DNA from: an uncultured Mycobacteriaceae bacterium
GTDB taxonomy: Bacteria; Actinomycetota; Actinomycetes; Mycobacteriales; Mycobacteriaceae
Length of the DNA: 64,000 nt
Assembly: GCA_902826815.1 (NCBI GenBank)
Contig: CADEGF010000002.1
Span: 139,888-203,887, forward strand
Direction: 5' to 3'
This document shows, one piece after another, positions 1-64,000 of this stretch; position 1 is the stretch's first letter; each line of letters opens with the position of its first letter. Both the position numbers and the translations under genes were made by a program. A model generated the notes under the pieces. That model did not search any database, had not been told where the DNA came from, and saw only the letters and a program-made list of their open reading frames with translations.

Positions 1-1301
1 GGGCCGTGGCCTTCTGCGTGTGTCCGGCCTTCCTGTCTCAGGTAGCACCGCGGTGAGCAACAGGGCTCGTCGCCGTCGGCGGGCGCCTCGATCGCCTGTG
101 CGGCCCGCCGCATGGTCAGCAGCAATACCGTGATTCCGATCGCCGCCCCGACATAGATCCAGCCAAGCGGCGCCTGCGACGACTCCGGCAGCCACGCCAC
201 CATCGCCATCGCGATCGTGATCGCCACGTAGCAGACCGTGCTGATCAATCCGGTGATCAGGCCGATGTTGCGGTTGAACACCCCCATCGCCAAGCCCTTG
301 CTCAGTGGGTCGAGCACGCCAGTGCTCAGCATCGCCAGTGCGGCGCCCGCGGTGATGAACCAGGCGTTGAACCCGACGGCCTCGGCGGACACCACGAGGA
401 CGACCCCGCCGAGCGCCAATACCGCTGCGCCTGCCATCGCCAACCGCGGAGTCGACGTCCGCTGGGCCAGCGCGCCGCACGCCGCGGCTCCGACGAAGTT
501 GGCGGCCCCGACCCCGAGTGCAATGAAACCGTATGTCGCAGAGGCGAATCCGAGGCCCACCTGATACAAGAAGGGCCCGGCGACACCGAACACCATCTGC
601 GCGGCGCCGACGAGGCCGAACATGACGGTGAACCCGATGAATACCGGATGGCGCAGCGCCTGGCCGAGCACGCCGGCGGCGGCACGGAGATCGATCGGGG
701 TGCGGCGGTCCGGTTCGAGCGTTTCCGGCAGCGCAACCGCGACCAGCAAGGTGACCAGAGCGACGATCGCGGCCAGCACGACGAACACCAGCTGCCATGA
801 TCCGAACTGCACGATGAAGCCGCCGACGGCGGGTGCAAGCACGGGCGCCGCACCCCACGCCGCGCCGAGGATCCCCAGCACCGACACCAGCTTGGCGCCG
901 CGGAAGCAGTCCGCCGCCACCGTCGCGGCCAACAACAGGCACGTTCCCGCACCAAGGCCCTGAACGAAGCGCAGCCCCAGCATCAGCGGCAGGCTGTTGG
1001 CCAGCGCGCAGCCGATGCTGGTCAACAACATCAGGCTCAACCCGGTGAGCAGCACCCGCTTGCGACCGATGGCATCGGCGATCAGCCCGACGGGCAGCAC
1101 GATCACAGCCATGCCAAGCATGTATGCCGTGACGGTGTTCTGCGCCAGCGCGTTGGACGCCGCGAAGTGCTCGGCGATCTTGGGCAGTGCGGGCGCATAG
1201 ATATCGAAGCCGACCTGCTCGAGGGGAGCGACGACGACCAGCACGGCGACCAGGCGTCGACCTGCGCGCCCGCTCCACCTCGCGGGCTCTGGGGTTGTCA
1301 T
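1..1301 (-). CDS. Bcr/CflA-type MFS drug efflux transporter (3' end cut by window edge)
   Basis: Reading the complement from an ATG at 1301 gives an open frame that reaches the left edge without a stop, so the C-terminus is not seen. About 433 codons are visible. It starts MTTPEPARWSGRAGRRL and then shows strongly hydrophobic segments. The first helix contains FDIYAPALPKIA, typical of the Bcr/CflA group, and the loop between helices 2 and 3 contains GLIADAIGRKRVLL, the usual MFS motif A region. This family exports drugs or small metabolites by proton antiport across the inner membrane. The normal length is about 400 residues, so the transporter core is complete here and the visible tail is a hydrophilic, Cys-containing end (PCCSPRCY). 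The substrate is unknown. It is divergent from the Acg-like gene at 1458. Confidence 0.8.
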   Translation of the reverse strand, partial: MTTPEPARWSGRAGRRLVAVLVVVAPLEQVGFDIYAPALPKIAEHFAASNALAQNTVTAYMLGMAVIVLPVGLIADAIGRKRVLLTGLSLMLLTSIGCALANSLPLMLGLRFVQGLGAGTCLLLAATVAADCFRGAKLVSVLGILGAAWGAAPVLAPAVGGFIVQFGSWQLVFVVLAAIVALVTLLVAVALPETLEPDRRTPIDLRAAAGVLGQALRHPVFIGFTVMFGLVGAAQMVFGVAGPFLYQVGLGFASATYGFIALGVGAANFVGAAACGALAQRTSTPRLAMAGAAVLALGGVVLVVSAEAVGFNAWFITAGAALAMLSTGVLDPLSKGLAMGVFNRNIGLITGLISTVCYVAITIAMAMVAWLPESSQAPLGWIYVGAAIGITVLLLTMRRAAQAIEAPADGDEPCCSPRCYLRQEGRTHAEGHG

Positions 1302-1372
1302 ACAACGACTATCCGTGTTCTGCGGTCGAGTCACAGTGCAATCAATTCAATTCCACGCCGATCGCCGCATCA

Positions 1373-1390
1373 GAGGACCTTCGCCCCTAG
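1373..1390. promoter_or_regulatory. Weak candidate DosR box upstream of the Acg-like gene
   Basis: GAGGACCTTCGCCCCTAG resembles the DosR consensus GGGAC-N4-GTCCC with several mismatches (GGACC and CCCC half sites). It lies about 67 bases before the ATG at 1458, a sensible distance. Acg-family genes are classic DosR targets, which is the main reason to list it. The sequence match alone is weak. Confidence 0.3.
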
Positions 1391-1457
1391 TTGCCTGCCG
1401 CGGGTCAGTAGAGATTGGAAGCAGGCAAGTCCCGATGAGTGAAGGGCCGCAGAACCA

Positions 1458-2432
1458 ATGGACACGGTTTTCCCGGATCGCGAGAGCATCCACACTGCGT
1501 TGTCGCTCGCTACCCGGGCGCCGTCGATCCACAACTCGCAGCCCTGGCGGTGGCGGGTGGGCACTCAGACCCTGCATCTGTACGCCGACCTGGACAGACA
1601 TCTGCCCAACACCGACCCCGACAGCCGCGACCTTCTGCTGAGTTGCGGCGCCTGTCTTCACCACGCCGTTGTCGCGTTGGCGGCGCTCGGCTGGGACTGC
1701 AAGGTCAACCGGCTTCCCAATCCGGCAGAGCCCGATCACCTGGCCGCCATCGAGGTGTATCCGCAACCCGCCAGCGAGCTTGAGGTCGCCTTGGCGGCGG
1801 CCATCCCGAAACGGCGGACGGACCGCAGGGTCTACAGCGACTGGCGCGTGCCGCACTCGGACGTAGCGCTGATGGGTGCAAGGGCGGCACGCATGGGGGT
1901 GATGTTGCGGCAGGTCGCGTCGCTGCCGAAGCTGCAGCAGATCGTGGCACGGGCCGTCTGGCAGCACGTCAAGGATTTTGACTACCTCAGCGAGTTGTCG
2001 ACCTGGAGCGGAAGGCACGCCGCGGTGGCGGGCGTACCGGCCCGCAGCACGCCGAAGTCCTACCTGGGCGCTCCGCTGCCCGGCCGGTTCTTCGCGGGTC
2101 CCGCGTTGGCGCAGCCAGACGTCTCGCCCGCCGATGACGCCGCCGTCGTGTTGGCGCTCGGCACCAAGGACGACAGCCCGCTTGCTCGGCTGCGGGCAGG
2201 CGAGGCCACGAGCATGGTGCTCCTCACCGCGACCGCGGCCGGCTTGGCGAGCTGCCCGGTCACCGAGCCGCTGGAGATCGCCGAAACGCGAGCGGCGGTA
2301 AAGGCGGATGTCTTCGGCGACAGCGGATATCCGCAGATGCTGCTGCGCATCGGGTGGGCGCCGATCAATGCCGACCCGCTTCCGTGCACGCCGCGCCGAC
2401 CGCTCTCAGATGTCGTGGCTGACTTCGGGTAA
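1458..2432 (+). CDS. Acg-family nitroreductase homologue (Rv2032/Rv3131-like)
   Basis: This 324-residue protein has the N-terminal signature RAPSIHNSQPWRW (about residues 20-32) of the Acg family. These are dormancy-regulon proteins with a duplicated nitroreductase fold that binds flavin but is often catalytically poor because the lid residues are shared within one chain. The C-terminal half contains EATSMVLLTATAAGLASCPVTEPLE, the second nitroreductase-type segment (about residues 250-275). Length agrees with Rv2032 and Rv3131 (about 330). The ATG at 1458 has GAAGGG about 10 bases upstream. It is convergent with dosS, six bases away. A role in anaerobic or NO-induced persistence is known for the family; the reaction here is not known. 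Confidence 0.85.
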   Translation: MDTVFPDRESIHTALSLATRAPSIHNSQPWRWRVGTQTLHLYADLDRHLPNTDPDSRDLLLSCGACLHHAVVALAALGWDCKVNRLPNPAEPDHLAAIEVYPQPASELEVALAAAIPKRRTDRRVYSDWRVPHSDVALMGARAARMGVMLRQVASLPKLQQIVARAVWQHVKDFDYLSELSTWSGRHAAVAGVPARSTPKSYLGAPLPGRFFAGPALAQPDVSPADDAAVVLALGTKDDSPLARLRAGEATSMVLLTATAAGLASCPVTEPLEIAETRAAVKADVFGDSGYPQMLLRIGWAPINADPLPCTPRRPLSDVVADFG

Positions 2433-2438
2433 ACGCCG

Positions 2439-4798
<2,360 letters not shown>

Positions 4799-4881
4799 GC
4801 CAACCTCTCCGTTCGCCGGTTGCCGTCGAGTCTCGCGGACCTAGCGGTGAGTTTCCATCACTTCCGACCCGTAACGGTCGC

Positions 4882-5334
4882 TCACGGCGATGTCGTGCGT
4901 TCGCCGACGGCGTGGTAGTGCGGCCGGGCGCGGTCCCGGAACCGGCGTCCTGTCATCTTCTCCGTCCGGATCCGCACGAAGTGATCACGCGGCCCGTCTA
5001 CCCACGGCTGCAGGAACGTCCCCGCCAGTTCCACCAGGGCGTCGACGTCGGTGATCGGCTCTGCGTGCCCGACGACGGTGACGCTCCAGCCGGTGCGCAG
5101 GTCGGGGTCCACCTCGTCGGCCTCGAACGCCACCACCTGGTTGCCGGTAGCGGCGGCCAGCTTGGCCCCGCCGGATACCCGGATCACGACGTCGTCGCGC
5201 CACAGCCGGTAGTTCACCGGCTGGATGGCGGGCAGCGCGTCCTCGGTGAAGACGAGGCGGCCGACGCGAGGTCCGGCCAACAGGTCCAGACATTGCCTGC
5301 GGTTGAGTTCTTCCAGCGGTCGCCCTTTAGGCAT
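4882..5334 (-). CDS. Pyridoxamine 5'-phosphate oxidase-fold protein (Rv3129-like)
   Basis: A 150-residue split-barrel protein. The N-terminal part reads LAGPRVGRLVFTEDALPAIQPVNYR, the usual PPOX-type strand pair, followed by a Gly-rich flavin-phosphate region (about residues 50-60) and a conserved Trp in TGWSVTVVGHA. Such small proteins bind FMN or F420 and reduce or oxidise small molecules. A homologue lies beside tgs1 in the M. tuberculosis dormancy locus. Its ribosome binding site AAGGAGG is formed by the last codons of the upstream acyltransferase gene, so both are read from one mRNA. Substrate unknown. Confidence 0.8.
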   Translation of the reverse strand: MPKGRPLEELNRRQCLDLLAGPRVGRLVFTEDALPAIQPVNYRLWRDDVVIRVSGGAKLAAATGNQVVAFEADEVDPDLRTGWSVTVVGHAEPITDVDALVELAGTFLQPWVDGPRDHFVRIRTEKMTGRRFRDRARPHYHAVGERTTSP

Positions 5335-5335
5335 T

Positions 5336-6748
5336 TCAACCTCCTTGTACCAGTGCGAGAGTTCCTACCGGGGTGGTGCGCCAATGGGTGGTCGCGAGGG
5401 CTGCCAACCGCGCGATCGCGCGCTCGATCCCGCTCGCGAGTTCTTCGACATCGGGCGCAGCGTCGTAGTCGCCGATGATGCCGAACGACAGGTGGTCGGC
5501 GTAGCTCAGTATTGCGATCCCGGTGCGCAACTGAAGGGCAAGTGGCGGGACCGGCAGCAACCGGACGACCTCACTGCCCGCGATACGCATCCGCTTACGC
5601 GGGCCGGGAACGTTCGTCGCCAACGTAACGACGCCACGTTGGGGCAGCCGCGTCAACGCCCGCACCGTCCACGCCGTCAACGCGAACGGAAGCGCGTTGG
5701 CGGCGGCGAGGAACACGTTCCCCGCCTGGCGTTGCCCGCTGCCCTTGGCCCTTGTCAGCCGCGCGTGCACCGTTTGCAGTTGCTGGACGGGGTCGGCGTG
5801 GTCGACGGGCAGGTACGGCAGCATGACCGAGACACGGTTGCCAGGCTTGTCGGCCGCATCGTTTGACCGCACCGACACCGGCACAAGGGTGCGAAGGGAA
5901 TCGCGCAGGGGCTGCTCGCCGCGTCGCATCAACATCGTGCGGAAGCTGTCGGTAATCGCCGCCAGCGCAACGTCGTTCACGGTTACCTTGAACCGGTCGC
6001 AGATCTGGGCGACGTCGGCGAGGGACGCCTCGACCGAGGCATAGCGACGCATGTTGCCGACCGGCCCGGTCAGCGACGACTGCGCAGCGGGACGGACAAG
6101 GCCGGCGGCGAGCCCTGCTGCTCCGTGCAGGACCTGGGTCGCGGCGGTCGTCACGCCCGCAGACGTCCGCCACGCCGTGGTCACCCAATCGATCGGATTG
6201 AGGCTAAGCGCAGGCAGCCGCGGACCGTGGCGGGAAGGCGCGCTGGCCGCCGGGATACCGGTGGCGAACGTCTCGCTGCCGCCGTCGTCGCAGAGCGCGC
6301 CGAGCACGTGTGTCGCCGCGACACCGTCGGCGATGCAGTGGTGCAGTTTCATCAGGATCGCCCACCTGTTGTTCGCCAGCCCGTCGACAACCCAGCATTC
6401 CCACAGCGGGCGGTCGCGATCCAGGCGCCGCTCCATCACCTGGGCGGCCCACCGGAACAGCGCAGCGTCGTCGCCGGGTCGTGGCAGCCCGGCCCGCCGC
6501 ACATGGTGGAAGATGTCGATGTCGGCGCCGTGCACCCACTGCGGGGCGCCGAGATCGAGCGTCTGCCTGCGCAGGACCTGGCGCAGGCGGGGCACGGCCA
6601 TGATGCGTTCGGCCAGGTCGGCGGCGAACGAGTCGAAGTCGGGCATCGGCCCGGCAAGGACCGCGACCGCCCCGATGGCAAGGCTCACATGACGATCGGA
6701 GTCCTCGGCCTCCAGAAATCCCGCATCCAATACGGTCAACTGCTCCAT
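5336..6748 (-). CDS. tgs1: Wax ester synthase/diacylglycerol acyltransferase (Tgs1-like)
   Basis: A 470-residue WS/DGAT enzyme that joins long-chain acyl-CoA to diacylglycerol or fatty alcohol, making storage lipid. The catalytic motif HHxxxDG is seen as KLHHCIADGVAATH (His136-His137). Another family feature, PLWECWVVDGL, lies just before it. The C-terminal condensation-like half contains NVPGPRKRMRIAGSEV (around residue 395). The start ATG at 6748 (MEQLTVLDAGFL) follows GGGTGGAGGT, while a start further up would lie inside the upstream palindrome region. A perfect DosR-type palindrome ends 33 bases before this start, as expected for the tgs1 gene of the dormancy regulon. Confidence 0.92.
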   Translation of the reverse strand: MEQLTVLDAGFLEAEDSDRHVSLAIGAVAVLAGPMPDFDSFAADLAERIMAVPRLRQVLRRQTLDLGAPQWVHGADIDIFHHVRRAGLPRPGDDAALFRWAAQVMERRLDRDRPLWECWVVDGLANNRWAILMKLHHCIADGVAATHVLGALCDDGGSETFATGIPAASAPSRHGPRLPALSLNPIDWVTTAWRTSAGVTTAATQVLHGAAGLAAGLVRPAAQSSLTGPVGNMRRYASVEASLADVAQICDRFKVTVNDVALAAITDSFRTMLMRRGEQPLRDSLRTLVPVSVRSNDAADKPGNRVSVMLPYLPVDHADPVQQLQTVHARLTRAKGSGQRQAGNVFLAAANALPFALTAWTVRALTRLPQRGVVTLATNVPGPRKRMRIAGSEVVRLLPVPPLALQLRTGIAILSYADHLSFGIIGDYDAAPDVEELASGIERAIARLAALATTHWRTTPVGTLALVQGG

Positions 6749-6780
6749 ACCTCCACCCTTCGCTGTCGACGAAAACCGGA

Positions 6781-6800
6781 GTAGGGACATTGGTCCCTAC
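6781..6800. promoter_or_regulatory. Perfect DosR-binding palindrome before tgs1
   Basis: GTAGGGAC-ATTG-GTCCCTAC is a perfect inverted repeat (8-base arms, 4-base centre) matching the known DosR consensus core GGGAC-N4-GTCCC. It sits 33 bases before the tgs1 ATG and overlaps the stop codon of the upstream cupin gene (6797-6799). It should drive hypoxia and NO induction of tgs1 and the PPOX gene. Confidence 0.9.
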
Positions 6801-7147
6801 TTCGGAATCGGGCGGGGCTGCTGGGCGATGACCGTGAGCAGCACCACCGAATCCTGAAGCGCCGCCAACGCGTGTCGTTCGGGCGGGATTGTGACGAAAT
6901 CTCCCGCCTTTCCTTCCCACGCTTCGGTTTTCGTGCTGAGGCGTACATGCCCGTGCAGCACTTGGGCGGTCGCCTCTCCCGGGCTGTCGTGTTCGGCCAG
7001 CTCGTGTCCGGCCGCCAGCGCCAGCAGCGTCTGCCGCAATTCATGCGCGCGACCGCCGTGAACGGTGTGCGCCGCCCGGCCGCTGTTCGCCCGGCGGGCC
7101 AAGGCCAGCTTTTCCTCAGCCATGTTGGTCAGCGAGATGGATTTCAC
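6797..7147 (-). CDS. Small cupin-domain protein
   Basis: A single-domain cupin of 116 residues starting at GTG 7147, which follows GAGAGGAAC. Cupin motif 1 region is LAAGHELAEHDSPGEATAQVLHGHV and motif 2 region is GDFVTIPPERHALAALQDSVVLL. Histidines in both motifs (HELAEH; ERHAL) could bind a metal. Similar small cupins occur beside hypoxia genes and may be sensors or enzymes; the function here is unknown. Its stop codon lies within the DosR palindrome. A longer frame upstream to 7225 exists, but the first 26 codons look non-conserved and lack a ribosome binding site. Confidence 0.75.
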   Translation of the reverse strand: MKSISLTNMAEEKLALARRANSGRAAHTVHGGRAHELRQTLLALAAGHELAEHDSPGEATAQVLHGHVRLSTKTEAWEGKAGDFVTIPPERHALAALQDSVVLLTVIAQQPRPIPK

Positions 7148-7211
7148 GCGATCGTTCCTCTCGTGAAAAGCCAGCCGGCGGTGGGGCGATGGTGACTGCC
7201 CGGACGGAGGC

Positions 7212-7883
7212 TCATGAAGTACCACGCATCGGCGTCACGTGGGCGAGGCACAGGTCCGGCTCAACGAATGGTTCCAACCGGTCGACCGTCAGCGGTGCAT
7301 CCCATTCCTCCAACGCACCCTGCATGAGCCCGAGGTGAATCGGGCAGACGACCGAGGAGTGCTCCTCGGCCAGTTCAAGGAATGGGCAGTGTCGCAGCCC
7401 GACTTGTATCTCGCCGTCGGCGGTGCGTCGCTGCGGTGCAAAGCCGAGTTCGTCGAGCAGTCGGACCAGGCGATCGATCGACGCCCGCGCGCCCGGCGCC
7501 TTGCCTGTCGTATGCGACACCCGCTTTGCCCACGCACGACCCGCCTCGATCGCCTTGGCGCCGGTGTTGCGGTCGCCGGCCAAATTCAAGGCGAGGATCT
7601 CGGCGAGCACCCGGTAACGCCGAGGCCCACCGGGATCCATCCCGCGGACCGCGCGGTACAGCAGCGGCGGGCGGCCGGGACGACGACGGTCCGGTTCGAC
7701 GCGCTCGACCCTGCCATCGCCGACCAGCGTGTCCAGGTGGAAGCGGACGGTATTCGGATGCACCCCAAGCTGATCGGCGATCGCAGCTATCGTCATCGGG
7801 CTGGTTGCACCCCTCAACGCGGCCAGCACGTTCTCGCGGCGACCGCCATCGGACGGTCCGGATGTATCAATCGCGTCGGCCAT
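7212..7883 (-). CDS. Winged-helix transcriptional regulator with conserved cysteines (possible Fe-S or NO sensor)
   Basis: A 223-residue regulator. Residues about 15-85 form an ArsR/DeoR-like winged helix (IAAIADQLGVHPNTVRFHLDTLVGDGRVERV) with a basic wing (EPDRRRPGRPPLLYR). The C-terminal half contains three spaced cysteines: RHCPFLE, VVCPIHLGL and DLCLAH. The first pair is separated by 13 residues. SufR-type regulators of the same architecture hold an iron-sulfur cluster with such cysteines; that role here is inference. The start ATG at 7883 is chosen because upstream codons encode unrelated sequence. It is divergent from a truncated globin with a 26-base inverted repeat between them, so it probably controls itself and the globin. 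Confidence 0.8.
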   Translation of the reverse strand: MADAIDTSGPSDGGRRENVLAALRGATSPMTIAAIADQLGVHPNTVRFHLDTLVGDGRVERVEPDRRRPGRPPLLYRAVRGMDPGGPRRYRVLAEILALNLAGDRNTGAKAIEAGRAWAKRVSHTTGKAPGARASIDRLVRLLDELGFAPQRRTADGEIQVGLRHCPFLELAEEHSSVVCPIHLGLMQGALEEWDAPLTVDRLEPFVEPDLCLAHVTPMRGTS

Positions 7884-7891
7884 AAGATAGC

Positions 7892-7917
7892 GTTTATACA
7901 ATAAAGCTTGTAAAAAC
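7892..7917. promoter_or_regulatory. AT-rich inverted-repeat operator between regulator and globin
   Basis: GTTTATACAA-TAAAGC-TTGTAAAAAC: 10-base arms pair at 9 of 10 positions around a 6-base centre. It lies in the 51-base gap between two divergent starts (7883 minus, 7935 plus) and is strikingly AT-rich for this genome. The best candidate ligand is the adjacent winged-helix regulator. Confidence 0.7.
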
Positions 7918-7934
7918 CAGGAAAGTGGGTTCTC

Positions 7935-8474
7935 ATGCCGGCCGCCACCCGCGACGACGATGCGACCGGGTCGCACCTTCCGCAGGCATCGCGACCGGCT
8001 GACTGCGGCCGCTGTCATCGCACACAAGCCGATGCAGACGGGCCGAGCATGACCGCCTGCGGTCGCCCGGCGACCGACCTGGCCAACCGCGCCGACGTCG
8101 AGGCGTTGTTGCGGCGCTTTTACGGCCGAGCGTTCGATGACGACATACTCGACGAACCGTTTAGCGAGTTGCGGGCGCAGGGGCTCGATGCGCATCTTCG
8201 GGTGATGTGCGACTTCTGGGAAACCGTCCTGTTTCGCGCCGGCCTCTACCGCGGCAACGCCCTGACAGTTCATCGACAGCTCAGTGAGCGGCATCCGTTG
8301 GGCGCCGAGCACTTTGTCCGCTGGCTCACACTGTGGGATGGCACCGTCGACGAAATGTACCGAGGCCCTGTCGCGGAACGGGCGAAAATCCAGGCCGCCA
8401 GGATCGCTAGATCGATGCATCGACGCCTGACCGCCAGCGTCTCGCGCGAACTCGACAGTTTCGTGCTGCGCTGA
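7935..8474 (+). CDS. Group III truncated haemoglobin with N-terminal CxxC extension
   Basis: The globin part (about residues 45-179) starts DLANRADVEALLRRFYGRAFDDDILDEPFSEL and contains HLRVMCDFWETVLFRAGLYRGNAL and the proximal-histidine region HPLGAEHFVRWLTLWDGTVDEMY. These are features of group III (trHb3/Ctb-like) globins, which bind O2 and NO and are linked with NO defence. The ATG at 7935 has AGGAAAG upstream and gives a 38-residue leader containing CGRC. An alternative ATG at 8049 would remove it but has no clear ribosome binding site. The gene is convergent with narI, and its neighbours suggest protection against NO made during nitrate respiration. Confidence 0.8.
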   Translation: MPAATRDDDATGSHLPQASRPADCGRCHRTQADADGPSMTACGRPATDLANRADVEALLRRFYGRAFDDDILDEPFSELRAQGLDAHLRVMCDFWETVLFRAGLYRGNALTVHRQLSERHPLGAEHFVRWLTLWDGTVDEMYRGPVAERAKIQAARIARSMHRRLTASVSRELDSFVLR

Positions 8475-8486
8475 CGTCCGCCGACG

Positions 8487-9215
8487 TCACCACCCGCGGC
8501 GGCGCGGATGCGAGCCCACGAGATCGCCGCGGCCAGCGTCCTCCCGACTCCGGTAGACGATGTAGGGCCGGAACAGGTAGGCGATCGGCGCACTGAACGC
8601 ATGCACCAACCGGCTGAACGGCCAGAGCGCGAACAGCCCGAGGGCAATAAGCACGTGCAGCTGGTAATAAAGCGGCGCCTCGGCCATCAGATCGCCACGC
8701 GGCTGCAGCACCCAGATGGAGCGGAACCAGACCGACACGCTTTCGCGGTAGTTGTAGGCCTGACCGAGGACGCCGGAGCCGCGCGCGGTCGCGTACAGGC
8801 CGGCGACGATGGCGAGCACCAGCACGACGTACATGATCTTGTCGTTGACGGTGGTGGCCATGAACACCGGTCCGCGGGTGCGTCGCCGGTAGATCAGCAG
8901 CGCGGCACCGGCCAGCGTGGTGACGCCTGCGAGGGTGCCGAGCACCACGGCCTGTACGTGGTATGCGTGCTCGCTCAATCCTGCAGCGAGGGTCCACCCC
9001 TCGGGGATCACCAGCCCGATGAGGTGGCCGACGATGACCACCAGGATGCCGAAGTGGAACATCGGGCTACCGATCCGAAGCAACCGCGACTCATACAGCT
9101 GCGATGAGCGCGTCGTCCAACCGAACTTGTCGTATCGGTATCGCCACCACGTCCCGACGATGACGATGGCCAGCGTCACGTACGGCACCACGTCCCAGAA
9201 GATTTCGCCAAGCAT
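8487..9215 (-). CDS. narI: Respiratory nitrate reductase gamma subunit (cytochrome b)
   Basis: A 242-residue membrane protein with about five hydrophobic helices (VVPYVTLAIVIVGTWW; FHFGILVVIVGHLIGLVI; VVLGTLAGVTTLAGAALLIY; MYVVLVLAIVAGLYA; LHVLIALGLFALWPFSRLVH). Histidines in helices 2 and 5 (VGHLIGL, LHVLIAL, LVHAFS) are the expected haem b ligands. NarI oxidises menaquinol and passes electrons to NarH. It is the last gene of the nar operon, ten bases after narJ. Confidence 0.93.
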   Translation of the reverse strand: MLGEIFWDVVPYVTLAIVIVGTWWRYRYDKFGWTTRSSQLYESRLLRIGSPMFHFGILVVIVGHLIGLVIPEGWTLAAGLSEHAYHVQAVVLGTLAGVTTLAGAALLIYRRRTRGPVFMATTVNDKIMYVVLVLAIVAGLYATARGSGVLGQAYNYRESVSVWFRSIWVLQPRGDLMAEAPLYYQLHVLIALGLFALWPFSRLVHAFSAPIAYLFRPYIVYRSREDAGRGDLVGSHPRRRGW

Positions 9216-9224
9216 TCCGTCCCC

Positions 9225-9860
9225 CTATGCCCGCCTCGGCGGCACTGTCAACGTGAACGGTTGCAACCCAACGGATTCCGCAGGCGGACCGGCCTCGACC
9301 AGCCGCTTCGCCCGCACCACATCCCGGTCGGTGGGCACGGGCAGCGTCTCGCATACCGCGGCCACGGCGCCGGCGTACGGTGATCCCAATTCCGTCAGCG
9401 CGGTGTGAAGGACCTCGATCGGCACGCGGTGCGCCGCCAGGAGGCTGCGTCCGGCATCGGCGTCGACGGTGGCCGCGAACTCCAGCACCACCGGCAGGAA
9501 GTCGGGCGCTTCACCCTGCGGCGGTTGCGTGCCTGCGTTCTGGTAGGCCACCGTGAACTCCAGCATCGCGGTGCCGCGGTTACGGGTGTCGCCTGCGGTC
9601 CAGTACGTCAGATACATGGTGGTCCGCCGCTTCATATCGAAGGTGTCGACGTAGCCCGTCGCGGCGTGCAGCGGATCGGCCGCCTTCAGCGCGTCGGCGG
9701 TGCGCCGCAACAGATTCGCCGCGGAACCGTCGAGGTTGGCGAGCAGTTCGTCGGCGATACCGATCCTGGCATCGTCGGGGTACGACAGCAGCAACGATGC
9801 GCATTGCCAGACCAGCCTGTCGCGCAACGTGTTCGGCGGGCGGCGCAGCGACAGCTTCAC
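9225..9860 (-). CDS. narJ: Nitrate reductase assembly chaperone NarJ
   Basis: A 211-residue TorD/NarJ-type chaperone that inserts the molybdenum cofactor into NarG and holds the enzyme before membrane docking. The N-terminus carries VWQCASLLLSYPDD, and the segment YVDTFDMKRRTTMYLTYWTAGDTRNRG (about residues 72-98) is characteristic of NarJ. The GTG start overlaps the narH stop by four bases. Confidence 0.93.
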   Translation of the reverse strand: MKLSLRRPPNTLRDRLVWQCASLLLSYPDDARIGIADELLANLDGSAANLLRRTADALKAADPLHAATGYVDTFDMKRRTTMYLTYWTAGDTRNRGTAMLEFTVAYQNAGTQPPQGEAPDFLPVVLEFAATVDADAGRSLLAAHRVPIEVLHTALTELGSPYAGAVAAVCETLPVPTDRDVVRAKRLVEAGPPAESVGLQPFTLTVPPRRA

Positions 9861-11512
9861 TGCGCACCCCCTGTCGGGAACAGGCCCGTCGGCGCTCCGC
9901 GGCCGTCCCAGTTCAGCAGGTTCACCCGCGACGGGTTGTCGGCGTTGGCGGCCATGCCCTCACCCTCCTGCCGTTGTTTGAGTGCGTGGAAGGTTTCCAC
10001 CGCGACGGGCACCGGCCCGCCGCTGGCTTCGCCGAACGGGCCCGACTCGTACATCCCCGGTCCGCCGTCGAAGGACAGCGGGCAGTCGGTAGCGGTCTCT
10101 TCCAGCCGGTGCCCCTCGTCGGCGTATGCCGACGGAATAACGTAGCGCTCTTCGTATTTCGCGATGGCGAGCAGCCGATACATGCTGTACATCAATTCCT
10201 CGGTCATGCCGACCGACTCCGGGATGTGCGGCTGGGTTTCGCGGCCCAGGCTGACGTCACGCATGTAGGACCGCATCGCCGCGAGCCGGCGCAGCACCGC
10301 CTCGACGGGGGCGACATCGCCGGCGGTGAACAGCCCGGCCAGATACTCGATCGGGATGCGCAGCGCCTCGAGCGCGCCGAACAGGTTGCCGAGGTCTTCG
10401 CCGTCATGGCCGTCGCGGCTGACCGCGTCGACCACCGGCGACAGCGGCGGGATGTACCAAACCATCGGCATGGTCCGGAACTCCGGATGCAGCGGGAGCG
10501 CCACCCGGTAGGTGTTGATCAGCGCGTAGATGGGGGAGCGTTGCGCGGCTGCGATCCACTCGTCGGAGATGCCCTCGGCCCGGGCGCCCGCGATCACCTC
10601 TGGATCGGCCGGGTCGAGCAGGACCTGGCGCTGCGCCTCGTAGAGGTCGGTGTCCTTGTCCACCGAGGCCGCCGCCAGCACCCGGTCCACGTCGTAGAGC
10701 ACCAGCCCGATGTAGCGCAGCCGGCCCACGCACGTCTCGGAGCACACTGTGGGCAGGCCGACTTCGATGCGCGGGTAGCAGAACGTGCACTTCTCGGCCT
10801 TGCCGGTCTTGTGGTTGAAGTACACCTTCTTGTACGGGCAGCCCGACACACACATCCGCCAGCCGCGGCACCGGTCCTGGTCGACCAGCACGATGCCGTC
10901 CTCGGAACGCTTGTACATCGCCCCGGACGGGCACGACGCCACGCACGACGGGTTGAGGCAGTGTTCGCAGATCCGCGGCAGGTAGAACATGAACGTCTGC
11001 TCGAGTTCCAGGCGGACCTGCTCGCTCACCTGCTTGAGGATCGGGTCGCCCGGCACGATCTCCGGGGAGCCGCCCAGGTCGTCGTCCCAGTTCGCCGACC
11101 ACGACACCTTCATCGGTTTGCCGCTGATGAGACTGCGTGGCGGCGCCACCGGCATGTGCTCACCGAGCGGTGCGTTGATGAGGTTCTCGTAGTCGTAGGT
11201 CCACGGCTCGTAGTAGTCGTCGATGCTGGGCAGCTTCGGGTTGGAGAAGATCCGAAGCAGCTTGTGCAGCCGGCCACCGTCGCGCAGCCGCAGCCGGCCC
11301 TTGCGATCGCGTATCCAGCCGCCGCGCCACCGATCCTGGTCTTCGTAGGTACGCGGATAGCCTTGTCCTGGCCGGGTTTCGACATTGTTGAACCACACGT
11401 ATTCAGTGCCGGCCCGATTGGTCCAGGTCTGCTTGCAGGTCACTGAGCAGGTGTGACAGCCGATGCACTTGTCGAGGTTCATCACCATCGCCATTTGCGC
11501 CATGACCTTCAT
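9857..11512 (-). CDS. narH: Respiratory nitrate reductase beta subunit (iron-sulfur)
   Basis: A 551-residue electron-transfer subunit. The four cysteine clusters are visible: CIGCHTCSVTCK near residue 20, CEHCLNPSCVASCPSG near 185, CRGWRMCVSGCPYKK near 220 (Trp replaces the second Cys of the set, as in the [3Fe-4S] site of NarH), and CTFCYPRIEVGLPTVCSETC near 245. The long C-terminal part (about residues 300-500) with VWYIPPLSPVVDAV is typical of NarH. Its start touches the narG stop. Confidence 0.96.
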   Translation of the reverse strand: MKVMAQMAMVMNLDKCIGCHTCSVTCKQTWTNRAGTEYVWFNNVETRPGQGYPRTYEDQDRWRGGWIRDRKGRLRLRDGGRLHKLLRIFSNPKLPSIDDYYEPWTYDYENLINAPLGEHMPVAPPRSLISGKPMKVSWSANWDDDLGGSPEIVPGDPILKQVSEQVRLELEQTFMFYLPRICEHCLNPSCVASCPSGAMYKRSEDGIVLVDQDRCRGWRMCVSGCPYKKVYFNHKTGKAEKCTFCYPRIEVGLPTVCSETCVGRLRYIGLVLYDVDRVLAAASVDKDTDLYEAQRQVLLDPADPEVIAGARAEGISDEWIAAAQRSPIYALINTYRVALPLHPEFRTMPMVWYIPPLSPVVDAVSRDGHDGEDLGNLFGALEALRIPIEYLAGLFTAGDVAPVEAVLRRLAAMRSYMRDVSLGRETQPHIPESVGMTEELMYSMYRLLAIAKYEERYVIPSAYADEGHRLEETATDCPLSFDGGPGMYESGPFGEASGGPVPVAVETFHALKQRQEGEGMAANADNPSRVNLLNWDGRGAPTGLFPTGGAQ

Positions 11513-14500
11513 CAGTACGTCACCTCTTGACTGCGACGGCGAACCACCGTCACCTCGTCGCGTTGGTTTCCGGTCGGGCCGAGGTAGTTGAACGCGAACG
11601 CATTCTGTGCGTATCCGCCCGCCAGATGGCTTGGCTTGATCAGCAATCGGGTCAGCGTGTTATGGATTCCGCCACGCCGTCCTGTGGTTTCGGTGAGCGG
11701 CACGTCGATGGTGCGCTCCTGTACGTGGTAGACGTACACCACGCCCTCGGGCATCCGGTGCGATACCACCGCACGGCAGACCAGCACCCCGTTGCGATTG
11801 ACCGCCTCGATCCAATCGTTGTCCCGGACAGCGATTTTCGCGGCGTCTGCGGGACTCATCCACATCGTCGGGCCGCCCCGCGACAGCGAAAGCATCAGCA
11901 GGTTGTCCTGGTACTCCGAGTGGATCGACCACTTCGAATGCGGGGTCAGGTAGCGCACCGTCAGCCCGACGCCGTCGCGGTGATCACCGACCTGCGGTTC
12001 GCCGAACAGGCGTGCCATGTCCAGCGGGGGTCGGTAGGTCGGCATCTGCTCACCGAGTTCTTCGAGCCAGTCATGGTCGACGTAGAAGTGCATGCGGCCG
12101 GTCAGCGTGTGAAACGGCTTGAGGTCCTCGATGTTCACGGTGAACGGCGCGTACCGGCGGCCGCCGGTCTCGCTGCCCGACCATTCCGGGCTGGTGATCA
12201 CCGGGACGGGCCGCGCCTGGGTGTCGGCGTAGGTGATGCGGCGTTCCTCGCTGCCCTCGGCCAGGTGCACGAGGCTTCTGCCTGTGCGCTTCTCCAACTC
12301 GCGGAAGCCCTCGACCGCCAGTCGTCCGTTGGAGGTTCCCGACAGGGACAGGATCACGTCGGCCATCCGCTCGGCGGAGGTGATCGCCGGGCGGCCCTGC
12401 GCCGGACCGGAATCCAGTACCCCGAATTTGGCGCCGAGCTCGGTGACCTCGCGATCGGGTCGGGTGGTGACGCCCTTGGTCGTCAGGCCGAGTTGTTCCA
12501 CGAGCGGACCCAGCGTGGCCCACTTGTCAGCGACGGCGGCGTAGTCGCGTTCGACGACGGCCACCGGACCCATCGTCTTACCCGGCACCGGGACCTCGCC
12601 GGTGACCCGCCAGTCGTGCTCGCTCCCGCCGGGATACGCCATCGCGCCGGGGGTGTCATGCTGCAGCGTCCCGACGACGACGTCGGTGCGAGTGCCGAGG
12701 TGGGTCTTGGCCAGCGCGCTGAACGCCCGTGCTATCGCGCCGAAAGCCTCGTAGTCCGATCGCGTCTCCCACGGCGGGTCGATCGCAGCGGTGAACGCGT
12801 GCACGAACGGGTGCATGTCGGTACTGGACAGGTCGGCCTTCTCGTACCACGTCGCTGCAGGCAGCACCACGTCGGACAGCAGCGTCGTCGACGTCATCCG
12901 GAAGTCGATCGACATCACCAGATCGAGCTTGCCCTCGGGAATGTCGTCGGTCCACGCAACATCGTTGGGCCGCAGCGCCTCCGGGGTCGGCTGCGCCTGC
13001 AGGTTCGAGTCGGTGCCGAGCAGGTGACGAAGGAAGTACTCGTTGCCCTTGCTCGACGAGCCCAACAGGTTGGCCCGCCAGATGTCCAGCACCCGAGGCC
13101 AGTTCGCCGGATTGTCGGGATCGGTGACAGCCAGCTTGAGGTCTCCCGACGCCAGTTGCTCGGCGACGTAGGCGCCTACCTCCGACCTTTCGAGACCCGC
13201 GGCCACTGCCTCGTCGGCGACGTCCAGGCTGGACCGATCGAACTGCGGGTAGAAGGGGCTCCAGCCCATCGCCACCGCGGAGGTGAGCACGTCCATCGTG
13301 TGCTTGTCGTTGAACCGGCCGCGGCCGAGCGGGCTGGCCAGGGCATCGGCCCGGTAGCCGTCGTAGCGCCACTGGTCGGTGTGCGCGTACCAGTAGGAGG
13401 TACCAGCCATCTGGCGCGGCGGCCGCGACCAGTCGGTGGCCATCGCCATCGTGGACCACCCGGTGAGCGGTCGGCACTTTTCCTGGCCGACGTAATGCGC
13501 CCAGCCACCGCCGTTTCGACCCATCGACCCGGTCAGCAACAACAGCGTGAGCACCGCGCGGTAGGTGGCGTCGCCGTGGAACCACTGGCAGATGCCTGCG
13601 CCCATGATGATCATCGAGCGGCCGCCGGATTCCTCGGCGTTGCGGGCGAATTCCTTGGCGATCCGCTCCGCCTGTGCTGCCGACACTCCGGTGATCGGTT
13701 CCTGCCAGGCCGGGGTGTACGGGTGGTCCGCATCGTCGTAGCCGGTGGGCCAGTCGCCGGGCAGGCCGGGCCGCGCAACGCCGTACTGGGCCAGCATCAG
13801 ATCGAAAACCGTGCACACCAGGTGCTCGCCGACGCGCCGGACCGGCACACCGCGGGACAAGGCCTCACCGTGGCCGTCGGTGGTGTCGAACCGCGGCAGC
13901 TGGATCAGCGCCGTCTCACCATCGGCGCCGTGGCGCGCGACCGTCAGCGCGGGCACCACGTCCCCGAGGTCCAGGTTCCACTTGCCCACCCCCTCGTCGC
14001 CAAAGCGGAAGCCCAGCGACCCGTGCGGCACCGCCACGTCGTCGGTGGCGCCGTCGAGCAGCACCGGCTTGAACGCCGCGTTCTCTTGATTGCTGAAGTC
14101 GGGCCCGAGATCGGCTGCGGTCAAGTTCTTTCCGGGCACCAACGCGTCACCGCGCTGCTCGAGTTTGACCAGGAACGGCAGGTCGGTGTATCGGCGCACA
14201 TAGTCCACGAAGAACGGGATACGTTGGGAGACAAAGCATTCCGACAGGATGACGTGACCCATCGCCATCGCCAGCGCACCGTCGGTGCCCGCCGCGCACG
14301 GCATCCACTCGTCGGCGAACTTGGTGTTGTCGGCGTAGTCGGGGCTGACGGCGACGACCTTCGTGCCGCGGTAGCGCACCTCGGCCATCCAGTGCGCGTC
14401 GGGCGTGCGGGTGACCGGCACGTTGGAGCCCCACATCATCAGGTACGACGCGTCCCACCAATCGCCCGACTCCGGCACATCGGTCTGATCGCCGAACACC

Positions 14501-15219
14501 TGCGGAGAAGCCACCGGCAGATCGGCGTACCAGTCGTAGAACGACGTCATCGCGCCGCCGATCATCTCCACGAAGCGCGACCCTGCGGCGTGGCTGACCA
14601 TCGACATCGCCGGGATCGGCGAGAAGCCTGCGACGCGGTCGGGTCCGTAGGTCTTGATGGTGTGGACGTGTGCCGCGGCGATCATCTCCGTCGCCTCGGC
14701 CCACGTCACCCGCACCAGGCCGCCCTTACCCCTGGCCCGCTGGTAGCGGCGGCGACGCTCCGGATCGGCCTGGATGTCGGCCCACGCCAGCACCGGGTCA
14801 CCGAGGCGCGCCTTGGCTTCCCGGTACATCTCGACAAGCAGGCCGCGGGCGTACGGGTAGCGCACCCGGGTGGGGGAATAGGTGTACCAGGAGAACGCGG
14901 CGCCGCGCGGACATCCGCGGGGCTCGTACTCGGGGCGGTCAGGGCCGACCGACGGATAGTCAGTCTCCTGGGTCTCCCAGGTGATGATGCCGTCCTTGAC
15001 GTAAATCTTCCACGAGCACGACCCGGTGCAGTTGACTCCGTGCGTGGAGCGCACCACCTTGTCATGGCTCCACCGGTCGCGGTAGAACACGTCGCCCTGC
15101 CTGCCGCCACGGCGGGTGACGGTCCGCAGGTCGGCGGAGAATTCGCCGGGTGTGAAGAACCGCCCGCTGCGTTCGAGAAGTTCCTCGACGTGCCCGCCGG
15201 TACGAGGTGGCGTGGTCAC
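11512..15219 (-). CDS. narG: Respiratory nitrate reductase alpha subunit (molybdopterin)
   Basis: A 1235-residue Mo-bis-MGD enzyme reducing nitrate to nitrite at the inner face of the membrane. The FS0 iron-sulfur site is seen as THGVNCTGSCSWKIYVK (around residues 60-75), with His as the first ligand. The Asp that binds molybdenum lies in MTSFYDWYADLPVASPQ (about residue 225). Length agrees with actinobacterial NarG (about 1230). The GTG start overlaps the narK stop by four bases. Confidence 0.97.
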   Translation of the reverse strand: MTTPPRTGGHVEELLERSGRFFTPGEFSADLRTVTRRGGRQGDVFYRDRWSHDKVVRSTHGVNCTGSCSWKIYVKDGIITWETQETDYPSVGPDRPEYEPRGCPRGAAFSWYTYSPTRVRYPYARGLLVEMYREAKARLGDPVLAWADIQADPERRRRYQRARGKGGLVRVTWAEATEMIAAAHVHTIKTYGPDRVAGFSPIPAMSMVSHAAGSRFVEMIGGAMTSFYDWYADLPVASPQVFGDQTDVPESGDWWDASYLMMWGSNVPVTRTPDAHWMAEVRYRGTKVVAVSPDYADNTKFADEWMPCAAGTDGALAMAMGHVILSECFVSQRIPFFVDYVRRYTDLPFLVKLEQRGDALVPGKNLTAADLGPDFSNQENAAFKPVLLDGATDDVAVPHGSLGFRFGDEGVGKWNLDLGDVVPALTVARHGADGETALIQLPRFDTTDGHGEALSRGVPVRRVGEHLVCTVFDLMLAQYGVARPGLPGDWPTGYDDADHPYTPAWQEPITGVSAAQAERIAKEFARNAEESGGRSMIIMGAGICQWFHGDATYRAVLTLLLLTGSMGRNGGGWAHYVGQEKCRPLTGWSTMAMATDWSRPPRQMAGTSYWYAHTDQWRYDGYRADALASPLGRGRFNDKHTMDVLTSAVAMGWSPFYPQFDRSSLDVADEAVAAGLERSEVGAYVAEQLASGDLKLAVTDPDNPANWPRVLDIWRANLLGSSSKGNEYFLRHLLGTDSNLQAQPTPEALRPNDVAWTDDIPEGKLDLVMSIDFRMTSTTLLSDVVLPAATWYEKADLSSTDMHPFVHAFTAAIDPPWETRSDYEAFGAIARAFSALAKTHLGTRTDVVVGTLQHDTPGAMAYPGGSEHDWRVTGEVPVPGKTMGPVAVVERDYAAVADKWATLGPLVEQLGLTTKGVTTRPDREVTELGAKFGVLDSGPAQGRPAITSAERMADVILSLSGTSNGRLAVEGFRELEKRTGRSLVHLAEGSEERRITYADTQARPVPVITSPEWSGSETGGRRYAPFTVNIEDLKPFHTLTGRMHFYVDHDWLEELGEQMPTYRPPLDMARLFGEPQVGDHRDGVGLTVRYLTPHSKWSIHSEYQDNLLMLSLSRGGPTMWMSPADAAKIAVRDNDWIEAVNRNGVLVCRAVVSHRMPEGVVYVYHVQERTIDVPLTETTGRRGGIHNTLTRLLIKPSHLAGGYAQNAFAFNYLGPTGNQRDEVTVVRRRSQEVTY

Positions 15220-16463
15220 GTCGCTGTCTCCTTGCGTTGAGCTGCGGGTTCGTTGGCGTGCAGTCGCAATGCGGTGTAGGCGAGCGCGACCAGCGCGGTG
15301 GCCACCAACAGCAGCAACCCCAGCGTGTAGTCGTTGTCGACGGGGTCATACGTCGCGCCCATCACCAACGGCGGGAAGTAGCCGCCGAGGCCGCCCGCCG
15401 CCGCGACGATGCCGGTCACCGAGCCCACTGATTGCGCGGGTGCACGCCGTGCCACCCACGCGAAAACCCCGCCGGTGCCGATACCCAAGAAGATCGCCAG
15501 CGTGATGAACGTGGTGGCCGACCACACGTCGGGCGGGGGCTGGAACACTGCGACGAACGCCAGCGCCGCGGTTCCCGCAAACGACGCGAGCACCACGTAT
15601 TTCGGTGCGATCCGGTCGGAAAGCGCGCCGCCGACGGGCCGGGCCAACACGGCGGCAAGCGCGAAACCGGCTGTCCGGGCGCCCGCGTCGACGGCTGAGA
15701 ACCCGTAGACGGTCTTGATGTAGGTCGGCAGATAGTTGGCGAACGCCACGAATCCGCCGAACACCACCGCGTAGAGAAACGCCATCTCCCAGGTCACCGG
15801 CAGCCTGGCGGCGGCAATCAGTTTCGGCATCACCCGGTCCCGGTTGGGGATGAACTCGGGAGAGTTCCGCATCACCAGCACGCACGCCGCCGCGGTCGCG
15901 GCGAGCGCGACAGCGACGATGACGTGGGTGGGGAACAGACCGAACCAGTCCACGAATCTCGGCGTGAAGAACGCCGACAGCGCGGTGCCAACCATGCCCA
16001 TGCCGAACACACCCGTTGCCAGGCCACGGCGGCCGGGCTCGAACCAACTGTTCGCGAACGGGATACCGACGGCGAAGATCGTTCCGGCGATACCGAGGAA
16101 GAAGCCGCACACCAGCAACATCGGGTACGAACCAGCCGCCCCGGCCGCCCCGACGGCGAGCACCGGCACGATCGACGCCACCGACACGGCGATGAACATC
16201 GTCCGGCCGCCGAATCTGTCGGTCAGCGAGCCGACCACGATGCGGCCGAGCGAACCGACCAGGATCGGTGTCGCGACCAACATGGAGGCCTCGGTGCTGC
16301 TCAATGAAAGGTCGCCGGCATAGGTGGTCGACAGAGGGCCGATCATGTTCCAGGCCCAGAAGTTGATCGCCGAGACCCAGGTGGCCAGCACGAGGTTGAC
16401 GCTTCTCGCGCCGGTGTCCGGCGAAGCCGCCGTGTTCACTTTTCCAGCCAACCATCCCCCCAT
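15216..16463 (-). CDS. narK: NarK-type nitrate/nitrite transporter
   Basis: A 415-residue MFS transporter with about 12 helices. The first helix reads NLVLATWVSAINFWAWNMIGPLS, the nitrate/nitrite porter start, and GSLTDRFGGRTMF is the MFS loop 2-3 motif. Gly-rich nitrate-signature-like segments are AVGIPFANSWFEPGRRGLATGVFGMGMVG and GTGGVFAWVARRAP. The start ATG at 16463 (MGGWLAGKVN) is chosen over the much longer open frame upstream, which has no transporter sequence. It heads the operon narK-narGHJI and so should import nitrate and/or export nitrite for NarGHI. A DosR-type site lies about 175 bases upstream. Confidence 0.93.
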   Translation of the reverse strand: MGGWLAGKVNTAASPDTGARSVNLVLATWVSAINFWAWNMIGPLSTTYAGDLSLSSTEASMLVATPILVGSLGRIVVGSLTDRFGGRTMFIAVSVASIVPVLAVGAAGAAGSYPMLLVCGFFLGIAGTIFAVGIPFANSWFEPGRRGLATGVFGMGMVGTALSAFFTPRFVDWFGLFPTHVIVAVALAATAAACVLVMRNSPEFIPNRDRVMPKLIAAARLPVTWEMAFLYAVVFGGFVAFANYLPTYIKTVYGFSAVDAGARTAGFALAAVLARPVGGALSDRIAPKYVVLASFAGTAALAFVAVFQPPPDVWSATTFITLAIFLGIGTGGVFAWVARRAPAQSVGSVTGIVAAAGGLGGYFPPLVMGATYDPVDNDYTLGLLLLVATALVALAYTALRLHANEPAAQRKETAT

Positions 16464-16635
16464 CACCTCGGCCCCACTTTCGCGAAAAGTCGTGCGGCCG
16501 CTGGGAAGACGGGCAGCACCACAACGGTCTGCTTCGGACAACCTGTGGTAACCAACGCCGACCCTTCCGCTCGGATCGCGGCTCAGGGGCACCGCGACAC
16601 AGGCATCAGTGTTTGCCTGGCCGCTACGCGGTGGA

Positions 16636-16653
16636 TAGGGACGAAAGTCACCA
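16636..16653. promoter_or_regulatory. Near-consensus DosR box upstream of narK
   Basis: TAGGGACGAAAGTCACCA fits GGGAC-N4-GTCCC with a single mismatch in the core (GTCAC). The rest of the 230-base gap between narK and the next gene shows nothing else I can name. narK2 of M. tuberculosis is a known DosR target, which supports the reading. Confidence 0.65.
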
Positions 16654-16693
16654 GATCGGCGACGGGCGCGTCGATAGGACCGAATTGCGGCGT

Positions 16694-17590
16694 TCAGTAG
16701 CGAAACACGTATGACGCCGCGGTGATCGGCTTGTCGCCGTTGCCCTCGTCGTGCAACACGGCCCGCGCCGCGACGGTGCCGTCGGCTCCTTCTATCGGCT
16801 GCGCCTCGACACGGAACGGCCCGACTTTCCCGCGCGCGAGGAACATCACGTGTGACGACGCGCCCTGCAGTCGGTCTGTGCCCGCCGCGCCGCACGCCAC
16901 GTCGAAAGCGGCGGTTTCGAGGATGACGAACTGCGGGCCGATGTGCAGCGCGGCGTCGGGGGAGGCCACCTCGGCCGACAGCTCAGGCAAGACCCAATGC
17001 CCGTCGGGTCGGCAGGCGCCGCCGAACGCCTGCCACAGCGGCGGAAGGTCGGGGGAGTCGACGATCTCGAGGGGGACGTGCTCCATCTTCTGCAGGCCTT
17101 CGGGGGGAACGCCGATGCTGACGCCCTGGCCCTCGGTCAGGGCGAGGACCCGCTGCGGGTTGTCGGCGTCGACGATCGTCGAACGGCTGTAGGCCATCTG
17201 CCTGCCCTGCTTGAGGACCTCGGTCCTGACCTCGAAGCGCTTGACGTCGCGCCCAGGATCGAGCACCTGACCGGACCAGATGACGGGATTGGGCACGGCC
17301 TCCAGGTCGGAGACCCCGCCGCTGTCCGGTGACGCGATGCCCAGCACCGCGAGCAGCAGGCCTCCGCTCGGGTTGCGCAAATCGCGGCGCATCGTCACGG
17401 TCTCGTCGGCCTCGCCGTTGTCCATCGAGGCGTGGAAGCGGCCGATGTAGCGGTAGCTCAGCAGCCCGCCCCAGCGGCTGCGGAGTTCGGCGGCGTATGC
17501 CTCGGGGTCGCCAGCCAGTTCCCTGATGTCTCTGAGCACACGCTCAGCACACCGTGCAGAACGAGATCGGTCAACTCCTTCGACGTTCAT
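16694..17590 (-). CDS. Hypothetical protein with tandem hotdog-like halves
   Basis: A 298-residue soluble protein starting at ATG 17590 (MNVEGVDRSRSARCAERVL). I do not recognise a named family with certainty. Segments resembling two hotdog folds are visible: DLRNPSGGLLLAVLGIASPDSGG (a Gly-rich helix region) followed by GRQMAYSRSTIVDADNPQRVLALTEGQG, and later LHIGPQFVILETAAFDVA followed by a final strand ASYVFRY. Hotdog proteins are acyl-CoA thioesterases, dehydratases or binding proteins. No catalytic residue can be assigned. It is divergent from the F420-type gene at 17671. Confidence 0.7.
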   Translation of the reverse strand: MNVEGVDRSRSARCAERVLRDIRELAGDPEAYAAELRSRWGGLLSYRYIGRFHASMDNGEADETVTMRRDLRNPSGGLLLAVLGIASPDSGGVSDLEAVPNPVIWSGQVLDPGRDVKRFEVRTEVLKQGRQMAYSRSTIVDADNPQRVLALTEGQGVSIGVPPEGLQKMEHVPLEIVDSPDLPPLWQAFGGACRPDGHWVLPELSAEVASPDAALHIGPQFVILETAAFDVACGAAGTDRLQGASSHVMFLARGKVGPFRVEAQPIEGADGTVAARAVLHDEGNGDKPITAASYVFRY

Positions 17591-17670
17591 CGACGAACCG
17601 TCGGGCAACGGGGCGCGCAACGGCATCCCGGTGACCGCCACCCCGGCGCGAACCTGAAAGTATCTCCTCC

Positions 17671-18171
17671 GTGGGCAACAACGAACGGGCGAAGATCGTC
17701 ATGTCCGACGAGGAGATCGCCGAATTCATCGAACGCAGTCGCACCGCCACCATGGCCACCGTGCTGCCGAACGGGCAGCCGCACCTGGTGGCGATGTGGT
17801 ACGCGGTGGTCAACGGCGAGATCTGGTTCGAGACGAAGGCCAAGGCGCAGCAGGCGGTGAACCGGCGCCGCGACCCGACCATCACCGTGATGATCGAGGA
17901 CGGCCAGAGCTACGACACCCTTCGCGGGGTGTCCATCGACGGGACCGCAGAGATCGTCGACGATCCGGAAACCAATCTGCGCGTTGGGATCAGCGTGTGG
18001 GAGCGCTACACCGGCCCGTACAGCGACGACATGCGCCCGTTCGTCGACCAGATGATGCGCAACCGGATCTGCGTGCGGGTGGTACCAGGCCGTCTGCGCA
18101 GCTGGGATCACCGCAAGCTGGGCATGGATGCGATGCCGATCGGCGGCAGCACCGCGCAGCACCTGGGTTGA
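17671..18171 (+). CDS. PPOX-class F420-dependent flavin/deazaflavin enzyme
   Basis: A 166-residue split-barrel protein. MSDEEIAEFIERSRTATMATVLPNGQPHLVAMWYAVVNGEIWFETKAKAQQAVNRRRDP is the common N-terminal half of mycobacterial F420H2-binding PPOX proteins, with the cofactor-phosphate contacts in the KAKAQQAVN stretch. The GTG at 17671 is used; ATG 17701 (MSDEE) is an alternative that starts at the conserved region. Substrate unknown. It is followed after four bases by a DDN-like F420 protein, so a shared cofactor and operon are likely. Confidence 0.82.
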   Translation: MGNNERAKIVMSDEEIAEFIERSRTATMATVLPNGQPHLVAMWYAVVNGEIWFETKAKAQQAVNRRRDPTITVMIEDGQSYDTLRGVSIDGTAEIVDDPETNLRVGISVWERYTGPYSDDMRPFVDQMMRNRICVRVVPGRLRSWDHRKLGMDAMPIGGSTAQHLG

Positions 18172-18175
18172 TGGC

Positions 18176-18655
18176 ATGGACGCAGACAAGAAGCCCAAGC
18201 AACTGAACGCACCGTTCGTCAAGACGGCGATGCGCTATGCGGGCCGGGCGCACGCGTGGGCCTACCGCAAAAGCGGCGGCAAGATCGGTGCCAACTGGCG
18301 CGTCGGCGCGGGAGCGAAGAAGCCGGTGCCGACGCTGCTGCTCGAACATCGTGGCCGCAAATCCGGCAAGTTGTTCGCCTCGCCGCTGGTGTACATCACC
18401 GAGGGCGACGACGTGATCATCGTGGCGTCGATGGGCGGTCGCGACGAGAACCCGCAGTGGTACCACAACCTCGTCGCCGATCCCGATGTGCACATCGAGA
18501 TCGGACGCGACCGGCGGGCGGTGCGCGCCGTGCTCGCCGGCCCCGAGGAGAAGGACCGGCTCTGGCCGAAGCTGGTCGACGCCTACGCAGACTTCGACGC
18601 CTACAAGTCGTGGACCGACCGGGATATCCCGGTCTTCATCCTTAAGCCGCGCTAG
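18176..18655 (+). CDS. DDN-family deazaflavin (F420)-dependent nitroreductase-like protein
   Basis: A 159-residue protein of the DDN/nitroreductase family. The core reads TLLLEHRGRKSGKLFASPLVYITEGDDVIIVASMGGRDENPQWYHNL, with the family motif GRKSG and the NPxWYHNL element that closes the F420 pocket. Such proteins reduce quinones or nitro compounds using F420H2; DDN activates pretomanid. The ATG at 18176 is preferred to ATG 18171, which is out of frame. Physiological substrate unknown. Confidence 0.88.
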   Translation: MDADKKPKQLNAPFVKTAMRYAGRAHAWAYRKSGGKIGANWRVGAGAKKPVPTLLLEHRGRKSGKLFASPLVYITEGDDVIIVASMGGRDENPQWYHNLVADPDVHIEIGRDRRAVRAVLAGPEEKDRLWPKLVDAYADFDAYKSWTDRDIPVFILKPR

Positions 18656-18660
18656 CCGCC

Positions 18661-19479
18661 CTAGCCGCGTGACGGCGGCCGGAAGCCAGGATTGGCGAGT
18701 CCCGTCGCGATCCCTGAGCCGATCGGGCCGAGGTGATCGAACAGGGTCGCGGTTCCGGTCGCGACGCCGGCATGGCTGTAGTGCGTGAGCCCAGCCAACC
18801 CGATGAACTCGCCGTAGGGGAGCCGGCTCAGGGTCAGCGTGTAGTCGGCGTTGATGTAGTTCAAACCGCTTGCGCTGGAATGGGTTAGCGAGCTGGTAAC
18901 GTCGCCGGCCATCGCGGCGCGGACGAACGGCGAGACCTGTTCACCGGTGACAAGCGGCTTGACGTCGCGTACCCACGCGTACTTCTGGCCGCCGTGCCGC
19001 CACTGGCTGAGATCGTTACTCGGGGCGCTCAGCTCGGCATTGGAGCTGTACGCCCAGAGCTCCATCGTGAAGTCGCCAGACACGTCGGCAGGCTGGCTGG
19101 GCGGCGGCGGCATCTCGATCGGCAGGGTCCATGCCGGGTCGGGCGGTTGCTCGCCTCGGCGCAGGAACAGCGCGCTGGCCCGGGCGACGACGGTGCCGTT
19201 CTGCCGCATTGTCGCGTCCACCAAGCGGATTCGCCTGCCCTCGCGCTCGACTCTGGTGTCGACCCGCACCGGGTCGGCCAGCGCGACAGGTCGCAGCAGG
19301 TCGACTGTCAGCCGCGCGGGCTGCAGGTCTGGGTCGCCGCCTGCGAGTTCGATGGCCCGCCCCAGCAGGCCGCCGATGTAGGTGCCGCTGATCGTCGATC
19401 CCCACGGCCCCCGCGCCAGCGGGCTCGGCACCAGCACGTCCCCGTCGGCGGTGAAGAACGCCTGGTCATGACTCGTCAT
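18661..19479 (-). CDS. TesB-like double-hotdog acyl-CoA thioesterase family protein
   Basis: A 272-residue protein starting at ATG 19479 (MTSHDQAFFTADGD). The first hotdog repeat contains GPWGSTISGTYIGGLLGRAIEL, and LTVDLLRPVALADPVRVDTRVEREGRRIRLVDATM is the paired strand region. The second half contains NYINADYTLTLSRLPYGEFIGLAGLTHYSHAGVATGTATLFDHLGPIGSG. This layout fits the thioesterase-like (TesB-like) proteins common in mycobacteria, which hydrolyse acyl-CoA. The substrate chain length cannot be read from sequence. Confidence 0.78.
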   Translation of the reverse strand: MTSHDQAFFTADGDVLVPSPLARGPWGSTISGTYIGGLLGRAIELAGGDPDLQPARLTVDLLRPVALADPVRVDTRVEREGRRIRLVDATMRQNGTVVARASALFLRRGEQPPDPAWTLPIEMPPPPSQPADVSGDFTMELWAYSSNAELSAPSNDLSQWRHGGQKYAWVRDVKPLVTGEQVSPFVRAAMAGDVTSSLTHSSASGLNYINADYTLTLSRLPYGEFIGLAGLTHYSHAGVATGTATLFDHLGPIGSGIATGLANPGFRPPSRG

Positions 19480-19499
19480 CGAGAAAGACGATAGCGGGT

Positions 19500-19796
19500 C
19501 TAACTTCCGTCCTCGTCGCGGTACTCGGGGTGCTTCTCGACGTAGCCGACCACCATCGGGCACTCGGGGACGATGCGCAGTCCGGCGTCGCGGGTCTGCT
19601 GCAGTGCCTCGCCGACGAGAATCGTTGCCAGCCCGCGGCCTCCGTAGTCCTTGTCCACCTCGGTGTGGGTGAAGACGCGCTTCTCGCCGCGGTCGAGGAA
19701 CTCCGCCTTGCCGACCGTCTTGCCCTCGACGGCGATCGTGAACTGGTCCGGTTCCTTGGTGACGGTGGTGGGTGCGCCGGTCTTATCTGATGTCAT
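19500..19796 (-). CDS. Small GNAT-fold N-acetyltransferase
   Basis: A 98-residue GNAT-type protein of the minimal YjdJ/GCN5-related class. VFTHTEVDKDYGGRGLATILVGEALQQTRDAGLRIVPECPMVVGYVEKHPEY shows the acetyl-CoA pyrophosphate loop (GGRGLA) and the characteristic C-terminal PxCpxvxxyixxHPEY ending of this small family. The acceptor substrate is unknown. Its ATG overlaps the stop of the pirin gene by four bases, so both are translated together. Confidence 0.85.
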   Translation of the reverse strand: MTSDKTGAPTTVTKEPDQFTIAVEGKTVGKAEFLDRGEKRVFTHTEVDKDYGGRGLATILVGEALQQTRDAGLRIVPECPMVVGYVEKHPEYRDEDGS

Positions 19797-20770
19797 GCCG
19801 TTGGTGTTCCCTTCGGGTTCGGCCGTGGCCGCAGTGTCGCATTCGGTATCGGGGGAGCGGGCAGCCGGTCCACGGAGCCTTGGTAGCCCTCGACGGCGCC
19901 GAAGCGGGCGTCGTGTTCCTGCCACAGCCTGCGATAGGTGGCGATGTCGTCGTGGCTGCGGCCGACGAAGTTCCACCACATCACGAGTTCCTCGGCGAAC
20001 GGCGGGCCGCCCAGCAGTATTGCGCGCGCCGGACCGTCACCGGTATTGCGCAGCGTCAGGATGTCGCAGCCGGTGTGCTGGTAGGCAAGATCGGCGACGT
20101 CGAGCGTGGTGCCCGCGGCGTCGAGACTGCCCGCATCGAGCAGGACGCCGTGCTCGAAGGACGGGTCGATGTCGAGGTCCACTCGGGCGCCCTGGTCGAT
20201 GTCGATCTGCGCGCCGAGCAGCGGCGTGAAGGTGTGCACCGGCGATCGGCTACCGGCCAGCGCGCCGAGGAACACCCGCAGCGTCGCGCCCGGGACCGTC
20301 ACGGGCTCGGGTGCGTAGTGGGCGAAGTCGCGGCCAGTGTCGCGATCGGAGTCCGGCAGTGCCACCCACAGTTGAACGCCGTGCAGCACCGTCGTCGCCG
20401 CGGTGGAGACCTCCGAATGGCTGATGCCCGCACCCGCCGTCATCAGGTTCAGCTCGCCGGGACGGACGAACGCGTGCGCGCCCGCGCTGTCGCGGTGCTC
20501 GACCTCGCCCTCGAAAAGCCAGCTCACCGTCTGCAACCCGGTGTGCGGGTGCGGCGGCACGTCCATGCCGATGCCGTCGCTCACGTCATGCGGGCCGTAG
20601 TGATCGGCGAAGCACCACGCGCCGATCAGCGACCGCTCCCGCTGCGGCAGGGTGCGTCGCACCCGGATGGCCCGTGGACCGCCGAGGGGGACTTCCCGCG
20701 GATGCAACACACCGGCGAATGCCGATGCCGCGCAAGCCACTTCGGCGGGTGCGGTATCGGTGTTGCTCAT
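19793..20770 (-). CDS. Pirin family protein
   Basis: A 325-residue bicupin. The pirin N-terminal signature is clear: DHYGPHDVSDGIGMDVPPHPHTGLQTVSWLFEGEVEHRDSAG, where the His-rich PPHPHTG set plus His and Glu bind the metal, followed by GELNLMTAGAGISHSEV. The C-terminal domain ends PPFAEELVMWWNFVGRSHDDIATYRRLW. Members act as quercetin dioxygenases or redox-sensing cofactors, and the actual role here is unknown. It starts at ATG 20770, directly at the stop of the upstream secreted-protein gene. Confidence 0.9.
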   Translation of the reverse strand: MSNTDTAPAEVACAASAFAGVLHPREVPLGGPRAIRVRRTLPQRERSLIGAWCFADHYGPHDVSDGIGMDVPPHPHTGLQTVSWLFEGEVEHRDSAGAHAFVRPGELNLMTAGAGISHSEVSTAATTVLHGVQLWVALPDSDRDTGRDFAHYAPEPVTVPGATLRVFLGALAGSRSPVHTFTPLLGAQIDIDQGARVDLDIDPSFEHGVLLDAGSLDAAGTTLDVADLAYQHTGCDILTLRNTGDGPARAILLGGPPFAEELVMWWNFVGRSHDDIATYRRLWQEHDARFGAVEGYQGSVDRLPAPPIPNATLRPRPNPKGTPTA

Positions 20771-21228
20771 CAGCTGACCTGATACGTGTCCGAAGACAGC
20801 CGGAAGAAGTGTCCGGTGCCGCTGTCGGTGCAGGTGATGCCGTTCTCTTCGCTGCCACACGTGATGGCGCCGAAGGAGCGGGTCTGGCCGTAGGCCAGGA
20901 TCTCCATGTCGGGGCTGTCGATAAGGCTCGCCCCCTGGAAGCAGCTCACATTCGCCGCCGCGCCTGGCGCGAGGTTGAAACGCTGGCCGCCGAAGGCGAA
21001 GTCGCAGATCTGGCCGTTGGAGCTGGCAGGTGTCGGCCACGCATGATCGCGGATCTCGCAGCTCGCGACGCCACCGATGTTGGGCGCGATGTCGCAAGCG
21101 ATGTTTCCGGTCGGCGACTTGAACGTGATGTCGCCCGGCGCGTCCGACCCGGCGTGCGCGGCCGCCGCAAACGAGAGACTGAGCGCGGCCGCGGCAATCA
21201 TCGGCGTAGCGAGGTTGGCGATCTTCAT
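20770..21228 (-). CDS. Secreted cysteine-containing hypothetical protein
   Basis: A 152-residue protein with a signal peptide (MKIANLATPMIAAAALSLSF then AAAAHAG, cleavage likely near residue 26) and no lipobox. The mature part has six cysteines (for example NIACDIAPNIGGVASCEI, ICDFAFGG, VSCFQG, ITCGSEENGITCTD) that could form three disulfides. It resembles mycobacterial DUF6636-type exported proteins, but I am not certain of the family. The start has AAAGGGAGG upstream. Function unknown. Confidence 0.75.
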   Translation of the reverse strand: MKIANLATPMIAAAALSLSFAAAAHAGSDAPGDITFKSPTGNIACDIAPNIGGVASCEIRDHAWPTPASSNGQICDFAFGGQRFNLAPGAAANVSCFQGASLIDSPDMEILAYGQTRSFGAITCGSEENGITCTDSGTGHFFRLSSDTYQVS

Positions 21229-21244
21229 GTGGACCTCCCTTTAC

Positions 21245-21658
21245 CTATCCTGTCATCGCCGACCGGATCACCTCCAGGTCGTGGTCGTCGATCCGAAACA
21301 CCCCGAAGCGGAACTTGTATCCCCACCGCTTCTTGTCCTCGATGAAGCCGAGCCGGTCGATCAGCGGTCTGATCGGCGTCTCCGTACAGGACAGAAAGTC
21401 GACATTGCGCCGCCACGAGTGGACATCATCGGGCAACTCCACCTGATAGGGCTCATCGTCGGCCACCTGCCCGATCGCCGTGAACGCCTGCAACGGGCCG
21501 CCGTCCGGGTAAACGGCCTTCGGCGAATAGAAGACGATCCAGTCGCCTCGGGCCATCTTGCGCAGCATGTGCGGCTTACCGTGGTTCGCCTGTGTGAATC
21601 GGCCGCGGACACCACGTTCGACGTGGTCGCGGCTGACGGTGTTGATCCAGTTCGTCAT
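21245..21658 (-). CDS. EVE domain protein
   Basis: A 137-residue single EVE (PUA-like) domain. Diagnostic elements are MTNWINTVSRDHV at the start, LRKMARGDWIVFYSPK, PLQAFTAIGQV and the C-terminal RWGYKFRFGVFRI. EVE domains belong to the same superfamily as YTH and PUA domains and are thought to recognise modified bases in DNA or RNA. The role in mycobacteria is unknown. It is divergent from the vapBC pair. Confidence 0.87.
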   Translation of the reverse strand: MTNWINTVSRDHVERGVRGRFTQANHGKPHMLRKMARGDWIVFYSPKAVYPDGGPLQAFTAIGQVADDEPYQVELPDDVHSWRRNVDFLSCTETPIRPLIDRLGFIEDKKRWGYKFRFGVFRIDDHDLEVIRSAMTG

Positions 21659-21723
21659 ATCTGCACGCTAAGTCGCCCGTCCGACACCTGCCCCGTCCGC
21701 AGAAGAACCTGTGGATAAGTATG

Positions 21724-21742
21724 CTGATAGCAGTGATATCAG
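21724..21742. promoter_or_regulatory. Inverted repeat, candidate VapBC operator
   Basis: CTGATA-GCAGTGA-TATCAG is a perfect 6-base inverted repeat ending 12 bases before the vapB start and overlapping the AGGAGG ribosome binding site. VapB antitoxins usually repress their own operon through such sites. Specificity is inferred from position only. Confidence 0.45.
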
Positions 21743-21754
21743 GAGGTGAGACGA

Positions 21755-21982
21755 GTGAGCGACGTGCTGATTCGGGGACTGTCCGAGGATGCGGTGGCAC
21801 GCATCGACGCCGACGCGACCGCACGCGGGCTCTCCCGCCAGGAGTACCTGCGCCAGCGGTTCGAGCGTGAAGGGACGGTGAGCCCGGCCCGGCGCACGCT
21901 GACGCTCGACGACCTGCGCCGCGCTGAGGCCGCCGCCGCCGACCTCGACGATCCAGGCGTAATGGACTCAGCGTGGCGGTGA
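21755..21982 (+). CDS. vapB: VapB-type ribbon-helix-helix antitoxin
   Basis: A 75-residue antitoxin. VSDVLIRGLSEDAVARIDADATARGLSRQEYLRQRFERE is a ribbon-helix-helix DNA-binding domain, and the C-terminal tail (LTLDDLRRAEAAAADLDDPGVMDSAW) is the acidic part that covers a VapC toxin. The GTG at 21755 lies eight bases after AGGAGG; a GTG at 21746 would abut that site. The stop overlaps the vapC start (GTGA). Because the toxin is frameshifted, this antitoxin may be an orphan in this strain. Confidence 0.85.
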   Translation: MSDVLIRGLSEDAVARIDADATARGLSRQEYLRQRFEREGTVSPARRTLTLDDLRRAEAAAADLDDPGVMDSAWR

Positions 21983-22384
21983 CCAACTGGATCATCGACA
22001 AATCCGCCTACACGCGTATCTCGGCGTCGCGCGACGCCGCGACCTGGATCGAACGCATCGAACGCGGCCTCGTACGCATCAGCTACCGTGACCCGGCTAG
22101 AAATCGGCTACTCGTTTCGCACCGGCCAACAGGCACGCCACGAAACAGCGTCCCCTCCCCTGACCCTGATGCCGGTCGAACATTTGACACCGGCCACTGA
22201 GGATCGCGCCGTGGCGGTGCAGATGCTGCTGGCCGATCGCGGCCAGCACCGCGCCCCCGCCATTCCCGATCTCCTCGTCGCCGCCACCGCCGAGGTTGCG
22301 GGACTGACCGTGCTGGCTCTGGATAGGGACTTTGATCTCATCGCGCAGATCACCGGGCAGCCCGTCGAAAGCCTGCGCGTGTGA
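21979..22384 (+). pseudogene. vapC: VapC PIN-domain toxin, broken by a one-base frameshift
   Basis: The first 35 codons (from [23 protein letters not shown] to RGLVRIS) read in one frame and the rest ([15 protein letters not shown] to QPVESLRV) in another. An extra T at about 22084 in AGCTACCGTGACC explains the shift: without it the frame reads [12 protein letters not shown]. The PIN acids are all present across the two parts: Asp in WIIDKSAY, Glu in RLEIGYS, Asp in [12 protein letters not shown] and Asp in LALDRDFD. An intact protein of about 134 residues would be a ribonuclease. As read, translation ends after 73 codons with only the first catalytic acid, so the toxin should be inactive unless the base is a sequencing error. 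Confidence 0.88.
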
Positions 22385-22412
22385 GGCACAGCGAGCCCGC
22401 GCCATCCAGACC

Positions 22413-22664
22413 ATGCTCGACACCGGCGTCTCGCCCACCAAGGCTGCGAGTCTCCCCGTCGAGCGGCTCGTTCGCCATCTCTGCACACAGACAGGTGTGC
22501 CGATGCCGGATCTAGCCGCACTCGCCACCACCGAGGTGTCCGATAACGTGCGGCAACTCGTCGCGGCGGCCAACAAGATGGGCGCCATCAAGGCCTACCG
22601 CACCGAGGCCAACGTCGACCTGGCCACGGCCAATAAGGTCATCGACTCGCTCTACGGCGGCTAG
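22413..22664 (+). CDS. Small protein with ribosomal L7/L12 C-terminal-like motif
   Basis: An 83-residue protein, ATG 22413 (MLDTGVSPTKAASLPVERL). The end reads LVAAANKMGAIKAYRTEANVDLATANKVIDSLYGG, which resembles the L7/L12 C-terminal element in which an AIKxYRExTGxGLxxAKxxVD pattern binds translation factors. Such small L7/L12-like proteins occur in actinobacteria with unknown function. The start is uncertain. It lies 29 bases after vapC and overlaps the end of the convergent DUF5313 gene by four bases. Confidence 0.6.
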   Translation: MLDTGVSPTKAASLPVERLVRHLCTQTGVPMPDLAALATTEVSDNVRQLVAAANKMGAIKAYRTEANVDLATANKVIDSLYGG

Positions 22665-23071
22665 AACGGGCTGCTGTTCGACTGCCGGCGGGCATCGTCT
22701 GGACGCGGCCCGTATTTCGCGATGTAGGCGTCGTGGTAGCGGGCGTTCTTCTCGCGGGCGATGTCGTCCAAGAGCTTCGGGTCGAAACCGTGCTGCGCGA
22801 GCCGGTGGCGGCGCCACACCTTGTTGAGCGCAAGCGCCATCAACAGCGCCCAGATGTAGATCGGCGCGGTCATCTCCAGATGAACGTAGAAGGACGCGGG
22901 CAGCAGCCAGAACGGCGCGAGGATCAGCAGCGGCGGGATGGCGTAGCGGATCATGTGCCGGCGGACGGCGCCGGGACCGGTGAGGTCGTTGCGCACCCAG
23001 TCGCGGAGCTCAGCGGGAAGCCTGCGGCCGAACACGTAGCCGATGTACTGAATTGCGTTGGGACGCTTCAT
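22661..23071 (-). CDS. DUF5313 family membrane protein
   Basis: A 136-residue protein starting MKRPNAIQYIGYVFGRRLPAELRDWVRNDLTGPGAVRRHM, which is the standard opening of DUF5313. Two hydrophobic helices follow (IPPLLILAPFWLLPA and IYIWALLMALALNKVW), then a charged C-terminal helix (LLDDIAREKNARYHDAYIAKYG). Function unknown. Its ATG overlaps the stop of the MarR gene, so it is co-translated with that regulator. Confidence 0.85.
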   Translation of the reverse strand: MKRPNAIQYIGYVFGRRLPAELRDWVRNDLTGPGAVRRHMIRYAIPPLLILAPFWLLPASFYVHLEMTAPIYIWALLMALALNKVWRRHRLAQHGFDPKLLDDIAREKNARYHDAYIAKYGPRPDDARRQSNSSPF

Positions 23072-23562
23072 GATCGTTCTCCCTCGATGGCGCCCGCAGC
23101 GAGCGCGGCTCCGTTGATGCGGGTGAGCACCGCGTGGAGGTGCTCGAGTTCGTCCAGCCCGACGCCCAGTCGCTCGACCACGGCAGGTGGAATCTTGAGG
23201 GCGCGTCGCCTCAGCGCAATGCCGCCCCTGGTGAGCTCGACGTTCATCGCACGCTCGTCTGCGGCAGACCGTGTCCTGGTGATCAGGCCGAGCGTTTCGA
23301 GCCGTTTGAGCATCGGCGACAGGGTGGCCGAATCGAGCTGCAGTGACGAAGCGATCTCCTTGACCGACAGCGGGCGACCATTCTTGCCGGACCGGTGATG
23401 GTCCCAGAGCGCCAGCATCACCAGATACTGCGGATGGGTCAGCCCGAGCGGCTCCAGAAGCGGCCGGTAAATGGCGAGCACGGCTCGATTGGTGACGGCC
23501 AGCGCGAAGCACACCTGACGTTCGAGCGATAGCGGGTCGACGCGCTCGTCAAGGACGGTCAT
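23068..23562 (-). CDS. MarR-family regulator, OhrR-like
   Basis: A 164-residue winged-helix dimeric repressor. The N-terminal helix has LERQVCFALAVTNRAVLAIYRPLL, with a Cys where OhrR peroxide sensors carry their reactive cysteine. The DNA-binding part is LSVKEIASSLQLDSATLSPMLKRLETLGLITRTRSAADERAMNVELT. OhrR controls organic hydroperoxide resistance, but no ohr gene is nearby, so redox sensing is inference. It is divergent from the carboxylase gene, with an inverted repeat between them that may be its operator. Confidence 0.85.
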   Translation of the reverse strand: MTVLDERVDPLSLERQVCFALAVTNRAVLAIYRPLLEPLGLTHPQYLVMLALWDHHRSGKNGRPLSVKEIASSLQLDSATLSPMLKRLETLGLITRTRSAADERAMNVELTRGGIALRRRALKIPPAVVERLGVGLDELEHLHAVLTRINGAALAAGAIEGERS

Positions 23563-23580
23563 ACCAGGATCGTACGCTAA

Positions 23581-23598
23581 TAGTTAGGGCATTAACTA
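23581..23598. promoter_or_regulatory. Candidate MarR operator
   Basis: TAGTTA-GGGCAT-TAACTA is a perfect 6-base inverted repeat in the 78-base gap between the divergent MarR gene (start 23562) and the carboxylase gene (start 23641). MarR proteins typically bind AT-rich palindromes of this size. Confidence 0.6.
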
Positions 23599-23640
23599 AA
23601 GGGTGATAGGCCTCACCACCTCGTTGTTAGGCTCAGCGCC

Positions 23641-25233
23641 ATGCGAGACGATCTCACGGCCCAAGAGGTGCACGGCCCGATCCGTGACGACCACGCCGAG
23701 CTGCTGCGCCGTCGAGCGCTGACCGAGGACGCCGCACGGCCCGACGCGGTCGAACGCCGGCGTAAGTCGAACGGGCGCACCGCGCGCGAGAACATCGACG
23801 ATCTCGTCGACCCCGGATCGTTCGTCGAATACGGCCGCTTCGCGATCGCCGCCCAGCGGTTCCGCCGCGACCTCGACGATCTGATCGCCCGCACCCCTGC
23901 CGACGGTCTGGTGGCAGGCACTGCGCGGATCAACGGCGAGCATTTCGGCGTCCAGCGCAGCGCCGCGGCCGTGCTGTCCTACGACTACACCGTCCTGGCA
24001 GGCACTCAGGGCTATCTCGGGCACCGCAAGAAGGACCGGCTGTTCGAGCTGATCGAGCGGATGCGATTACCGACCGTATTCTTCGCCGAAGGTGGCGGCG
24101 GCAGGCCCGGCGACACCGATTTCCCCACGGTGTCGTCGCTGGAGACGCGCGCGTTCAAGCTGTGGGCGCAGCTGTCGGGTCTGGTTCCGCGAATCGCGGT
24201 GGTGAAAGGCCGCTGCTTCGCGGGCAACGCCGTCATCGCGGGCACCTCCGACCTGATCGTGGCCACCAAGGATGCGTCGATCGGGATGGGCGGCCCGGCG
24301 ATGATCACAGGCGGCGGCCTTGGCGACGTCCATCCCGACGAGGTCGGACCCATCTCGGTGCAGGAGCCCAACGGCGTCGTCGACGTCGTCGTCGCCGACG
24401 AGGCGGAGGCGGTCAGCGTCACCAAGCGGTTGCTGGGGTACTTCCAGGGGTCGCTTTCCGCCGGTGCCGCGCAGGACCAAACCGCCTTGCGCGCTATCGT
24501 TCCCGAACGGGACCGGCGCGCCTACGACGTCGCCCCGGTCATCGAGACGCTGGCCGACGAGGGGTCGGTGACATTCCTGCGGCCGCGGTTCGCCCGCGAG
24601 ATGGTTACTGCGTTGGCACGCATCGAGGGCCGGGCGGTCGGCGTAATCGCCAACGACACCCGATACATGGCCGGCGCGATCACCGCTGCCGCGGCCGACA
24701 AGGCCGCCCGCTTCCTGCAGCTGTGCGACTGCTTCGGCATCCCGGTGCTGTCGCTGATCGACTGCCCCGGCTACATGGTCGGTCCTGCCGCCGAGGGCGA
24801 GGCGCTGGTGCGCCGTGCGTCGCGGATGCTGGTCGCGGGTGCCGCGCTGCGCGTGCCTCTGGTGGCGGTGGTGCTCCGGCGGGGTTACGGCCTTGGCGCA
24901 CAGGCGATGACGGGCGGAAGCCTGCACGAGCCGGTGCTCACCGTGGCATGGCCGGGCGCGCATCTCGGCCCGATGGGGCTCGAGGGTGCCGTCCGGCTCG
25001 GGCTGCGCAAGGAGCTGGAGGCGATCGCCGACGACGATGAGCGAGAGGAACGGGTCAGGCAGGCGACGGCCGCCGCGCAGGAGAACGCCAAGGCGCTCAA
25101 CGCCGCTGCGATGTTCGAGATCGACGATGTCATCGATCCCGCTGACACCCGCCGGATCGTCGCCGAGACGTTGACGGCTGCGACCGCGCACACGGAGGTG
25201 TTACCGCCGCGGCGCTTCGTCGACACCTGGTGA
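23641..25233 (+). CDS. Acyl-CoA carboxylase carboxyltransferase (beta) subunit, AccD-type
   Basis: A 530-residue enzyme transferring carboxyl from biotin to an acyl-CoA (acetyl-, propionyl- or longer). The N-terminal half contains RRKSNGRTARENIDDLVDPGSFVEYG, VQRSAAAVLSYDYTVLAGTQGYLGHRKKDRLFEL and AEGGGGRPGDTD; the C-terminal half contains ARFLQLCDCFGIPVLSLIDCPGYMVGP and RRGYGLGAQAMTGGS, which form the two oxyanion sites. No biotin domain is present, so it needs an AccA-type alpha subunit, which is not in this window. The substrate cannot be fixed from sequence. Its last 33 bases overlap the convergent MFS gene. Confidence 0.88.
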   Translation: MRDDLTAQEVHGPIRDDHAELLRRRALTEDAARPDAVERRRKSNGRTARENIDDLVDPGSFVEYGRFAIAAQRFRRDLDDLIARTPADGLVAGTARINGEHFGVQRSAAAVLSYDYTVLAGTQGYLGHRKKDRLFELIERMRLPTVFFAEGGGGRPGDTDFPTVSSLETRAFKLWAQLSGLVPRIAVVKGRCFAGNAVIAGTSDLIVATKDASIGMGGPAMITGGGLGDVHPDEVGPISVQEPNGVVDVVVADEAEAVSVTKRLLGYFQGSLSAGAAQDQTALRAIVPERDRRAYDVAPVIETLADEGSVTFLRPRFAREMVTALARIEGRAVGVIANDTRYMAGAITAAAADKAARFLQLCDCFGIPVLSLIDCPGYMVGPAAEGEALVRRASRMLVAGAALRVPLVAVVLRRGYGLGAQAMTGGSLHEPVLTVAWPGAHLGPMGLEGAVRLGLRKELEAIADDDEREERVRQATAAAQENAKALNAAAMFEIDDVIDPADTRRIVAETLTAATAHTEVLPPRRFVDTW

Positions 25234-26445
25234 CGCGGGGAATGCCTCAGTCGCCGGAGTCGGCTGGCGGCCGAGCAGTAGGAACAGCGCACCGCCGACG
25301 AGCGCGGCGCCGCCGGCGAAGACGAGAAATCCGTTGAAACTGGGGCCTTCTCGCAACGTGCGGCTGAGGATGGCCGCACCCAGCGCGGACGAAACCCCGA
25401 TGGCGGCCATCAGCACGCTGAGGACGGTGCTGTAGATCTCCAGGCCGAATCGCCGTGACACCAGGTAGGCGATGACGTCACCTTCGGCGCCCCATGCGGT
25501 GCCGAGGCAGAAGACCGCCACCACCAGCACTGCGAAGCTGTCCCATGACGATGCGATCAGAAAGCAGCCGATGCCGGGCATCCCCATCGCGACCGCGGCG
25601 ACGACGTGCGGGGGAAGGCGGTCGAGCGCGACGCCGCAGACGAATCGACCCGCGATCACGGCCACCGCGAAGATCGAAATGAGCAGGGCCACCACGTCTT
25701 CGACACCCAGTGAGTCGCCGAGCACGACGCCGAGTTGGGCGGTCGTCACCGTGTGGTAGAGGTTGCACAGAAGCACACCGGACAGCAGGATCCAGAACAC
25801 CGGACTCTTGCCGATCACCCGGTAGTCGTTGCGGGCCTTGCGCTCTCCGCGTTCGCGTTTGACGGCCCGATCCTCTGCGGGTATCAACACGAGCGCGACG
25901 GCGCCGATGACGGCGATGACGGCGGCGATCGCGAGGCACCCGAGCCGCCAGCCGTAGTTCCGGTTGATCGCGTCCAGCGCGGGCGATCCGATCGCGCCGA
26001 GCAGCGGCGGCCCGGAGATCGCGATCGCCAATGCGAGCCCGCGGGCCTTCTCGAATCGCGTTGCGACGATGCGGCTGTAGATGGCGGGAGTCGTCGTCAC
26101 GCCGAGCGCGATGATGGCGCCGTTGATCGCGAAGTACTGCCAGATCGGGCCGGACATCATCGAATACGCGACCCAGCACGCGGGTAGGCCAACGGCGCCG
26201 ATGACCGCGACCCGGCACACCCCGACGAGGTCGGCAAGACGCCCGTAGAACGGTAGGAAGACGAATGTGAGCAGGGCGATGACACCCGTGAGCACGAACT
26301 CCGACCGGTCCCAGCCGAACGCCTCCAGGAACTGCGGCGCCATCGCGGCGTTCGTGTAGGCGCTCAGGCTCAGGCCCGCGCTCAGACCTGCGGTGGCGGC
26401 CGCCAACGGCTGCCAATTGGCCCGCAGCTCGCCGAGATAGCTCAT
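25201..26445 (-). CDS. MFS transporter
   Basis: A 414-residue major facilitator with about 12 helices, starting MSYLGELRANWQPLAAATAGLSAGLSLSAYTNAAMAPQF. The loop 2-3 motif is YGRLADLVGVCRV. It resembles the monocarboxylate/oxalate-type MFS group (one short N-terminal helix, helix 4 with FAINGAIIALGVTTTPAIYSRIVATRFEKARGLALA). Substrate unknown. The 3' end overlaps the convergent carboxylase gene; a possible functional link is that it imports an acid used by the carboxylase, which is only a guess. Confidence 0.82.
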   Translation of the reverse strand: MSYLGELRANWQPLAAATAGLSAGLSLSAYTNAAMAPQFLEAFGWDRSEFVLTGVIALLTFVFLPFYGRLADLVGVCRVAVIGAVGLPACWVAYSMMSGPIWQYFAINGAIIALGVTTTPAIYSRIVATRFEKARGLALAIAISGPPLLGAIGSPALDAINRNYGWRLGCLAIAAVIAVIGAVALVLIPAEDRAVKRERGERKARNDYRVIGKSPVFWILLSGVLLCNLYHTVTTAQLGVVLGDSLGVEDVVALLISIFAVAVIAGRFVCGVALDRLPPHVVAAVAMGMPGIGCFLIASSWDSFAVLVVAVFCLGTAWGAEGDVIAYLVSRRFGLEIYSTVLSVLMAAIGVSSALGAAILSRTLREGPSFNGFLVFAGGAALVGGALFLLLGRQPTPATEAFPASPGVDEAPRR

Positions 26446-26499
26446 CGGACTGTCAGGCTACGGGGCGAAGGCAAGTGGGGCTGGGAGCCGACTATTCCA

Positions 26500-26563
26500 C
26501 CGCGAGCGTGCGCGTTGCGCCGGGTTTCCGCGGTGTGTCGAGAACAGACACGCACGCTCGCGG
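26500..26563. terminator. Large inverted repeat downstream of eccA
   Basis: CCGCGAGCGTGCGCGT (26500-26515) and ACACGCACGCTCGCGG (26548-26563) pair at 15 of 16 positions around a 32-base loop, starting three bases after the eccA stop. It could terminate the long ESX mRNA, which has no other terminator in view. Similar GC-rich palindromes are dispersed in mycobacterial genomes, so it may be a REP-like element. Confidence 0.6.
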
Positions 26564-26565
26564 GG

Positions 26566-28317
26566 TTAATTGATCGAGAGTGCGGCGGCGATCGCGCGGC
26601 GCATATCGTCGTCGTTGACGACAAGATCGGCGGCGGCTGCCTGCGCCAGTAGCTGCGGAGGAGTGGTGCTCAGCCTGCGGGCCCGCTCGTGCTTGCAGTG
26701 CACGATGACCTTGCGCGCGAAGCGGCCGTTGCCCGCGGTGTCCAGCGCGGTGCCCTGCTCGATGGGGGTCTCGCGCAGCCGCGCGGCCTCATCCCTCAAC
26801 AGCGGCCACGCTGTCTCCGCGATGACGATCTTCTCCTTGCCCGCGATCATCCGACCGATCTCCACGATTTCGTCCGGCGTGTAACTGGTGAACGACAACG
26901 TCAGGTGGAAGCGCGACGCCAGGCCCGGGTTGGCCCGCATGAAGCGCCGCATCTCCTTCGGGTAGCCGGCGACGATCACCACCAACCGGTCGCGGAAGTC
27001 CTCCATGTACTTCAGCAGGGTGTTGATCGCATCCTTGCCGAACGAGTGCCCCTCCTGCTCCGGTGCCAGCCGGTAGGCCTCATCGATGAAAAGCACACCG
27101 CCAAGCGCGGATTCGCAGACCTCCTTCATTCGGGCGGCTGTCTGTGAGATGTATCCGACGACCAGGTCCTCCTCGGTGACCTCGACGACGGTGGGGTGTT
27201 CGATTTTGCCAAGCCCGAACAGGATCTCGGCCGCGATGCGCGCGAACGACGTCTTCGCCGTCCCCGGTGGACCTTCGAGGACCATGTGGTTCTCGTTCGT
27301 CGTCGACGTCTCTTCGCCCCTGTCGGCGAGGATCTGGTCGATCTGGATCTCGGTGCGCCACACCGTGATCTGTTCCTTCGGACCGGTCAGGCCGATCAAT
27401 TCGTCCAGCTTGCGCTGCGCCTCCGCGAGCACCGTGTCCTTCTGCTCTTCGAGTGCGTCGGCCGCGCGCTGCGCCTTGGACGTCTCGGTGCTGGGATCCC
27501 ACGGGTCGGTACGGCTGGCGATGGTCTCGGAGTCGGTGACGATCAACCGGTAGCCGGGGTTGCTCAGTGCCTGCCCTGCCGCATCGAGCAGTACTCCGTT
27601 GTTGGTGGCCTGTTCGAACGATGCCCTGGCGGCGTCCTCCTGGCCGAGTTCGCGCAGACACCAACCGCGGGTCAACGCGGCGTCGGCGGCGATGTACTGG
27701 TTCTTCGTTGCGACGGTGTGCGCGCGGTCCAGTGCGGTCTGGAACTGCCCGATGCTGGCCGCGGCCGCGGCGGCGAGCGTGTCGACGGCCGCGGTGAGAT
27801 CGTCCACGACGTGGGTGGAGTGCGCAGGCGGCGACTTGGCGGTGACCTTGAGGACGTCGGGCCACCTCTGCGACAGATGGTAAGTCGCGGCGCCGACGAA
27901 CTGCGCCCACTGCGCCGCCATCGCATCCCCTGAGACGACGTGATCGTCGAGGACGTCGATCGCGTCGGCGAACCGGCGGTCGGCGATCATTGCGCTGGCG
28001 TAGGCCAACGCAATCGTCGAACGAGACCAGACCGGCATCGTGACATACAGCGGTGCGTCGAGCCGGGCATGCAGGTCGCCGTCGACCAACCCGATCCGCC
28101 GGGTCTCCCGGTACAGCGATCGCGAGTTGCGATGCGCCGCCTCCAGCACGTCGATGGCGTGGTCCCCGCAGGCGATCCTGCCAAGCCACGCATCCGACAT
28201 CGTCGGCTGTGCGGCGGTTATCTCGACGAAACCGGCCAGCGCACCGCGGGTGTCGCCGCCCTTGAACCGCTCGATCGCAGTGTCGAACGAGCGCCGCTGA
28301 TCGGTCGCTGCGGTCAA
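26566..28317 (-). CDS. eccA: ESX AAA+ ATPase EccA (EccA2-like)
   Basis: A cytosolic CbxX/CfqX-type AAA+ ATPase of about 583 residues. The N-terminal half is TPR-like helical (substrate binding; SDAWLGRIACGDHAI, QRWPDVL). The ATPase domain has Walker A GPPGTAKTS (about residue 345), Walker B GGVLFIDEAYRLAP, sensor region RDRLVVIVAGYPKEM and arginine finger area ANPGLASRF. It is thought to free EspG chaperone from PE/PPE substrates. The start chosen is TTG 28317, six bases after GAGGAG; an in-frame TTG at 28341 is possible. It is the last gene of the ESX operon, as in ESX-2 of M. tuberculosis. Confidence 0.92.
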   Translation of the reverse strand: MTAATDQRRSFDTAIERFKGGDTRGALAGFVEITAAQPTMSDAWLGRIACGDHAIDVLEAAHRNSRSLYRETRRIGLVDGDLHARLDAPLYVTMPVWSRSTIALAYASAMIADRRFADAIDVLDDHVVSGDAMAAQWAQFVGAATYHLSQRWPDVLKVTAKSPPAHSTHVVDDLTAAVDTLAAAAAASIGQFQTALDRAHTVATKNQYIAADAALTRGWCLRELGQEDAARASFEQATNNGVLLDAAGQALSNPGYRLIVTDSETIASRTDPWDPSTETSKAQRAADALEEQKDTVLAEAQRKLDELIGLTGPKEQITVWRTEIQIDQILADRGEETSTTNENHMVLEGPPGTAKTSFARIAAEILFGLGKIEHPTVVEVTEEDLVVGYISQTAARMKEVCESALGGVLFIDEAYRLAPEQEGHSFGKDAINTLLKYMEDFRDRLVVIVAGYPKEMRRFMRANPGLASRFHLTLSFTSYTPDEIVEIGRMIAGKEKIVIAETAWPLLRDEAARLRETPIEQGTALDTAGNGRFARKVIVHCKHERARRLSTTPPQLLAQAAAADLVVNDDDMRRAIAAALSIN

Positions 28318-28362
28318 CTGGTGCTCCTCACGTCCGCGCAAGTCATTGAAATGCGTGCTCTT

Positions 28363-30006
28363 CTATGCGGTCTGGCCTGCGGCGCCCAGGAAGGGCTGCT
28401 CCGCCTTGAACGTAGCGATCTGGACGTCGGTGGTGAATGCCGAGGTGGCGATGCGAACCGTCGATGCGGAGATCTGGGTGAACGACAGATCCGGTGTCGC
28501 AGCGCTGCGATCGGCGTCGGCGAGCGTCACCACCGTGGAGGCCAATCCTGCGGGAGGCGGTCCACCGGCCCGGTCGCTGACGATGATGGACGGCACGAAC
28601 TCGGGTGGATGTCTGCGGTCGACGATCGCGATCAGCGGTTGCTCGAGCTGACGCCATCGTGCGGGGTTGTCGGTGTAGATCGCGATGCGTTCGCCGACTG
28701 CCGCCGCGCGCACGAGCAACTGGCACGCATAGGGCATGCCGGTGTGCAGTGAGATACGGGTCGCCTGGTCCGGATCGGTCAACGACAACAGCAGAAGATC
28801 GCCGCGTTGAGTGGTGCCGACGAGCACACCGGAAGAGGCGACGGGCAGTTCGAGCGGCGTGCCATCAAGGGGGCGGCCTGGCATCGCATCGAAACTGCGT
28901 GGCAGTGGGGCCGACCGCATCGCCGCCGGTCCCTGATGACCTGGCAGTGCATTGAGATACAGCGTCGGAGGCCGGGTCGGCGCCTGCGGGTCGTTGAGCC
29001 GCACCAGCGCCGACACCCATGCGCGACCTTCGGTCGGCCCGCGCTTCTTGGTCAGCGAAATCGTCTGCACCACCGCGTCGGAACGCAACGCCCACATCTG
29101 GTTCAGTGTGTTGGTGGTGATGTCCTCAGGCGAGAAGTAGTACGAGGTCAGGTAGCCGGGGTGGGCCTCGATCGACTTCCACGCCTCGGTCGGAACCACC
29201 GGGGTCGGGATGCGCGGGCCCACGGGTGCGTTGTCAGGTTCCGCTTCTTCCGGCACGACGGCCAGGTTCGCCCCGAGTTCCACCAGGGCAGCGTCGATGT
29301 CCTTGGCGGTCAACGGCTTTGCGCGCACACCGCGCTGCAGTAGCGCGTTGACGATGCGTTCGGTGGCCGCCGCTGCTGTCGCACCCACCGTCGAGCGGTA
29401 GGTCAGGCCGCGGATCGAGTTGGCGATGTCGAGACGCACCACAAGGTAGGTTCTGCGCTGCCCCGCGGCAGGCCGGTCGGCGAGCAGCGTCGAGTACAGC
29501 GGCGGGTAACCGGTGCCGCGGCGCACGCGCAGGCCGCTGGACACCACGTCGATCCCGGACAGTTTGATGCCGCCGGGCTGATCGAGCAGACCGGTGAGCG
29601 CATCCAACGGCAGGCGGTTGGGGGTCAGCGCGGTGGCCGAGCCCGTCAGCAGTGTCGGAGAGTAGGCCTGGCCCGTCACCTCGATCATCGAGATCGCTTC
29701 CCCGGCGAAGCCTTCGGGCACCCGCACGCCGTAAAGCGAAGCACCGTGCGGGATGTCGATGCTCGGGGCGGGGGATTCGGTGCGCGTACGCCGCCGCCGC
29801 CAGCGGATCCGGTCGAGGAACCACTTCACGAAGTTGCGTCGGTACACCGTGAGCATCAGAAGAAGGATGGCCACGAAAGCGGCGGCCACCGTCGGCCACC
29901 ATGACCACCTTGCGGGCGGGAAGATCAGGATCGCGGCGAGCGCCGCCACCTCGACTCCGACCACTGCGGGGATCGAGGCGTTGATGCCGATGGTGCGCGC
30001 CTTCAT
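28363..30006 (-). CDS. eccE: ESX membrane component EccE
   Basis: A 547-residue protein with two N-terminal membrane helices (IPAVVGVEVAALAAILIF and WWPTVAAAFVAILLLMLTVY) and a long cytosolic/periplasmic domain, the EccE layout. EccE sits at the outer edge of the ESX inner-membrane complex with EccB, EccC and EccD. Internal features include RRGTGYPPLYSTLLADRPAAGQRRTYLVVRLD. Its ATG overlaps the mycP stop by four bases, so translation is coupled. Confidence 0.9.
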   Translation of the reverse strand: MKARTIGINASIPAVVGVEVAALAAILIFPPARWSWWPTVAAAFVAILLLMLTVYRRNFVKWFLDRIRWRRRRTRTESPAPSIDIPHGASLYGVRVPEGFAGEAISMIEVTGQAYSPTLLTGSATALTPNRLPLDALTGLLDQPGGIKLSGIDVVSSGLRVRRGTGYPPLYSTLLADRPAAGQRRTYLVVRLDIANSIRGLTYRSTVGATAAAATERIVNALLQRGVRAKPLTAKDIDAALVELGANLAVVPEEAEPDNAPVGPRIPTPVVPTEAWKSIEAHPGYLTSYYFSPEDITTNTLNQMWALRSDAVVQTISLTKKRGPTEGRAWVSALVRLNDPQAPTRPPTLYLNALPGHQGPAAMRSAPLPRSFDAMPGRPLDGTPLELPVASSGVLVGTTQRGDLLLLSLTDPDQATRISLHTGMPYACQLLVRAAAVGERIAIYTDNPARWRQLEQPLIAIVDRRHPPEFVPSIIVSDRAGGPPPAGLASTVVTLADADRSAATPDLSFTQISASTVRIATSAFTTDVQIATFKAEQPFLGAAGQTA

Positions 30007-31640
30007 GCGCGCCTCCGCCGGACCGCCGCAGCTGCTGCCACAACCACGGCGAGCGCCGCGACGATTCCCGCACCGATCAGCGCGGTGTGCCGGGGCCGCA
30101 GATCCGGCGGCGGTGGCGGCTGCGGCACATTCAGCAGCTTGGTCAGGTGTTCCGGCGGCAGGCGATCACCCGGCGGCACGTCGAACGTCAGCGCCGCGAC
30201 GGGATCGACGACGCCGTAGCCGACCTTGTTGTCGATACCGCGCGGCGGATTGTGCGCGGTCTCGGTGATCCGCCGAATGATCTGATGCGAGGAGAGCTGC
30301 GGGTATTTCGCTCTCACCAGCGCGGTCACCCCGGAGGTGTATGCGGTGGCAAAGCTGGTCCCCGACAACGGCACTGCCTTACCTGGTTCGCGGCCTGGCA
30401 GCGCGTTGATCGGTGCGCCGTTGACGCTGGAAAGGCCCATGATCTCTAGGCCGGGCGCCGCGACACCCACCCACGGACCCGCGATGCTCTGCGGCAGCGG
30501 TTGGCCGTCGGGGGAGACCGCGCCGACCGCCAGCACGTAGTCGGAGTACCAGGCGGGTGTGACGATGGTCGACACGTCCTGCCAGTCGCGGGGGTCGTTC
30601 GACCGCAGCGGATTGAACAACGGGTTCTGTGCGCACGCCGACCCCTCGCCCTCGTTACCCGCGGCGGCCACGATGACTATGTCCTTGTCGACGGCCGCGT
30701 AGCGGATCGCGGCGCCGAGCGCGGCCTGATCGATCGGCTGTGCCGCGTTGATGCAGGCCGTCACCGAGATGTTCATGACCTTGACACCGAGATTCGCGAG
30801 GTGCACGACCGCGCGGGCAAGCGTCGCGATATCGCCTGCCTTGCGGCGGATCTCGTCGTTGTCACCCGGCTGCGGCCGCGCTGGCCCGAATGCCGACGAC
30901 GATTGGCGCACCGAGATCAGCGCCGCGTCGGGGGCGACGCCGACCACACCGTCGGGGCTGCCGGGCGGCGGGCCGGGCACCGGCGGCATCTCGCCCCCAC
31001 CGGGGCCAGCGGCAGGCGCGACGCCTTCCTCAGGAGGAGGCGGCGGTTCGGCCGGGGGCGGGGGTGGCGCGGTGACCGTCACTGTGCTCGGTTTGGGAGG
31101 CGCAGCCGGCGGTGTGGTCGGGAACGGGGACGCCTCGACCTCGGGTGGCGGTGCCGGTGGTCCGATATTCGCAGGCATCGGCGGCGGCTTGGCCTCGGGC
31201 TCAGACGGTTGCGCCGCGATGATCGACGCCACGACGGTGCCGTGCGAATCGCAGTCGAACAGGCCGCCGTTCTCGTCGCCCATCACATAGTCCCCGCCTG
31301 CGAACAGCGCCGGTAACCGAGGGTTGGGGGTGACGCCGGTGTCGATGAGCCCCACGGTGACTCCCGCACCGGTGGAGTACTTCCATGCCTTGGTGATGTC
31401 GAGCATCACGTTGCCGGGCGCGGCCGCAGCGACGTCCGGAGTCGCCACCGTCAGTGGATCGGCGCAGGTGTTCTGCTGCTTCATCTCCTGATCGGGTCCT
31501 GGCGTATCGTCCGGTGGCAACGCGGCAGGGTCGACACCGGGCGGTTCGATGGCCACGGCCGCCGCGGGCAGCATCACGTTGGCGCCGAGCAGCAGAACAG
31601 CCACTGCCGCCGCAGAGGAGGTCCGCGCCGCGCGGGCCAT
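30003..31640 (-). CDS. mycP: ESX mycosin, membrane-anchored subtilisin-like protease MycP
   Basis: A 545-residue secreted serine protease. A signal peptide (SSAAAVAVLLLGANVMLPAAAVA) is followed by the catalytic triad: Asp in VTVGLIDTGVTPNP, His in FDCDSHGTVVASIIA and Ser in PLSGTSFATAYTSG. A long Pro-rich insertion (about residues 175-255, many PPPPP and PPAPP stretches) lies between the His and the oxyanion region, longer than in MycP1. The C-terminus has one membrane helix (ALIGAGIVAALAVVVAAAAAV) and a basic end. Mycosins stabilise the ESX membrane complex. ATG 31640 overlaps the eccD stop by one base. Confidence 0.94.
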   Translation of the reverse strand: MARAARTSSAAAVAVLLLGANVMLPAAAVAIEPPGVDPAALPPDDTPGPDQEMKQQNTCADPLTVATPDVAAAAPGNVMLDITKAWKYSTGAGVTVGLIDTGVTPNPRLPALFAGGDYVMGDENGGLFDCDSHGTVVASIIAAQPSEPEAKPPPMPANIGPPAPPPEVEASPFPTTPPAAPPKPSTVTVTAPPPPPAEPPPPPEEGVAPAAGPGGGEMPPVPGPPPGSPDGVVGVAPDAALISVRQSSSAFGPARPQPGDNDEIRRKAGDIATLARAVVHLANLGVKVMNISVTACINAAQPIDQAALGAAIRYAAVDKDIVIVAAAGNEGEGSACAQNPLFNPLRSNDPRDWQDVSTIVTPAWYSDYVLAVGAVSPDGQPLPQSIAGPWVGVAAPGLEIMGLSSVNGAPINALPGREPGKAVPLSGTSFATAYTSGVTALVRAKYPQLSSHQIIRRITETAHNPPRGIDNKVGYGVVDPVAALTFDVPPGDRLPPEHLTKLLNVPQPPPPPDLRPRHTALIGAGIVAALAVVVAAAAAVRRRRA

Positions 31641-33154
31641 CAGTGGTAGCGGATGTATTGCAGGATGCCGAGCGCCCAAGCGGCGAACGGAATCACCAAG
31701 GCCAACAGGATGTATTCGGTGTATTCGACGACCTTGCGGATCGGCGGCGAGAAGATTCGCGGCGGCACCGCTGTCGCGGCCACCAGGCCCAGCGCCGCGA
31801 TGCCGAGGGCTGCGCCCGCGGCGATCAGCGTCATGGTCGTGTCATCCGCCGCGGCCTCGAGCCCGTACTTCGCGGCGGCGCCGATCAGCGCGGTGACCGA
31901 GATGCCGACCAGGATGATCGCGTGGCGCCGGTCGCGAAATGCCCTGGCGCGCAGGATGAGAATTGCGGCGACCGCTCCGAGCACCACGAGCTGCGCCCAC
32001 TCCCGCTCGCCGTGCGGCGTCACGGCGAACCAGGCCGCGGGCACCGCGACGGCGGCGACGCCGAGCAGCACCCCGGTCAGCACCGTGTTGGACTTGCGCG
32101 CGGCGGCGGCGACCTGTTCGCCGGTCAGCGTGACGTCCGACGGCGGACCGTCCTCGACGGGTGAGACGGTGTCCTCGGGTTGACCGGGTGCGCGGGCGAA
32201 GATGTCGCGGCCGGTGATGGACCCGAAGGTCTGACGCGGAACGTTGGCCATCCTTAGCGCGATCGTCGGTGCGGCGGAGACTGCGACCAGGACGGCGACC
32301 AGGACGGCGATGCCGATCCGGGATCCGGGCACCTCCCAGTACATCCGCACGAGTGCGACCACGGCGGCGCCGAGGCCCGCAGTCATGACCGCCGCGGCCG
32401 CAGTCCAGTAGCGGCCGGTGAACCGGACGAGTAGCCACATACCGGCAAGGGCGGTGGCTGCGGCGAGGAAGGCGTGCGGCGCGCCGGGCGAGCCGCCAGG
32501 CGGAATGGTCGCCGCCGCCAATCCCGCGGTGACCAGCGCCGCCCACGCTGCGCCGTCGGTGACGACCCGGCCCGCTCCGACCCGCGCCCCGATCGCGACC
32601 GTGACGAGCAGGCTGATCGTGGCGGCGGCGAACAGAATCGGGACCAACAACGCGCTCTCCTGGGCAAAGCGCAGCCGCCACAGCAGCATGCTCGCCACGC
32701 CGAGCGCACCGCCGACGATGACCACCGCCACCGCAACGGCGGTCCGTGCCGTCACCCGGACGAAATGATCGGATGCGTACTGCGCAAGAGCGGTCGAGAC
32801 GTTCTCGACCACCGGCCCGTACCGTTCGGCCGAGCCGGCGGGTACCAGCGCAAGCACGTCGCCGTCGGCGATGGTGTGGCCGGCGAGGGAGACATCCGAT
32901 GCCAATGCGGTCATCCCCGCGGCCCGAGCGAATTCATAAGCCGCGGGCGGCAATTCAGCCGCGCCGCGACCGCGCAGCACCTTGTTGATCGCGATGACCG
33001 TTGGGTCGAGCAGTGTGGTGAGTGGTACCGCCGACGGCAGCACGAGATCGATCTGGTTGGAGTCGCCCGCGAGAATCGACACCCGGCACGACGGCGGCAC
33101 CTCGATCGGTGTCGAGGTGCGACCGGTGGAGGTCGATTCGCGAACGGTCGTCAC
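31640..33154 (-). CDS. eccD: ESX membrane channel component EccD
   Basis: A 504-residue protein. The first ~120 residues form a ubiquitin-like cytosolic domain (CRVSILAGDSNQIDLVLPSAVPLTTLLDPTVIAI), then about 11 transmembrane helices follow (for example TAVAVAVVIVGGALGVASMLLW and SALLVPILFAAATISLLVTVAI). EccD dimers line the membrane complex. The start GTG 33154 overlaps the preceding stop (GTGA) and gives the normal family length (about 500). Upstream in-frame codons to 33478 are an unrelated frame of the previous gene. Confidence 0.93.
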   Translation of the reverse strand: MTTVRESTSTGRTSTPIEVPPSCRVSILAGDSNQIDLVLPSAVPLTTLLDPTVIAINKVLRGRGAAELPPAAYEFARAAGMTALASDVSLAGHTIADGDVLALVPAGSAERYGPVVENVSTALAQYASDHFVRVTARTAVAVAVVIVGGALGVASMLLWRLRFAQESALLVPILFAAATISLLVTVAIGARVGAGRVVTDGAAWAALVTAGLAAATIPPGGSPGAPHAFLAAATALAGMWLLVRFTGRYWTAAAAVMTAGLGAAVVALVRMYWEVPGSRIGIAVLVAVLVAVSAAPTIALRMANVPRQTFGSITGRDIFARAPGQPEDTVSPVEDGPPSDVTLTGEQVAAAARKSNTVLTGVLLGVAAVAVPAAWFAVTPHGEREWAQLVVLGAVAAILILRARAFRDRRHAIILVGISVTALIGAAAKYGLEAAADDTTMTLIAAGAALGIAALGLVAATAVPPRIFSPPIRKVVEYTEYILLALVIPFAAWALGILQYIRYH

Positions 33155-34662
33155 CGGCGCTCCCGCGGCCCGTCTGTCGTGGAGGCGAAGTGCTCGGCGA
33201 GTGCGGCGGTGATCTCGATGAACCGCCGTCTCGTCAACGGCGACATTTCCGACGTTACGTCGATGACACCGCCAGGCCGCAGATGCGAGTCGAACGGAAC
33301 CTCGACCACCACCTGACCGCGACTTGCAAACTGCTGCACCAGGATCGACCGGGTGCGCTTGTCGGCATGCCCGTCGGAGTCGTTGAGCACCACCACGGTG
33401 CGATGCAGAAGCCCCGTGTATCCCCGGTTGGCGAGCCATTCCATGGTCTGGCCCGCCGCAGAGGCACCGTCCACCCACGGCGAGGACACCACGATCAATG
33501 CGTCGAGATCACGCAGCACCTCCTGCGCGATAGCGGAGTCCATCGTCGAACCGCAGTCCACGATCGAGATCGTGAAATGTCGGTCCAGCCGACCCGTCGC
33601 CTCCCGGTAGATCGCGGGATCGAGTACCCGTCGCCGGGCTGTACTGGATTCGCCCGCGAGTACGAACAGGCCCGCTGCGTTGTTGCCGACCCGGCTGCGA
33701 ACGTCGGCGAACGAGTCGAGGTGTTCGTCGGCCGCCAACTCCCAGTACGAGCCCGCCGCGTTCGGGTCGATGCGACTGCCGAGCTTGCCGAAGGCGGTGT
33801 CCGCGTCGATGGCCACTACGCGGTCGTCCTGGCGGAACTCGGCGAAGATCGAGCCCACACTGGCCGAGACGGTCGTCTTGCCGACACCGCCCTTGCCGAA
33901 CACGCCGATCTTGTAGTGGCCGCGCAGCAACGAGCGGATCTTGTTCTCAAGGTCGGTCAGTCGCTGCTCATCCGGCGACGGTCCGAGATTGATCAATCCG
34001 AAGGTTCCGCGATGGATGACTCGTCGCCAGCCCTTCTTCGGCGGCATCTTCTTGCTTGGCACGAGTTCGCTGGTGCGGATGCTGTCGACATAGGAATAGC
34101 CGGTCGACGGCGGCGCGGCGGCGGGTGCGGCAGCCCAGTTGGTCGAGGACGACGCGGACGACGACTGCGACGACCAATCCTGGCCTGCCGGACGCGCAAG
34201 CCTCTCCCGAGACGACTCCTGCTGCCAGCCGGGACGGGCGCCGGTCGGCGGCATCCCCCGGGTCGACTCGGCCTCGGTGGCTTCGCGAGGCCTGCCCTCG
34301 GGCGGTGCGCTCGACTCGCCAGGACGGGTGGTGGGCGGCGGAGCCTGCCGAAAGCCGCCGGGCGCGATGCGTTGAGCTCCGCCTGGCCCCCGGCTGGTAT
34401 CCGCCGTCCAGCGTGGCCGGGGGTTGTCGGAGCCTGCGGGGCGGCCCGTCTCCTCCGGTGGCCGACGAGCGGCGTCGTCGCCGGCACGGCGGCCGTCGGC
34501 GTCGGAACCGCCCGACCGTGGCCCGTCGTCGACTCCGTTGCGGCCGGGACCCTCGTCGCGCCCAGGTGGACGGGGCGGCTCCGTCGGCCGGGGCGCAGCG
34601 GGTTCACCCGCATCCGAGGGCGGCGAAAGGTGTTCGCGCAGAAAGTCGTCGCGGTCGGTCAC
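33151..34662 (-). CDS. EspI-like (MinD/ParA-type) ATPase with Pro-rich N-terminus
   Basis: A 503-residue protein (528 if ATG 34737 is used). The N-terminal 180 residues are disordered, rich in Pro, Arg and Glu. The C-terminal half is a deviant Walker P-loop ATPase: VFGKGGVGKTTVSASVGSIFAEF, then VVAIDADTAFGKLGSRI and SIVDCGSTMDSAI. It resembles Rv3888c and EspI. EspI represses ESX-1 secretion when ATP is low; the role of ESX-2 versions is unknown. The start is ambiguous: GTG 34662 overlaps the stop of a short upstream reading frame, while ATG 34737 overlaps the end of eccB. A close paralogue is at 55172-56743. Confidence 0.85.
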   Translation of the reverse strand: MTDRDDFLREHLSPPSDAGEPAAPRPTEPPRPPGRDEGPGRNGVDDGPRSGGSDADGRRAGDDAARRPPEETGRPAGSDNPRPRWTADTSRGPGGAQRIAPGGFRQAPPPTTRPGESSAPPEGRPREATEAESTRGMPPTGARPGWQQESSRERLARPAGQDWSSQSSSASSSTNWAAAPAAAPPSTGYSYVDSIRTSELVPSKKMPPKKGWRRVIHRGTFGLINLGPSPDEQRLTDLENKIRSLLRGHYKIGVFGKGGVGKTTVSASVGSIFAEFRQDDRVVAIDADTAFGKLGSRIDPNAAGSYWELAADEHLDSFADVRSRVGNNAAGLFVLAGESSTARRRVLDPAIYREATGRLDRHFTISIVDCGSTMDSAIAQEVLRDLDALIVVSSPWVDGASAAGQTMEWLANRGYTGLLHRTVVVLNDSDGHADKRTRSILVQQFASRGQVVVEVPFDSHLRPGGVIDVTSEMSPLTRRRFIEITAALAEHFASTTDGPRERR

Positions 34663-34727
34663 GGCGCCAATCCCGACTTCGTGTCCATGGTTTCCTCCGG
34701 TGCTTTTAGTTGAGACTTCGAGTTCAT
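34659..34727 (-). CDS. Possible 22-codon coupling peptide between eccB and the EspI-like gene
   Basis: ATG 34727 overlaps the eccB stop (ATGA) and opens a 22-codon frame (MNSKSQLKAPEETMDTKSGLAP) whose stop overlaps the GTG start of the EspI-like gene. A second in-frame ATG at 34688 follows a strong GGAGGAAACC site. The frame could carry ribosomes from eccB into the next gene. The peptide has no recognisable domain and could equally be chance, since the EspI-like gene might start at 34737 and read through this stretch in another frame. Confidence 0.35.
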   Translation of the reverse strand: MNSKSQLKAPEETMDTKSGLAP

Positions 34728-36217
34728 TGCGGTCCATTCGCCTGGTTCAGCGGAGCGGCATCCGCCGGAGGTGCCAGGGTGTCGTGCTGCGTCATCGCGT
34801 CGCTGCGACTGAGCGCGGGTCCGGGGGCGAAGACCCGGATCAACGGCCACGGCGCCTGCCGAGCCTGAGGCGGTGAAATGCCCAGCGCCCGCAGGGTTTC
34901 ATCGTCCAGCGAGATCCCATACCGCACGCCCTGGTCGCTGATCCACCACATGGATTCGCGGCTGGTGGCGTCCGGCGCCGCACCAGTGGTCATCACCAGG
35001 TTTGTCGCCCCCGGTGACATATATACCTGGTCGGCCTCGATGCTTTCAGGTGACCGGTCATTCTTGACTAACCGCATCAGCCGGTTGTCTGACCCGATCG
35101 GGATCGGCAGCCCCTTACCCGACAGCACGACGGTTTCAGAGGTGCGATCCGTCGACCCCTTCGACCAGGTCAGGCACGTGACCGGATTGGAGGCCGTGTC
35201 GACGAGGTCGAGCCGGGTGGTCGGGTAGTAGTCGATCGGAAGACTTTCCACGACCGGGACGCTGGCCAGCCGGTCCGGCGCGACGACCAGGGGAAGTTCA
35301 TCGCCGAAGGAGTTGGCGGATCGCAGTAGCGACGCGACGAACGGTGAGATCCGCTGCACGCCGTTGCGCAGCAGCACATAGAAGTTGTCGGCGTCCGTCT
35401 CGAGGTCACGGACCGAAAGCACTGAACCGATCACGGCACCCCGCGCGACGTTGAACTGCGACGGGGCACCTGAACCCGGGATAACCGGGGAATTCAGCGG
35501 TTCGGTTGCAGGCAGCGCATCGAACAGTGGTGTCGAGATCTGCACCGGCTCCGGCGCGTCGGTGTCGACTCCGAGCGCTAGTGCGACCGCCTTGTTGGAC
35601 AGGTCGATCTCCGACCGCTGCCCGTTCCAGATGACGTACGTCTTTCTGGCGTGCTCGGTGAGCACCGCTTTCGACGCGTCCAGCGGCGTGGTGCGTGATC
35701 CCACCGAGAGCGGTCCGCCGATCGCGGTGACCAGTGGTGCGGCGTTGGGATTGTCGGGCGCGCTGTCGCAGACCGTCCACTCCGAGCGGTCGGCCGTGCG
35801 CAGCGGCATCGCAGCAGGCGCCCCGGCAATGCCGACCGAGGGGCCCTGGGGGTACTTGGCCAGCTCACTGGCCTTGACGAAGGTGGGGTTACTCGCCTGA
35901 CCGGTGATCAGCCGCGCGCTGACCAGGTTGACGGCCGGGTGCAGCCTGCCGTCGACGAGGACGAAGACCGCACCGGTGTCGCGGTCGGCGAGTATCGCCG
36001 ACTGTCCGACCTGTCCCGCGGGCTTGAACCAGGACATCACGAACATCAACGCGACGGCGAGGATCGCGAAAATGAAGCCGAGGATCATCGATGCGCGTTG
36101 CCGCTGCACCGGGTCGAACTCCATTCGCACACCGTGATGCGACAGCGCAGCGGCATTTCGCCGGTTCCAGAAAAAGTGCGCCGACACCTGAAGTCCGCTG
36201 GCCAGATTCAAAGCCAT
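34724..36217 (-). CDS. eccB: ESX membrane component EccB
   Basis: A 497-residue type II membrane protein. The N-terminus (GLQVSAHFFWNRRNAAALSHHGVRMEFDPVQRQRASMILGF) is the conserved cytosolic tail of EccB, followed by one membrane helix (IFAILAVALMFVMSWF, about residues 47-62). The rest is the periplasmic repeat domain, with ILADRDTGAVFVLVDGRLHPAVNLVSARLI, the standard EccB opening. EccB assembles with EccC, EccD and EccE. In M. tuberculosis ESX-2 I recall eccB2 lying before eccC2; here it lies between espG and the EspI-like gene. Confidence 0.95.
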   Translation of the reverse strand: MALNLASGLQVSAHFFWNRRNAAALSHHGVRMEFDPVQRQRASMILGFIFAILAVALMFVMSWFKPAGQVGQSAILADRDTGAVFVLVDGRLHPAVNLVSARLITGQASNPTFVKASELAKYPQGPSVGIAGAPAAMPLRTADRSEWTVCDSAPDNPNAAPLVTAIGGPLSVGSRTTPLDASKAVLTEHARKTYVIWNGQRSEIDLSNKAVALALGVDTDAPEPVQISTPLFDALPATEPLNSPVIPGSGAPSQFNVARGAVIGSVLSVRDLETDADNFYVLLRNGVQRISPFVASLLRSANSFGDELPLVVAPDRLASVPVVESLPIDYYPTTRLDLVDTASNPVTCLTWSKGSTDRTSETVVLSGKGLPIPIGSDNRLMRLVKNDRSPESIEADQVYMSPGATNLVMTTGAAPDATSRESMWWISDQGVRYGISLDDETLRALGISPPQARQAPWPLIRVFAPGPALSRSDAMTQHDTLAPPADAAPLNQANGPQ

Positions 36218-36315
36218 GAGTCAATACCTTACTTGCGGGTCTGGCGTGTTGAACCGCAGATTCTCCGGAGCGAGGTGGCATTCATGGGTGCGCTTGTTTG
36301 TGTTTGCTGCGGTGG

Positions 36316-37212
36316 CTACCGCATGGCGGGCTGCGTCGGCGCCTTTGCCGAGTTGAGAAGTTTTACGAGGTCGTGTCGAAGAGCCTCTTCGGAGGTCGGC
36401 CAGATGCTGGTCCAGCGGGTCCCGTCCGGTCCGGCCGTGTGGCTGATCGTGATGCGCCCGAGTTCGGAGTCCACCACGGAGATCACATCCGGGTGGAAGT
36501 GGTTCTGGATGCCGTGGTCGATGACTGAGACGACCGCCATCGCCGATTCGTCGAGGTGACAGGCGGCTGACAACACCGCGACCTGATCAGGCGACAGTCC
36601 CAACCGGGCCAGCGCCGCCGCGAGAACCGGGCGACCCTTGGGCACGTTCTCTTTGAGCGTGCTCTCGAATGTCGCACTGGGCACGTTGAAGCCCGAGATC
36701 GCCGCGGCCGCACCGCGGGAGAAGGCATGTAGGACCGTGTCGCAGATCAAATCGGTCCGCTCGTCGTTGCGCGCGGCCTCGCCGAGCGGGGCGAGTACCA
36801 TTTCGTCTCCGCTGCGGGCGATCATGGCCAGCCAGCGGTCGCGCTGGCAGATGGACATCACGCGCTCGTCGATCAGCGCAGGCGGTTCCTCGCCTTCGGG
36901 CACCGATCCGTCGAGCGGTTTGGGCCGACGGATCACCACGAGAACTTCTCGCTGCGGTCTGCTGACGACGGCCATCCAGTCGCGAACCGCGCCGTCGACA
37001 CGACCGGCTTCGTCGATGACCCCCGCCGCGGCGAGCGAGTTGTACTCAGCAGTCTGAGACCACGGGACGTCGCCGATTTCGGTCGCGACGGTGCCGTCGC
37101 CGTCGACCGACGGGATGAAGGGACGCAGCCGCAGCGCGGTCGGCATCTTCTCGACGCCGAGTAGCGCCTGAAGCATCCAGATTCCGTTCGGTGTCGTCGT
37201 CAGATCAGCCAT
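36316..37212 (-). CDS. espG: ESX chaperone EspG
   Basis: A 298-residue cytosolic protein (MADLTTTPNGIWMLQALLGVEKMPTALRLRPFIP). EspG proteins bind the tip of PPE partners and keep PE/PPE pairs soluble until EccA and EccC take them. The start pattern (Trp-Met-Leu-Gln-Ala with a following Leu-Arg-Pro) and internal RDWMAVVSRPQREVLVVIRRP are typical. ATG 37212 is preferred to ATG 37242 because the intervening ten codons are not family-like and GAGGAGGGAC lies before it. Its partners should be the PE and PPE encoded just upstream (39554-38001). Confidence 0.88.
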   Translation of the reverse strand: MADLTTTPNGIWMLQALLGVEKMPTALRLRPFIPSVDGDGTVATEIGDVPWSQTAEYNSLAAAGVIDEAGRVDGAVRDWMAVVSRPQREVLVVIRRPKPLDGSVPEGEEPPALIDERVMSICQRDRWLAMIARSGDEMVLAPLGEAARNDERTDLICDTVLHAFSRGAAAAISGFNVPSATFESTLKENVPKGRPVLAAALARLGLSPDQVAVLSAACHLDESAMAVVSVIDHGIQNHFHPDVISVVDSELGRITISHTAGPDGTRWTSIWPTSEEALRHDLVKLLNSAKAPTQPAMR

Positions 37213-37296
37213 CGTGTCCCTCCTCCGGTGTAGACGTATCAAGGGAGGCCAACACGTGGGTCGGCCTCCCCTGCGTACGCGGATGCGGCGGTCTGA

Positions 37297-37581
37297 CTAG
37301 ACCCCGAACGAGTTGCCCGCGGCGACGTCGGTGTTCATCATCTCGTCGAGCACGTGCATCACGGTGCTGGAATGCCTGTTGCAGACGTCGACGCCTTCGT
37401 CGATGCCGCTGTTGATCAGCATCTGGGCTTGTTCGAAGGAGCCACCGCCGGTTCCTTCGAACTCCTCGCGGACGGCGACGAGGGCGTTCGTCGCCGACGA
37501 CCGGATGTTCTCGAGATGGCTGGCGGCGCCACCGATGCTCTGGGCGAAATCGGCCATCTCGCCTGGGCTGTACTGAAACAT
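37297..37581 (-). CDS. esxC: WXG100-family protein, EsxC-like, without a canonical WxG
   Basis: A 94-residue helical-hairpin protein (MFQYSPGEMADFAQSIGGAASHLENIRS). The turn reads EFEGTGGGSFEQAQ in place of a W-x-G motif. EsxC of M. tuberculosis ESX-2 also lacks W-x-G in its turn (I recall a His-Gly-Ala-Gln type turn followed by FFDAQAQ). The C-terminus (CNRHSSTVMHVLDEMMNTDVAAGNSF) has no YxxxD/E signal, as expected for the EsxA-type partner of the pair. It should form a heterodimer with the EsxD-like protein encoded 27 bases upstream. A ribosome binding site (AGAAAGGACC) precedes the ATG. Confidence 0.88.
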   Translation of the reverse strand: MFQYSPGEMADFAQSIGGAASHLENIRSSATNALVAVREEFEGTGGGSFEQAQMLINSGIDEGVDVCNRHSSTVMHVLDEMMNTDVAAGNSFGV

Positions 37582-37608
37582 TTGATGGTCCTTTCTGAAG
37601 TCGGGTGA

Positions 37609-37917
37609 TTAGGCCTGCGAGACGCCTTGCATGGCGGCGCGTGCGGCCGCTTCCTGCTCTTCGTATCTGGTTGCTGCGGATTGCAGGGCATGGATCAGCT
37701 CGCCCCACTGGGTGTTGAGCTTCATCTGGGCGTTGTGGATCTCCTCGGTGGTGACCACGTTGGCCGCCGACGCGTCGCCTTGCCATCCGCCACCGGCGAT
37801 GTTGTGCGAGGACTGCAGATAGTTCGTCAGAACGCCCTCGGCCTCGTTACGCAAGTTCTCGAGCTGGCCGGCCGCGGCGCGCAGCTTATCGGCGCCGACG
37901 ATAATGGTTGATGCCAC
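37609..37917 (-). CDS. esxD: WXG100-family protein, EsxD/CFP-10-like
   Basis: A 102-residue protein with the W-x-G turn GGGWQGDAS (about residue 44) and a C-terminal YEEQE that fits the YxxxD/E export signal. It is the EsxB-type partner, carrying the signal for the EsxC-like protein. Residues 1-40 (MASTIIVGADKLRAAAGQLENLRNEAEG) form the first helix. A ribosome binding site (GAGGAAGAGG) lies before the ATG. The pair is preceded by PPE and PE genes, the common ESX order. Confidence 0.92.
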   Translation of the reverse strand: MASTIIVGADKLRAAAGQLENLRNEAEGVLTNYLQSSHNIAGGGWQGDASAANVVTTEEIHNAQMKLNTQWGELIHALQSAATRYEEQEAAARAAMQGVSQA

Positions 37918-38000
37918 TTGATATTCCTCTTCCTCAATTTGCTGACGGGATGTCTAGAGCCTATTCCGCGTTAGCGGAGGTCTTTGCACCAATTTCTCGG

Positions 38001-39239
38001 TCAATCCTCCCTTCCGGAGCGTGGACCAACCGTTAGCTGCATGGTCCTACCCTCGGCGGAGCCTTCCCTGCCGCGCTCATCGCGGCCCATCGCACTGGCT
38101 GCGCCTGCGGCGGCAGGCGCGCCGTAAAGTCCGCCACCGCCACCTGCTGTTGTCGGCCCTGCCGATGCCGCAACCTCGGGCACCCCGGCTCCCGGCGTCC
38201 AACCGGTCGGCAGCTTGGGCGCACCGGGTGCGTTGAAGCTTCCTGTGGGCCGGGTGAAGCTGGACATCACCCCGGCTCCGGAACCGAAGCCGCCACCGCC
38301 GCCGCCGCCGCGGGCCGCGGCATCCGTCGTCGCGGCCAAGGGTGTCTGGTCCAGGCCGCCGGCCATCTTGTCGATTCCGGCGGCGCCACCGCCGGTCATG
38401 CCTTGGCTCAACGGTCCGAGCATGCCCATCGCCATCTGCGGCATCTGGCCGAGCATCTGCGGGAACTGGCCCAGCATCTGCAGCGGTTGGGAAGCCATCT
38501 GCGGCAGCTGACCGAGCTGGCTCATCATCTGCATCGGCATGGAGGCCATCGAGTTGGCGGGCGCGGCCGCGGCCTGGGCACCCGGTTGCACGGCGCTCGA
38601 CGCCTGGTTGACCCCGTTGAGGCTCTGCGACATCGCGGCGCTGGCTGCACCGCTTGCCGCCGCATGGCCGACCGCGGCGGCCTGGCCGGCCTGGCCCGCG
38701 GGGTTGGCCGTCAGGGGCGCGGGCGGTGGCGGCGTGAGGAGCGCGGTGAGGATCGCCATCACGATCCCTTCGTAGCCGCCCATCTGCCCGGCGTTGTTGA
38801 TCCAGAACCCCTCGTAAGCAGCGTCGAGGACCCCCATCGGCGGAAAGTTGATGCCGCAGAAGTTCGTCATGGCGAGACCGGTCCAGGTGTCGCGGTTCAC
38901 GTTGCAGACCGGCACCTGAATCATCGACATCTTGGCGGTGACGTACGCCTGCTCGATTCCGGCCGCCGAGACTGCCGACTGCTGCACCCATGCGGCGAGA
39001 AGCTGTAGCGCGGCGACGTAGGGCATCGCGGTGGCCATCATCGCGGTTCCGCCGACGCCGACCCATCCGGTCGAAGCGGTGATGCCCGCGGTGGCCGCCA
39101 TCTTGGCGCCCTCTGCGGTGAGCGCCGCGGCAAGCGCCTCGTACGCCGCCGCTGCCGCGGCGATGCTGGCGCCTTGGTCGCCGAGCATCAGCTGGCCGGC
39201 GTTAACCTCGGGTGGAAATAGACTCCACTGGCCCGCCAC
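38001..39239 (-). CDS. PPE family protein (PPE69-like position)
   Basis: A 412-residue protein. The PPE domain (about residues 1-180) starts MAGQWSLFPPEVNAGQLML and has the WxG of the helical bundle in STGWVGVGGTAMMAT. The C-terminal 230 residues are rich in Ala, Gln, Met and Gly (repeats such as MPQMAMGMLGPLSQGM and GGGGGGGFGSG) and probably disordered. PPE proteins are exported through ESX as heterodimers with PE partners. It directly follows the PE gene (six-base gap). The EspG-binding tip would be in the PPE domain around residues 120-140. Confidence 0.9.
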   Translation of the reverse strand: MAGQWSLFPPEVNAGQLMLGDQGASIAAAAAAYEALAAALTAEGAKMAATAGITASTGWVGVGGTAMMATAMPYVAALQLLAAWVQQSAVSAAGIEQAYVTAKMSMIQVPVCNVNRDTWTGLAMTNFCGINFPPMGVLDAAYEGFWINNAGQMGGYEGIVMAILTALLTPPPPAPLTANPAGQAGQAAAVGHAAASGAASAAMSQSLNGVNQASSAVQPGAQAAAAPANSMASMPMQMMSQLGQLPQMASQPLQMLGQFPQMLGQMPQMAMGMLGPLSQGMTGGGAAGIDKMAGGLDQTPLAATTDAAARGGGGGGGFGSGAGVMSSFTRPTGSFNAPGAPKLPTGWTPGAGVPEVAASAGPTTAGGGGGLYGAPAAAGAASAMGRDERGREGSAEGRTMQLTVGPRSGRED

Positions 39240-39245
39240 GAGCGG

Positions 39246-39554
39246 CTAAGCCCCTCCGATGGTGGCCGCGGCGGTGTTGATGGCCTCGACCGCGGTGTAC
39301 GTTGCGCCGCTTGAGCCGATCGCGCCAGCGAACAGTTCCCGCATGGCGATGTACTCGGCCAGGATGCCCGTGGTGGCGGCGCTGCGGGCAACCAGCGCCG
39401 CTGCCGCCCGCACCGACACGTCATCGGCGCCAGGAGGGAGAACGGCGGAGGTGGGTCCTGCCGCGGCGGCTGCCGCAGCCGCCAGAGTGGCGGCGGCGCC
39501 GCTCTCCGAGCTGGCCGCCGCTGCCAAGATCGCCGGATCGACGTTTATTAGCAT
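39246..39554 (-). CDS. PE family protein (PE36-like position)
   Basis: A 102-residue PE protein: two amphipathic helices rich in Ala (DPAILAAAASSESGAAATLAAAAAAAAGPTSAVLPPGADDVSVRAAAALVAR). The C-terminus carries YTAVE, which fits the YxxxD/E secretion signal. It should pair with the PPE protein encoded next. There is no extension beyond the PE domain. The gene starts 94 bases after the eccC stop. Confidence 0.9.
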   Translation of the reverse strand: MLINVDPAILAAAASSESGAAATLAAAAAAAAGPTSAVLPPGADDVSVRAAAALVARSAATTGILAEYIAMRELFAGAIGSSGATYTAVEAINTAAATIGGA

Positions 39555-39647
39555 GTTTTCTCCCGACTGACGTAGCTGAGGTATGCAGTCTAAGGCTGGT
39601 GCAGGCTGCTCTCCAACGCTAATTTCAAAATCGGAACCACCGTCCGC

Positions 39648-42587
39648 CTAAGTTTGCGGGCTTGCCGGAGTCGGTGGAACAGGAGGAGCACTCCACCCGA
39701 TAAGAGCACTTGTAGTGCCTGTTCGCGTGAAGAAGATGGCTTTGCCAGAGCGCTGCGGTTCGGCATAGATGTCCGCGACGATCTTTCCGGCGTCGCGGCG
39801 CCCGTCCATGACCAGGATCGGTGCGAGTGAAGCGCGGAGTTTGCCAAGTACGGAACTGCCGATGGCCACCTGATTCCAGTTAGCCACCGCGGTGGCGGCA
39901 AATACATGCAGCCCGGTATCCCTTGCGCCTTCGACGTGCGGGCCCAGGTTCATCAGCGGGTTGTCCATCGATGACCACACCCCGGCATCGTCGACCACGA
40001 CGAAGATTTCGGGTCCGGAGTAGAACTTCTTCGTCATCATCTCCTCCTGCGTCGTGCCCGGAGGGGGCTGGCGACCGTCGAGTTCAGCAACGAGATCGCG
40101 GATCGCTTCGCGGATCGCGGTCTGGGTGTAGGCGTAGTCGCGCAGATGCGGCCCCTGCACGACACCGAGCAGGGTCCGGCGGGGGTCGAGCACCAGGATC
40201 TGGGCCTCTTCGGGGGGATAGAGGGACGTGATCGACCGGCACATCACCCGAAGGAAGTTCGTCCGGCCAGACCGCGGCGCACCGACCGCGATGGCATGCG
40301 GGTGATCCGCGATGTCGATGTAGGCGGGCCCGAGGTCGGTCTCGGAAAGGCCGAACGGGACAAGGCTGCGCCGGGCGACCGGCTGGGCCAGTCGCTGAAC
40401 CTCTTCGAACGGCACGGACTCGGGCAGCCTGCTGACGGTTGCCGCCTTCTGCACACCCGAGACCTGTGCGATCAGCGCGCCGATATCGCGCGTCGCCACC
40501 CCGCCTTCCGCACGTTCGCCGAGTTCCGGGACGCCGATCAACAGATGCATGCCGGGCTTGGTCAACCCTCGGCCCGGCATCCCTTTCGGGACCTTCTTGG
40601 CGAGCTGACGATTCATCTCGGAATCGCCTGGGTCGGTCAGCCGCAGCTCGATGCGTTCGGTCGCAAGCGGCTTGAGCGCCTGCTTGAAACCCTGCAGATA
40701 GCTCGTGTGCGAGACGACGATGTGCACGCCGTAGCCCAGGCTGCGCCCCAACGCGACGATGTGGTCAACGTACTGGGGAAACTCGGTGGCGAAGGCCGCC
40801 CAGCCGTCGATGACGAGGACGACGTCGCCGCCTGCGACGGGGACCTGTTCGGGCTTGTCGCTGAACTTGCGCCGCCGAACCTCCTCCATATCCAGCCCGG
40901 ACTTGGCGAACACCGCCTCACGTTCGGCGACGATGCCCTGCACCGACGAAATGATGCGGCCGACGCCCTCGCGGTCGACCGCCGGAGCCAGGCCCGCCAC
41001 GTGTGGCAACCCTGCGACGGCCGACAGGCTCGGGCCGCCTGCGGCCACGCAGTAGAACTGGACCCGCTCCGGCCGGTACATCAGCGCCGCTGTGGTCATC
41101 ATCGTCGCCAGGGTGGTGGTCACACCCGACTGCGGTCCGCCGATCACCAATGCGTTGGCGCCGAGCAGATCGAGCGCGTGCACGTCCTGACGGTGCTGTC
41201 GCGGGCGGTCCTCGATGCCGACCGGGAAAGTGAGGCCGGGATTGCGGCCGTAGTCGACATCCCACGGCTTGCCGCGCACGAGTCGGACCAACTGGTCGGC
41301 TGTCGGCGACTGTTCCAGCGGGGGAAGCCAGAGCTGGCGCGGAGGCCGCGCGCCGGTCGCCTTCAACGAGTCGACGATCGTGTCGACGACCGTCGGCGGC
41401 AGCTCGCCCGGCGCCAATGCCGTAGGCGCCTGCTCCTCGACCGGCGCGGGCTCCTGGTCGTTCGTCTCCGGGGGTGCCAGCAGACCCTCGACGTCGGGTA
41501 CCTCGGTGGCGGTGAACGTCCGTGGGGTGAACCAGGTACCGGCGGCGGCCACCTGTGCGGGCCCGCCGTCCTCGGGTGGCGGCACGAACGGTGGCGACGT
41601 GTAGAACGCCCGGAACTCGCGGGGCGGCCGCATGCCCTCGCGCAGGTATCCGGTGCCCTCCTTGCCCTTCTCGGGCAGGTGGGCGGCGATCGACGAGCCG
41701 ATGGCTTCGCGAGAGTCCTCTTCGGTGCCTGTTCGCAGCGCCATGAAGAAGCCGATGAGGCTGCGAATCTTCATCAGGCGGTGGGAGTCGACGGTCTGAC
41801 CGGCCAACTGCAGGAAGACGTGCATCGATCGACCCTGGCGCACGATGCGCCAACAGAGGTCGACGAACTCGGCGCCCAGCTCGCTGCGGAACAGCTCCTG
41901 GTACTCGTCGATGATCACGACGAGACCCGGCACCGGCTCCAACGACGGGTCGACCATCCGCTTTTCGTTGTAGACGTTGAGGTCCTTGCAGTTCGTCGCG
42001 GCACAGAGCGCGCCTCGACGGTCGAGTTCTCCCTCGAGCGCCTCGAGCATGCGCTCGACGAGGTGCGTCTCGTCACCGAGGTTGCTGACGCTGGCCACCA
42101 CATGCGGAAAGCGTTCCAGCACAATGCCTGCCGACTTCATCTTCCAGTCCAGGAAGGCGACGTTGACCGTTTCGGGCGAGTGCGTCAAGGCCAACGAGGT
42201 GACCTCAGTGATGATGGTCTCCGACTTGCCTGAGCCCGAGAAGCCGATCAGCACCGAGTGCATGCCCATCCCGTATTGAGATGTCTCCTTCAGGTCCAAT
42301 TCGACGATCTCGCCGGTCGGATCGAGCCCGATCGGGAAGCGCATCCACAGCCGATTCTGGGTGCGGCGGGCCGACCATAGCCGGTCGACGTCCAGCTTGC
42401 GCGCATCGCGAATGCCGAGAACTTCCAACAGGTCTCGACCGGGGCCGTCGGAGGTCGCAGCAGCCGACGCCGCGCCTGCGGGCCGCCACGGAGCCATGCT
42501 GCGCGCGAACCTCTCGGCCTCGGCGATGCTCATGGTGTCGGCGACGGCGTAGAAGGCGTCGTCGAGTTCCTCGGGCAGTGATGTCAC
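39648..42587 (-). CDS. eccCb: EccC ATPase part (three FtsK/SpoIIIE-type modules), separate from its membrane part
   Basis: A 979-residue protein with three tandem P-loop ATPase modules. Module 1 has Walker A GFSGSGKSE (about residue 115) and Walker B LVVIIDEYQELF. Module 2 has the degenerate P-loop IGGPQSGVTTT and VVLVIDGWAAF. Module 3 has AVGAPRSGRTN and IFVVVDDAGVW. EccC drives ESX secretion; module 3 normally binds the C-terminal signal of EsxB-type substrates. The start is GTG 42587, overlapping the stop of the upstream EccC part (GTGA). Its first residues (PEELDDAFYAVADTMSIAEAERFARSMAPWRP) match the linker that usually precedes module 1. The usual split, in ESX-1, lies between modules 1 and 2 instead. 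Confidence 0.93.
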   Translation of the reverse strand: MTSLPEELDDAFYAVADTMSIAEAERFARSMAPWRPAGAASAAATSDGPGRDLLEVLGIRDARKLDVDRLWSARRTQNRLWMRFPIGLDPTGEIVELDLKETSQYGMGMHSVLIGFSGSGKSETIITEVTSLALTHSPETVNVAFLDWKMKSAGIVLERFPHVVASVSNLGDETHLVERMLEALEGELDRRGALCAATNCKDLNVYNEKRMVDPSLEPVPGLVVIIDEYQELFRSELGAEFVDLCWRIVRQGRSMHVFLQLAGQTVDSHRLMKIRSLIGFFMALRTGTEEDSREAIGSSIAAHLPEKGKEGTGYLREGMRPPREFRAFYTSPPFVPPPEDGGPAQVAAAGTWFTPRTFTATEVPDVEGLLAPPETNDQEPAPVEEQAPTALAPGELPPTVVDTIVDSLKATGARPPRQLWLPPLEQSPTADQLVRLVRGKPWDVDYGRNPGLTFPVGIEDRPRQHRQDVHALDLLGANALVIGGPQSGVTTTLATMMTTAALMYRPERVQFYCVAAGGPSLSAVAGLPHVAGLAPAVDREGVGRIISSVQGIVAEREAVFAKSGLDMEEVRRRKFSDKPEQVPVAGGDVVLVIDGWAAFATEFPQYVDHIVALGRSLGYGVHIVVSHTSYLQGFKQALKPLATERIELRLTDPGDSEMNRQLAKKVPKGMPGRGLTKPGMHLLIGVPELGERAEGGVATRDIGALIAQVSGVQKAATVSRLPESVPFEEVQRLAQPVARRSLVPFGLSETDLGPAYIDIADHPHAIAVGAPRSGRTNFLRVMCRSITSLYPPEEAQILVLDPRRTLLGVVQGPHLRDYAYTQTAIREAIRDLVAELDGRQPPPGTTQEEMMTKKFYSGPEIFVVVDDAGVWSSMDNPLMNLGPHVEGARDTGLHVFAATAVANWNQVAIGSSVLGKLRASLAPILVMDGRRDAGKIVADIYAEPQRSGKAIFFTRTGTTSALIGWSAPPVPPTPASPQT

Positions 42588-43741
42588 CGGTAGCCGACCC
42601 CCACACGCTTGCGCAGCACCCCGTTCGACAGCCGGTACGTGGTGTCGGGATCGAAGCCGACGCCGAACCCCACTTCTGGCGCCAACCGGACGAAGCACAC
42701 GCGACCGACGCCGCGCTTACCGGTGGCGCCCGCCCAGTCCTCGGCCGCGCCGCAGTTGTCGTCGATGATCACCCAGAGTGGCGGTGCGGACGGATCCGGG
42801 CCGCCGTGCAGGCCGCTGGCCGGCGGCGTCCACTCCTTGCGATCAAGGAGTTCGTCGCCTGCGAAGGCTTCCAGTTCGGTGGGCGAGGTGAACACGAGCC
42901 TGCGCTCACCGCATCCGTCACGGGCCTCGCGGTGCTGGCAGTGCGGCAGCCACTTCAGCCAATCCCAGCTGCCCGGCGCCGACGTCACCACCATGATCTG
43001 CAGATCGGCAGGGCTGTGGAACGCGGCGAGCTGGCAGACCATCGATCGCGCGACGCTGCGCACCGAATCCATCTCGCCGACCAGGGAGATGCCGGGGCTG
43101 CGCTCCAGCCACAGCACCCGGGCCATCCCGCGGACATGACGTTGTTCGAGCAGGAACTTGCGCAGTGCGTGACCCGTCGCTGGTTCGATCTTGGAGGCCG
43201 CCGCTATCTGCGGCTTGTCGACGGTCATCGCCAGCTCGACGCGCCCGGTGCCAAGGCGCACCACACCGAACTCCGGGTCGCCGGGGCGACGCTCCCACAT
43301 CCGTGGCGAGCCCGCGATGCTCACCAATTCTGAAGGCGCCCAATGGCTGTGCTCGCGGTGCTCCCACTGCTTGCGGGCGGCCTCCTGCACTTCGTCGCGC
43401 ACCTCGTCGAGGCGGGCGAAGTACTCACGGCGGTACTGCTCGAGCTGGCTCCACGGCATCTTCTGGGCGGCCCCGCGTCCGCGGAAGAGCATTCCGCCCA
43501 TGCTCATCAGCATGATCAGAGGGAAGATGGCAAACCCGGTAGCAAGCGATCGCTGGCCCGATACGTACATCGCGATGATGAATCCGAGGACGCCGACGAT
43601 GAGGCCGATCGGCAGCACGATGCCCCAGATGCTTCGCGGTGGCGGGACCGGTGCTGCGATCGGCGGTTCGACCGCGATCTTGCCCCCACCGGCCTCGGGA
43701 GGTGGCACACGCGGTGGTGGCACGAAGGGGCGGGTGGTCAC
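42584..43741 (-). CDS. eccCa: EccC N-terminal part: membrane anchor plus DUF ATPase-like domain
   Basis: A 385-residue protein with a Pro-rich start, two membrane helices (IWGIVLPIGLIVGVLGFIIAMYV and LATGFAIFPLIMLMSMGGML) and the EccC stalk/DUF domain (MPWSQLEQYRREYFARLDEVRDEVQ; FGVVRLGTGRVELAMTVDKPQ; RALPRT-type middle; FVRLAPEVGFGVGFDPDTTYRLSNGVLRKRV). In complete EccC proteins this region is followed at once by ATPase module 1. Here it ends at 42584 and the modules are made from a separate, overlapping gene. The two products must meet in the membrane complex. GTG 43741 is the start. A frameshift in an original single gene is the alternative explanation. Confidence 0.9.
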   Translation of the reverse strand: MTTRPFVPPPRVPPPEAGGGKIAVEPPIAAPVPPPRSIWGIVLPIGLIVGVLGFIIAMYVSGQRSLATGFAIFPLIMLMSMGGMLFRGRGAAQKMPWSQLEQYRREYFARLDEVRDEVQEAARKQWEHREHSHWAPSELVSIAGSPRMWERRPGDPEFGVVRLGTGRVELAMTVDKPQIAAASKIEPATGHALRKFLLEQRHVRGMARVLWLERSPGISLVGEMDSVRSVARSMVCQLAAFHSPADLQIMVVTSAPGSWDWLKWLPHCQHREARDGCGERRLVFTSPTELEAFAGDELLDRKEWTPPASGLHGGPDPSAPPLWVIIDDNCGAAEDWAGATGKRGVGRVCFVRLAPEVGFGVGFDPDTTYRLSNGVLRKRVGVGYR

Positions 43742-43797
43742 TTCGTAAACCTAACCGAGATTCGCCTGTGAGCAGGTCGGCAACCTTTTCGAGGGCA

Positions 43798-44097
43798 TCA
43801 GCGGCTGGCTTTCCAGGACTCTTGAGCAACCACATTTGCGCTAGCAAGTAAATCGTTGAGCTTATCCTCGAGGGCGAGGTGGGTGAGCCTGCCAGGGACC
43901 GACTCGGCGATGGCCAGGCTGAGCAACCGACCGTCGGGGCCGAGTTGGATACGGATGTCGCCGTCGGGGTCGAGCGCGTCTGTGCGAAGTGCGGCGAGAC
44001 GGTCCAAGACGGACGTCAGCTCGTCGTAGGTCGCCGCCAATTCAGCCTGGCTGTACTTGACCTTGGCGGCGTCATCGAGGTCATCGAATCCGGTCAT
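43798..44097 (-). CDS. YbaB/EbfC-like small protein of the ESX locus (EspL-like)
   Basis: A 99-residue protein (109 if ATG 44127 is used). SQAELAATYDELTSVLDRLAALRTDALDPDGDIRIQLGPDGRLLSLAIAESVPGRLTHLALEDKLNDLLASANVVAQESW shows the YbaB/EbfC-type fold: helix, three-stranded sheet and long helix. EspL of ESX-1 has the same fold. YbaB proteins bind DNA, but those in ESX loci appear to support substrate stability. A paralogue lies at 60252-60626. It ends 57 bases before the EccC N-terminal gene. Confidence 0.72.
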   Translation of the reverse strand: MTGFDDLDDAAKVKYSQAELAATYDELTSVLDRLAALRTDALDPDGDIRIQLGPDGRLLSLAIAESVPGRLTHLALEDKLNDLLASANVVAQESWKASR

Positions 44098-44113
44098 CGT
44101 CGGCGATCTCTCA

Positions 44114-45802
44114 TCAGTGACGACCATCGTTCAACGGCGCCAACGTGATTCGGTGCATGATCGGCCCGCGCGGCGGCGGGTCGCCGTCGGAGTTCGTATT
44201 GGAGTCGGCGCGACTACGAGAGGCCTCGGCGGCCGCCGCGGTGCGGTCGGCGACCCTTCCGGTCACCGCCTCGGTGTGCGGCGTAGGCGGCGTGACGACC
44301 TTCTTGTCCGCTGCGACTGCGACCTTGTCGGCGCCGTCGCCGCCACTCTGGCCGTGCCCCATCAGCCCGCTCATCGGCATGCCCATCGGCATCCCGCCCA
44401 TCGCGGAACCGCCCGATGGTGTCGGCCCCGTCGTTGTCGGAGGGGGCGCGGCGCCCGGCGGCATGGTCGGCGGCGTGTGCGACGTCGACGGGGTGACGGG
44501 CGGTCCGAGCGCACCGGCCGGATGGGTGTCACCGACACCACCGCCTCCGCCCGCTCCACCGCCGCCCCCTGCTTTGGACAACTCGTCCGATTTGACGACG
44601 CCCGCCTTCTTGGTCAGCTCGGCGTCCGTGGCGTTCTTCGCCATGAGCCCGCCCAGCCCCTGTTGGGCGGCCTGTGCCAGGCCCTGACCGCTCTGCATGA
44701 GTTGCTGCGGGACCTGCCCGGCCATGCCGGCCATCCCGCCCGCCATCCCACCGATGGCCTGAAGCGCCTGAGGCAGCATCTGCGCCAACTGATCGGCCCC
44801 CTGGCCCGCCTGGGCGGCTTCCGTTGCACCTGTCGCGCCTGTCTTGGCCAGCTGCTGGCCCTGGCCACCGACCGCGGCGGCTTGTGCCGGGGCGACTGCC
44901 CCTGTGCCCGCGCCCGCGGGAACGCCGCCACCTGTCGGTACGCTCGGCGCAGGCGTCGACGGTGTGCCGATACCCGTGGTGGCGTCTGTCGTCATGGCAT
45001 ACCGCGACGCCTCTGCTGTCCCGAGCGCTTGAAGCCTGCCAAGCTTCATGCCCGCTTGAGACCGACTGATCTCGTTGGTGGCCTGCGCGAATTCATCCCT
45101 GGCAGCCTGGAACTCCTCCGGCTTCGGCGTCGCGGACACCGTCTGGCCAAAGTCGTCGGCGTGCCTGCGCGACTGGCTTGCGATCTCGAACCAACGATCC
45201 GAGATCGTGTTGAGGTTGGTGACGTACTCGTTGAGCCGACCCGCCAGCGCGGCGGTGCCCGTCGGGCTCTCCCACATTTCGGGTACCGCCGCGGCGATTT
45301 CCCGAACCGTAGTGGCCGCAGTGTCGATAGCCGCGCCGTTATCGGTCGCTGTGCTGGCAAACCCGACTCCGTGGGACGGCGACCCGGCGTGCACAAGTTG
45401 CGAGAACCCCTCTCCGCTCAGTGGCGTGCCGGGCGACATGGGCAACCGCACGTCAGGCGGGATCATCGGCACGGGGGAAAGAGTGGCAAGGGCGACATCG
45501 TCGGTGGCTTTCGACACGCCTACCAACATCGTCAGCCCGTAGGCATTGATCTCCTCCTGGGTGCCGAACTTAGCCGCGATCATCGCCAGGTGCGAAGCAG
45601 CCTTCTGAAGGCTGGCGGCCTGTGCCTTTGCCGCGCCCCACAATTCCAGAGAGGCGGTGTCGAGGCGCGCAGCCGCACCACCCGACGTGGGGTCCCCGGC
45701 GAGCGGAGTCATCTGTGCAAGCGCGCCCTGCGCCGAAGTCGCCAGGCCCATCAGCTTCTGTGAGGCGGCCATCAGCCCGGGTACGTCGACCTTGATCGTC
45801 AT
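44114..45802 (-). CDS. EspB-like secreted substrate (fused helical PE-like and PPE-like domains)
   Basis: A 562-residue protein. Residues 1-100 (MTIKVDVPGLMAASQKLMGLATSAQGALAQMTPLAG) form an EspC/PE-like helical segment ending KFGTQEEINAYG. Residues about 140-290 are PPE-like (EIAAAVPEMWESPTGTAALAGRLNEYVTNLNTISDRWFEIASQ). The remaining half is low complexity, rich in Gly, Ala, Met and Pro, with MGGMPMGMPMSGLMGHG. The single-chain PE-PPE arrangement recalls EspB of ESX-1; this is inference, not a sequence match. The ATG at 45802 begins a conserved-looking helix. It is an expected exported substrate. Confidence 0.7.
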   Translation of the reverse strand: MTIKVDVPGLMAASQKLMGLATSAQGALAQMTPLAGDPTSGGAAARLDTASLELWGAAKAQAASLQKAASHLAMIAAKFGTQEEINAYGLTMLVGVSKATDDVALATLSPVPMIPPDVRLPMSPGTPLSGEGFSQLVHAGSPSHGVGFASTATDNGAAIDTAATTVREIAAAVPEMWESPTGTAALAGRLNEYVTNLNTISDRWFEIASQSRRHADDFGQTVSATPKPEEFQAARDEFAQATNEISRSQAGMKLGRLQALGTAEASRYAMTTDATTGIGTPSTPAPSVPTGGGVPAGAGTGAVAPAQAAAVGGQGQQLAKTGATGATEAAQAGQGADQLAQMLPQALQAIGGMAGGMAGMAGQVPQQLMQSGQGLAQAAQQGLGGLMAKNATDAELTKKAGVVKSDELSKAGGGGGAGGGGGVGDTHPAGALGPPVTPSTSHTPPTMPPGAAPPPTTTGPTPSGGSAMGGMPMGMPMSGLMGHGQSGGDGADKVAVAADKKVVTPPTPHTEAVTGRVADRTAAAAEASRSRADSNTNSDGDPPPRGPIMHRITLAPLNDGRH

Positions 45803-45809
45803 CGGCGGC

Positions 45810-46085
45810 CTACAGCTCTGCCAGCTTCCGCTCGGCGTCGGCGAGGTCCTGCTCAGTCGGCATATCGTCCACCGGAATCGACCTCCCCTCCAGCTCGGCA
45901 CGGATCACCAGCTGCCCCCTCAGATACGCAACATCGTTACACGCCATGATGCCCTGTGCGATTTCGATGGCCGACCGCTTCATGGCGGCGGGCTCGATCT
46001 GCACCCCGAGCGTATGACCGGCGAGTGCCACCCGGACGAAGATGGTGTTGTCCGGTGTTGCGGCGGTGAACGACTCCTCAGTCAA
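45810..46085 (-). CDS. Small ESX-associated protein, DUF2694-like
   Basis: A 91-residue protein. The start TTG 46085 overlaps the end of the EspC-like gene by eight bases; no ATG or GTG fits before the conserved part ESFTAATPDNTIFVRVALAGHTLGVQIEPAAMKRSAIEIAQGIMACNDVAYLRGQL. The strand-strand-strand-helix order resembles a half YbaB domain and fits the DUF2694 proteins found in ESX loci. The C-terminal tail is acidic (DDMPTEQDLADAERKLAEL). A similar protein is encoded at 59935-60255. Function unknown. Confidence 0.7.
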   Translation of the reverse strand: MTEESFTAATPDNTIFVRVALAGHTLGVQIEPAAMKRSAIEIAQGIMACNDVAYLRGQLVIRAELEGRSIPVDDMPTEQDLADAERKLAEL

Positions 46086-46377
46086 GGCGGACCGCCGCGG
46101 CGTTGATCTCTTCTTGGTCGGCGAATCGCTTCGCGATGGAACGCAGGTTGTCGGCGGCGGCGCGGTGCGCCGCCTCATGGTCGGCGAAGGCCGATTCGCG
46201 ACGCTGGATGACGTCGTTGGCCGCCGCCTTGAACTGATGCATGATCGGCCCGTGGGTGGCCACCGACGCGAGGATCTCCGATGACGCACCGCGGGCCACC
46301 GCGATCTCATCGGCGACGCTTTCATGCTGTAGGGCAACCTGATTCAGCAATGATGGGGTGATACGAATGTTTGTCAT
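46078..46377 (-). CDS. EspC-like type VII secretion substrate
   Basis: A 99-residue two-helix protein of the EspC/EspF type. MTNIRITPSLLNQVALQHESVADEI is helix 1, THGPIMHQFKAAANDVIQ matches the EspC turn (THGPxxxQF), and helix 2 ends AKRFADQEEINAAAVRLD. The usual YxxxD/E export signal is replaced by FADQE, and there is no Tyr in the protein. Helix 2 shares its ending (F-x-x-Q-E-E-I-N-A) with the first domain of the EspB-like protein two genes on. An ATG with a GGAG site (GTAGGAGCACAC) supports the start. Confidence 0.78.
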   Translation of the reverse strand: MTNIRITPSLLNQVALQHESVADEIAVARGASSEILASVATHGPIMHQFKAAANDVIQRRESAFADHEAAHRAAADNLRSIAKRFADQEEINAAAVRLD

Positions 46378-46385
46378 GTGTGCTC

Positions 46386-47204
46386 CTACAGGAGGCGGGC
46401 GGGCCGGGTCTGCGCGGGACCGTTCTCCGGAGGCTCGCGATCGCTTGGCGGGCTCGGCTCGGTAGCACGGTCTTCGGTGTCGTCTTCGGGGGCTTCGTCG
46501 TCTGACTCGCTGTCAGCGCTTTCGTCTGCGTCTCCAGCCTGATCAGCATCGCGCGGTGCCTCGGCGCGATCCTCGGGACTGTCGGATTGGCCCGCGCGGT
46601 CGAGAAGGCCCGAGGCCATTCCCGCCAGCGGCGTTGCGGCACCGGTCAGACCGCCCGCCCCTTGAGCCGGAGCCGCAGCTGCGCCCTGCGCCGCCTGAGG
46701 CAATGCCCCGAGCGCTGAGCCGACGGCGGGCATCATGCCGCCCGCGGCCTGGTCGGGCGACTGCGAAGGAACGTCGCGCGCCGTGCTGGATGGAGGGGCC
46801 GGTAGTAGGTAACCGCTGCCGAGCGCGCGGGTCAGCGCGGCGTGATCCTCGTCGGTGAGAGAGCCGGTGTCGACGACGGCCTGGATCTCGGCGATCTTGC
46901 CGCGCAAGAACATCAGGAAGTGGCGCTCGCCCGCCGGAGTGTCCAGCGCCGCTACCGGATTGGTGATGGCCTCGATCAGCTGCCGCTGAATGTCCTGCAG
47001 CTTCGTGCGGCCGGACACCGTCACGGCGTGCGCGCTCAGGATCGCTTCGGTGAGTTGGATTTCCGCCGACCGCAGCTCGGAGTAGTCGGCACTCAGCTCG
47101 GCCTGCAGGGTTCGAACCGCATCGGCGGCCGCGCCAGACTGCGTGGTTTCGACAGACTCCGTGGTTTCGGGGAACTGCGTGGTTTCGACGGAAGGGTATG
47201 TCAC
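46386..47204 (-). CDS. ESX-associated protein with DUF4226-like domain
   Basis: A 272-residue protein. Residues 20-130 (AVRTLQAELSADYSELRSAEIQLTEAILSAHAVTVSGRTKLQDIQRQLIEAI and ERHFLMFLRGKIAEIQAVVDTGSLTDEDHAALTRALGSGYLLP) form the likely DUF4226 domain, a long helical bundle. The rest is disordered, with a Pro/Gly-rich part and an acidic tail (ESDDEAPEDDTEDRATEPSPPSDREPP). The N-terminal residues repeat TTQFPETTESVETTQ. The start GTG 47204 overlaps the stop of the 50-residue gene upstream. I am not sure of the family, and the function is unknown. Confidence 0.65.
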   Translation of the reverse strand: MTYPSVETTQFPETTESVETTQSGAAADAVRTLQAELSADYSELRSAEIQLTEAILSAHAVTVSGRTKLQDIQRQLIEAITNPVAALDTPAGERHFLMFLRGKIAEIQAVVDTGSLTDEDHAALTRALGSGYLLPAPPSSTARDVPSQSPDQAAGGMMPAVGSALGALPQAAQGAAAAPAQGAGGLTGAATPLAGMASGLLDRAGQSDSPEDRAEAPRDADQAGDADESADSESDDEAPEDDTEDRATEPSPPSDREPPENGPAQTRPARLL

Positions 47205-47353
47205 ATCAGCCCGCCGCTGAGGTTGTCCATGAGGTCGGGCCGCGGTGCGAATTCGTTCGGCAACGTCGGACTGCCTGCGCCGTCATAGAGCTCCTGGGCA
47301 TGCGAAAGTGCCGTCAGCACGATGCTGACCTGCCCGAGCAGCCATCCGTCCAC
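47201..47353 (-). CDS. Unlabelled 50-residue protein, first gene of the ESX operon
   Basis: GTG 47353, six bases after AAAGGGG, opens 50 codons beginning VDGWLLGQVSIVLTALSHAQELYDG and ending LMDNLSGGLM; the stop overlaps the next start (GTGA). Good ribosome binding site, coupling and an amphipathic start argue that it is real. It is too short for most gene finders. No domain is recognised. It lies 77 bases after the end of ptsH, and in that gap TAGGCT (complement) is a possible -10 element without a clear -35. Confidence 0.65.
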   Translation of the reverse strand: MDGWLLGQVSIVLTALSHAQELYDGAGSPTLPNEFAPRPDLMDNLSGGLM

Positions 47354-47429
47354 GTCCGCCCCTTTCCTCGCGGGCCAGCCTAACCCGCTGCGTGGGGGCC
47401 TTTCTGCGGCAATTTCGAGTGGCCTCCGG

Positions 47430-47687
47430 TCAGGCGTCGAGGTCCTGCTCGACGAGGTCGGCGACCTTCTTGAGCGTTTCGTCGTCGTCGGAGTGCACCG
47501 TCACCTGCGTGCCGTTGCCCGCCCCGAGGGTCATGATCATCAGGGCCGACCCGGCGTCGACGGGCTCGCCGCCATCCATGGAAAGCGTCACGGGCACACC
47601 TGCGTTGACGACGGCCTCGGCGATGATCGCCGCGGGACGGGCGTGCAGGCCGATCGCCGATCCGACGGTCACGGTCTTGGTTGCCAT
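47430..47687 (-). CDS. ptsH: PTS phosphocarrier HPr
   Basis: An 85-residue HPr. The phosphorylated His is in IGLHARPAAIIAEAV (residue 15). The regulatory-serine region reads AGSALMIMTLGAGNGTQVTVHSDD. It takes phosphate from enzyme I (ptsI, encoded at 51613) and passes it to the EIIA domain of FruA. A clear AGGAGAGCTC site precedes the ATG. It is the last gene of the PTS operon, 38 bases after fruA. Confidence 0.95.
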   Translation of the reverse strand: MATKTVTVGSAIGLHARPAAIIAEAVVNAGVPVTLSMDGGEPVDAGSALMIMTLGAGNGTQVTVHSDDDETLKKVADLVEQDLDA

Positions 47688-47725
47688 TTTGAGCTCTCCT
47701 TGTGTCGTTGAGTTGATTCTGCGGA

Positions 47726-49747
47726 CTAAGCGGTCGCCAGCGCGGGGGTTTCGTCGACCTCGGCACTGGGCTTCGCGAACTGCTTGGCGGCGATGACGGC
47801 GACTGCACCCGCGACCGAGCCGACGAGGATCGCGATGATGAACCAGATCAGGTGGCCGATCGCGAAGAACACGAAGATTCCGCCGTGCGGTGCCCGCGAG
47901 GTCACACCCGTGGCCATGCACAGGGCGCCGGTGATCGCGCCGCCGAACATCATCGACGGGATGACGCGGAACGGGTCGGCCGCTGCGAACGGGATCGCGC
48001 CCTCGGAGATGAAGCACGCACCGAGAAGCACAGCGGCCCTGCCGTTCTCCCGCTCAGGCTCACTGAACAGCCGGGGCCGGACGAAGGTCGCAAGCGCCAT
48101 CGCCAACGGCGGCACCATGCCCGCGGCCATCACCGCGGCCATGATCTCGAACGACGCCGTGGTTGCCGCGGTGAGGCCTGCGGTGGCGAAGGCGTAGGCC
48201 GCCTTGTTCACCGGGCCGCCGAGGTCGAAGCACATCATCAGGCCGAGGATGATGCCGAGCAGTACCGCCGAGGTCCCGGACAGCCCGCTCAGCCAGTTGG
48301 TCATGCCGGTCGTCGCCGCCGCCAACGGGCGGCCGAGCAGCATGAACATCAGCAGGCCGACGATGAGCGACGCGCACAGCGGGATGATGACCACCGGCAT
48401 CAGGCCCCGGAACCATTGCGGCACAGCCCATTTACTGATCCATAGGGCACCGAAACCGGCGATCAGGCCGCCGACGATGCCGCCGATGAAGCCGGCGCCG
48501 ACGAATACGGCCACCGCCCCTGCGGTGAAACCTGGTGCGATACCCGGTCGGTCGGCGATCGCGAAGGCGATGTAGCCGGCGAGTGCAGGAACCAGGAACC
48601 CGAAGGCGAGGCCACCGAGACTGAACAACACTGCGCCGAGGTACTGCGCGAATCCGCCCGGCGGCAGATTCCACAGCGTGTTCTCGAGGGCATACATGTT
48701 CGCGAACGACTGCGTTCCGCCGTCCGGCTTGTTCGCGATCTCGTAGCCGCCGAACAGGAAGCCAAGCGCGATGAGCAGACCACCGGCCGCGACGAACGGG
48801 ATCATGTAGCTGACGCCGGTGAGCAGGATCTGCCGGGTGCGGGTGCCCCAGCCGACGCCGCCAGCGGGCGCCGCGCCGGCGGCCGCGTCGGCGCCGGCGC
48901 CCTCGACCCGGGCCGCGTTCGGATTGTCAGCCGCGGCAACGGCTTCGGCGACCATCTTGGCCGGCTCGTTGATGGCGCGCTTGACGCCGGACGCCACGAC
49001 CGGCTTGCCTGCGAATCGGCCCTTGTCCTTAACCCCGACATCGGTGGCGAAGATGACGGCGTCGGCTCCGGCGATCGTCGACGCGTCCAGCGGGGTGCTG
49101 CCCGACGAGCCCTGCGTCTCGACGTGCAGCGTCACTCCGGCTTCTTTGGCTGCGGCGACGAGCGAGTCCGCGGCCATATAGGTGTGGGCGATGCCGGTGG
49201 GGCATGCGGTGATCGCCACCAGCGTCTTCGGCTTGGCTGCAGCAGGTTTCTCGGCCGGTGCCGCGGGCTTCGGCGTCTCGCCGGGGTTGAGTACCTCGTC
49301 GACAAGGCCGACGACCTCGTCGGCGGTGGACGCGTCGCGCAACGAGGCCACGAACTCCTTGCGGACAAGTGCACGAGCGAGACTCGACAGCAGCTTCATG
49401 TGCTCGGCGCCGCCCGCCTCGGGTGCTGCGATCAGGAACGCCAGATCGGCGGGCCCGTCGGGGGCGCCGAAATCGACGGGTGGCGCCAACCGCGCGAACC
49501 CGATGGACGCGGTCTCGACGTGCGGCGAGCGGCAGTGAGGGATTGCGATGCCGCCGGGCAGCCCGGTCGCCGACTGCTCTTCGCGAGCCAGCGCCGCGGC
49601 GATCAGCCCGTCGGCATCGCCGGTGCGCCCTGCGTCGGCGAGCCTGTCGACGAGGCGGGCGATCACGGCCTGTTTGTCGGCGCCTGCGTCGACGTCGAGC
49701 AGCACCAGATCGGTGTCGATGATGGGGCGGGAGGCGGTGCTTGTCAT
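47726..49747 (-). CDS. fruA: Fructose PTS permease EIIABC
   Basis: A 673-residue fused permease. EIIA (about residues 1-150) has its phospho-His in GGIAIPHCRSPHV. EIIB (about 175-270) has the phospho-Cys in AITACPTGIAHTYMAADSL. EIIC (about 315-660) is a membrane domain with about 9 helices. It imports fructose with phosphorylation to fructose 1-phosphate. The domain order A-B-C matches known mycobacterial fruA. The ATG at 49747 overlaps the fruK stop by four bases (ATGA). Confidence 0.96.
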   Translation of the reverse strand: MTSTASRPIIDTDLVLLDVDAGADKQAVIARLVDRLADAGRTGDADGLIAAALAREEQSATGLPGGIAIPHCRSPHVETASIGFARLAPPVDFGAPDGPADLAFLIAAPEAGGAEHMKLLSSLARALVRKEFVASLRDASTADEVVGLVDEVLNPGETPKPAAPAEKPAAAKPKTLVAITACPTGIAHTYMAADSLVAAAKEAGVTLHVETQGSSGSTPLDASTIAGADAVIFATDVGVKDKGRFAGKPVVASGVKRAINEPAKMVAEAVAAADNPNAARVEGAGADAAAGAAPAGGVGWGTRTRQILLTGVSYMIPFVAAGGLLIALGFLFGGYEIANKPDGGTQSFANMYALENTLWNLPPGGFAQYLGAVLFSLGGLAFGFLVPALAGYIAFAIADRPGIAPGFTAGAVAVFVGAGFIGGIVGGLIAGFGALWISKWAVPQWFRGLMPVVIIPLCASLIVGLLMFMLLGRPLAAATTGMTNWLSGLSGTSAVLLGIILGLMMCFDLGGPVNKAAYAFATAGLTAATTASFEIMAAVMAAGMVPPLAMALATFVRPRLFSEPERENGRAAVLLGACFISEGAIPFAAADPFRVIPSMMFGGAITGALCMATGVTSRAPHGGIFVFFAIGHLIWFIIAILVGSVAGAVAVIAAKQFAKPSAEVDETPALATA

Positions 49748-50745
49748 GGCGAAACCCTCGGTTGGTTGGTACGAACTGGCGGAGTTGAAGACGTCGGCGT
49801 CACCGCGACGGCGTCGAGGTCGATTTCGGCGGGGGTTGGCAGTGCGGAGCCGGGCAATGCGGCCGCGGCGCTGCCATATGCGACGGCCATCTGCAGCCGC
49901 TGCGGCGGCTGGGCACCCTCGACGTCGGCGCGGACGTAGCCCGCAAGGCTTGAGTCGCCTGCGCCGACCGTGCTGCGGGGCACGATGGGCGGTGGGGTGG
50001 CGAGCCAACTGCCCGCATCGTTGACGAGTACCGCACCCGCTGCCCCGAGGGTGGCAAGCACGGCGCCGACGCCGCGGTCGACGAGCCGCCGCGCCGCCGA
50101 CACCACTGGTGCCGGATCGCCCTGAGCCACCGCGGCTTCCAGCGCTTGCGGGGAGTAGCCGATGACGCTGGCGAGCTCTTCGGCGTTTGGCTTGATCAGG
50201 TCGGGGGCGCCCCGATCGAGTCCGTCGACCAAAGCGGTCAGCGGTCGGTCCGAGGTGTCGATGGCGACCTTGCACGGGTAGGGGGCGAGCAACGCCACGA
50301 CCTCGGCGTACCAGGTGTCCGGCATACCCGGCGGCAACGATCCCGACATCACCACCCACGACGCATGTTCGGCGCTGCCGACAACGGAACGGGTGAGGGC
50401 TTCGACGGCAGCGGCGTCCATCGCAGCGCCGGGCTCGTTGATTTTGGTTGTGGTGCCGTCCATTTCGGTGACCGCGATGTTCGTCCGCACCGCAGCGGTG
50501 ATCGGAACGCAGCGGAACGGTACGTCGATGTCCTTCAGGGCGGCCACCATCGGATCGGTGCCCGATGCAGGCAGCAGCGCGATGGCGTCGACGCCCGCGA
50601 GAGACAGCGCACGTGCGACGTTGACACCCTTGCCGCCGGGCTCGGTGGTCACCGAGTTGACCCGGTGCACCGCGCCGCGGGTCAGCGGGGTCGCGAGGGT
50701 GACGGTGCGGTCCAGGCTCGGATTCGGTGTGACGGTGACGATCAT
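49744..50745 (-). CDS. fruK: 1-phosphofructokinase
   Basis: A 333-residue PfkB-family kinase (MIVTVTPNPSLDRTVTLATPL) converting fructose 1-phosphate to fructose 1,6-bisphosphate with ATP. The PfkB motifs are VTTEPGGKGVNVARAL near the start and VPRSTVGAGDSSLAGYV at the catalytic Asp (GAGD). It is co-translated with the DeoR regulator upstream (start overlaps stop, ATGA) and fruA downstream. Confidence 0.95.
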   Translation of the reverse strand: MIVTVTPNPSLDRTVTLATPLTRGAVHRVNSVTTEPGGKGVNVARALSLAGVDAIALLPASGTDPMVAALKDIDVPFRCVPITAAVRTNIAVTEMDGTTTKINEPGAAMDAAAVEALTRSVVGSAEHASWVVMSGSLPPGMPDTWYAEVVALLAPYPCKVAIDTSDRPLTALVDGLDRGAPDLIKPNAEELASVIGYSPQALEAAVAQGDPAPVVSAARRLVDRGVGAVLATLGAAGAVLVNDAGSWLATPPPIVPRSTVGAGDSSLAGYVRADVEGAQPPQRLQMAVAYGSAAAALPGSALPTPAEIDLDAVAVTPTSSTPPVRTNQPRVSP

Positions 50746-51509
50746 GCGATCACCACTTCGATGCCCCGCTCGGTGAGCTGGTCGCGGTACGCGCCGCTGA
50801 GCTCGGAGTCGGTGATCAAGGCGTCGACGCTCGACAGCGGGGCGAAGCTGATGAAGTCTTCGCGGCCGACCTTCGATGAATCAGCGGCCACCACAACGTA
50901 GTTGGCGCTGGCTATCATCGCGCGCTTCACCGCCGCCTCGTCGCTGTCCGGGGTGGAAAGCCCGTGCCGCACACTGATGCCGTTGGTACCGATGAAGGCG
51001 ATGTCGACGCGCAAGGTGTCCAGCACGTTGAGCACCTGGGCACCGACGGCCGCCTGGGTGAGGCCGCGCACGCGCCCCCCGAGCAGCTGCAGCGACACCG
51101 ACGGCATGGCGGCCAGGCGGGCCGCGATGGGGACCGAGTTCGTCACGACGTTCAGCTCGCGGTCGGATGGCAGGGCCGCGGCGATCCGGCCGGTGGTGGT
51201 GCCCGCGTCCAACAGCACGCTCGCGCCGCTGAGCGGAAAGAACTCTGCGGCCGCCGCGGCGATGGCGTCCTTGTGCTCGGCGCGGGTGTTCTCGCGCTCC
51301 CCGACGCCGGGTTCGACCAGTCGCAGCGCCCGCACGGGTACGGCGCCGCCGTGCACACGGCGCACCAGCCCGGCCCGGTCGAGGACTGCGAGGTCGCGGC
51401 GGACCGTCTCGGTGGTGACGTCGTAGGTCTCGGCAAGCTCGGCCACAGACGCGCGGCCCTGGCCGATCACCAGCGAGGCGATCGCTTGCTGACGCTCTTC
51501 TGCGTACAT
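50742..51509 (-). CDS. fruR: DeoR-family regulator of the fructose PTS
   Basis: A 255-residue DeoR-type regulator. The winged helix is RASVAELAETYDVTTETVRRDLAVLDRAGLVRRVHGGAVPV, followed by a sugar-phosphate binding domain (SVLLDAGTTTGRIAAAL; DIAFIGTNGISVRHGLSTPD). The likely effector is fructose 1-phosphate. It is divergent from ptsI. The intergenic region has an imperfect palindrome (51524-51539) and a TTGAC/GTCAA palindrome over the ptsI -35 element, either of which could be its operator. Confidence 0.9.
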   Translation of the reverse strand: MYAEERQQAIASLVIGQGRASVAELAETYDVTTETVRRDLAVLDRAGLVRRVHGGAVPVRALRLVEPGVGERENTRAEHKDAIAAAAAEFFPLSGASVLLDAGTTTGRIAAALPSDRELNVVTNSVPIAARLAAMPSVSLQLLGGRVRGLTQAAVGAQVLNVLDTLRVDIAFIGTNGISVRHGLSTPDSDEAAVKRAMIASANYVVVAADSSKVGREDFISFAPLSSVDALITDSELSGAYRDQLTERGIEVVIA

Positions 51510-51523
51510 GGCGCTCCGTTTGT

Positions 51524-51539
51524 GTGGGTTTAAGCCCGC
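51524..51539. promoter_or_regulatory. Imperfect palindrome before fruR
   Basis: GTGGGTTTAAGCCCGC is nearly self-complementary around a central TTTAA. It is 15 bases before the fruR ATG on the minus strand and so well placed for autoregulation. Confidence 0.4.
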
Positions 51540-51576
51540 ATCGATGTTGATATCTGTTGTTTTACCCCTGAACGTG

Positions 51577-51605
51577 TTGACTTGTCAATGGTTGGTTTGT
51601 AACCT
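51577..51605 (+). promoter_or_regulatory. ptsI promoter, predicted leaderless transcript
   Basis: TTGACT (51577-51582) and TAACCT (51600-51605) are spaced by 17 bases, fitting a SigA-type promoter. The ptsI ATG starts eight bases after the -10 element, so the transcript should begin at the start codon; no ribosome binding site precedes it. A perfect TTGAC-TT-GTCAA palindrome covers the -35 element and may bind the DeoR-type regulator. Confidence 0.7.
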
Positions 51606-51612
51606 GCTTCAC

Positions 51613-53346
51613 ATGACCGCCTCATTGCCGTCCACATCACGCGCGTCGACGCCCGCTTCTGACACGCCTCCGGCAGGCACCGTTCTGCAAGGTGTTCCGG
51701 TTGTTGCGGGCATTCAGTACGGCCCGGTCATCCGGCCCGGCCGCCTGCCGACGCTCGAGGACGTCGACGCCCCACTCGAGGTCGAAGAAGAGGAACGCCC
51801 GGCGGAGGCGGCGCGCTTCACCGCGGCAGCCAATGCCGTCGCCACCAGGCTGCGGGACCGCGCCGCCCACGCCACGGGTGCGGCGTCAGAGGTGTTGGCC
51901 GCGACGGCCACGCTGGCGCAGGACCGCGCCTGGCTGGGGGCCGCCGAGAAGCTCATCAACTCGGGCGCGCCTGCCGCCCGCGCTGTGGTCGCCGCCGTCG
52001 ACCAGTTCGTCGACCTCTTCACTCAGCTCGGCGGGCTGATGGCCGAGCGCGTCACCGATCTGCGGGATATCCGCGACCGCGTCATCGCAGAACTCAGCGG
52101 GCTGCCCGAACCGGGCGTGCCGCTGCCCGACGTCCCGTCGGTGCTACTGGCCGACGACCTCGCCCCGGCCGACACCGCAGGCCTCGACCCGGCACTGGTC
52201 GTCGCACTGGCCACCACGTTGGGCGGCCCGACCAGCCACACCGCGATCATCGCCCGCCAGCTCGGACTGCCCTGCGTCGTGGCGGTCGACGGACTCGACG
52301 TGGTCGGCGCGGGCGCCATGGTGCTCGTCGACGGCACCCGCGGCACCGTCACCGTCGCACCCGATCCGGCGGCAGCGGCCGAGGCGGTGGCCTCCGCCAA
52401 ACGCGAGGCGGAGCTGGCGGCCAAGTGGACAGGGCCCGGTGCGACGTCGGACGGTCACGCCGTGGCGGTCCTCGCCAATGTGCAGGACGGCGCCGCCGCC
52501 CGAAGTGCCCGCGAAACTCCTGCCGAAGGGGTGGGGTTGTTCCGCACCGAACTGTGCTTCCTGAACCGCGACACCGAACCCAGCGTCGACGAGCAGGCGC
52601 AGATCTACGGCGAGGTGCTGGGGGCCTTCGCCGGACACAAGGTCGTGGTGCGGACGCTGGACGCCGGCTCCGACAAGCCGCTCAAGTTCGCCGGGCATTC
52701 CAGCGACACTCCAGAGGCCAACCCGGCGCTCGGTGTGCGGGGGATCCGGATCGCCGAGGGCAACCCGGGGATCTTGGCGCGCCAGCTCGACGGCATCGCC
52801 GCCGCAGCCGAGAGCACCGGCAACGCGCCGTGGGTGATGGCACCGATGATCGCCACCGCCGACGAAGCCAAACGGTTTGCCGCACAGGTCCGTTCACGCG
52901 GACTCACGCCGGGGGTGATGGTCGAGGTGCCCGCGGCCGCGCTGCTGGCCGACCGGATCCTGGAGCACGTCGAGTTCCTGTCCATCGGCACCAACGACCT
53001 CGCGCAGTACACGATGGCCGCCGACCGCATGTCGGCCGAACTGGCCACCCTCACCGACCCGTGGCAGCCCGCGGTGCTCGCGCTCGTCGCGATGACGGTC
53101 CGGGCGGGCACGGCCGTCGGCAAGCCCGTCGGTGTCTGCGGTGAGGCGGCAGCAGACCCGTTGCTCGCGTGCGTGCTGACCGGCCTCGGGGTGTCATCTC
53201 TTTCTGCGGCCTCAGCAGCGGTCAACGGCGTCGGCGCCAAACTCTCGCAGGTGACGCTGCAGCAGTGCCGCGACGCCGCCGACGCCGTGTTGGCGACCAG
53301 AAGCGCTGCCGACGCGCGAGCCGCTGCACTGGCAGTGCTCGGCTGA
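51613..53346 (+). CDS. ptsI: PTS enzyme I (phosphoenolpyruvate-protein phosphotransferase)
   Basis: A 577-residue enzyme that takes phosphate from phosphoenolpyruvate and gives it to HPr. The phospho-His is in LGGPTSHTAIIARQLGLPCVV (about residue 210). The PEP-binding TIM-barrel has GVGLFRTELCFLNRDTEPSVDEQAQIY, VVVRTLDAGSDKPLKF, NPALGVRGIRI and VGVCGEAAADPLLACVLTGLG with its catalytic Cys. The start ATG 51613 is preferred because the promoter ends just before it. It is divergent from fruR-fruK-fruA-ptsH and completes that pathway. Confidence 0.95.
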   Translation: MTASLPSTSRASTPASDTPPAGTVLQGVPVVAGIQYGPVIRPGRLPTLEDVDAPLEVEEEERPAEAARFTAAANAVATRLRDRAAHATGAASEVLAATATLAQDRAWLGAAEKLINSGAPAARAVVAAVDQFVDLFTQLGGLMAERVTDLRDIRDRVIAELSGLPEPGVPLPDVPSVLLADDLAPADTAGLDPALVVALATTLGGPTSHTAIIARQLGLPCVVAVDGLDVVGAGAMVLVDGTRGTVTVAPDPAAAAEAVASAKREAELAAKWTGPGATSDGHAVAVLANVQDGAAARSARETPAEGVGLFRTELCFLNRDTEPSVDEQAQIYGEVLGAFAGHKVVVRTLDAGSDKPLKFAGHSSDTPEANPALGVRGIRIAEGNPGILARQLDGIAAAAESTGNAPWVMAPMIATADEAKRFAAQVRSRGLTPGVMVEVPAAALLADRILEHVEFLSIGTNDLAQYTMAADRMSAELATLTDPWQPAVLALVAMTVRAGTAVGKPVGVCGEAAADPLLACVLTGLGVSSLSAASAAVNGVGAKLSQVTLQQCRDAADAVLATRSAADARAAALAVLG

Positions 53347-53448
53347 GGAAGTACGCGGGCAAATGGTGCGCGGCGTCGCCGAGGCTTGCTGTTAGCTTCG
53401 ATGAGGAAGCAAACCCGCCACTCACACGACCGAAATTGAGGGAGAACT

Positions 53449-54405
53449 GTGCCAATCAGCAATTCGCGGCTGATTCTCGCAACCACCGCAGCCCTGGCCA
53501 CCGCCGGACTCACCATTGCACCGACTGCCAGCGCCGAGTCGACGACTCAGCCGTTCGGCAGCCAAGGCAAGCTGACCAATGGTGATGTCGTACAAGGCTG
53601 GACGATCAGCGATCTCAAGCCGAGTTCGGACACCATTTCCCACCAACCTGTCGGCACGCTGTGGGAAGCCACCGCAACAGACCAGGCCATCGAAGGGTCC
53701 GCGACACCCATCGTCTCCAACCTGAACGCCCGCGCAAGCAACGGTGATACCTACCGCGTGCTGTTCCAGGTCCCGACATCGCAGGGAGTCAACCCGGCAA
53801 CGCTTGGGGAAGGGGACAAGACCTCAGGCAAGGTGTACTTCGACGTCACCGGGCCTTCGCCGGATTCCGTGGTGTACATCGCGGGCGGAGAGGACCTGCT
53901 GACCTGGGTCGGCGCACCCGCCGGTGCGTCGGAAGCAGCGTCTCCGTCGCCGCGCACCTACCAGGGCACCCCGTCACCGGCGCGGGCACCGGCCGCCACG
54001 GCGGCCACCCCTGCCGCCACGGCCGGAACACCGGCTGCCGCCGCGGGCACTCCGCTTCCTGCGGGCAGCGCGGGCACTCCGCTTCCTGCGGGCAGCACCG
54101 GGACTCCGGCGACCGCGGGCACCCCGGCCGCCGCAGCGGGCACTCCGCTACCTGCGGGCAGCGCGGGCACTCCGCTTCCTGCGGGCAGCGCGGGCACTCC
54201 GCTTCCTGCGGGCAGCGCGGGTACGCCGGTCCCCGCCTCGGCACCCGCTGGGAGCGCGGGTACCCCGGCGGCACCGGCCGCGCTGGCGCCGGCCCCGGCA
54301 GGAAGTCAGGGCACGCCGGCCGAGGGTGCGCCAACGCCTGCGGGCGAGACGCCGCCGACGGTCGTTCTCATCCCGGGGCAGCAGCCGGCAACCACGACAG
54401 GCTAA
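53449..54405 (+). CDS. Secreted DUF1942 (MPT63-like) protein with Pro/Ala-rich repeat tail
   Basis: A 318-residue exported protein. A signal peptide (RLILATTAALATAGLTIAPTASAES, cleavage near residue 30) is followed by a DUF1942 immunoglobulin-like domain (about residues 30-160: TTQPFGSQGKLTNGDVVQGWTISDLKPSSDTI, then GKVYFDVTGPSPDSVVYIAGGEDLLTWVG). MPT63 itself stops after this domain; here about 150 residues of low complexity follow with a repeated nine-residue unit. The GTG 53449 follows GAGGGAGAAC. Its extended tail may reach through the cell wall; the role is unknown. Confidence 0.85.
   Translation: MPISNSRLILATTAALATAGLTIAPTASAESTTQPFGSQGKLTNGDVVQGWTISDLKPSSDTISHQPVGTLWEATATDQAIEGSATPIVSNLNARASNGDTYRVLFQVPTSQGVNPATLGEGDKTSGKVYFDVTGPSPDSVVYIAGGEDLLTWVGAPAGASEAASPSPRTYQGTPSPARAPAATAATPAATAGTPAAAAGTPLPAGSAGTPLPAGSTGTPATAGTPAAAAGTPLPAGSAGTPLPAGSAGTPLPAGSAGTPVPASAPAGSAGTPAAPAALAPAPAGSQGTPAEGAPTPAGETPPTVVLIPGQQPATTTG
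54046..54219 (+). repeat. 27-base tandem repeats in the DUF1942 gene
   Basis: Five copies of a 27-base unit (GGCACTCCGCTTCCTGCGGGC plus six bases) start near 54046, 54073, 54139, 54166 and 54193. Adjacent copies encode GTPLPAGSA nearly without change at the DNA level; a related but different stretch separates the second and third. Such in-frame units can change in number between strains. Confidence 0.85.
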
Positions 54406-54430
54406 CGAGGCCGGAAGGGGGATTCGCTCG

Positions 54431-55096
54431 TCAGGAGTGACTCGACCACCAGCGATAAAGCTGGTCGAGGTTGGGTCCGCGCGGATCCCCCTTGACGACT
54501 GCGAGGAGACGGTCGCTGTCGGCCGTCCACGCCACCACCGGTCGGTCGCCCTGCATACCGCACACCAGCGTGCCCGCGACCTTCTTAGGCGTGGCATTGC
54601 GTCGCCAGGGCCCGGGTGACTGGATGTTGCCGGGGCACACGACGACGGTAAGTGAATTCACGGTGCTGTCGAACACCGCATTCAGCGAGTCGTTATCTGT
54701 GGCAAGTGAATACGAAGCCGACGTCGGGCCAGCGGGGTCGGCATTGCGGCCGCATTCGACCGTGGCTGCGGTGCCCGCAGGCTGCCGTCCCGGTTTGCAT
54801 GCGTCGCCCTTGTAGCCTGCCGGCACCAAATCTGAAAGTTCTTGTACCGCAGCCTTGTCGGGGGTTGAAGGCGGCTCAGGGGTGGGTTGGGCCGTTGCGG
54901 ACTCCTTCGAGCCCGACGTCAGCCACAACGCGAGCCCGGTGACGAGTGCAGCCACCATGAGCACGCCGGCTCCGGCCGCAAGCAGGATCCGAATGCGCCG
55001 CGCCCTGGCTGCTTTGGCCGCCTTCGCGTCGTCGAACAGTTGCCACCAGCCGTCAGGGCCATGCGGGGGATATCCCGGTTGTGGCGGCATGTTCAC
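54431..55096 (-). CDS. Membrane-anchored protein with extracytoplasmic domain
   Basis: A 221-residue protein. The N-terminus is cytosolic (GWWQLFDDAKAAKAARARRI), followed by one membrane helix (ILLAAGAGVLMVAALVTGLALWL) and an extracytoplasmic domain with paired cysteines (ACKPGRQPAG, VECGRNADP, VVVCPGNIQSPGPW, TLVCGMQGDRPVVAWT). The ending RGPNLDQLYRWW resembles an exported domain repeated in several mycobacterial proteins, but I cannot name it. The GTG 55096 follows AAAGGAGAA. It comes after the EspI-like gene on the same strand (gap 75 bases). Confidence 0.7.
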   Translation of the reverse strand: MNMPPQPGYPPHGPDGWWQLFDDAKAAKAARARRIRILLAAGAGVLMVAALVTGLALWLTSGSKESATAQPTPEPPSTPDKAAVQELSDLVPAGYKGDACKPGRQPAGTAATVECGRNADPAGPTSASYSLATDNDSLNAVFDSTVNSLTVVVCPGNIQSPGPWRRNATPKKVAGTLVCGMQGDRPVVAWTADSDRLLAVVKGDPRGPNLDQLYRWWSSHS

Positions 55097-55171
55097 GACA
55101 GCGTTCTCCTTTGCGCTCGGTCGGTCAGCTTGCGATCGTCTAGCGTGTGTCGGCGATTTCGACCGTCGCAT

Positions 55172-56743
55172 TCATCGATTGCGATGTTCGAGCGCACCTT
55201 CTGGAAAATACTGGGCGACCGCCGCGGCGATCTGCAACAACGACAAGCGGGTCGCCGAGGCAATCCCGTTCGTCGTGTCGATGATGCCTCCGGACCGGAG
55301 ACTTCCGTCAAAGGGGAGATTGAACACCGGATGTCCCAGCTCCCCGAACCGGCCGACCAATTCGGCTTTGTTCCGCTTGACGCCGTGTCCGTCGGAGTCG
55401 TTGACCACCACGATCGTTCGGCGCAGCAGCTCGCCGTAGCCGTACACGGCGAGCCAGGCCATCGTCTGACCCGCGACCGACGCACCGTCAGCCCACGGTG
55501 ATGCGACGACGATGGCGGCGTCCAGATCCGCCAGCGCCTCGTGGGTAACGGGCGTATCCATCGTGGCGCTGCAATCGACCAGCACAACGCCGAAGTGTTC
55601 CTCCATGCGGGTGGCCGCGGCACGGTAGACCGCCGGGCTGAGCACCCGGCGCCGCGACGCCGTCCGCGGATCACCGGGCAGGACGAACAGCCCGGCAGAA
55701 TTGGCGCCGAGGTGGCTCTGCACACCGGCGAACCCGACGTCTGCATCCTCGGCGACCAGTTCCCAATATGAATTGACCGCGCGGTCGTCGATCCTGCTGG
55801 CCAGCTTGCCGAAGCCGGTGTCGGCGTCGATGGCGACGACGGGGTCGCCGTGACGCACATGCGCCAGAATCGACCCAACGCTGGCGGTGACGGTGGTCTT
55901 GCCGACGCCGCCCTTGCCGACGAAGCCGACCTTGAACGTGCTGAGCAGGGGTGCGCGGATGCGGCCGTGCAAATCCATTTCCTGCCGCTCCTGAGCCGAC
56001 GGGCCCAGTGCGACCAAACCGAACGTCGAGCGCCGAACTGTGCGTCGCCAGCCTCGCGTCGCGACCGACGGCGGCTGTCGCAGAAGCTCAGAGTTGGCCG
56101 GGAAGAAGAAGGACGGCTCGGCTACCCGCGAGGGCTGAGGCTCCTCAGGATGACCCGGCGGCGAGGGCAGCGGCCTGAACACCGCGTTGTGTGGCAGCCG
56201 GGGCGGCAACGGCGGCGGCAACGGCGGCCGCAAAGGCGCATGGCGTTGGTCGAAGTTAGCTGACGCCCGCGTCAGCGCTCCATGGATGGACTGGAAATCG
56301 AGTGGAAAGGTGTCCGGGGCGTCGTCGCTAACGGAAAGCCCACGATCGGTATCTGTGTCATCGACGTCGGGTTCAGCGAACCGCGTATCGGACGCATCCT
56401 CGACGTCGCCAGGCGCCTCCTCGGAGATCGGCGGCTCGTCGGCATCACTAACGGCGGTTGGGTCCGCCGGTGCGTCGGCTTCCTCGGGTGGCAGCTCGAG
56501 ATTCGGCAATCGCCCAATGGGAAATGAACCCGGCGTCGGCCTACCGAGCGCGGTCCCGGTGATTCGGGCGCGAGCTTCGGGGCCTGCGGCAACCGGCAGT
56601 CCCGAATAGGGGTCGGTGCCGCCGGGCGCGACAGAGGCGTGCCCGTGCTCGGCAGGGGCGGAACGCGGGGCGTCGTCGGAAGGGGGGTGCGGGGCCGGAG
56701 CGGCTCTCTTGCGCGGCGGCACACCCTTGGACTGCTCGCTCAC
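55172..56743 (-). CDS. EspI-like MinD/ParA-type ATPase (second cluster)
   Basis: A 523-residue protein starting at GTG 56743 (VSEQSKGVPPRKR), which overlaps the stop of the upstream ATPase gene. The first 270 residues are disordered and charged (Pro and Asp/Glu rich, with PPLPPPLPPRLPH). The C-terminal 250 residues form the ATPase: FVGKGGVGKTTVTASVGSILAHV, DPVVAIDADTGFGKLASRI and VLVDCSATMDTPVTHEALADLDAAIVVASPWADGAS. This part is strikingly similar to the EspI-like protein at 33151-34662 through the whole domain, so the two are paralogues. Confidence 0.85.
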   Translation of the reverse strand: MSEQSKGVPPRKRAAPAPHPPSDDAPRSAPAEHGHASVAPGGTDPYSGLPVAAGPEARARITGTALGRPTPGSFPIGRLPNLELPPEEADAPADPTAVSDADEPPISEEAPGDVEDASDTRFAEPDVDDTDTDRGLSVSDDAPDTFPLDFQSIHGALTRASANFDQRHAPLRPPLPPPLPPRLPHNAVFRPLPSPPGHPEEPQPSRVAEPSFFFPANSELLRQPPSVATRGWRRTVRRSTFGLVALGPSAQERQEMDLHGRIRAPLLSTFKVGFVGKGGVGKTTVTASVGSILAHVRHGDPVVAIDADTGFGKLASRIDDRAVNSYWELVAEDADVGFAGVQSHLGANSAGLFVLPGDPRTASRRRVLSPAVYRAAATRMEEHFGVVLVDCSATMDTPVTHEALADLDAAIVVASPWADGASVAGQTMAWLAVYGYGELLRRTIVVVNDSDGHGVKRNKAELVGRFGELGHPVFNLPFDGSLRSGGIIDTTNGIASATRLSLLQIAAAVAQYFPEGALEHRNR

Positions 56744-57903
56744 CTGTAACCGATTTGGTTGGGCGGGTGTCCTGAAAAACCGTCGGCGACGGTGGCCGCG
56801 AGTTCGAGGAACGCTTGACGGGTCTTGCGGTCGAGCAGATCCAGGTCGATCTGTGAGCCCTCGGCGAGGTGTTCGTCGAACGGGACAACGTGCAGTGCGC
56901 GTGCCCGGCTGAGGAAGTTGTGCGCAAGCTGGTCGAGGTCCAGGCCCAGTTCGCCCGGCCTCGATGCGCTGAGCACCATTACGGCCGTCGGCACCAGATG
57001 TGAATAGCCATGGCGCGCGAGCCAATCCAGTGTGGCCAACGCGCTGCGAGCCGCGTCAACCGCAGGTGAGGCGACCACCACGATGGCGTCGGCTTGGTCG
57101 AGTACACCGGCCATGGCCGAGTGCACAAGTCCGGTGCCGCAGTCGGTGAGGATGATGTTGTAGAACCGCTGCAGCACCCGCAGCACACCGCGGTAGTCGG
57201 CTTCGGAGAACGATTCGGAGGTCGCTGGATCACGCTCCGACGCGAGGATTTCCAGTCGGCTGGGGCTCTGCGACGTGTGGATACGCATATCTGAATAGCG
57301 CACGATGCCGTCGTCGAAGAGCACATCGCGCACCGTGGATGCGGACTCGTTGGGACCCCGCTGAGACAGGGTGCCGAAGTCCGGGTTGGCGTCGACGGCG
57401 ATCACCCGGTCACCGCGGGTGGCCGCAAGGGTTGCGCCGAGACCGACGGTCACCGTCGTCTTGCCGACGCCGCCCTTCTGGGACAGCACCGCGATGCTGT
57501 AGGCGCCCCGCACCGGCTGGTTGACCCGGGAGATGAGCGAGCGTCGGCCGTGCTCCTTGTTCGACTCGCCAGGATTGAGTCCGGTCGCCCGGTGCACGGC
57601 CTTGCGCCATCCGCTGCGCGGCGCGGGCTTGCTTCGGACGAGCCCGAGATCGTGGCTCGTCGGCACCGGCGCGCCGGGGCTTTCCGCAGGACGGGGTTCG
57701 GCCTGTGTGAACGGCGTGGCCGTGGGCGGATGCTGTGACACCGCGCCCGACGGGTCATAGGCTTCCCGCGGTTGGCGCGCAGGAGGTCTTGCCGGTCGGC
57801 GGGCGGCAGGCGGCGCGTCCGGCCGGATGATCGGCAACGGGTTGGTGTCGGGGTCGTCGTCGAATCCGGGCGCGCCGGGGTGTGAGCGGTCGTCACCCGT
57901 CAC
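56740..57903 (-). CDS. MinD/ParA-type ATPase linked to ESX (Rv3860-like)
   Basis: A 387-residue protein starting GTG 57903 (VTGDDRSHPG). A disordered N-terminus (about 130 residues) precedes the ATPase: SIAVLSQKGGVGKTTVTVGLGATLAATRGDRVIAVDANPDFGTLSQRG, IILTDCGTGLVHSAMAGVLDQADAIVVV. The deviant Walker A lysine is present (KGGVGKTT). It is more distant from the other two ATPases of the window. A similar type occurs near ESX-1 in M. tuberculosis. It lies 14 bases after eccA and its stop overlaps the next gene. Confidence 0.82.
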   Translation of the reverse strand: MTGDDRSHPGAPGFDDDPDTNPLPIIRPDAPPAARRPARPPARQPREAYDPSGAVSQHPPTATPFTQAEPRPAESPGAPVPTSHDLGLVRSKPAPRSGWRKAVHRATGLNPGESNKEHGRRSLISRVNQPVRGAYSIAVLSQKGGVGKTTVTVGLGATLAATRGDRVIAVDANPDFGTLSQRGPNESASTVRDVLFDDGIVRYSDMRIHTSQSPSRLEILASERDPATSESFSEADYRGVLRVLQRFYNIILTDCGTGLVHSAMAGVLDQADAIVVVASPAVDAARSALATLDWLARHGYSHLVPTAVMVLSASRPGELGLDLDQLAHNFLSRARALHVVPFDEHLAEGSQIDLDLLDRKTRQAFLELAATVADGFSGHPPNQIGYR

Positions 57904-57917
57904 GTGGATGCCCCCCG

Positions 57918-59735
57918 TTAGTTCAGCGTCAGCATGCCGAGCACCTGTTTGAGTGCCGCTTGCATGTCCGACTGTTCGATTCGCATCAACGCGCTCTCGT
58001 CGAGGTCACCCACGTCGACGCCGTAGTCTTCGCTGAGACGGTACTCCCGCTCCTCCTCGGCCGCCTCGACGACGTTGCGGACGAAGCGTCCGTTGCCGGC
58101 GAGGTCGATGCCGGGCCGCACATTGCCCTCCGCGTCGGTCGCCTGACCGGTGCTCAATGTCCGGCAGGCGGCGATCAATTCTTCGTACGCCGCCTCGGAA
58201 AGTTCGGAGTCGCGCGTTTTGGCGATGAGCCTGCCGATGTCGCCGAGTTGCAGGGGATCGTAGGAGTGGAACCGGATCCGTTTGGTGAACCTCGACGCCA
58301 AACCCTCGTTCGCCCCGAGGAACCGGTCGATTTCGGTGTCGTAGCCGGCGATGATCACGACGAGCCTGTCCCGGTCGTTCTCCATCCGTGCCAGCAGCGT
58401 GTCGACGGCCTCACGACCGAACGCGTCGCCACCGGACAACCCGGTCTGGATCAACGTATAGGCCTCGTCGATGAACAACACTCCGTCCATCGCCGAGTCG
58501 ATGAGGGCGGTGGTCTTGATGGCTGTGCTGCCCAAGTGTTGGCCGACGAAGTCGTGGCGCTTGGCCTCGACGACATTAGGGGTCTTGAGAAGGCCCAGGC
58601 CACAATAGGTTTGGGCCACCACCCGCGCGATGGTGGTCTTACCGGTGCCGGGTGGGCCTGTGAACGCCAGGTGCAGGCTGCGCGCGGCGGCGTTGAGGCC
58701 CTTGTCGCCGCGCACCTTGGCCAGCGTCGCGGCCGAGCGGAGCTTGGCTACCTGCAACTTCACGTCGTCGAGACCGATCTGACGGTCCAGTTCCTCCTGC
58801 GCTGCACGCAGATACTCGTTGCTCCGCTCGGTGAGGCTTTCTGCGATGAGTTCGTCGGCACCGCGCGCGCTGGTGGGATCCCACCGGTCGGTGCGCGAAT
58901 CGATCGTCTCCTTGGTGGTGATGACCAGGCGGTACTTCGGGTCTGCCAGCGCCGCTGCGTTGGCCTCGAAACCCGGCTCCTCACTGTAGATGCGCTCGAA
59001 GATGGTCCGTGCCTCTGCCTCGCTGCCCGTCTCCCGCAGGGTCAGGCCCTTGCAGAACTCCGCGGCGCGCCGCGCAGACGGAACCGGACCTTCGACGGCC
59101 TGGTCCAACCGCCGGATGCCTTCCCCGAAGAGGCCCATCTGCGCGCAGGCCGACCCGACCATCAAGTTGGCCCCGGCGCTCAGGTAGGGATCGCCAAACG
59201 ACGCCGAATCACTCAGCGCGGTAAGCACATCGGGCCAACGCTGAGTGGTGAAATGCAGTGAGCCGAGGATGTATGCGCAGATTTCGTCGGCGCCGGCGTC
59301 GCCGCCGGCCATCGCGGCGCGCGCCGTTTTCAGTTCGTCAAGCACCCGCTCGGCCTCGTCGAAATCCTTGGTCGCGATCATGCTGGATGCATAGGCGAGC
59401 CACATCTCGGTCTTGGATGCCAGCGGGTAGTCGAGATACAGCGGGGTCTGGAAGCGGCCGCTGAGCTGTCGCGGCGCCAGTCCGAGTCGACGCTGCTCGC
59501 GGAACAGTGACGACGTGCTGGTGCGGTAAAGGTGGTAAAGCACCTCGGGGCTGGCGTCACCTGCGGCGGCGCGGCCCAGCCACGCGTCGCACATTTCGGG
59601 GTCGTACTCGGTCGCCCTTTTGAACGCCAGTGCGGCGTAACCGAGGTCGGGTTCGGTTTCCATCCCGTCGATCGGGATACCGAGCGATAGCACTCCGGCG
59701 TCGAAAACCCGCTGGGCGTCACTGGTGGCGCTCAT
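57918..59735 (-). CDS. eccA: Second EccA AAA+ ATPase (EccA5-like)
   Basis: A 605-residue EccA. The N-terminal helical half opens VFDAGVLSLGIPIDGMETEPDLGYAALAFKRATEYDPEMCDAWLGRAAAGD, which resembles EccA5 of ESX-5 more than EccA1 or EccA2 as I remember them. The ATPase has Walker A GPPGTGKTT (about residue 330), Walker B GVLFIDEAYTLIQTG and the finger region ANEGLASRFTKR. It differs clearly from the EccA at 26566, whose Walker A is GPPGTAKTS. No eccB-E genes follow on this strand. The remainder of its ESX complex may lie beyond the right edge. Confidence 0.92.
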   Translation of the reverse strand: MSATSDAQRVFDAGVLSLGIPIDGMETEPDLGYAALAFKRATEYDPEMCDAWLGRAAAGDASPEVLYHLYRTSTSSLFREQRRLGLAPRQLSGRFQTPLYLDYPLASKTEMWLAYASSMIATKDFDEAERVLDELKTARAAMAGGDAGADEICAYILGSLHFTTQRWPDVLTALSDSASFGDPYLSAGANLMVGSACAQMGLFGEGIRRLDQAVEGPVPSARRAAEFCKGLTLRETGSEAEARTIFERIYSEEPGFEANAAALADPKYRLVITTKETIDSRTDRWDPTSARGADELIAESLTERSNEYLRAAQEELDRQIGLDDVKLQVAKLRSAATLAKVRGDKGLNAAARSLHLAFTGPPGTGKTTIARVVAQTYCGLGLLKTPNVVEAKRHDFVGQHLGSTAIKTTALIDSAMDGVLFIDEAYTLIQTGLSGGDAFGREAVDTLLARMENDRDRLVVIIAGYDTEIDRFLGANEGLASRFTKRIRFHSYDPLQLGDIGRLIAKTRDSELSEAAYEELIAACRTLSTGQATDAEGNVRPGIDLAGNGRFVRNVVEAAEEEREYRLSEDYGVDVGDLDESALMRIEQSDMQAALKQVLGMLTLN

Positions 59736-59779
59736 CGAAAGTGTCCTGTCTCCTCATAGAGTCCGGTGTTGGCGAGACC

Positions 59780-59807
59780 TTGACGACGCGCGGGCAAGCA
59801 CTAGATT
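59780..59807 (+). promoter_or_regulatory. Candidate promoter for the second ESX cluster
   Basis: TTGACG (59780-59785) and TAGATT (59802-59807), spaced by 16 bases, fit a SigA-type promoter on the plus strand. They are about 125 bases before the GTG at 59935. The 199-base gap to the divergent eccA also contains TACAAT on the minus strand (near 59852-59857), a possible -10 for eccA. Confidence 0.45.
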
Positions 59808-59934
59808 GCCCCGCATCGCCGGCGGGTGTGCCGCCCGGCTCCACAGACGACCCGATTGTACTAATTTGGAACCTCGGTAGGCAGCGGTGAAGTGACCGGC
59901 CCCGCGAGGTCTGAAATTGCGAGGAGAACCAGCA

Positions 59935-60255
59935 GTGGCGCAGCGAGCGGTGCGCTCGGCCAACGGAGCCGTTTCGGTGATGACGACCGAGAGAGGTCTG
60001 CCCATCGCCCTTAGGCTCGAGCAGAGCGAATTGACCAAACCGCCAGCCGAGCTCGCGCGCGAAATCCTGGCGCTGTGCCGGCTGTCGGCGGCGCGCATGC
60101 AGCTGGCCCGCAGACGCGAACTGGAATCGCGAGGGTTCGGTAACCACATCATTCGGGACCTGAACCTGGCCACCGACGACGACGTCGCGTCGGCCGAGGA
60201 GGCCGCGTACCCCTCCGACGAAGATCCGCCGCAGAGCTGGATGCGGTCGGTATGA
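59935..60255 (+). CDS. Small ESX-associated protein, DUF2694-like
   Basis: A 106-residue protein starting at GTG 59935 eight bases after AGGAG. SANGAVSVMTTERGLPIALRLEQSELTKPPAELAREILALCRLSAARMQLARRRELE has the same strand-strand-helix layout as the small protein at 45810-46085 (pattern: short strands, then hydrophobic helix starting at a small residue plus ELA or EIA). Its C-terminal part is acidic. Function unknown. The stop overlaps the next start (ATGA). Confidence 0.65.
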   Translation: MAQRAVRSANGAVSVMTTERGLPIALRLEQSELTKPPAELAREILALCRLSAARMQLARRRELESRGFGNHIIRDLNLATDDDVASAEEAAYPSDEDPPQSWMRSV

Positions 60256-60626
60256 GCGGCGGGCTGGCCGATTCGCTCATCGAGCGCATCCGTAGACAGC
60301 GCGACCTGATGGCCGCGATGAACGAGCACTGCAAGACGATTACTGCGAAGGTGAGCAGTCGCGATCAGTCCGTCAGCGTCGAGGTCGACGGCCTTGGCGC
60401 GATGACTGGACTGTGGCTGGGGCCGAATGCCCATAAACTCGGAGCGGAGGGTCTTTCGAAGCTCATCGTCGAGACCGCGCAGGCTGCGGCAAAGGTCGCC
60501 GCAGACCGGCAGGCCTTCCTCGTCGGCGAGTTCAACAAAAGGCTCAGCGAACTCCAACACTCGCCGCTGACCCGTTTCGACGGGGCTGTGGTCGAATTCG
60601 CCGATGACGACCCCGCACCGCAGTGA
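60252..60626 (+). CDS. YbaB/EbfC-like protein (second cluster)
   Basis: A 124-residue YbaB-type protein: LIERIRRQRDLMAAMNEHCKTITAKVSSRDQSVSVEVDGLGAMTGLWLGPNAHKLGAEGLSKLIVETAQAAAKVAADRQAF, with helix, three strands and long helix. It pairs with the preceding small protein exactly as the similar genes do at 43798-46085 in the ESX-2-like locus, except that there the EspB-like gene stands between them. A 15-base perfect hairpin begins one base after its stop. Confidence 0.75.
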   Translation: MSGGLADSLIERIRRQRDLMAAMNEHCKTITAKVSSRDQSVSVEVDGLGAMTGLWLGPNAHKLGAEGLSKLIVETAQAAAKVAADRQAFLVGEFNKRLSELQHSPLTRFDGAVVEFADDDPAPQ

Positions 60627-60658
60627 GCGTCCCCCAGCAAACATTTGCTGGGGGACGC
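60627..60658 (+). terminator. Perfect 15-base hairpin after the YbaB-like gene
   Basis: GCGTCCCCCAGCAAA (60627-60641) and its exact complement (60644-60658) are separated by CA only. It begins directly after the TGA stop. No U-tract follows, as is common for mycobacterial terminators. Downstream, TACACT (near 60672) looks like a -10 element for the next gene, so transcription probably restarts there. Confidence 0.75.
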
Positions 60659-60767
60659 CATCGGCTATTCTCGGCTACACTCCAATTGGTGCGCCGAGCA
60701 CCCTCGGAGAGCAACTAGAGTCAGATGCACGGGGCATTAGCCCGAGTATTACGGGGAAGGGTTCTTC

Positions 60768-61058
60768 ATGAGCGACGAATTCACCGCGATCCCGGAGGCG
60801 ATGATGGGCTTCTCCGGCCTCATCGATGGCGCGGGTGCAGTCATCAGCGCCGTAGGATCAGCCGACTCGATGGCGATGCTGTCCGAGGCGGGCACGGCCA
60901 TCGGCCCGATCGGCGCCGTCTACCTGGGGCCTTATGCGGGAGCGCAGGCCTCCAACCTGGCCGGCACGCTGATGGTGGGTGCGGTGCACGCCGCGATCGG
61001 TGCGGCCACGGCTGGATCGCAGGCCGCCATCGTCGCCGCGGACTCCATTTCCCTGTAA
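60768..61058 (+). CDS. Small Ala/Gly-rich protein, possible ESX substrate
   Basis: A 96-residue protein (MSDEFTAIPEAMMGFSGLIDGAGAVISAVGSADSM), ATG after GGGGAAGGG. It is rich in Ala, Gly and Ser with two amphipathic helices and no signal peptide, charged residues or YxxxD/E motif; only YLGPYAG carries Tyr. I do not recognise the family. Its position before a large Ala/Gly protein and PE/PPE genes suggests an ESX substrate or partner. Confidence 0.6.
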   Translation: MSDEFTAIPEAMMGFSGLIDGAGAVISAVGSADSMAMLSEAGTAIGPIGAVYLGPYAGAQASNLAGTLMVGAVHAAIGAATAGSQAAIVAADSISL

Positions 61059-61074
61059 CCCGACAGGAACCTTG

Positions 61075-62439
61075 ATGGCCGCCACTCCCCCGGCCCCGGT
61101 CAATCCGACGGGCCAGCTGGCGCAGGCGATGCCCGGCTATGACGCCGCACCGGTGATCGCCGCCCAAGAACAGAACCTGCAGGATTACCTCAACCTGCCC
61201 GTCCAGGACATCCTGGCCCGTCTCGGGCTACCGCCGCTGCCCAACGGCGCGCCGCCGGGAATGCTTCCGCCGGAAGCCGCTCCGATCGAACAGGCCGCGG
61301 GCAACGTCGCTGCCAACCCGATGCAGCCGGACTCGCTGATCAAACCCGTCACCGACGCGCTCGGCACGCTGGGCACGGGCGTGTTCCAGAATCTGGACCC
61401 GACGAAGATGTTCGAAGGCATCTCCAAGGCGTTCGAATCCACCAGCCAGTCACTGCAGCAAGCGATGGGGTCACTGGAAGGCATCTGGAAGGGTGCCTCG
61501 GGTGCGGCCACCGGTGCCAAGACCGGCGCGGCGATGGCCAACGGCGCCGAAGTCGGTGCGCAGGCCACCGGAATCGGCGGCAGCCTGACCGCCGCCACCT
61601 CCGACGTCAAGCAGGCCGAATCCCGCCTGATCGAGATCATCAACGAGTTCCACGCCAAGATCGAGGCGATCGGGCCGAACATCATCTTCCCGTGGGGCCA
61701 GGCAGCCGCCGTCGAGGCCGCCACCCAGGCAATCTCGATGACGACCGAGTGCATCACCGAATTGCAGAGCATGCTGGCCGCCCAGGGCGGTGAGGTCGCC
61801 GCGATCGGTGCGCCGGTTGCGGTGACGGCCGCGCCCCAGATGGGCGCCGAAATGATCGGACCGCTGATCCAGACGGTCACCGGGCTGGCAGGGCCGATCA
61901 TGCAGGCAGCCACCGGCGCGATGTCGACCGGCATCGGCATGGTCACTCAAGGCGTGCAGACGGGCGTGCAAACGGCGACCGGGCTGGCGTCCTCGCTCGG
62001 CGAGGCCGGGAGCGACGCCGCGACCGCGGGCGCCGCGCCGGCCGCCCTGGCATCCAAGATTTCGCCGGCCGGGATGGGCGCAGGCGGAGTCGGTGGTGGA
62101 GTCGGTGGCGGTGGTGGTGGCCCGGCGTCGACCATGGCTTCCCGCGTCGAACCCTCGCCGATGGTGCAGCGCGAGACCAACGCCGCAGCGACGTCCTCTC
62201 TTTCGCGCGCCGCAGCTCCCACGACGGGAGCGGGCGGAGCCGGCGGAATGATGGGCGGCGGCGCACCCATGGCGGGCCATGGTGCAGGTAACAAGGGTGG
62301 CAACAACCACAATGCGGCTGCCTTCCTGCACACCTCAGACCAGGGTGACGAGATCGTCGGCGATCTCGGCACCGTGACACCGGCGGTCATCGGCGGCGCC
62401 GACGAAGCCGAACCCCCCGACGTCGAACTCCGTATCTGA
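61075..62439 (+). CDS. Large Ala/Gly/Pro-rich protein, possible ESX substrate
   Basis: A 454-residue protein starting MAATPPAPVNPTGQLAQAMPGYDAAP. Residues about 100-190 contain long Ala/Gly helices (FEGISKAFESTSQSLQQAMGSLEGIWKGASGAATG, with a WKG turn). Residues about 170-240 form a helical hairpin (RLIEIINEFHAKIEAIGPNIIFPWGQAAAVEAATQAISMTTECITELQSML). The last 130 residues are low complexity (VGGGVGGGGGG; MMGGGAPMAGHG). There is no signal peptide. I cannot place it in a named family; the build (helical bundle plus disordered tail) resembles Esp-type substrates. It is 16 bases after the small gene. Confidence 0.6.
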   Translation: MAATPPAPVNPTGQLAQAMPGYDAAPVIAAQEQNLQDYLNLPVQDILARLGLPPLPNGAPPGMLPPEAAPIEQAAGNVAANPMQPDSLIKPVTDALGTLGTGVFQNLDPTKMFEGISKAFESTSQSLQQAMGSLEGIWKGASGAATGAKTGAAMANGAEVGAQATGIGGSLTAATSDVKQAESRLIEIINEFHAKIEAIGPNIIFPWGQAAAVEAATQAISMTTECITELQSMLAAQGGEVAAIGAPVAVTAAPQMGAEMIGPLIQTVTGLAGPIMQAATGAMSTGIGMVTQGVQTGVQTATGLASSLGEAGSDAATAGAAPAALASKISPAGMGAGGVGGGVGGGGGGPASTMASRVEPSPMVQRETNAAATSSLSRAAAPTTGAGGAGGMMGGGAPMAGHGAGNKGGNNHNAAAFLHTSDQGDEIVGDLGTVTPAVIGGADEAEPPDVELRI

Positions 62440-62471
62440 CAGCCACTTTCATCTATCAAGGAGGAATTGCC

Positions 62472-62768
62472 ATGGCCGATAACACCGGGATGACGATCAA
62501 ACCCGACGAGGTCGCCGAGGTCACCAAGCAGCTCGACGCGCTGGCCGACCGACTGCAGCACACGCTGTCGACCGAGGCGCCCAACCTGGCGCCGACGGCA
62601 TCGGCACGCGACGAGGTGTCGCAGCGCGTCGCGTCGACTCTGACCGAGGTGCACGAGTCGTTCGGCACCTCGGCTGACAAAGGTGTGGCCGAGATCCACG
62701 AGATCGCCGCCACGCTGCGCGCGCACTCCAACAACATCGCCGACGCCGACTCCGATTTCGTTCGTTAG
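62472..62768 (+). CDS. PE-like protein (PE35-type)
   Basis: A 98-residue protein with a strong AAGGAGGAATT site before ATG 62472. Two helices are seen: MTIKPDEVAEVTKQLDALADRLQHTLSTEAPNL and ARDEVSQRVASTLTEVHESFGTSADKGVAEIHEIAATLRAHSNNIADADSDFVR. The turn with DEVS followed by a helix of Ala/Ser/Thr recalls PE35, but residues differ and no PE motif or YxxxD/E exists near the end. It is followed by a PPE-like gene, so the pair logic of PE/PPE holds. Confidence 0.7.
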   Translation: MADNTGMTIKPDEVAEVTKQLDALADRLQHTLSTEAPNLAPTASARDEVSQRVASTLTEVHESFGTSADKGVAEIHEIAATLRAHSNNIADADSDFVR

Positions 62769-62818
62769 TCGAGCATTCACTAGGTCAGCCTGGACTGAGC
62801 CAGAAGGGAGGTCTGAGC

Positions 62819-63913
62819 ATGGGATTTACCGGTGTGGTGTGGGACTCGCGTAGTACTGAACAGCTCGCGCGAGACCTCACCGAGGGTCCTGGCCCGGCAT
62901 CCGTCGGCCAGACAGGCGCCGCGTGGGTGCGGGTGGCCAACGAATTCGCCGCTGTCACCGAGGATTACAGGCGGATCCTAGACCGTCTGCGGACGGCCTA
63001 TGAGAGTACGTCGGCGAGTGCGGCGCTGAGCCGGCTGGAAGAGTTCGGCGAATGGTTGCGTGCGGCGAGCCTGAGCGCCGCGGCGAACGGGCAGAAGGCC
63101 GAGGAAGCCGCCGTCGCCAACACCGTTGCGGTGCTTGCTATGCCGAGCGTCGCCGAGGCCGTGGAGGCCAGGGCCGCACACGACATGATGGCGTCGCTCG
63201 CCGCGTACAACGGCGCCGTCCTCAACGGCACATTCGCAGAGTTCGACGAGTCCGCCACCGCAGACAATGCAAACGCGGCCGCGGTGATGACGCAGTACGA
63301 AGAGGCCTGCGTCGACCTGGCGCAGCCGTGGGAGCAGCCTCCTCCGCCCGATGTGACGAACGGAAACGCGCTCAAGGCGGAAAAGGACGCCGAGAAGGGC
63401 TCCGAGGGAGCCGGTTCCGGTGCAGGAGGTGGTGCCGGTGGCGGAGGCGGAGTCGGCACACCGCTGTCGCCGATGCTGGCAAACGGAATCAAGTCCAGCG
63501 GCGAGGCAAAGGCTCTGACGAAAGCCGGCGCGATCGGCGGTTCGCTCGGATCTTCTGGCGGGATGGGCGGCGGCGGTTACGGCCCGATGGCCGGTATGCA
63601 CCGCGGCAGCGAGAATGGCCGCGACTACTCGTCGTCGACGCCTGAAAGCACGCTCGAAGGCGGTGGCGAAGAAGGCGCAGGCGTTTCCGGCGGCGGTGAG
63701 GGCTGGCTGCCGGCCGCGGCACCCAGCGATGCGCCCTTCCAGGTGTCGAACGTCAGTTGGGGACCGAACAGTTCGGTGTTCGATGAGCTTGCGGTGCCCG
63801 ATGAGCCCGCGGCGCCGGGCTATGCCGAGGAACCGGAGGGCACCCTGGAACAGGTGTCCGGCCGGTGGACGTCCCCGCCGGTGATCGGCGTCGACAAGGA
63901 GCTGTCGGTATGA
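62819..63913 (+). CDS. PPE-domain-like protein
   Basis: A 364-residue protein. The first 170 residues (MGFTGVVWDSRSTEQLARDLTEGPGPASVGQTGAAWVRVANEFAAVTEDYRRIL then STSASAALSRLEEFGEWLRAASLSAAANGQKAEEAAVANTVAVLAMPSVAEAVEARAAH) follow the PPE68-type helical pattern but lack the PPE tripeptide. The C-terminal half is Gly/Ser-rich and acidic. It follows the PE-like gene (50-base gap, AGAAGGGAGG site) and precedes an EspG-like gene whose ATG overlaps its stop. Confidence 0.75.
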   Translation: MGFTGVVWDSRSTEQLARDLTEGPGPASVGQTGAAWVRVANEFAAVTEDYRRILDRLRTAYESTSASAALSRLEEFGEWLRAASLSAAANGQKAEEAAVANTVAVLAMPSVAEAVEARAAHDMMASLAAYNGAVLNGTFAEFDESATADNANAAAVMTQYEEACVDLAQPWEQPPPPDVTNGNALKAEKDAEKGSEGAGSGAGGGAGGGGGVGTPLSPMLANGIKSSGEAKALTKAGAIGGSLGSSGGMGGGGYGPMAGMHRGSENGRDYSSSTPESTLEGGGEEGAGVSGGGEGWLPAAAPSDAPFQVSNVSWGPNSSVFDELAVPDEPAAPGYAEEPEGTLEQVSGRWTSPPVIGVDKELSV

Positions 63914-64000
63914 CGGCCGCCCTGACCACCCCGCAGCTGACGTTGACCGATGACGAGCTGCAGGTGGCTGCCGCACGAGTCGGCATCCAAGGCCTGCCCG
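63910..64000 (+). CDS. EspG-like chaperone (first 30 codons only)
   Basis: ATG 63910 overlaps the preceding stop (ATGA) and the frame is open to the window end: MTAALTTPQLTLTDDELQ and then VAAARVGIQGLP. The pattern of a hydrophobic strand followed by an Asp-Glu-Leu helix start and a Leu-Pro turn fits the EspG N-terminus, and EspG genes commonly follow PE/PPE genes. With 30 residues this is only likely, not certain. Confidence 0.5.
   Translation, partial: MTAALTTPQLTLTDDELQVAAARVGIQGLP

What the first reader, a model, noticed from the sequence alone, without database searches (positions are those of the whole stretch)
42584..42587. EccC is split between its membrane/DUF part and its three ATPase modules
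Seen: one gene encodes the two helices and DUF region and ends TGA at 42584. A second gene starts GTG at 42587 in another frame, overlaps by four bases (GTGA), and carries all three P-loop modules. Known: EccC is either one chain or, in ESX-1, divided between modules 1 and 2. Inference: this is a different cut that turns the motor into a separable cytosolic triple-ATPase plus a membrane receptor. A single-base frameshift in an original one-chain gene would look the same, but GGGGG lies about ten bases before the GTG and many junctions of this operon have the same overlap.
Basis: partly seen in the sequence, partly recalled or inferred. Interest (0 to 1): 0.8.

Follow-up and report, generated by a model that had tools for sequence, protein, structure and literature searches.

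The report
Secretion motor cut at its hinge
In a group of mycobacteria the motor protein of a type VII secretion system is encoded by two overlapping genes, cut between its membrane-anchored part and its ATPase modules; other plasmid-borne systems carry a similar cut that likely arose separately, and the two halves would have to dock with each other for the machine to work.

Summary
On the minus strand, 43741-42584 encodes a 385-aa EccC front part (membrane helices, stalk, DUF); 42587-39648, in another frame and overlapping by GTGA, encodes a 979-aa part with three FtsK-type modules. It is unlikely to be an error: the same GTGA cut stands in 6 of 6 genomes of this lineage that I read, one a single-contig genome, with in-frame length changes on both sides. 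Both pieces are under purifying selection (Ka/Ks 0.04-0.17 and 0.05-0.22). Of 120 listed relatives of the ATPase part, the 19 with >=78% identity and >=97% coverage are 957-1009 aa; the next, at 64%, are one chain. So the cut is a derived trait of one branch beside plasmid ESX-P2 systems. Similar cuts occur in a second plasmid family (11 of 396 genomes) and a M. paragordonae plasmid; the trees need at least three changes. The cut lies where the mobile ATPase arm leaves the membrane-bound domain of ESX-5 EccC. Only module 1 has a canonical Walker A. Two proteins and their docking remain unshown. New variant of a known kind.

The parts
42584..43741 (-). eccC front gene: two membrane helices, stalk, DUF (385 aa)
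   Evidence: TIGR03924 positions 1-326; model with helices 38-60 and 72-88, stalk 97-132, last DUF strand 375-380; best PDB matches EccC5
39648..42587 (-). eccC ATPase gene: three FtsK/SpoIIIE-type modules (979 aa)
   Evidence: PF01580, three stretches; TIGR03924 positions 356-672 and TIGR03925; Walker motifs; first 50 residues of low confidence in the model
42584..42587 (-). GTGA: start of the ATPase gene overlapping the stop of the front gene
   Evidence: Same in 6 of 6 genomes read
42590..42607 (-). G-rich stretch before the GTG, possible ribosome-binding site (inferred)
   Evidence: Pairing energies at the six junctions -6.2 to -13.2 against a background median of -3.0; the G run itself is not conserved in G161
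34724..36217 (-). eccB of the same cluster
   Evidence: PF05108, TIGR03919
36316..37242 (-). espG-like gene
   Evidence: PF14011; the start codon is uncertain
26566..34737 (-). eccA (label recalled), eccE, mycP, eccD and minD/espI-like genes
   Evidence: Matches in order to the annotated M. poriferae plasmid cluster for eccE, mycP, eccD and minD; eccA matched only in G372
37297..39554 (-). PE, PPE and two Esx-like genes
   Evidence: Order and similarity to related clusters
43798..47204 (-). Accessory genes upstream of eccC (YbaB-like, PPE/EspB-like, DUF2694-like, EspF-like and one more; labels partly recalled)
   Evidence: Weak PPE match for 44114-45802; order shared with related clusters

Best explanation
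EccC, the ATPase of a type VII secretion (ESX) system, is encoded here by two overlapping genes cut in the linker between its DUF domain and ATPase module 1; the two proteins are likely made from one message by coupled translation and are predicted to dock with each other in the membrane complex. Shown: the cut, its presence throughout the sampled lineage, purifying selection on both pieces, the domain content of each, and the one-chain form in the nearest sister systems. Inferred: an ancestral one-chain eccC of a system related to plasmid ESX-P2 was cut once in this lineage. A ribosome that ends the front protein would re-start at the overlapping GTG. The front protein (helices, stalk, DUF) would build into the membrane core with EccB, EccD and EccE. 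The ATPase protein would attach from the cytosol at the point where the arm pivots in ESX-5, so that a covalent hinge becomes a docking site. ESX-1 already has an EccC in two proteins, cut one module later.
For: Same GTGA cut in 6 of 6 genomes read, with in-frame 30-nt and 33-nt length changes on either side. Five best of 396 genomes split, next match one chain. Ka/Ks 0.041-0.174 and 0.050-0.215 over 15 pairs each (the G375 ATPase piece is cut short by its contig). The 19 near-complete database relatives of >=78% identity are 957-1009 aa, and 17 of them begin at the equivalent point. The front model ends five residues after its last strand, and the ATPase model is of low confidence over its first 50 residues: a linker. 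A second plasmid family and a M. paragordonae plasmid have similar cuts, the former with an AAGGAGG before an 11-nt overlap in most members. ESX-5: DUF bound to EccD, mobile arm after it (PMC8131196, passages). ESX-1 EccC in two proteins (PMC6954902, passage).
Against: No protein data. Pairing with the 16S end is ordinary in two of the six junctions, -6.6 and -6.2, where about 17% of random 16-mers reach -6. Three partial database proteins of 82-97% identity run across the boundary (P0037, P0147, P0190); each carries further out-of-frame stretches, so I take them for faulty assemblies, but I did not see their DNA. A fourth partial one, P0116, was not examined.
Confidence: 0.8

Rival explanations
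1. Sequencing or assembly error: a one-chain gene that looks cut because of a misread base.
For: The window's genome is a draft of 141 contigs; frame breaks of that sort exist in other eccC records.
Against: Same cut in 6 of 6 genomes read, one of them a single contig, with in-frame length changes around it.
Confidence: 0.02
2. Decay: the cut is a recent disabling mutation and the motor is dead.
For: Cut genes are often pseudogenes; other plasmid eccC genes in this survey are broken in other places (L141, L145, L172).
Against: Ka/Ks well below 1 in both pieces over 15 pairs each; intact frames in all six; Walker A and B of module 1 kept in 6 of 6; the rest of the cluster is conserved too.
Confidence: 0.03
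3. Programmed frameshift: ribosomes also make one long chain by slipping near the overlap, so that one- and two-protein forms coexist.
For: The frames overlap: the ATPase frame is open upstream of its GTG. A G run lies just before the stop in five of six.
Against: The G run is not conserved in G161. The 33-nt extra stretch of G161 follows the GTG directly, inside the ATPase gene. The second family has another overlap with a clear AAGGAGG start signal.
Confidence: 0.08
4. One ancient cut followed by several re-fusions, instead of separate cuts.
For: The tree counts changes and cannot by itself tell gain from loss.
Against: One-chain forms surround the split ones: M. madagascariense next to the second family, 17 one-chain rows next to the window clade. 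The cut sits at different points: after the last DUF strands in the window clade, before them in the second family, in between in M. paragordonae (by eye). Holding the two main split clades together is rejected (p 6e-51), though the group was chosen after seeing the tree.
Confidence: 0.06

Closest known systems
ESX-1 EccCa1/EccCb1 (PMC6954902, passage)
   Same: EccC in two proteins
   Different: ESX-1 is cut between ATPase 1 and ATPase 2; here the cut is one module earlier, so all three modules leave the membrane part
One-chain EccC of plasmid ESX clusters (M. poriferae pJCM12603, M. branderi, M. avium)
   Same: Domain order; in M. poriferae also the gene order around eccC; 53-69% identity over the front part
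   Different: One continuous chain of about 1380-1470 codons in the relatives fetched, apart from the frame-broken L048
Second plasmid ESX family (M. lentiflavum, M. pseudoshottsii, M. aubagnense and others), related to the ESX-P2' plasmids of M. chubuense by the naming of PMC4791881
   Same: Cut between the DUF and ATPase module 1
   Different: 32-41% identity; 11-nt or wider overlap; the cut a little earlier, before the last DUF strands (by eye)
ESX-2-like system of M. paragordonae pMpg-2 (plasmid record; PMC6616192, passages)
   Same: EccC in two genes, 402 and 973 aa as annotated
   Different: 35-36% identity; the cut inside the last DUF strands (by eye); the passages that I read do not mention the cut

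Membership tests
EccC (actinobacterial T7SS motor) | EccCa and EccCb profile coverage | tested here: met
   TIGR03924 1-326 and 356-672 over the two pieces, TIGR03925 above its cut-off; each piece alone is below the TIGR03924 cut-off, as expected for a divided domain
EccC (actinobacterial T7SS motor) | Two membrane helices, stalk and DUF before the ATPase modules | tested here: met
   Hydropathy and model; PDB matches to EccC5 and EccC3
EccC (actinobacterial T7SS motor) | Three FtsK-type modules with module 1 catalytically complete | tested here: met
   Three PF01580 stretches; module 1 Walker A and B kept, modules 2 and 3 without the Walker A lysine; activity not tested
EccC (actinobacterial T7SS motor) | Lies in a cluster with eccB, eccD, eccE, mycP, Esx, PE/PPE | tested here: met
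ESX-1-type EccCa1/EccCb1 split | Cut between ATPase 1 and ATPase 2 | tested here: not met
   All three modules are on the second piece
ESX-P2 (plasmid ESX, naming of PMC4791881) | EccC groups with ESX-P2 members | tested here: inconclusive
   On the tree the window clade lies beside one-chain plasmid relatives, inside M. bolletii plasmid 2, which PMC4791881 lists as P2; pMKMS01 was not included
ESX-P2 (plasmid ESX, naming of PMC4791881) | No eccA; plasmid-borne | tested here: not met
   An eccA-like gene stands at 26566-28341 (label recalled), and the locus lies in a 5.46 Mb single contig in G372
Two-protein motor that reassembles | Both proteins made and bound to each other | not testable with these tools
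   Needs protein data

The most novel reading that the evidence does not exclude
Mobile mycobacterial secretion systems have cut their motor at the hinge at least three separate times, turning the swinging ATPase arm into a detachable subunit: the membrane pore can assemble without its motor and load it on demand, possibly exchanging arms between pores or between co-resident ESX systems.
Probability: 0.25. Interest if true: 0.78.

Novelty: new variant of a known kind. Interest (0 to 1): 0.5.

Why it matters
How EccC's ATPase arm couples to the membrane pore is open: in ESX-5 the arm is seen in two conformations starting from the DUF (PMC8131196, passages). Systems in which the protein is cut at that pivot, in at least three lineages by the trees and with purifying selection on both halves in the one lineage tested, suggest that a covalent link there is dispensable, and they offer two natural half-proteins whose binding can be measured. 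It also helps annotation: the front piece is filed as 'hypothetical protein' in four plasmid records that I opened.

Tried and rejected
Frameshift artefact and decay were tested and rejected. A link between the cut and the degenerate Walker A of modules 2 and 3 was rejected: the one-chain sisters share the degeneracy. No conserved run of Gs that could serve as a slippery site was found across the six junctions.

Dropped rows: L123 (frame break inside module 1 beside Ns) and L048/L063 (frame break inside module 1) were left out of the trees, as were L141 and L145 (stop or frame break inside the front part, not this cut). L172 (a TGA inside the front part) came in after the trees were drawn. L134 (MAG, frames of 397 and 1003 codons, the stop directly followed by ATG) counts as a fourth change only; it is a short MAG contig and I do not rest the claim on it. 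L068, identical to L067 in its ATPase part, was left out. The trees used a choice of the loci held (48 and 34 rows), not all.

Standalone front pieces seen only as proteins (P0026 M. mageritense, P0031, P0041/P0044/P0047 M. abscessus, P0043) may be further split lineages. With P0047, 1 of 396 genomes matched at E 1e-85 (G213, 47% identity, frame of 1395 codons); with P0026, 0 of 396 at E 1e-140. Their gene context is unseen.

Earlier reports of this cut: nine paper searches. I saw listings only, save for passages of six papers (PMC12803027, PMC6954902, PMC4791881, PMC7478629, PMC6616192, PMC8131196). The lists were longer than what was shown, and one search's single hit, a Listeria EssC paper, was not opened. 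No report was found, but this is a weak negative.

Full report
OBSERVATION. The minus strand of the window carries an ESX-type cluster (about 26566-47204). Its eccC is in two frames: 43741-42584 (GTG...TGA, 385 aa) and 42587-39648 (GTG...TAG, 979 aa), sharing GTGA. NCBIfam divides one EccCa profile between them: TIGR03924 positions 1-326 on the first and 356-672 on the second, followed by TIGR03925. Aligned with one-chain relatives, the front piece ends shortly after the conserved LRKR stretch, and the second begins shortly before the conserved AFYA-AD stretch, so little is lost at the cut.

NOT AN ERROR. In a search of 396 same-genus genomes with the front piece, 390 had some match. The five best (G000, G375, G372, G143, G161; 85-100% identity) sit in frames of 388-398 codons, while the next, G263 at 69%, sits in a frame of 1380 (weaker matches are not all listed). 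The junctions of these five, and of M. agri CCUG37673 found by name, read GTGA: 6 of 6. G372 is one contig of 5,458,722 bases. Across the first five there are 30-nt and 33-nt in-frame length changes on either side of the overlap. Ka/Ks over 15 pairs is 0.041-0.174 for the front piece and 0.050-0.215 for the ATPase piece. In a search of 5.8 billion proteins, 492 relatives of the ATPase piece reached E 1e-100 and 120 were listed. The 19 with at least 78% identity and 97% coverage measure 957-1009 aa; the first one-chain form has 64% identity and 1377 aa. Of the 19, 17 begin at the equivalent point and two (P0108, P0111) at a later ATG. Four more listed entries of >=78% identity cover only part: P0116, P0147, P0037, P0190. 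Three of these run across the boundary, but they contain further out-of-frame stretches inside the ATPase part and out-of-frame residues at the junction; I take them for faulty assemblies without having seen their DNA. P0116 was not examined.

ANATOMY. The front piece has two hydrophobic stretches and the ATPase piece none at the threshold used. AlphaFold2 (46 sequences, pLDDT 83) gives helices 38-60 and 72-88, a stalk 97-132 and a DUF whose last strand is 375-380, five residues from the end. The best PDB matches are EccC5 of ESX-5 (7b9s, 7np7) and EccC3 of ESX-3 (6umm), with weak matches to FtsK-type ATPases. The ATPase piece (28 sequences, pLDDT 80) is of low confidence over its first 50 residues and better from about residue 51. 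Module 1 keeps GSGKSE and IIDE in 6 of 6; module 2 has V and module 3 has R in place of the Walker A lysine in 6 of 6. The one-chain sisters compared lack these lysines too, so this is likely older than the cut.

HOW IT LIKELY WORKS. In ESX-5 the DUF (first NBD) is bound to EccD, and the three following modules form an arm seen in an extended and a contracted state, starting from the DUF-EccD interface (PMC8131196, passages). The cut is at this pivot. I infer that the front protein builds into the membrane complex, that the ATPase protein is made by re-start at the overlapping GTG, and that it docks at the pivot. Support for re-start: the overlap is conserved. Pairing of the upstream bases with the 16S end (recalled letters) is -9.6, -6.6, -8.1, -13.2, -6.2 and -9.3 at the six junctions, against a background median of -3.0 and a 5% point of -8.6 (1,500 random 16-mers): three beyond that point, one near it, two ordinary. 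Of 17 junctions in the operon, three have 4-nt overlaps. The docking itself is untested.

ORIGIN. The nearest one-chain relatives (53-69% over the front piece) include plasmids of M. poriferae, M. branderi and M. avium. By the naming of PMC4791881 (passages) the lineage lies beside ESX-P2. The window cluster has an eccA-like gene, and in G372 it lies in a chromosome-sized contig, so I do not file it as ESX-P2. Fructose-PTS genes stand on one side in G000, G375, G372 and G143; in G161 they were not found in the 34 kb fetched.

RECURRENCE. A second plasmid family, 32-41% identical, is also cut: M. lentiflavum, M. pseudoshottsii, M. aubagnense, M. scrofulaceum, M. nebraskense and a MAG. In the same 396 genomes, 20 matched its front piece at E 1e-80: 11 are split (junctions read) and 9 are not, one of these with a TGA inside the front part. 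Its overlap is 11 nt with an AAGGAGG before it in most, weaker in M. pseudoshottsii, and wider in M. aubagnense. A third case is a M. paragordonae plasmid. On a tree of 48 ATPase parts the split label (14 rows) needs four changes, all forced by well-supported branches; the fourth is the MAG L134. On a tree of 34 front parts, with 12 split rows and without L134, it needs three. The two main split clades as one group are rejected (p 6e-51; chosen after seeing the tree). The exact cut point differs among the three families (by eye). M. paragordonae sits on a long branch in both trees, so its place is the least sure.

KNOWN OR NEW. A two-protein EccC is known from ESX-1, cut between ATPase 1 and 2 (PMC6954902, passage). 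I found no report of a cut before ATPase 1 in nine paper searches (named in Tried and rejected), of which I read only listings and passages of six papers. Plasmid records already show the pieces as 'hypothetical protein' and 'EccCb'. Hence a new variant of a known kind, of moderate interest, raised by its recurrence at the hinge.

Noticed in passing
window 39648-42587 (-): Modules 2 and 3 of the ATPase piece lack the Walker A lysine (V and R in its place); the one-chain sister plasmids lack it too, while the one-chain EccC copies elsewhere in this genome keep it.
   Followed up: partly
L158-L165 (G276 and seven others): Seven genomes carry a front piece of the second split family with the same score (750.1 bits, 94% identity), which suggests recent horizontal spread.
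   Followed up: no
L048 and L063 (G345 / M. pyrenivorans, contig of 76111 bases): eccC frame break inside ATPase module 1 in a draft genome, a different place from the window's cut.
   Followed up: partly
L141 (M. farcinogenes plasmid), L145 (M. arabiense plasmid), L172 (G230): Stop or frame break inside the eccC front part: possible decayed plasmid systems or sequence faults.
   Followed up: no
window 44114-45802 (-): The PPE/EspB-like protein varies much more (31-72% to the relatives fetched) than the core genes around it, for instance 80-95% for the ATPase piece in the split lineage.
   Followed up: no
L039 (G375 contig 240) about 9998-10180: The contig end carries an inverted match to the same ATPase stretch, probably an assembly fold-back.
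   Followed up: no
proteins P0026, P0031, P0041, P0043, P0044, P0047: Standalone EccC front pieces of 387-418 aa from M. mageritense, M. abscessus and unnamed sources: possible further lineages with the same cut, gene context unseen.
   Followed up: partly
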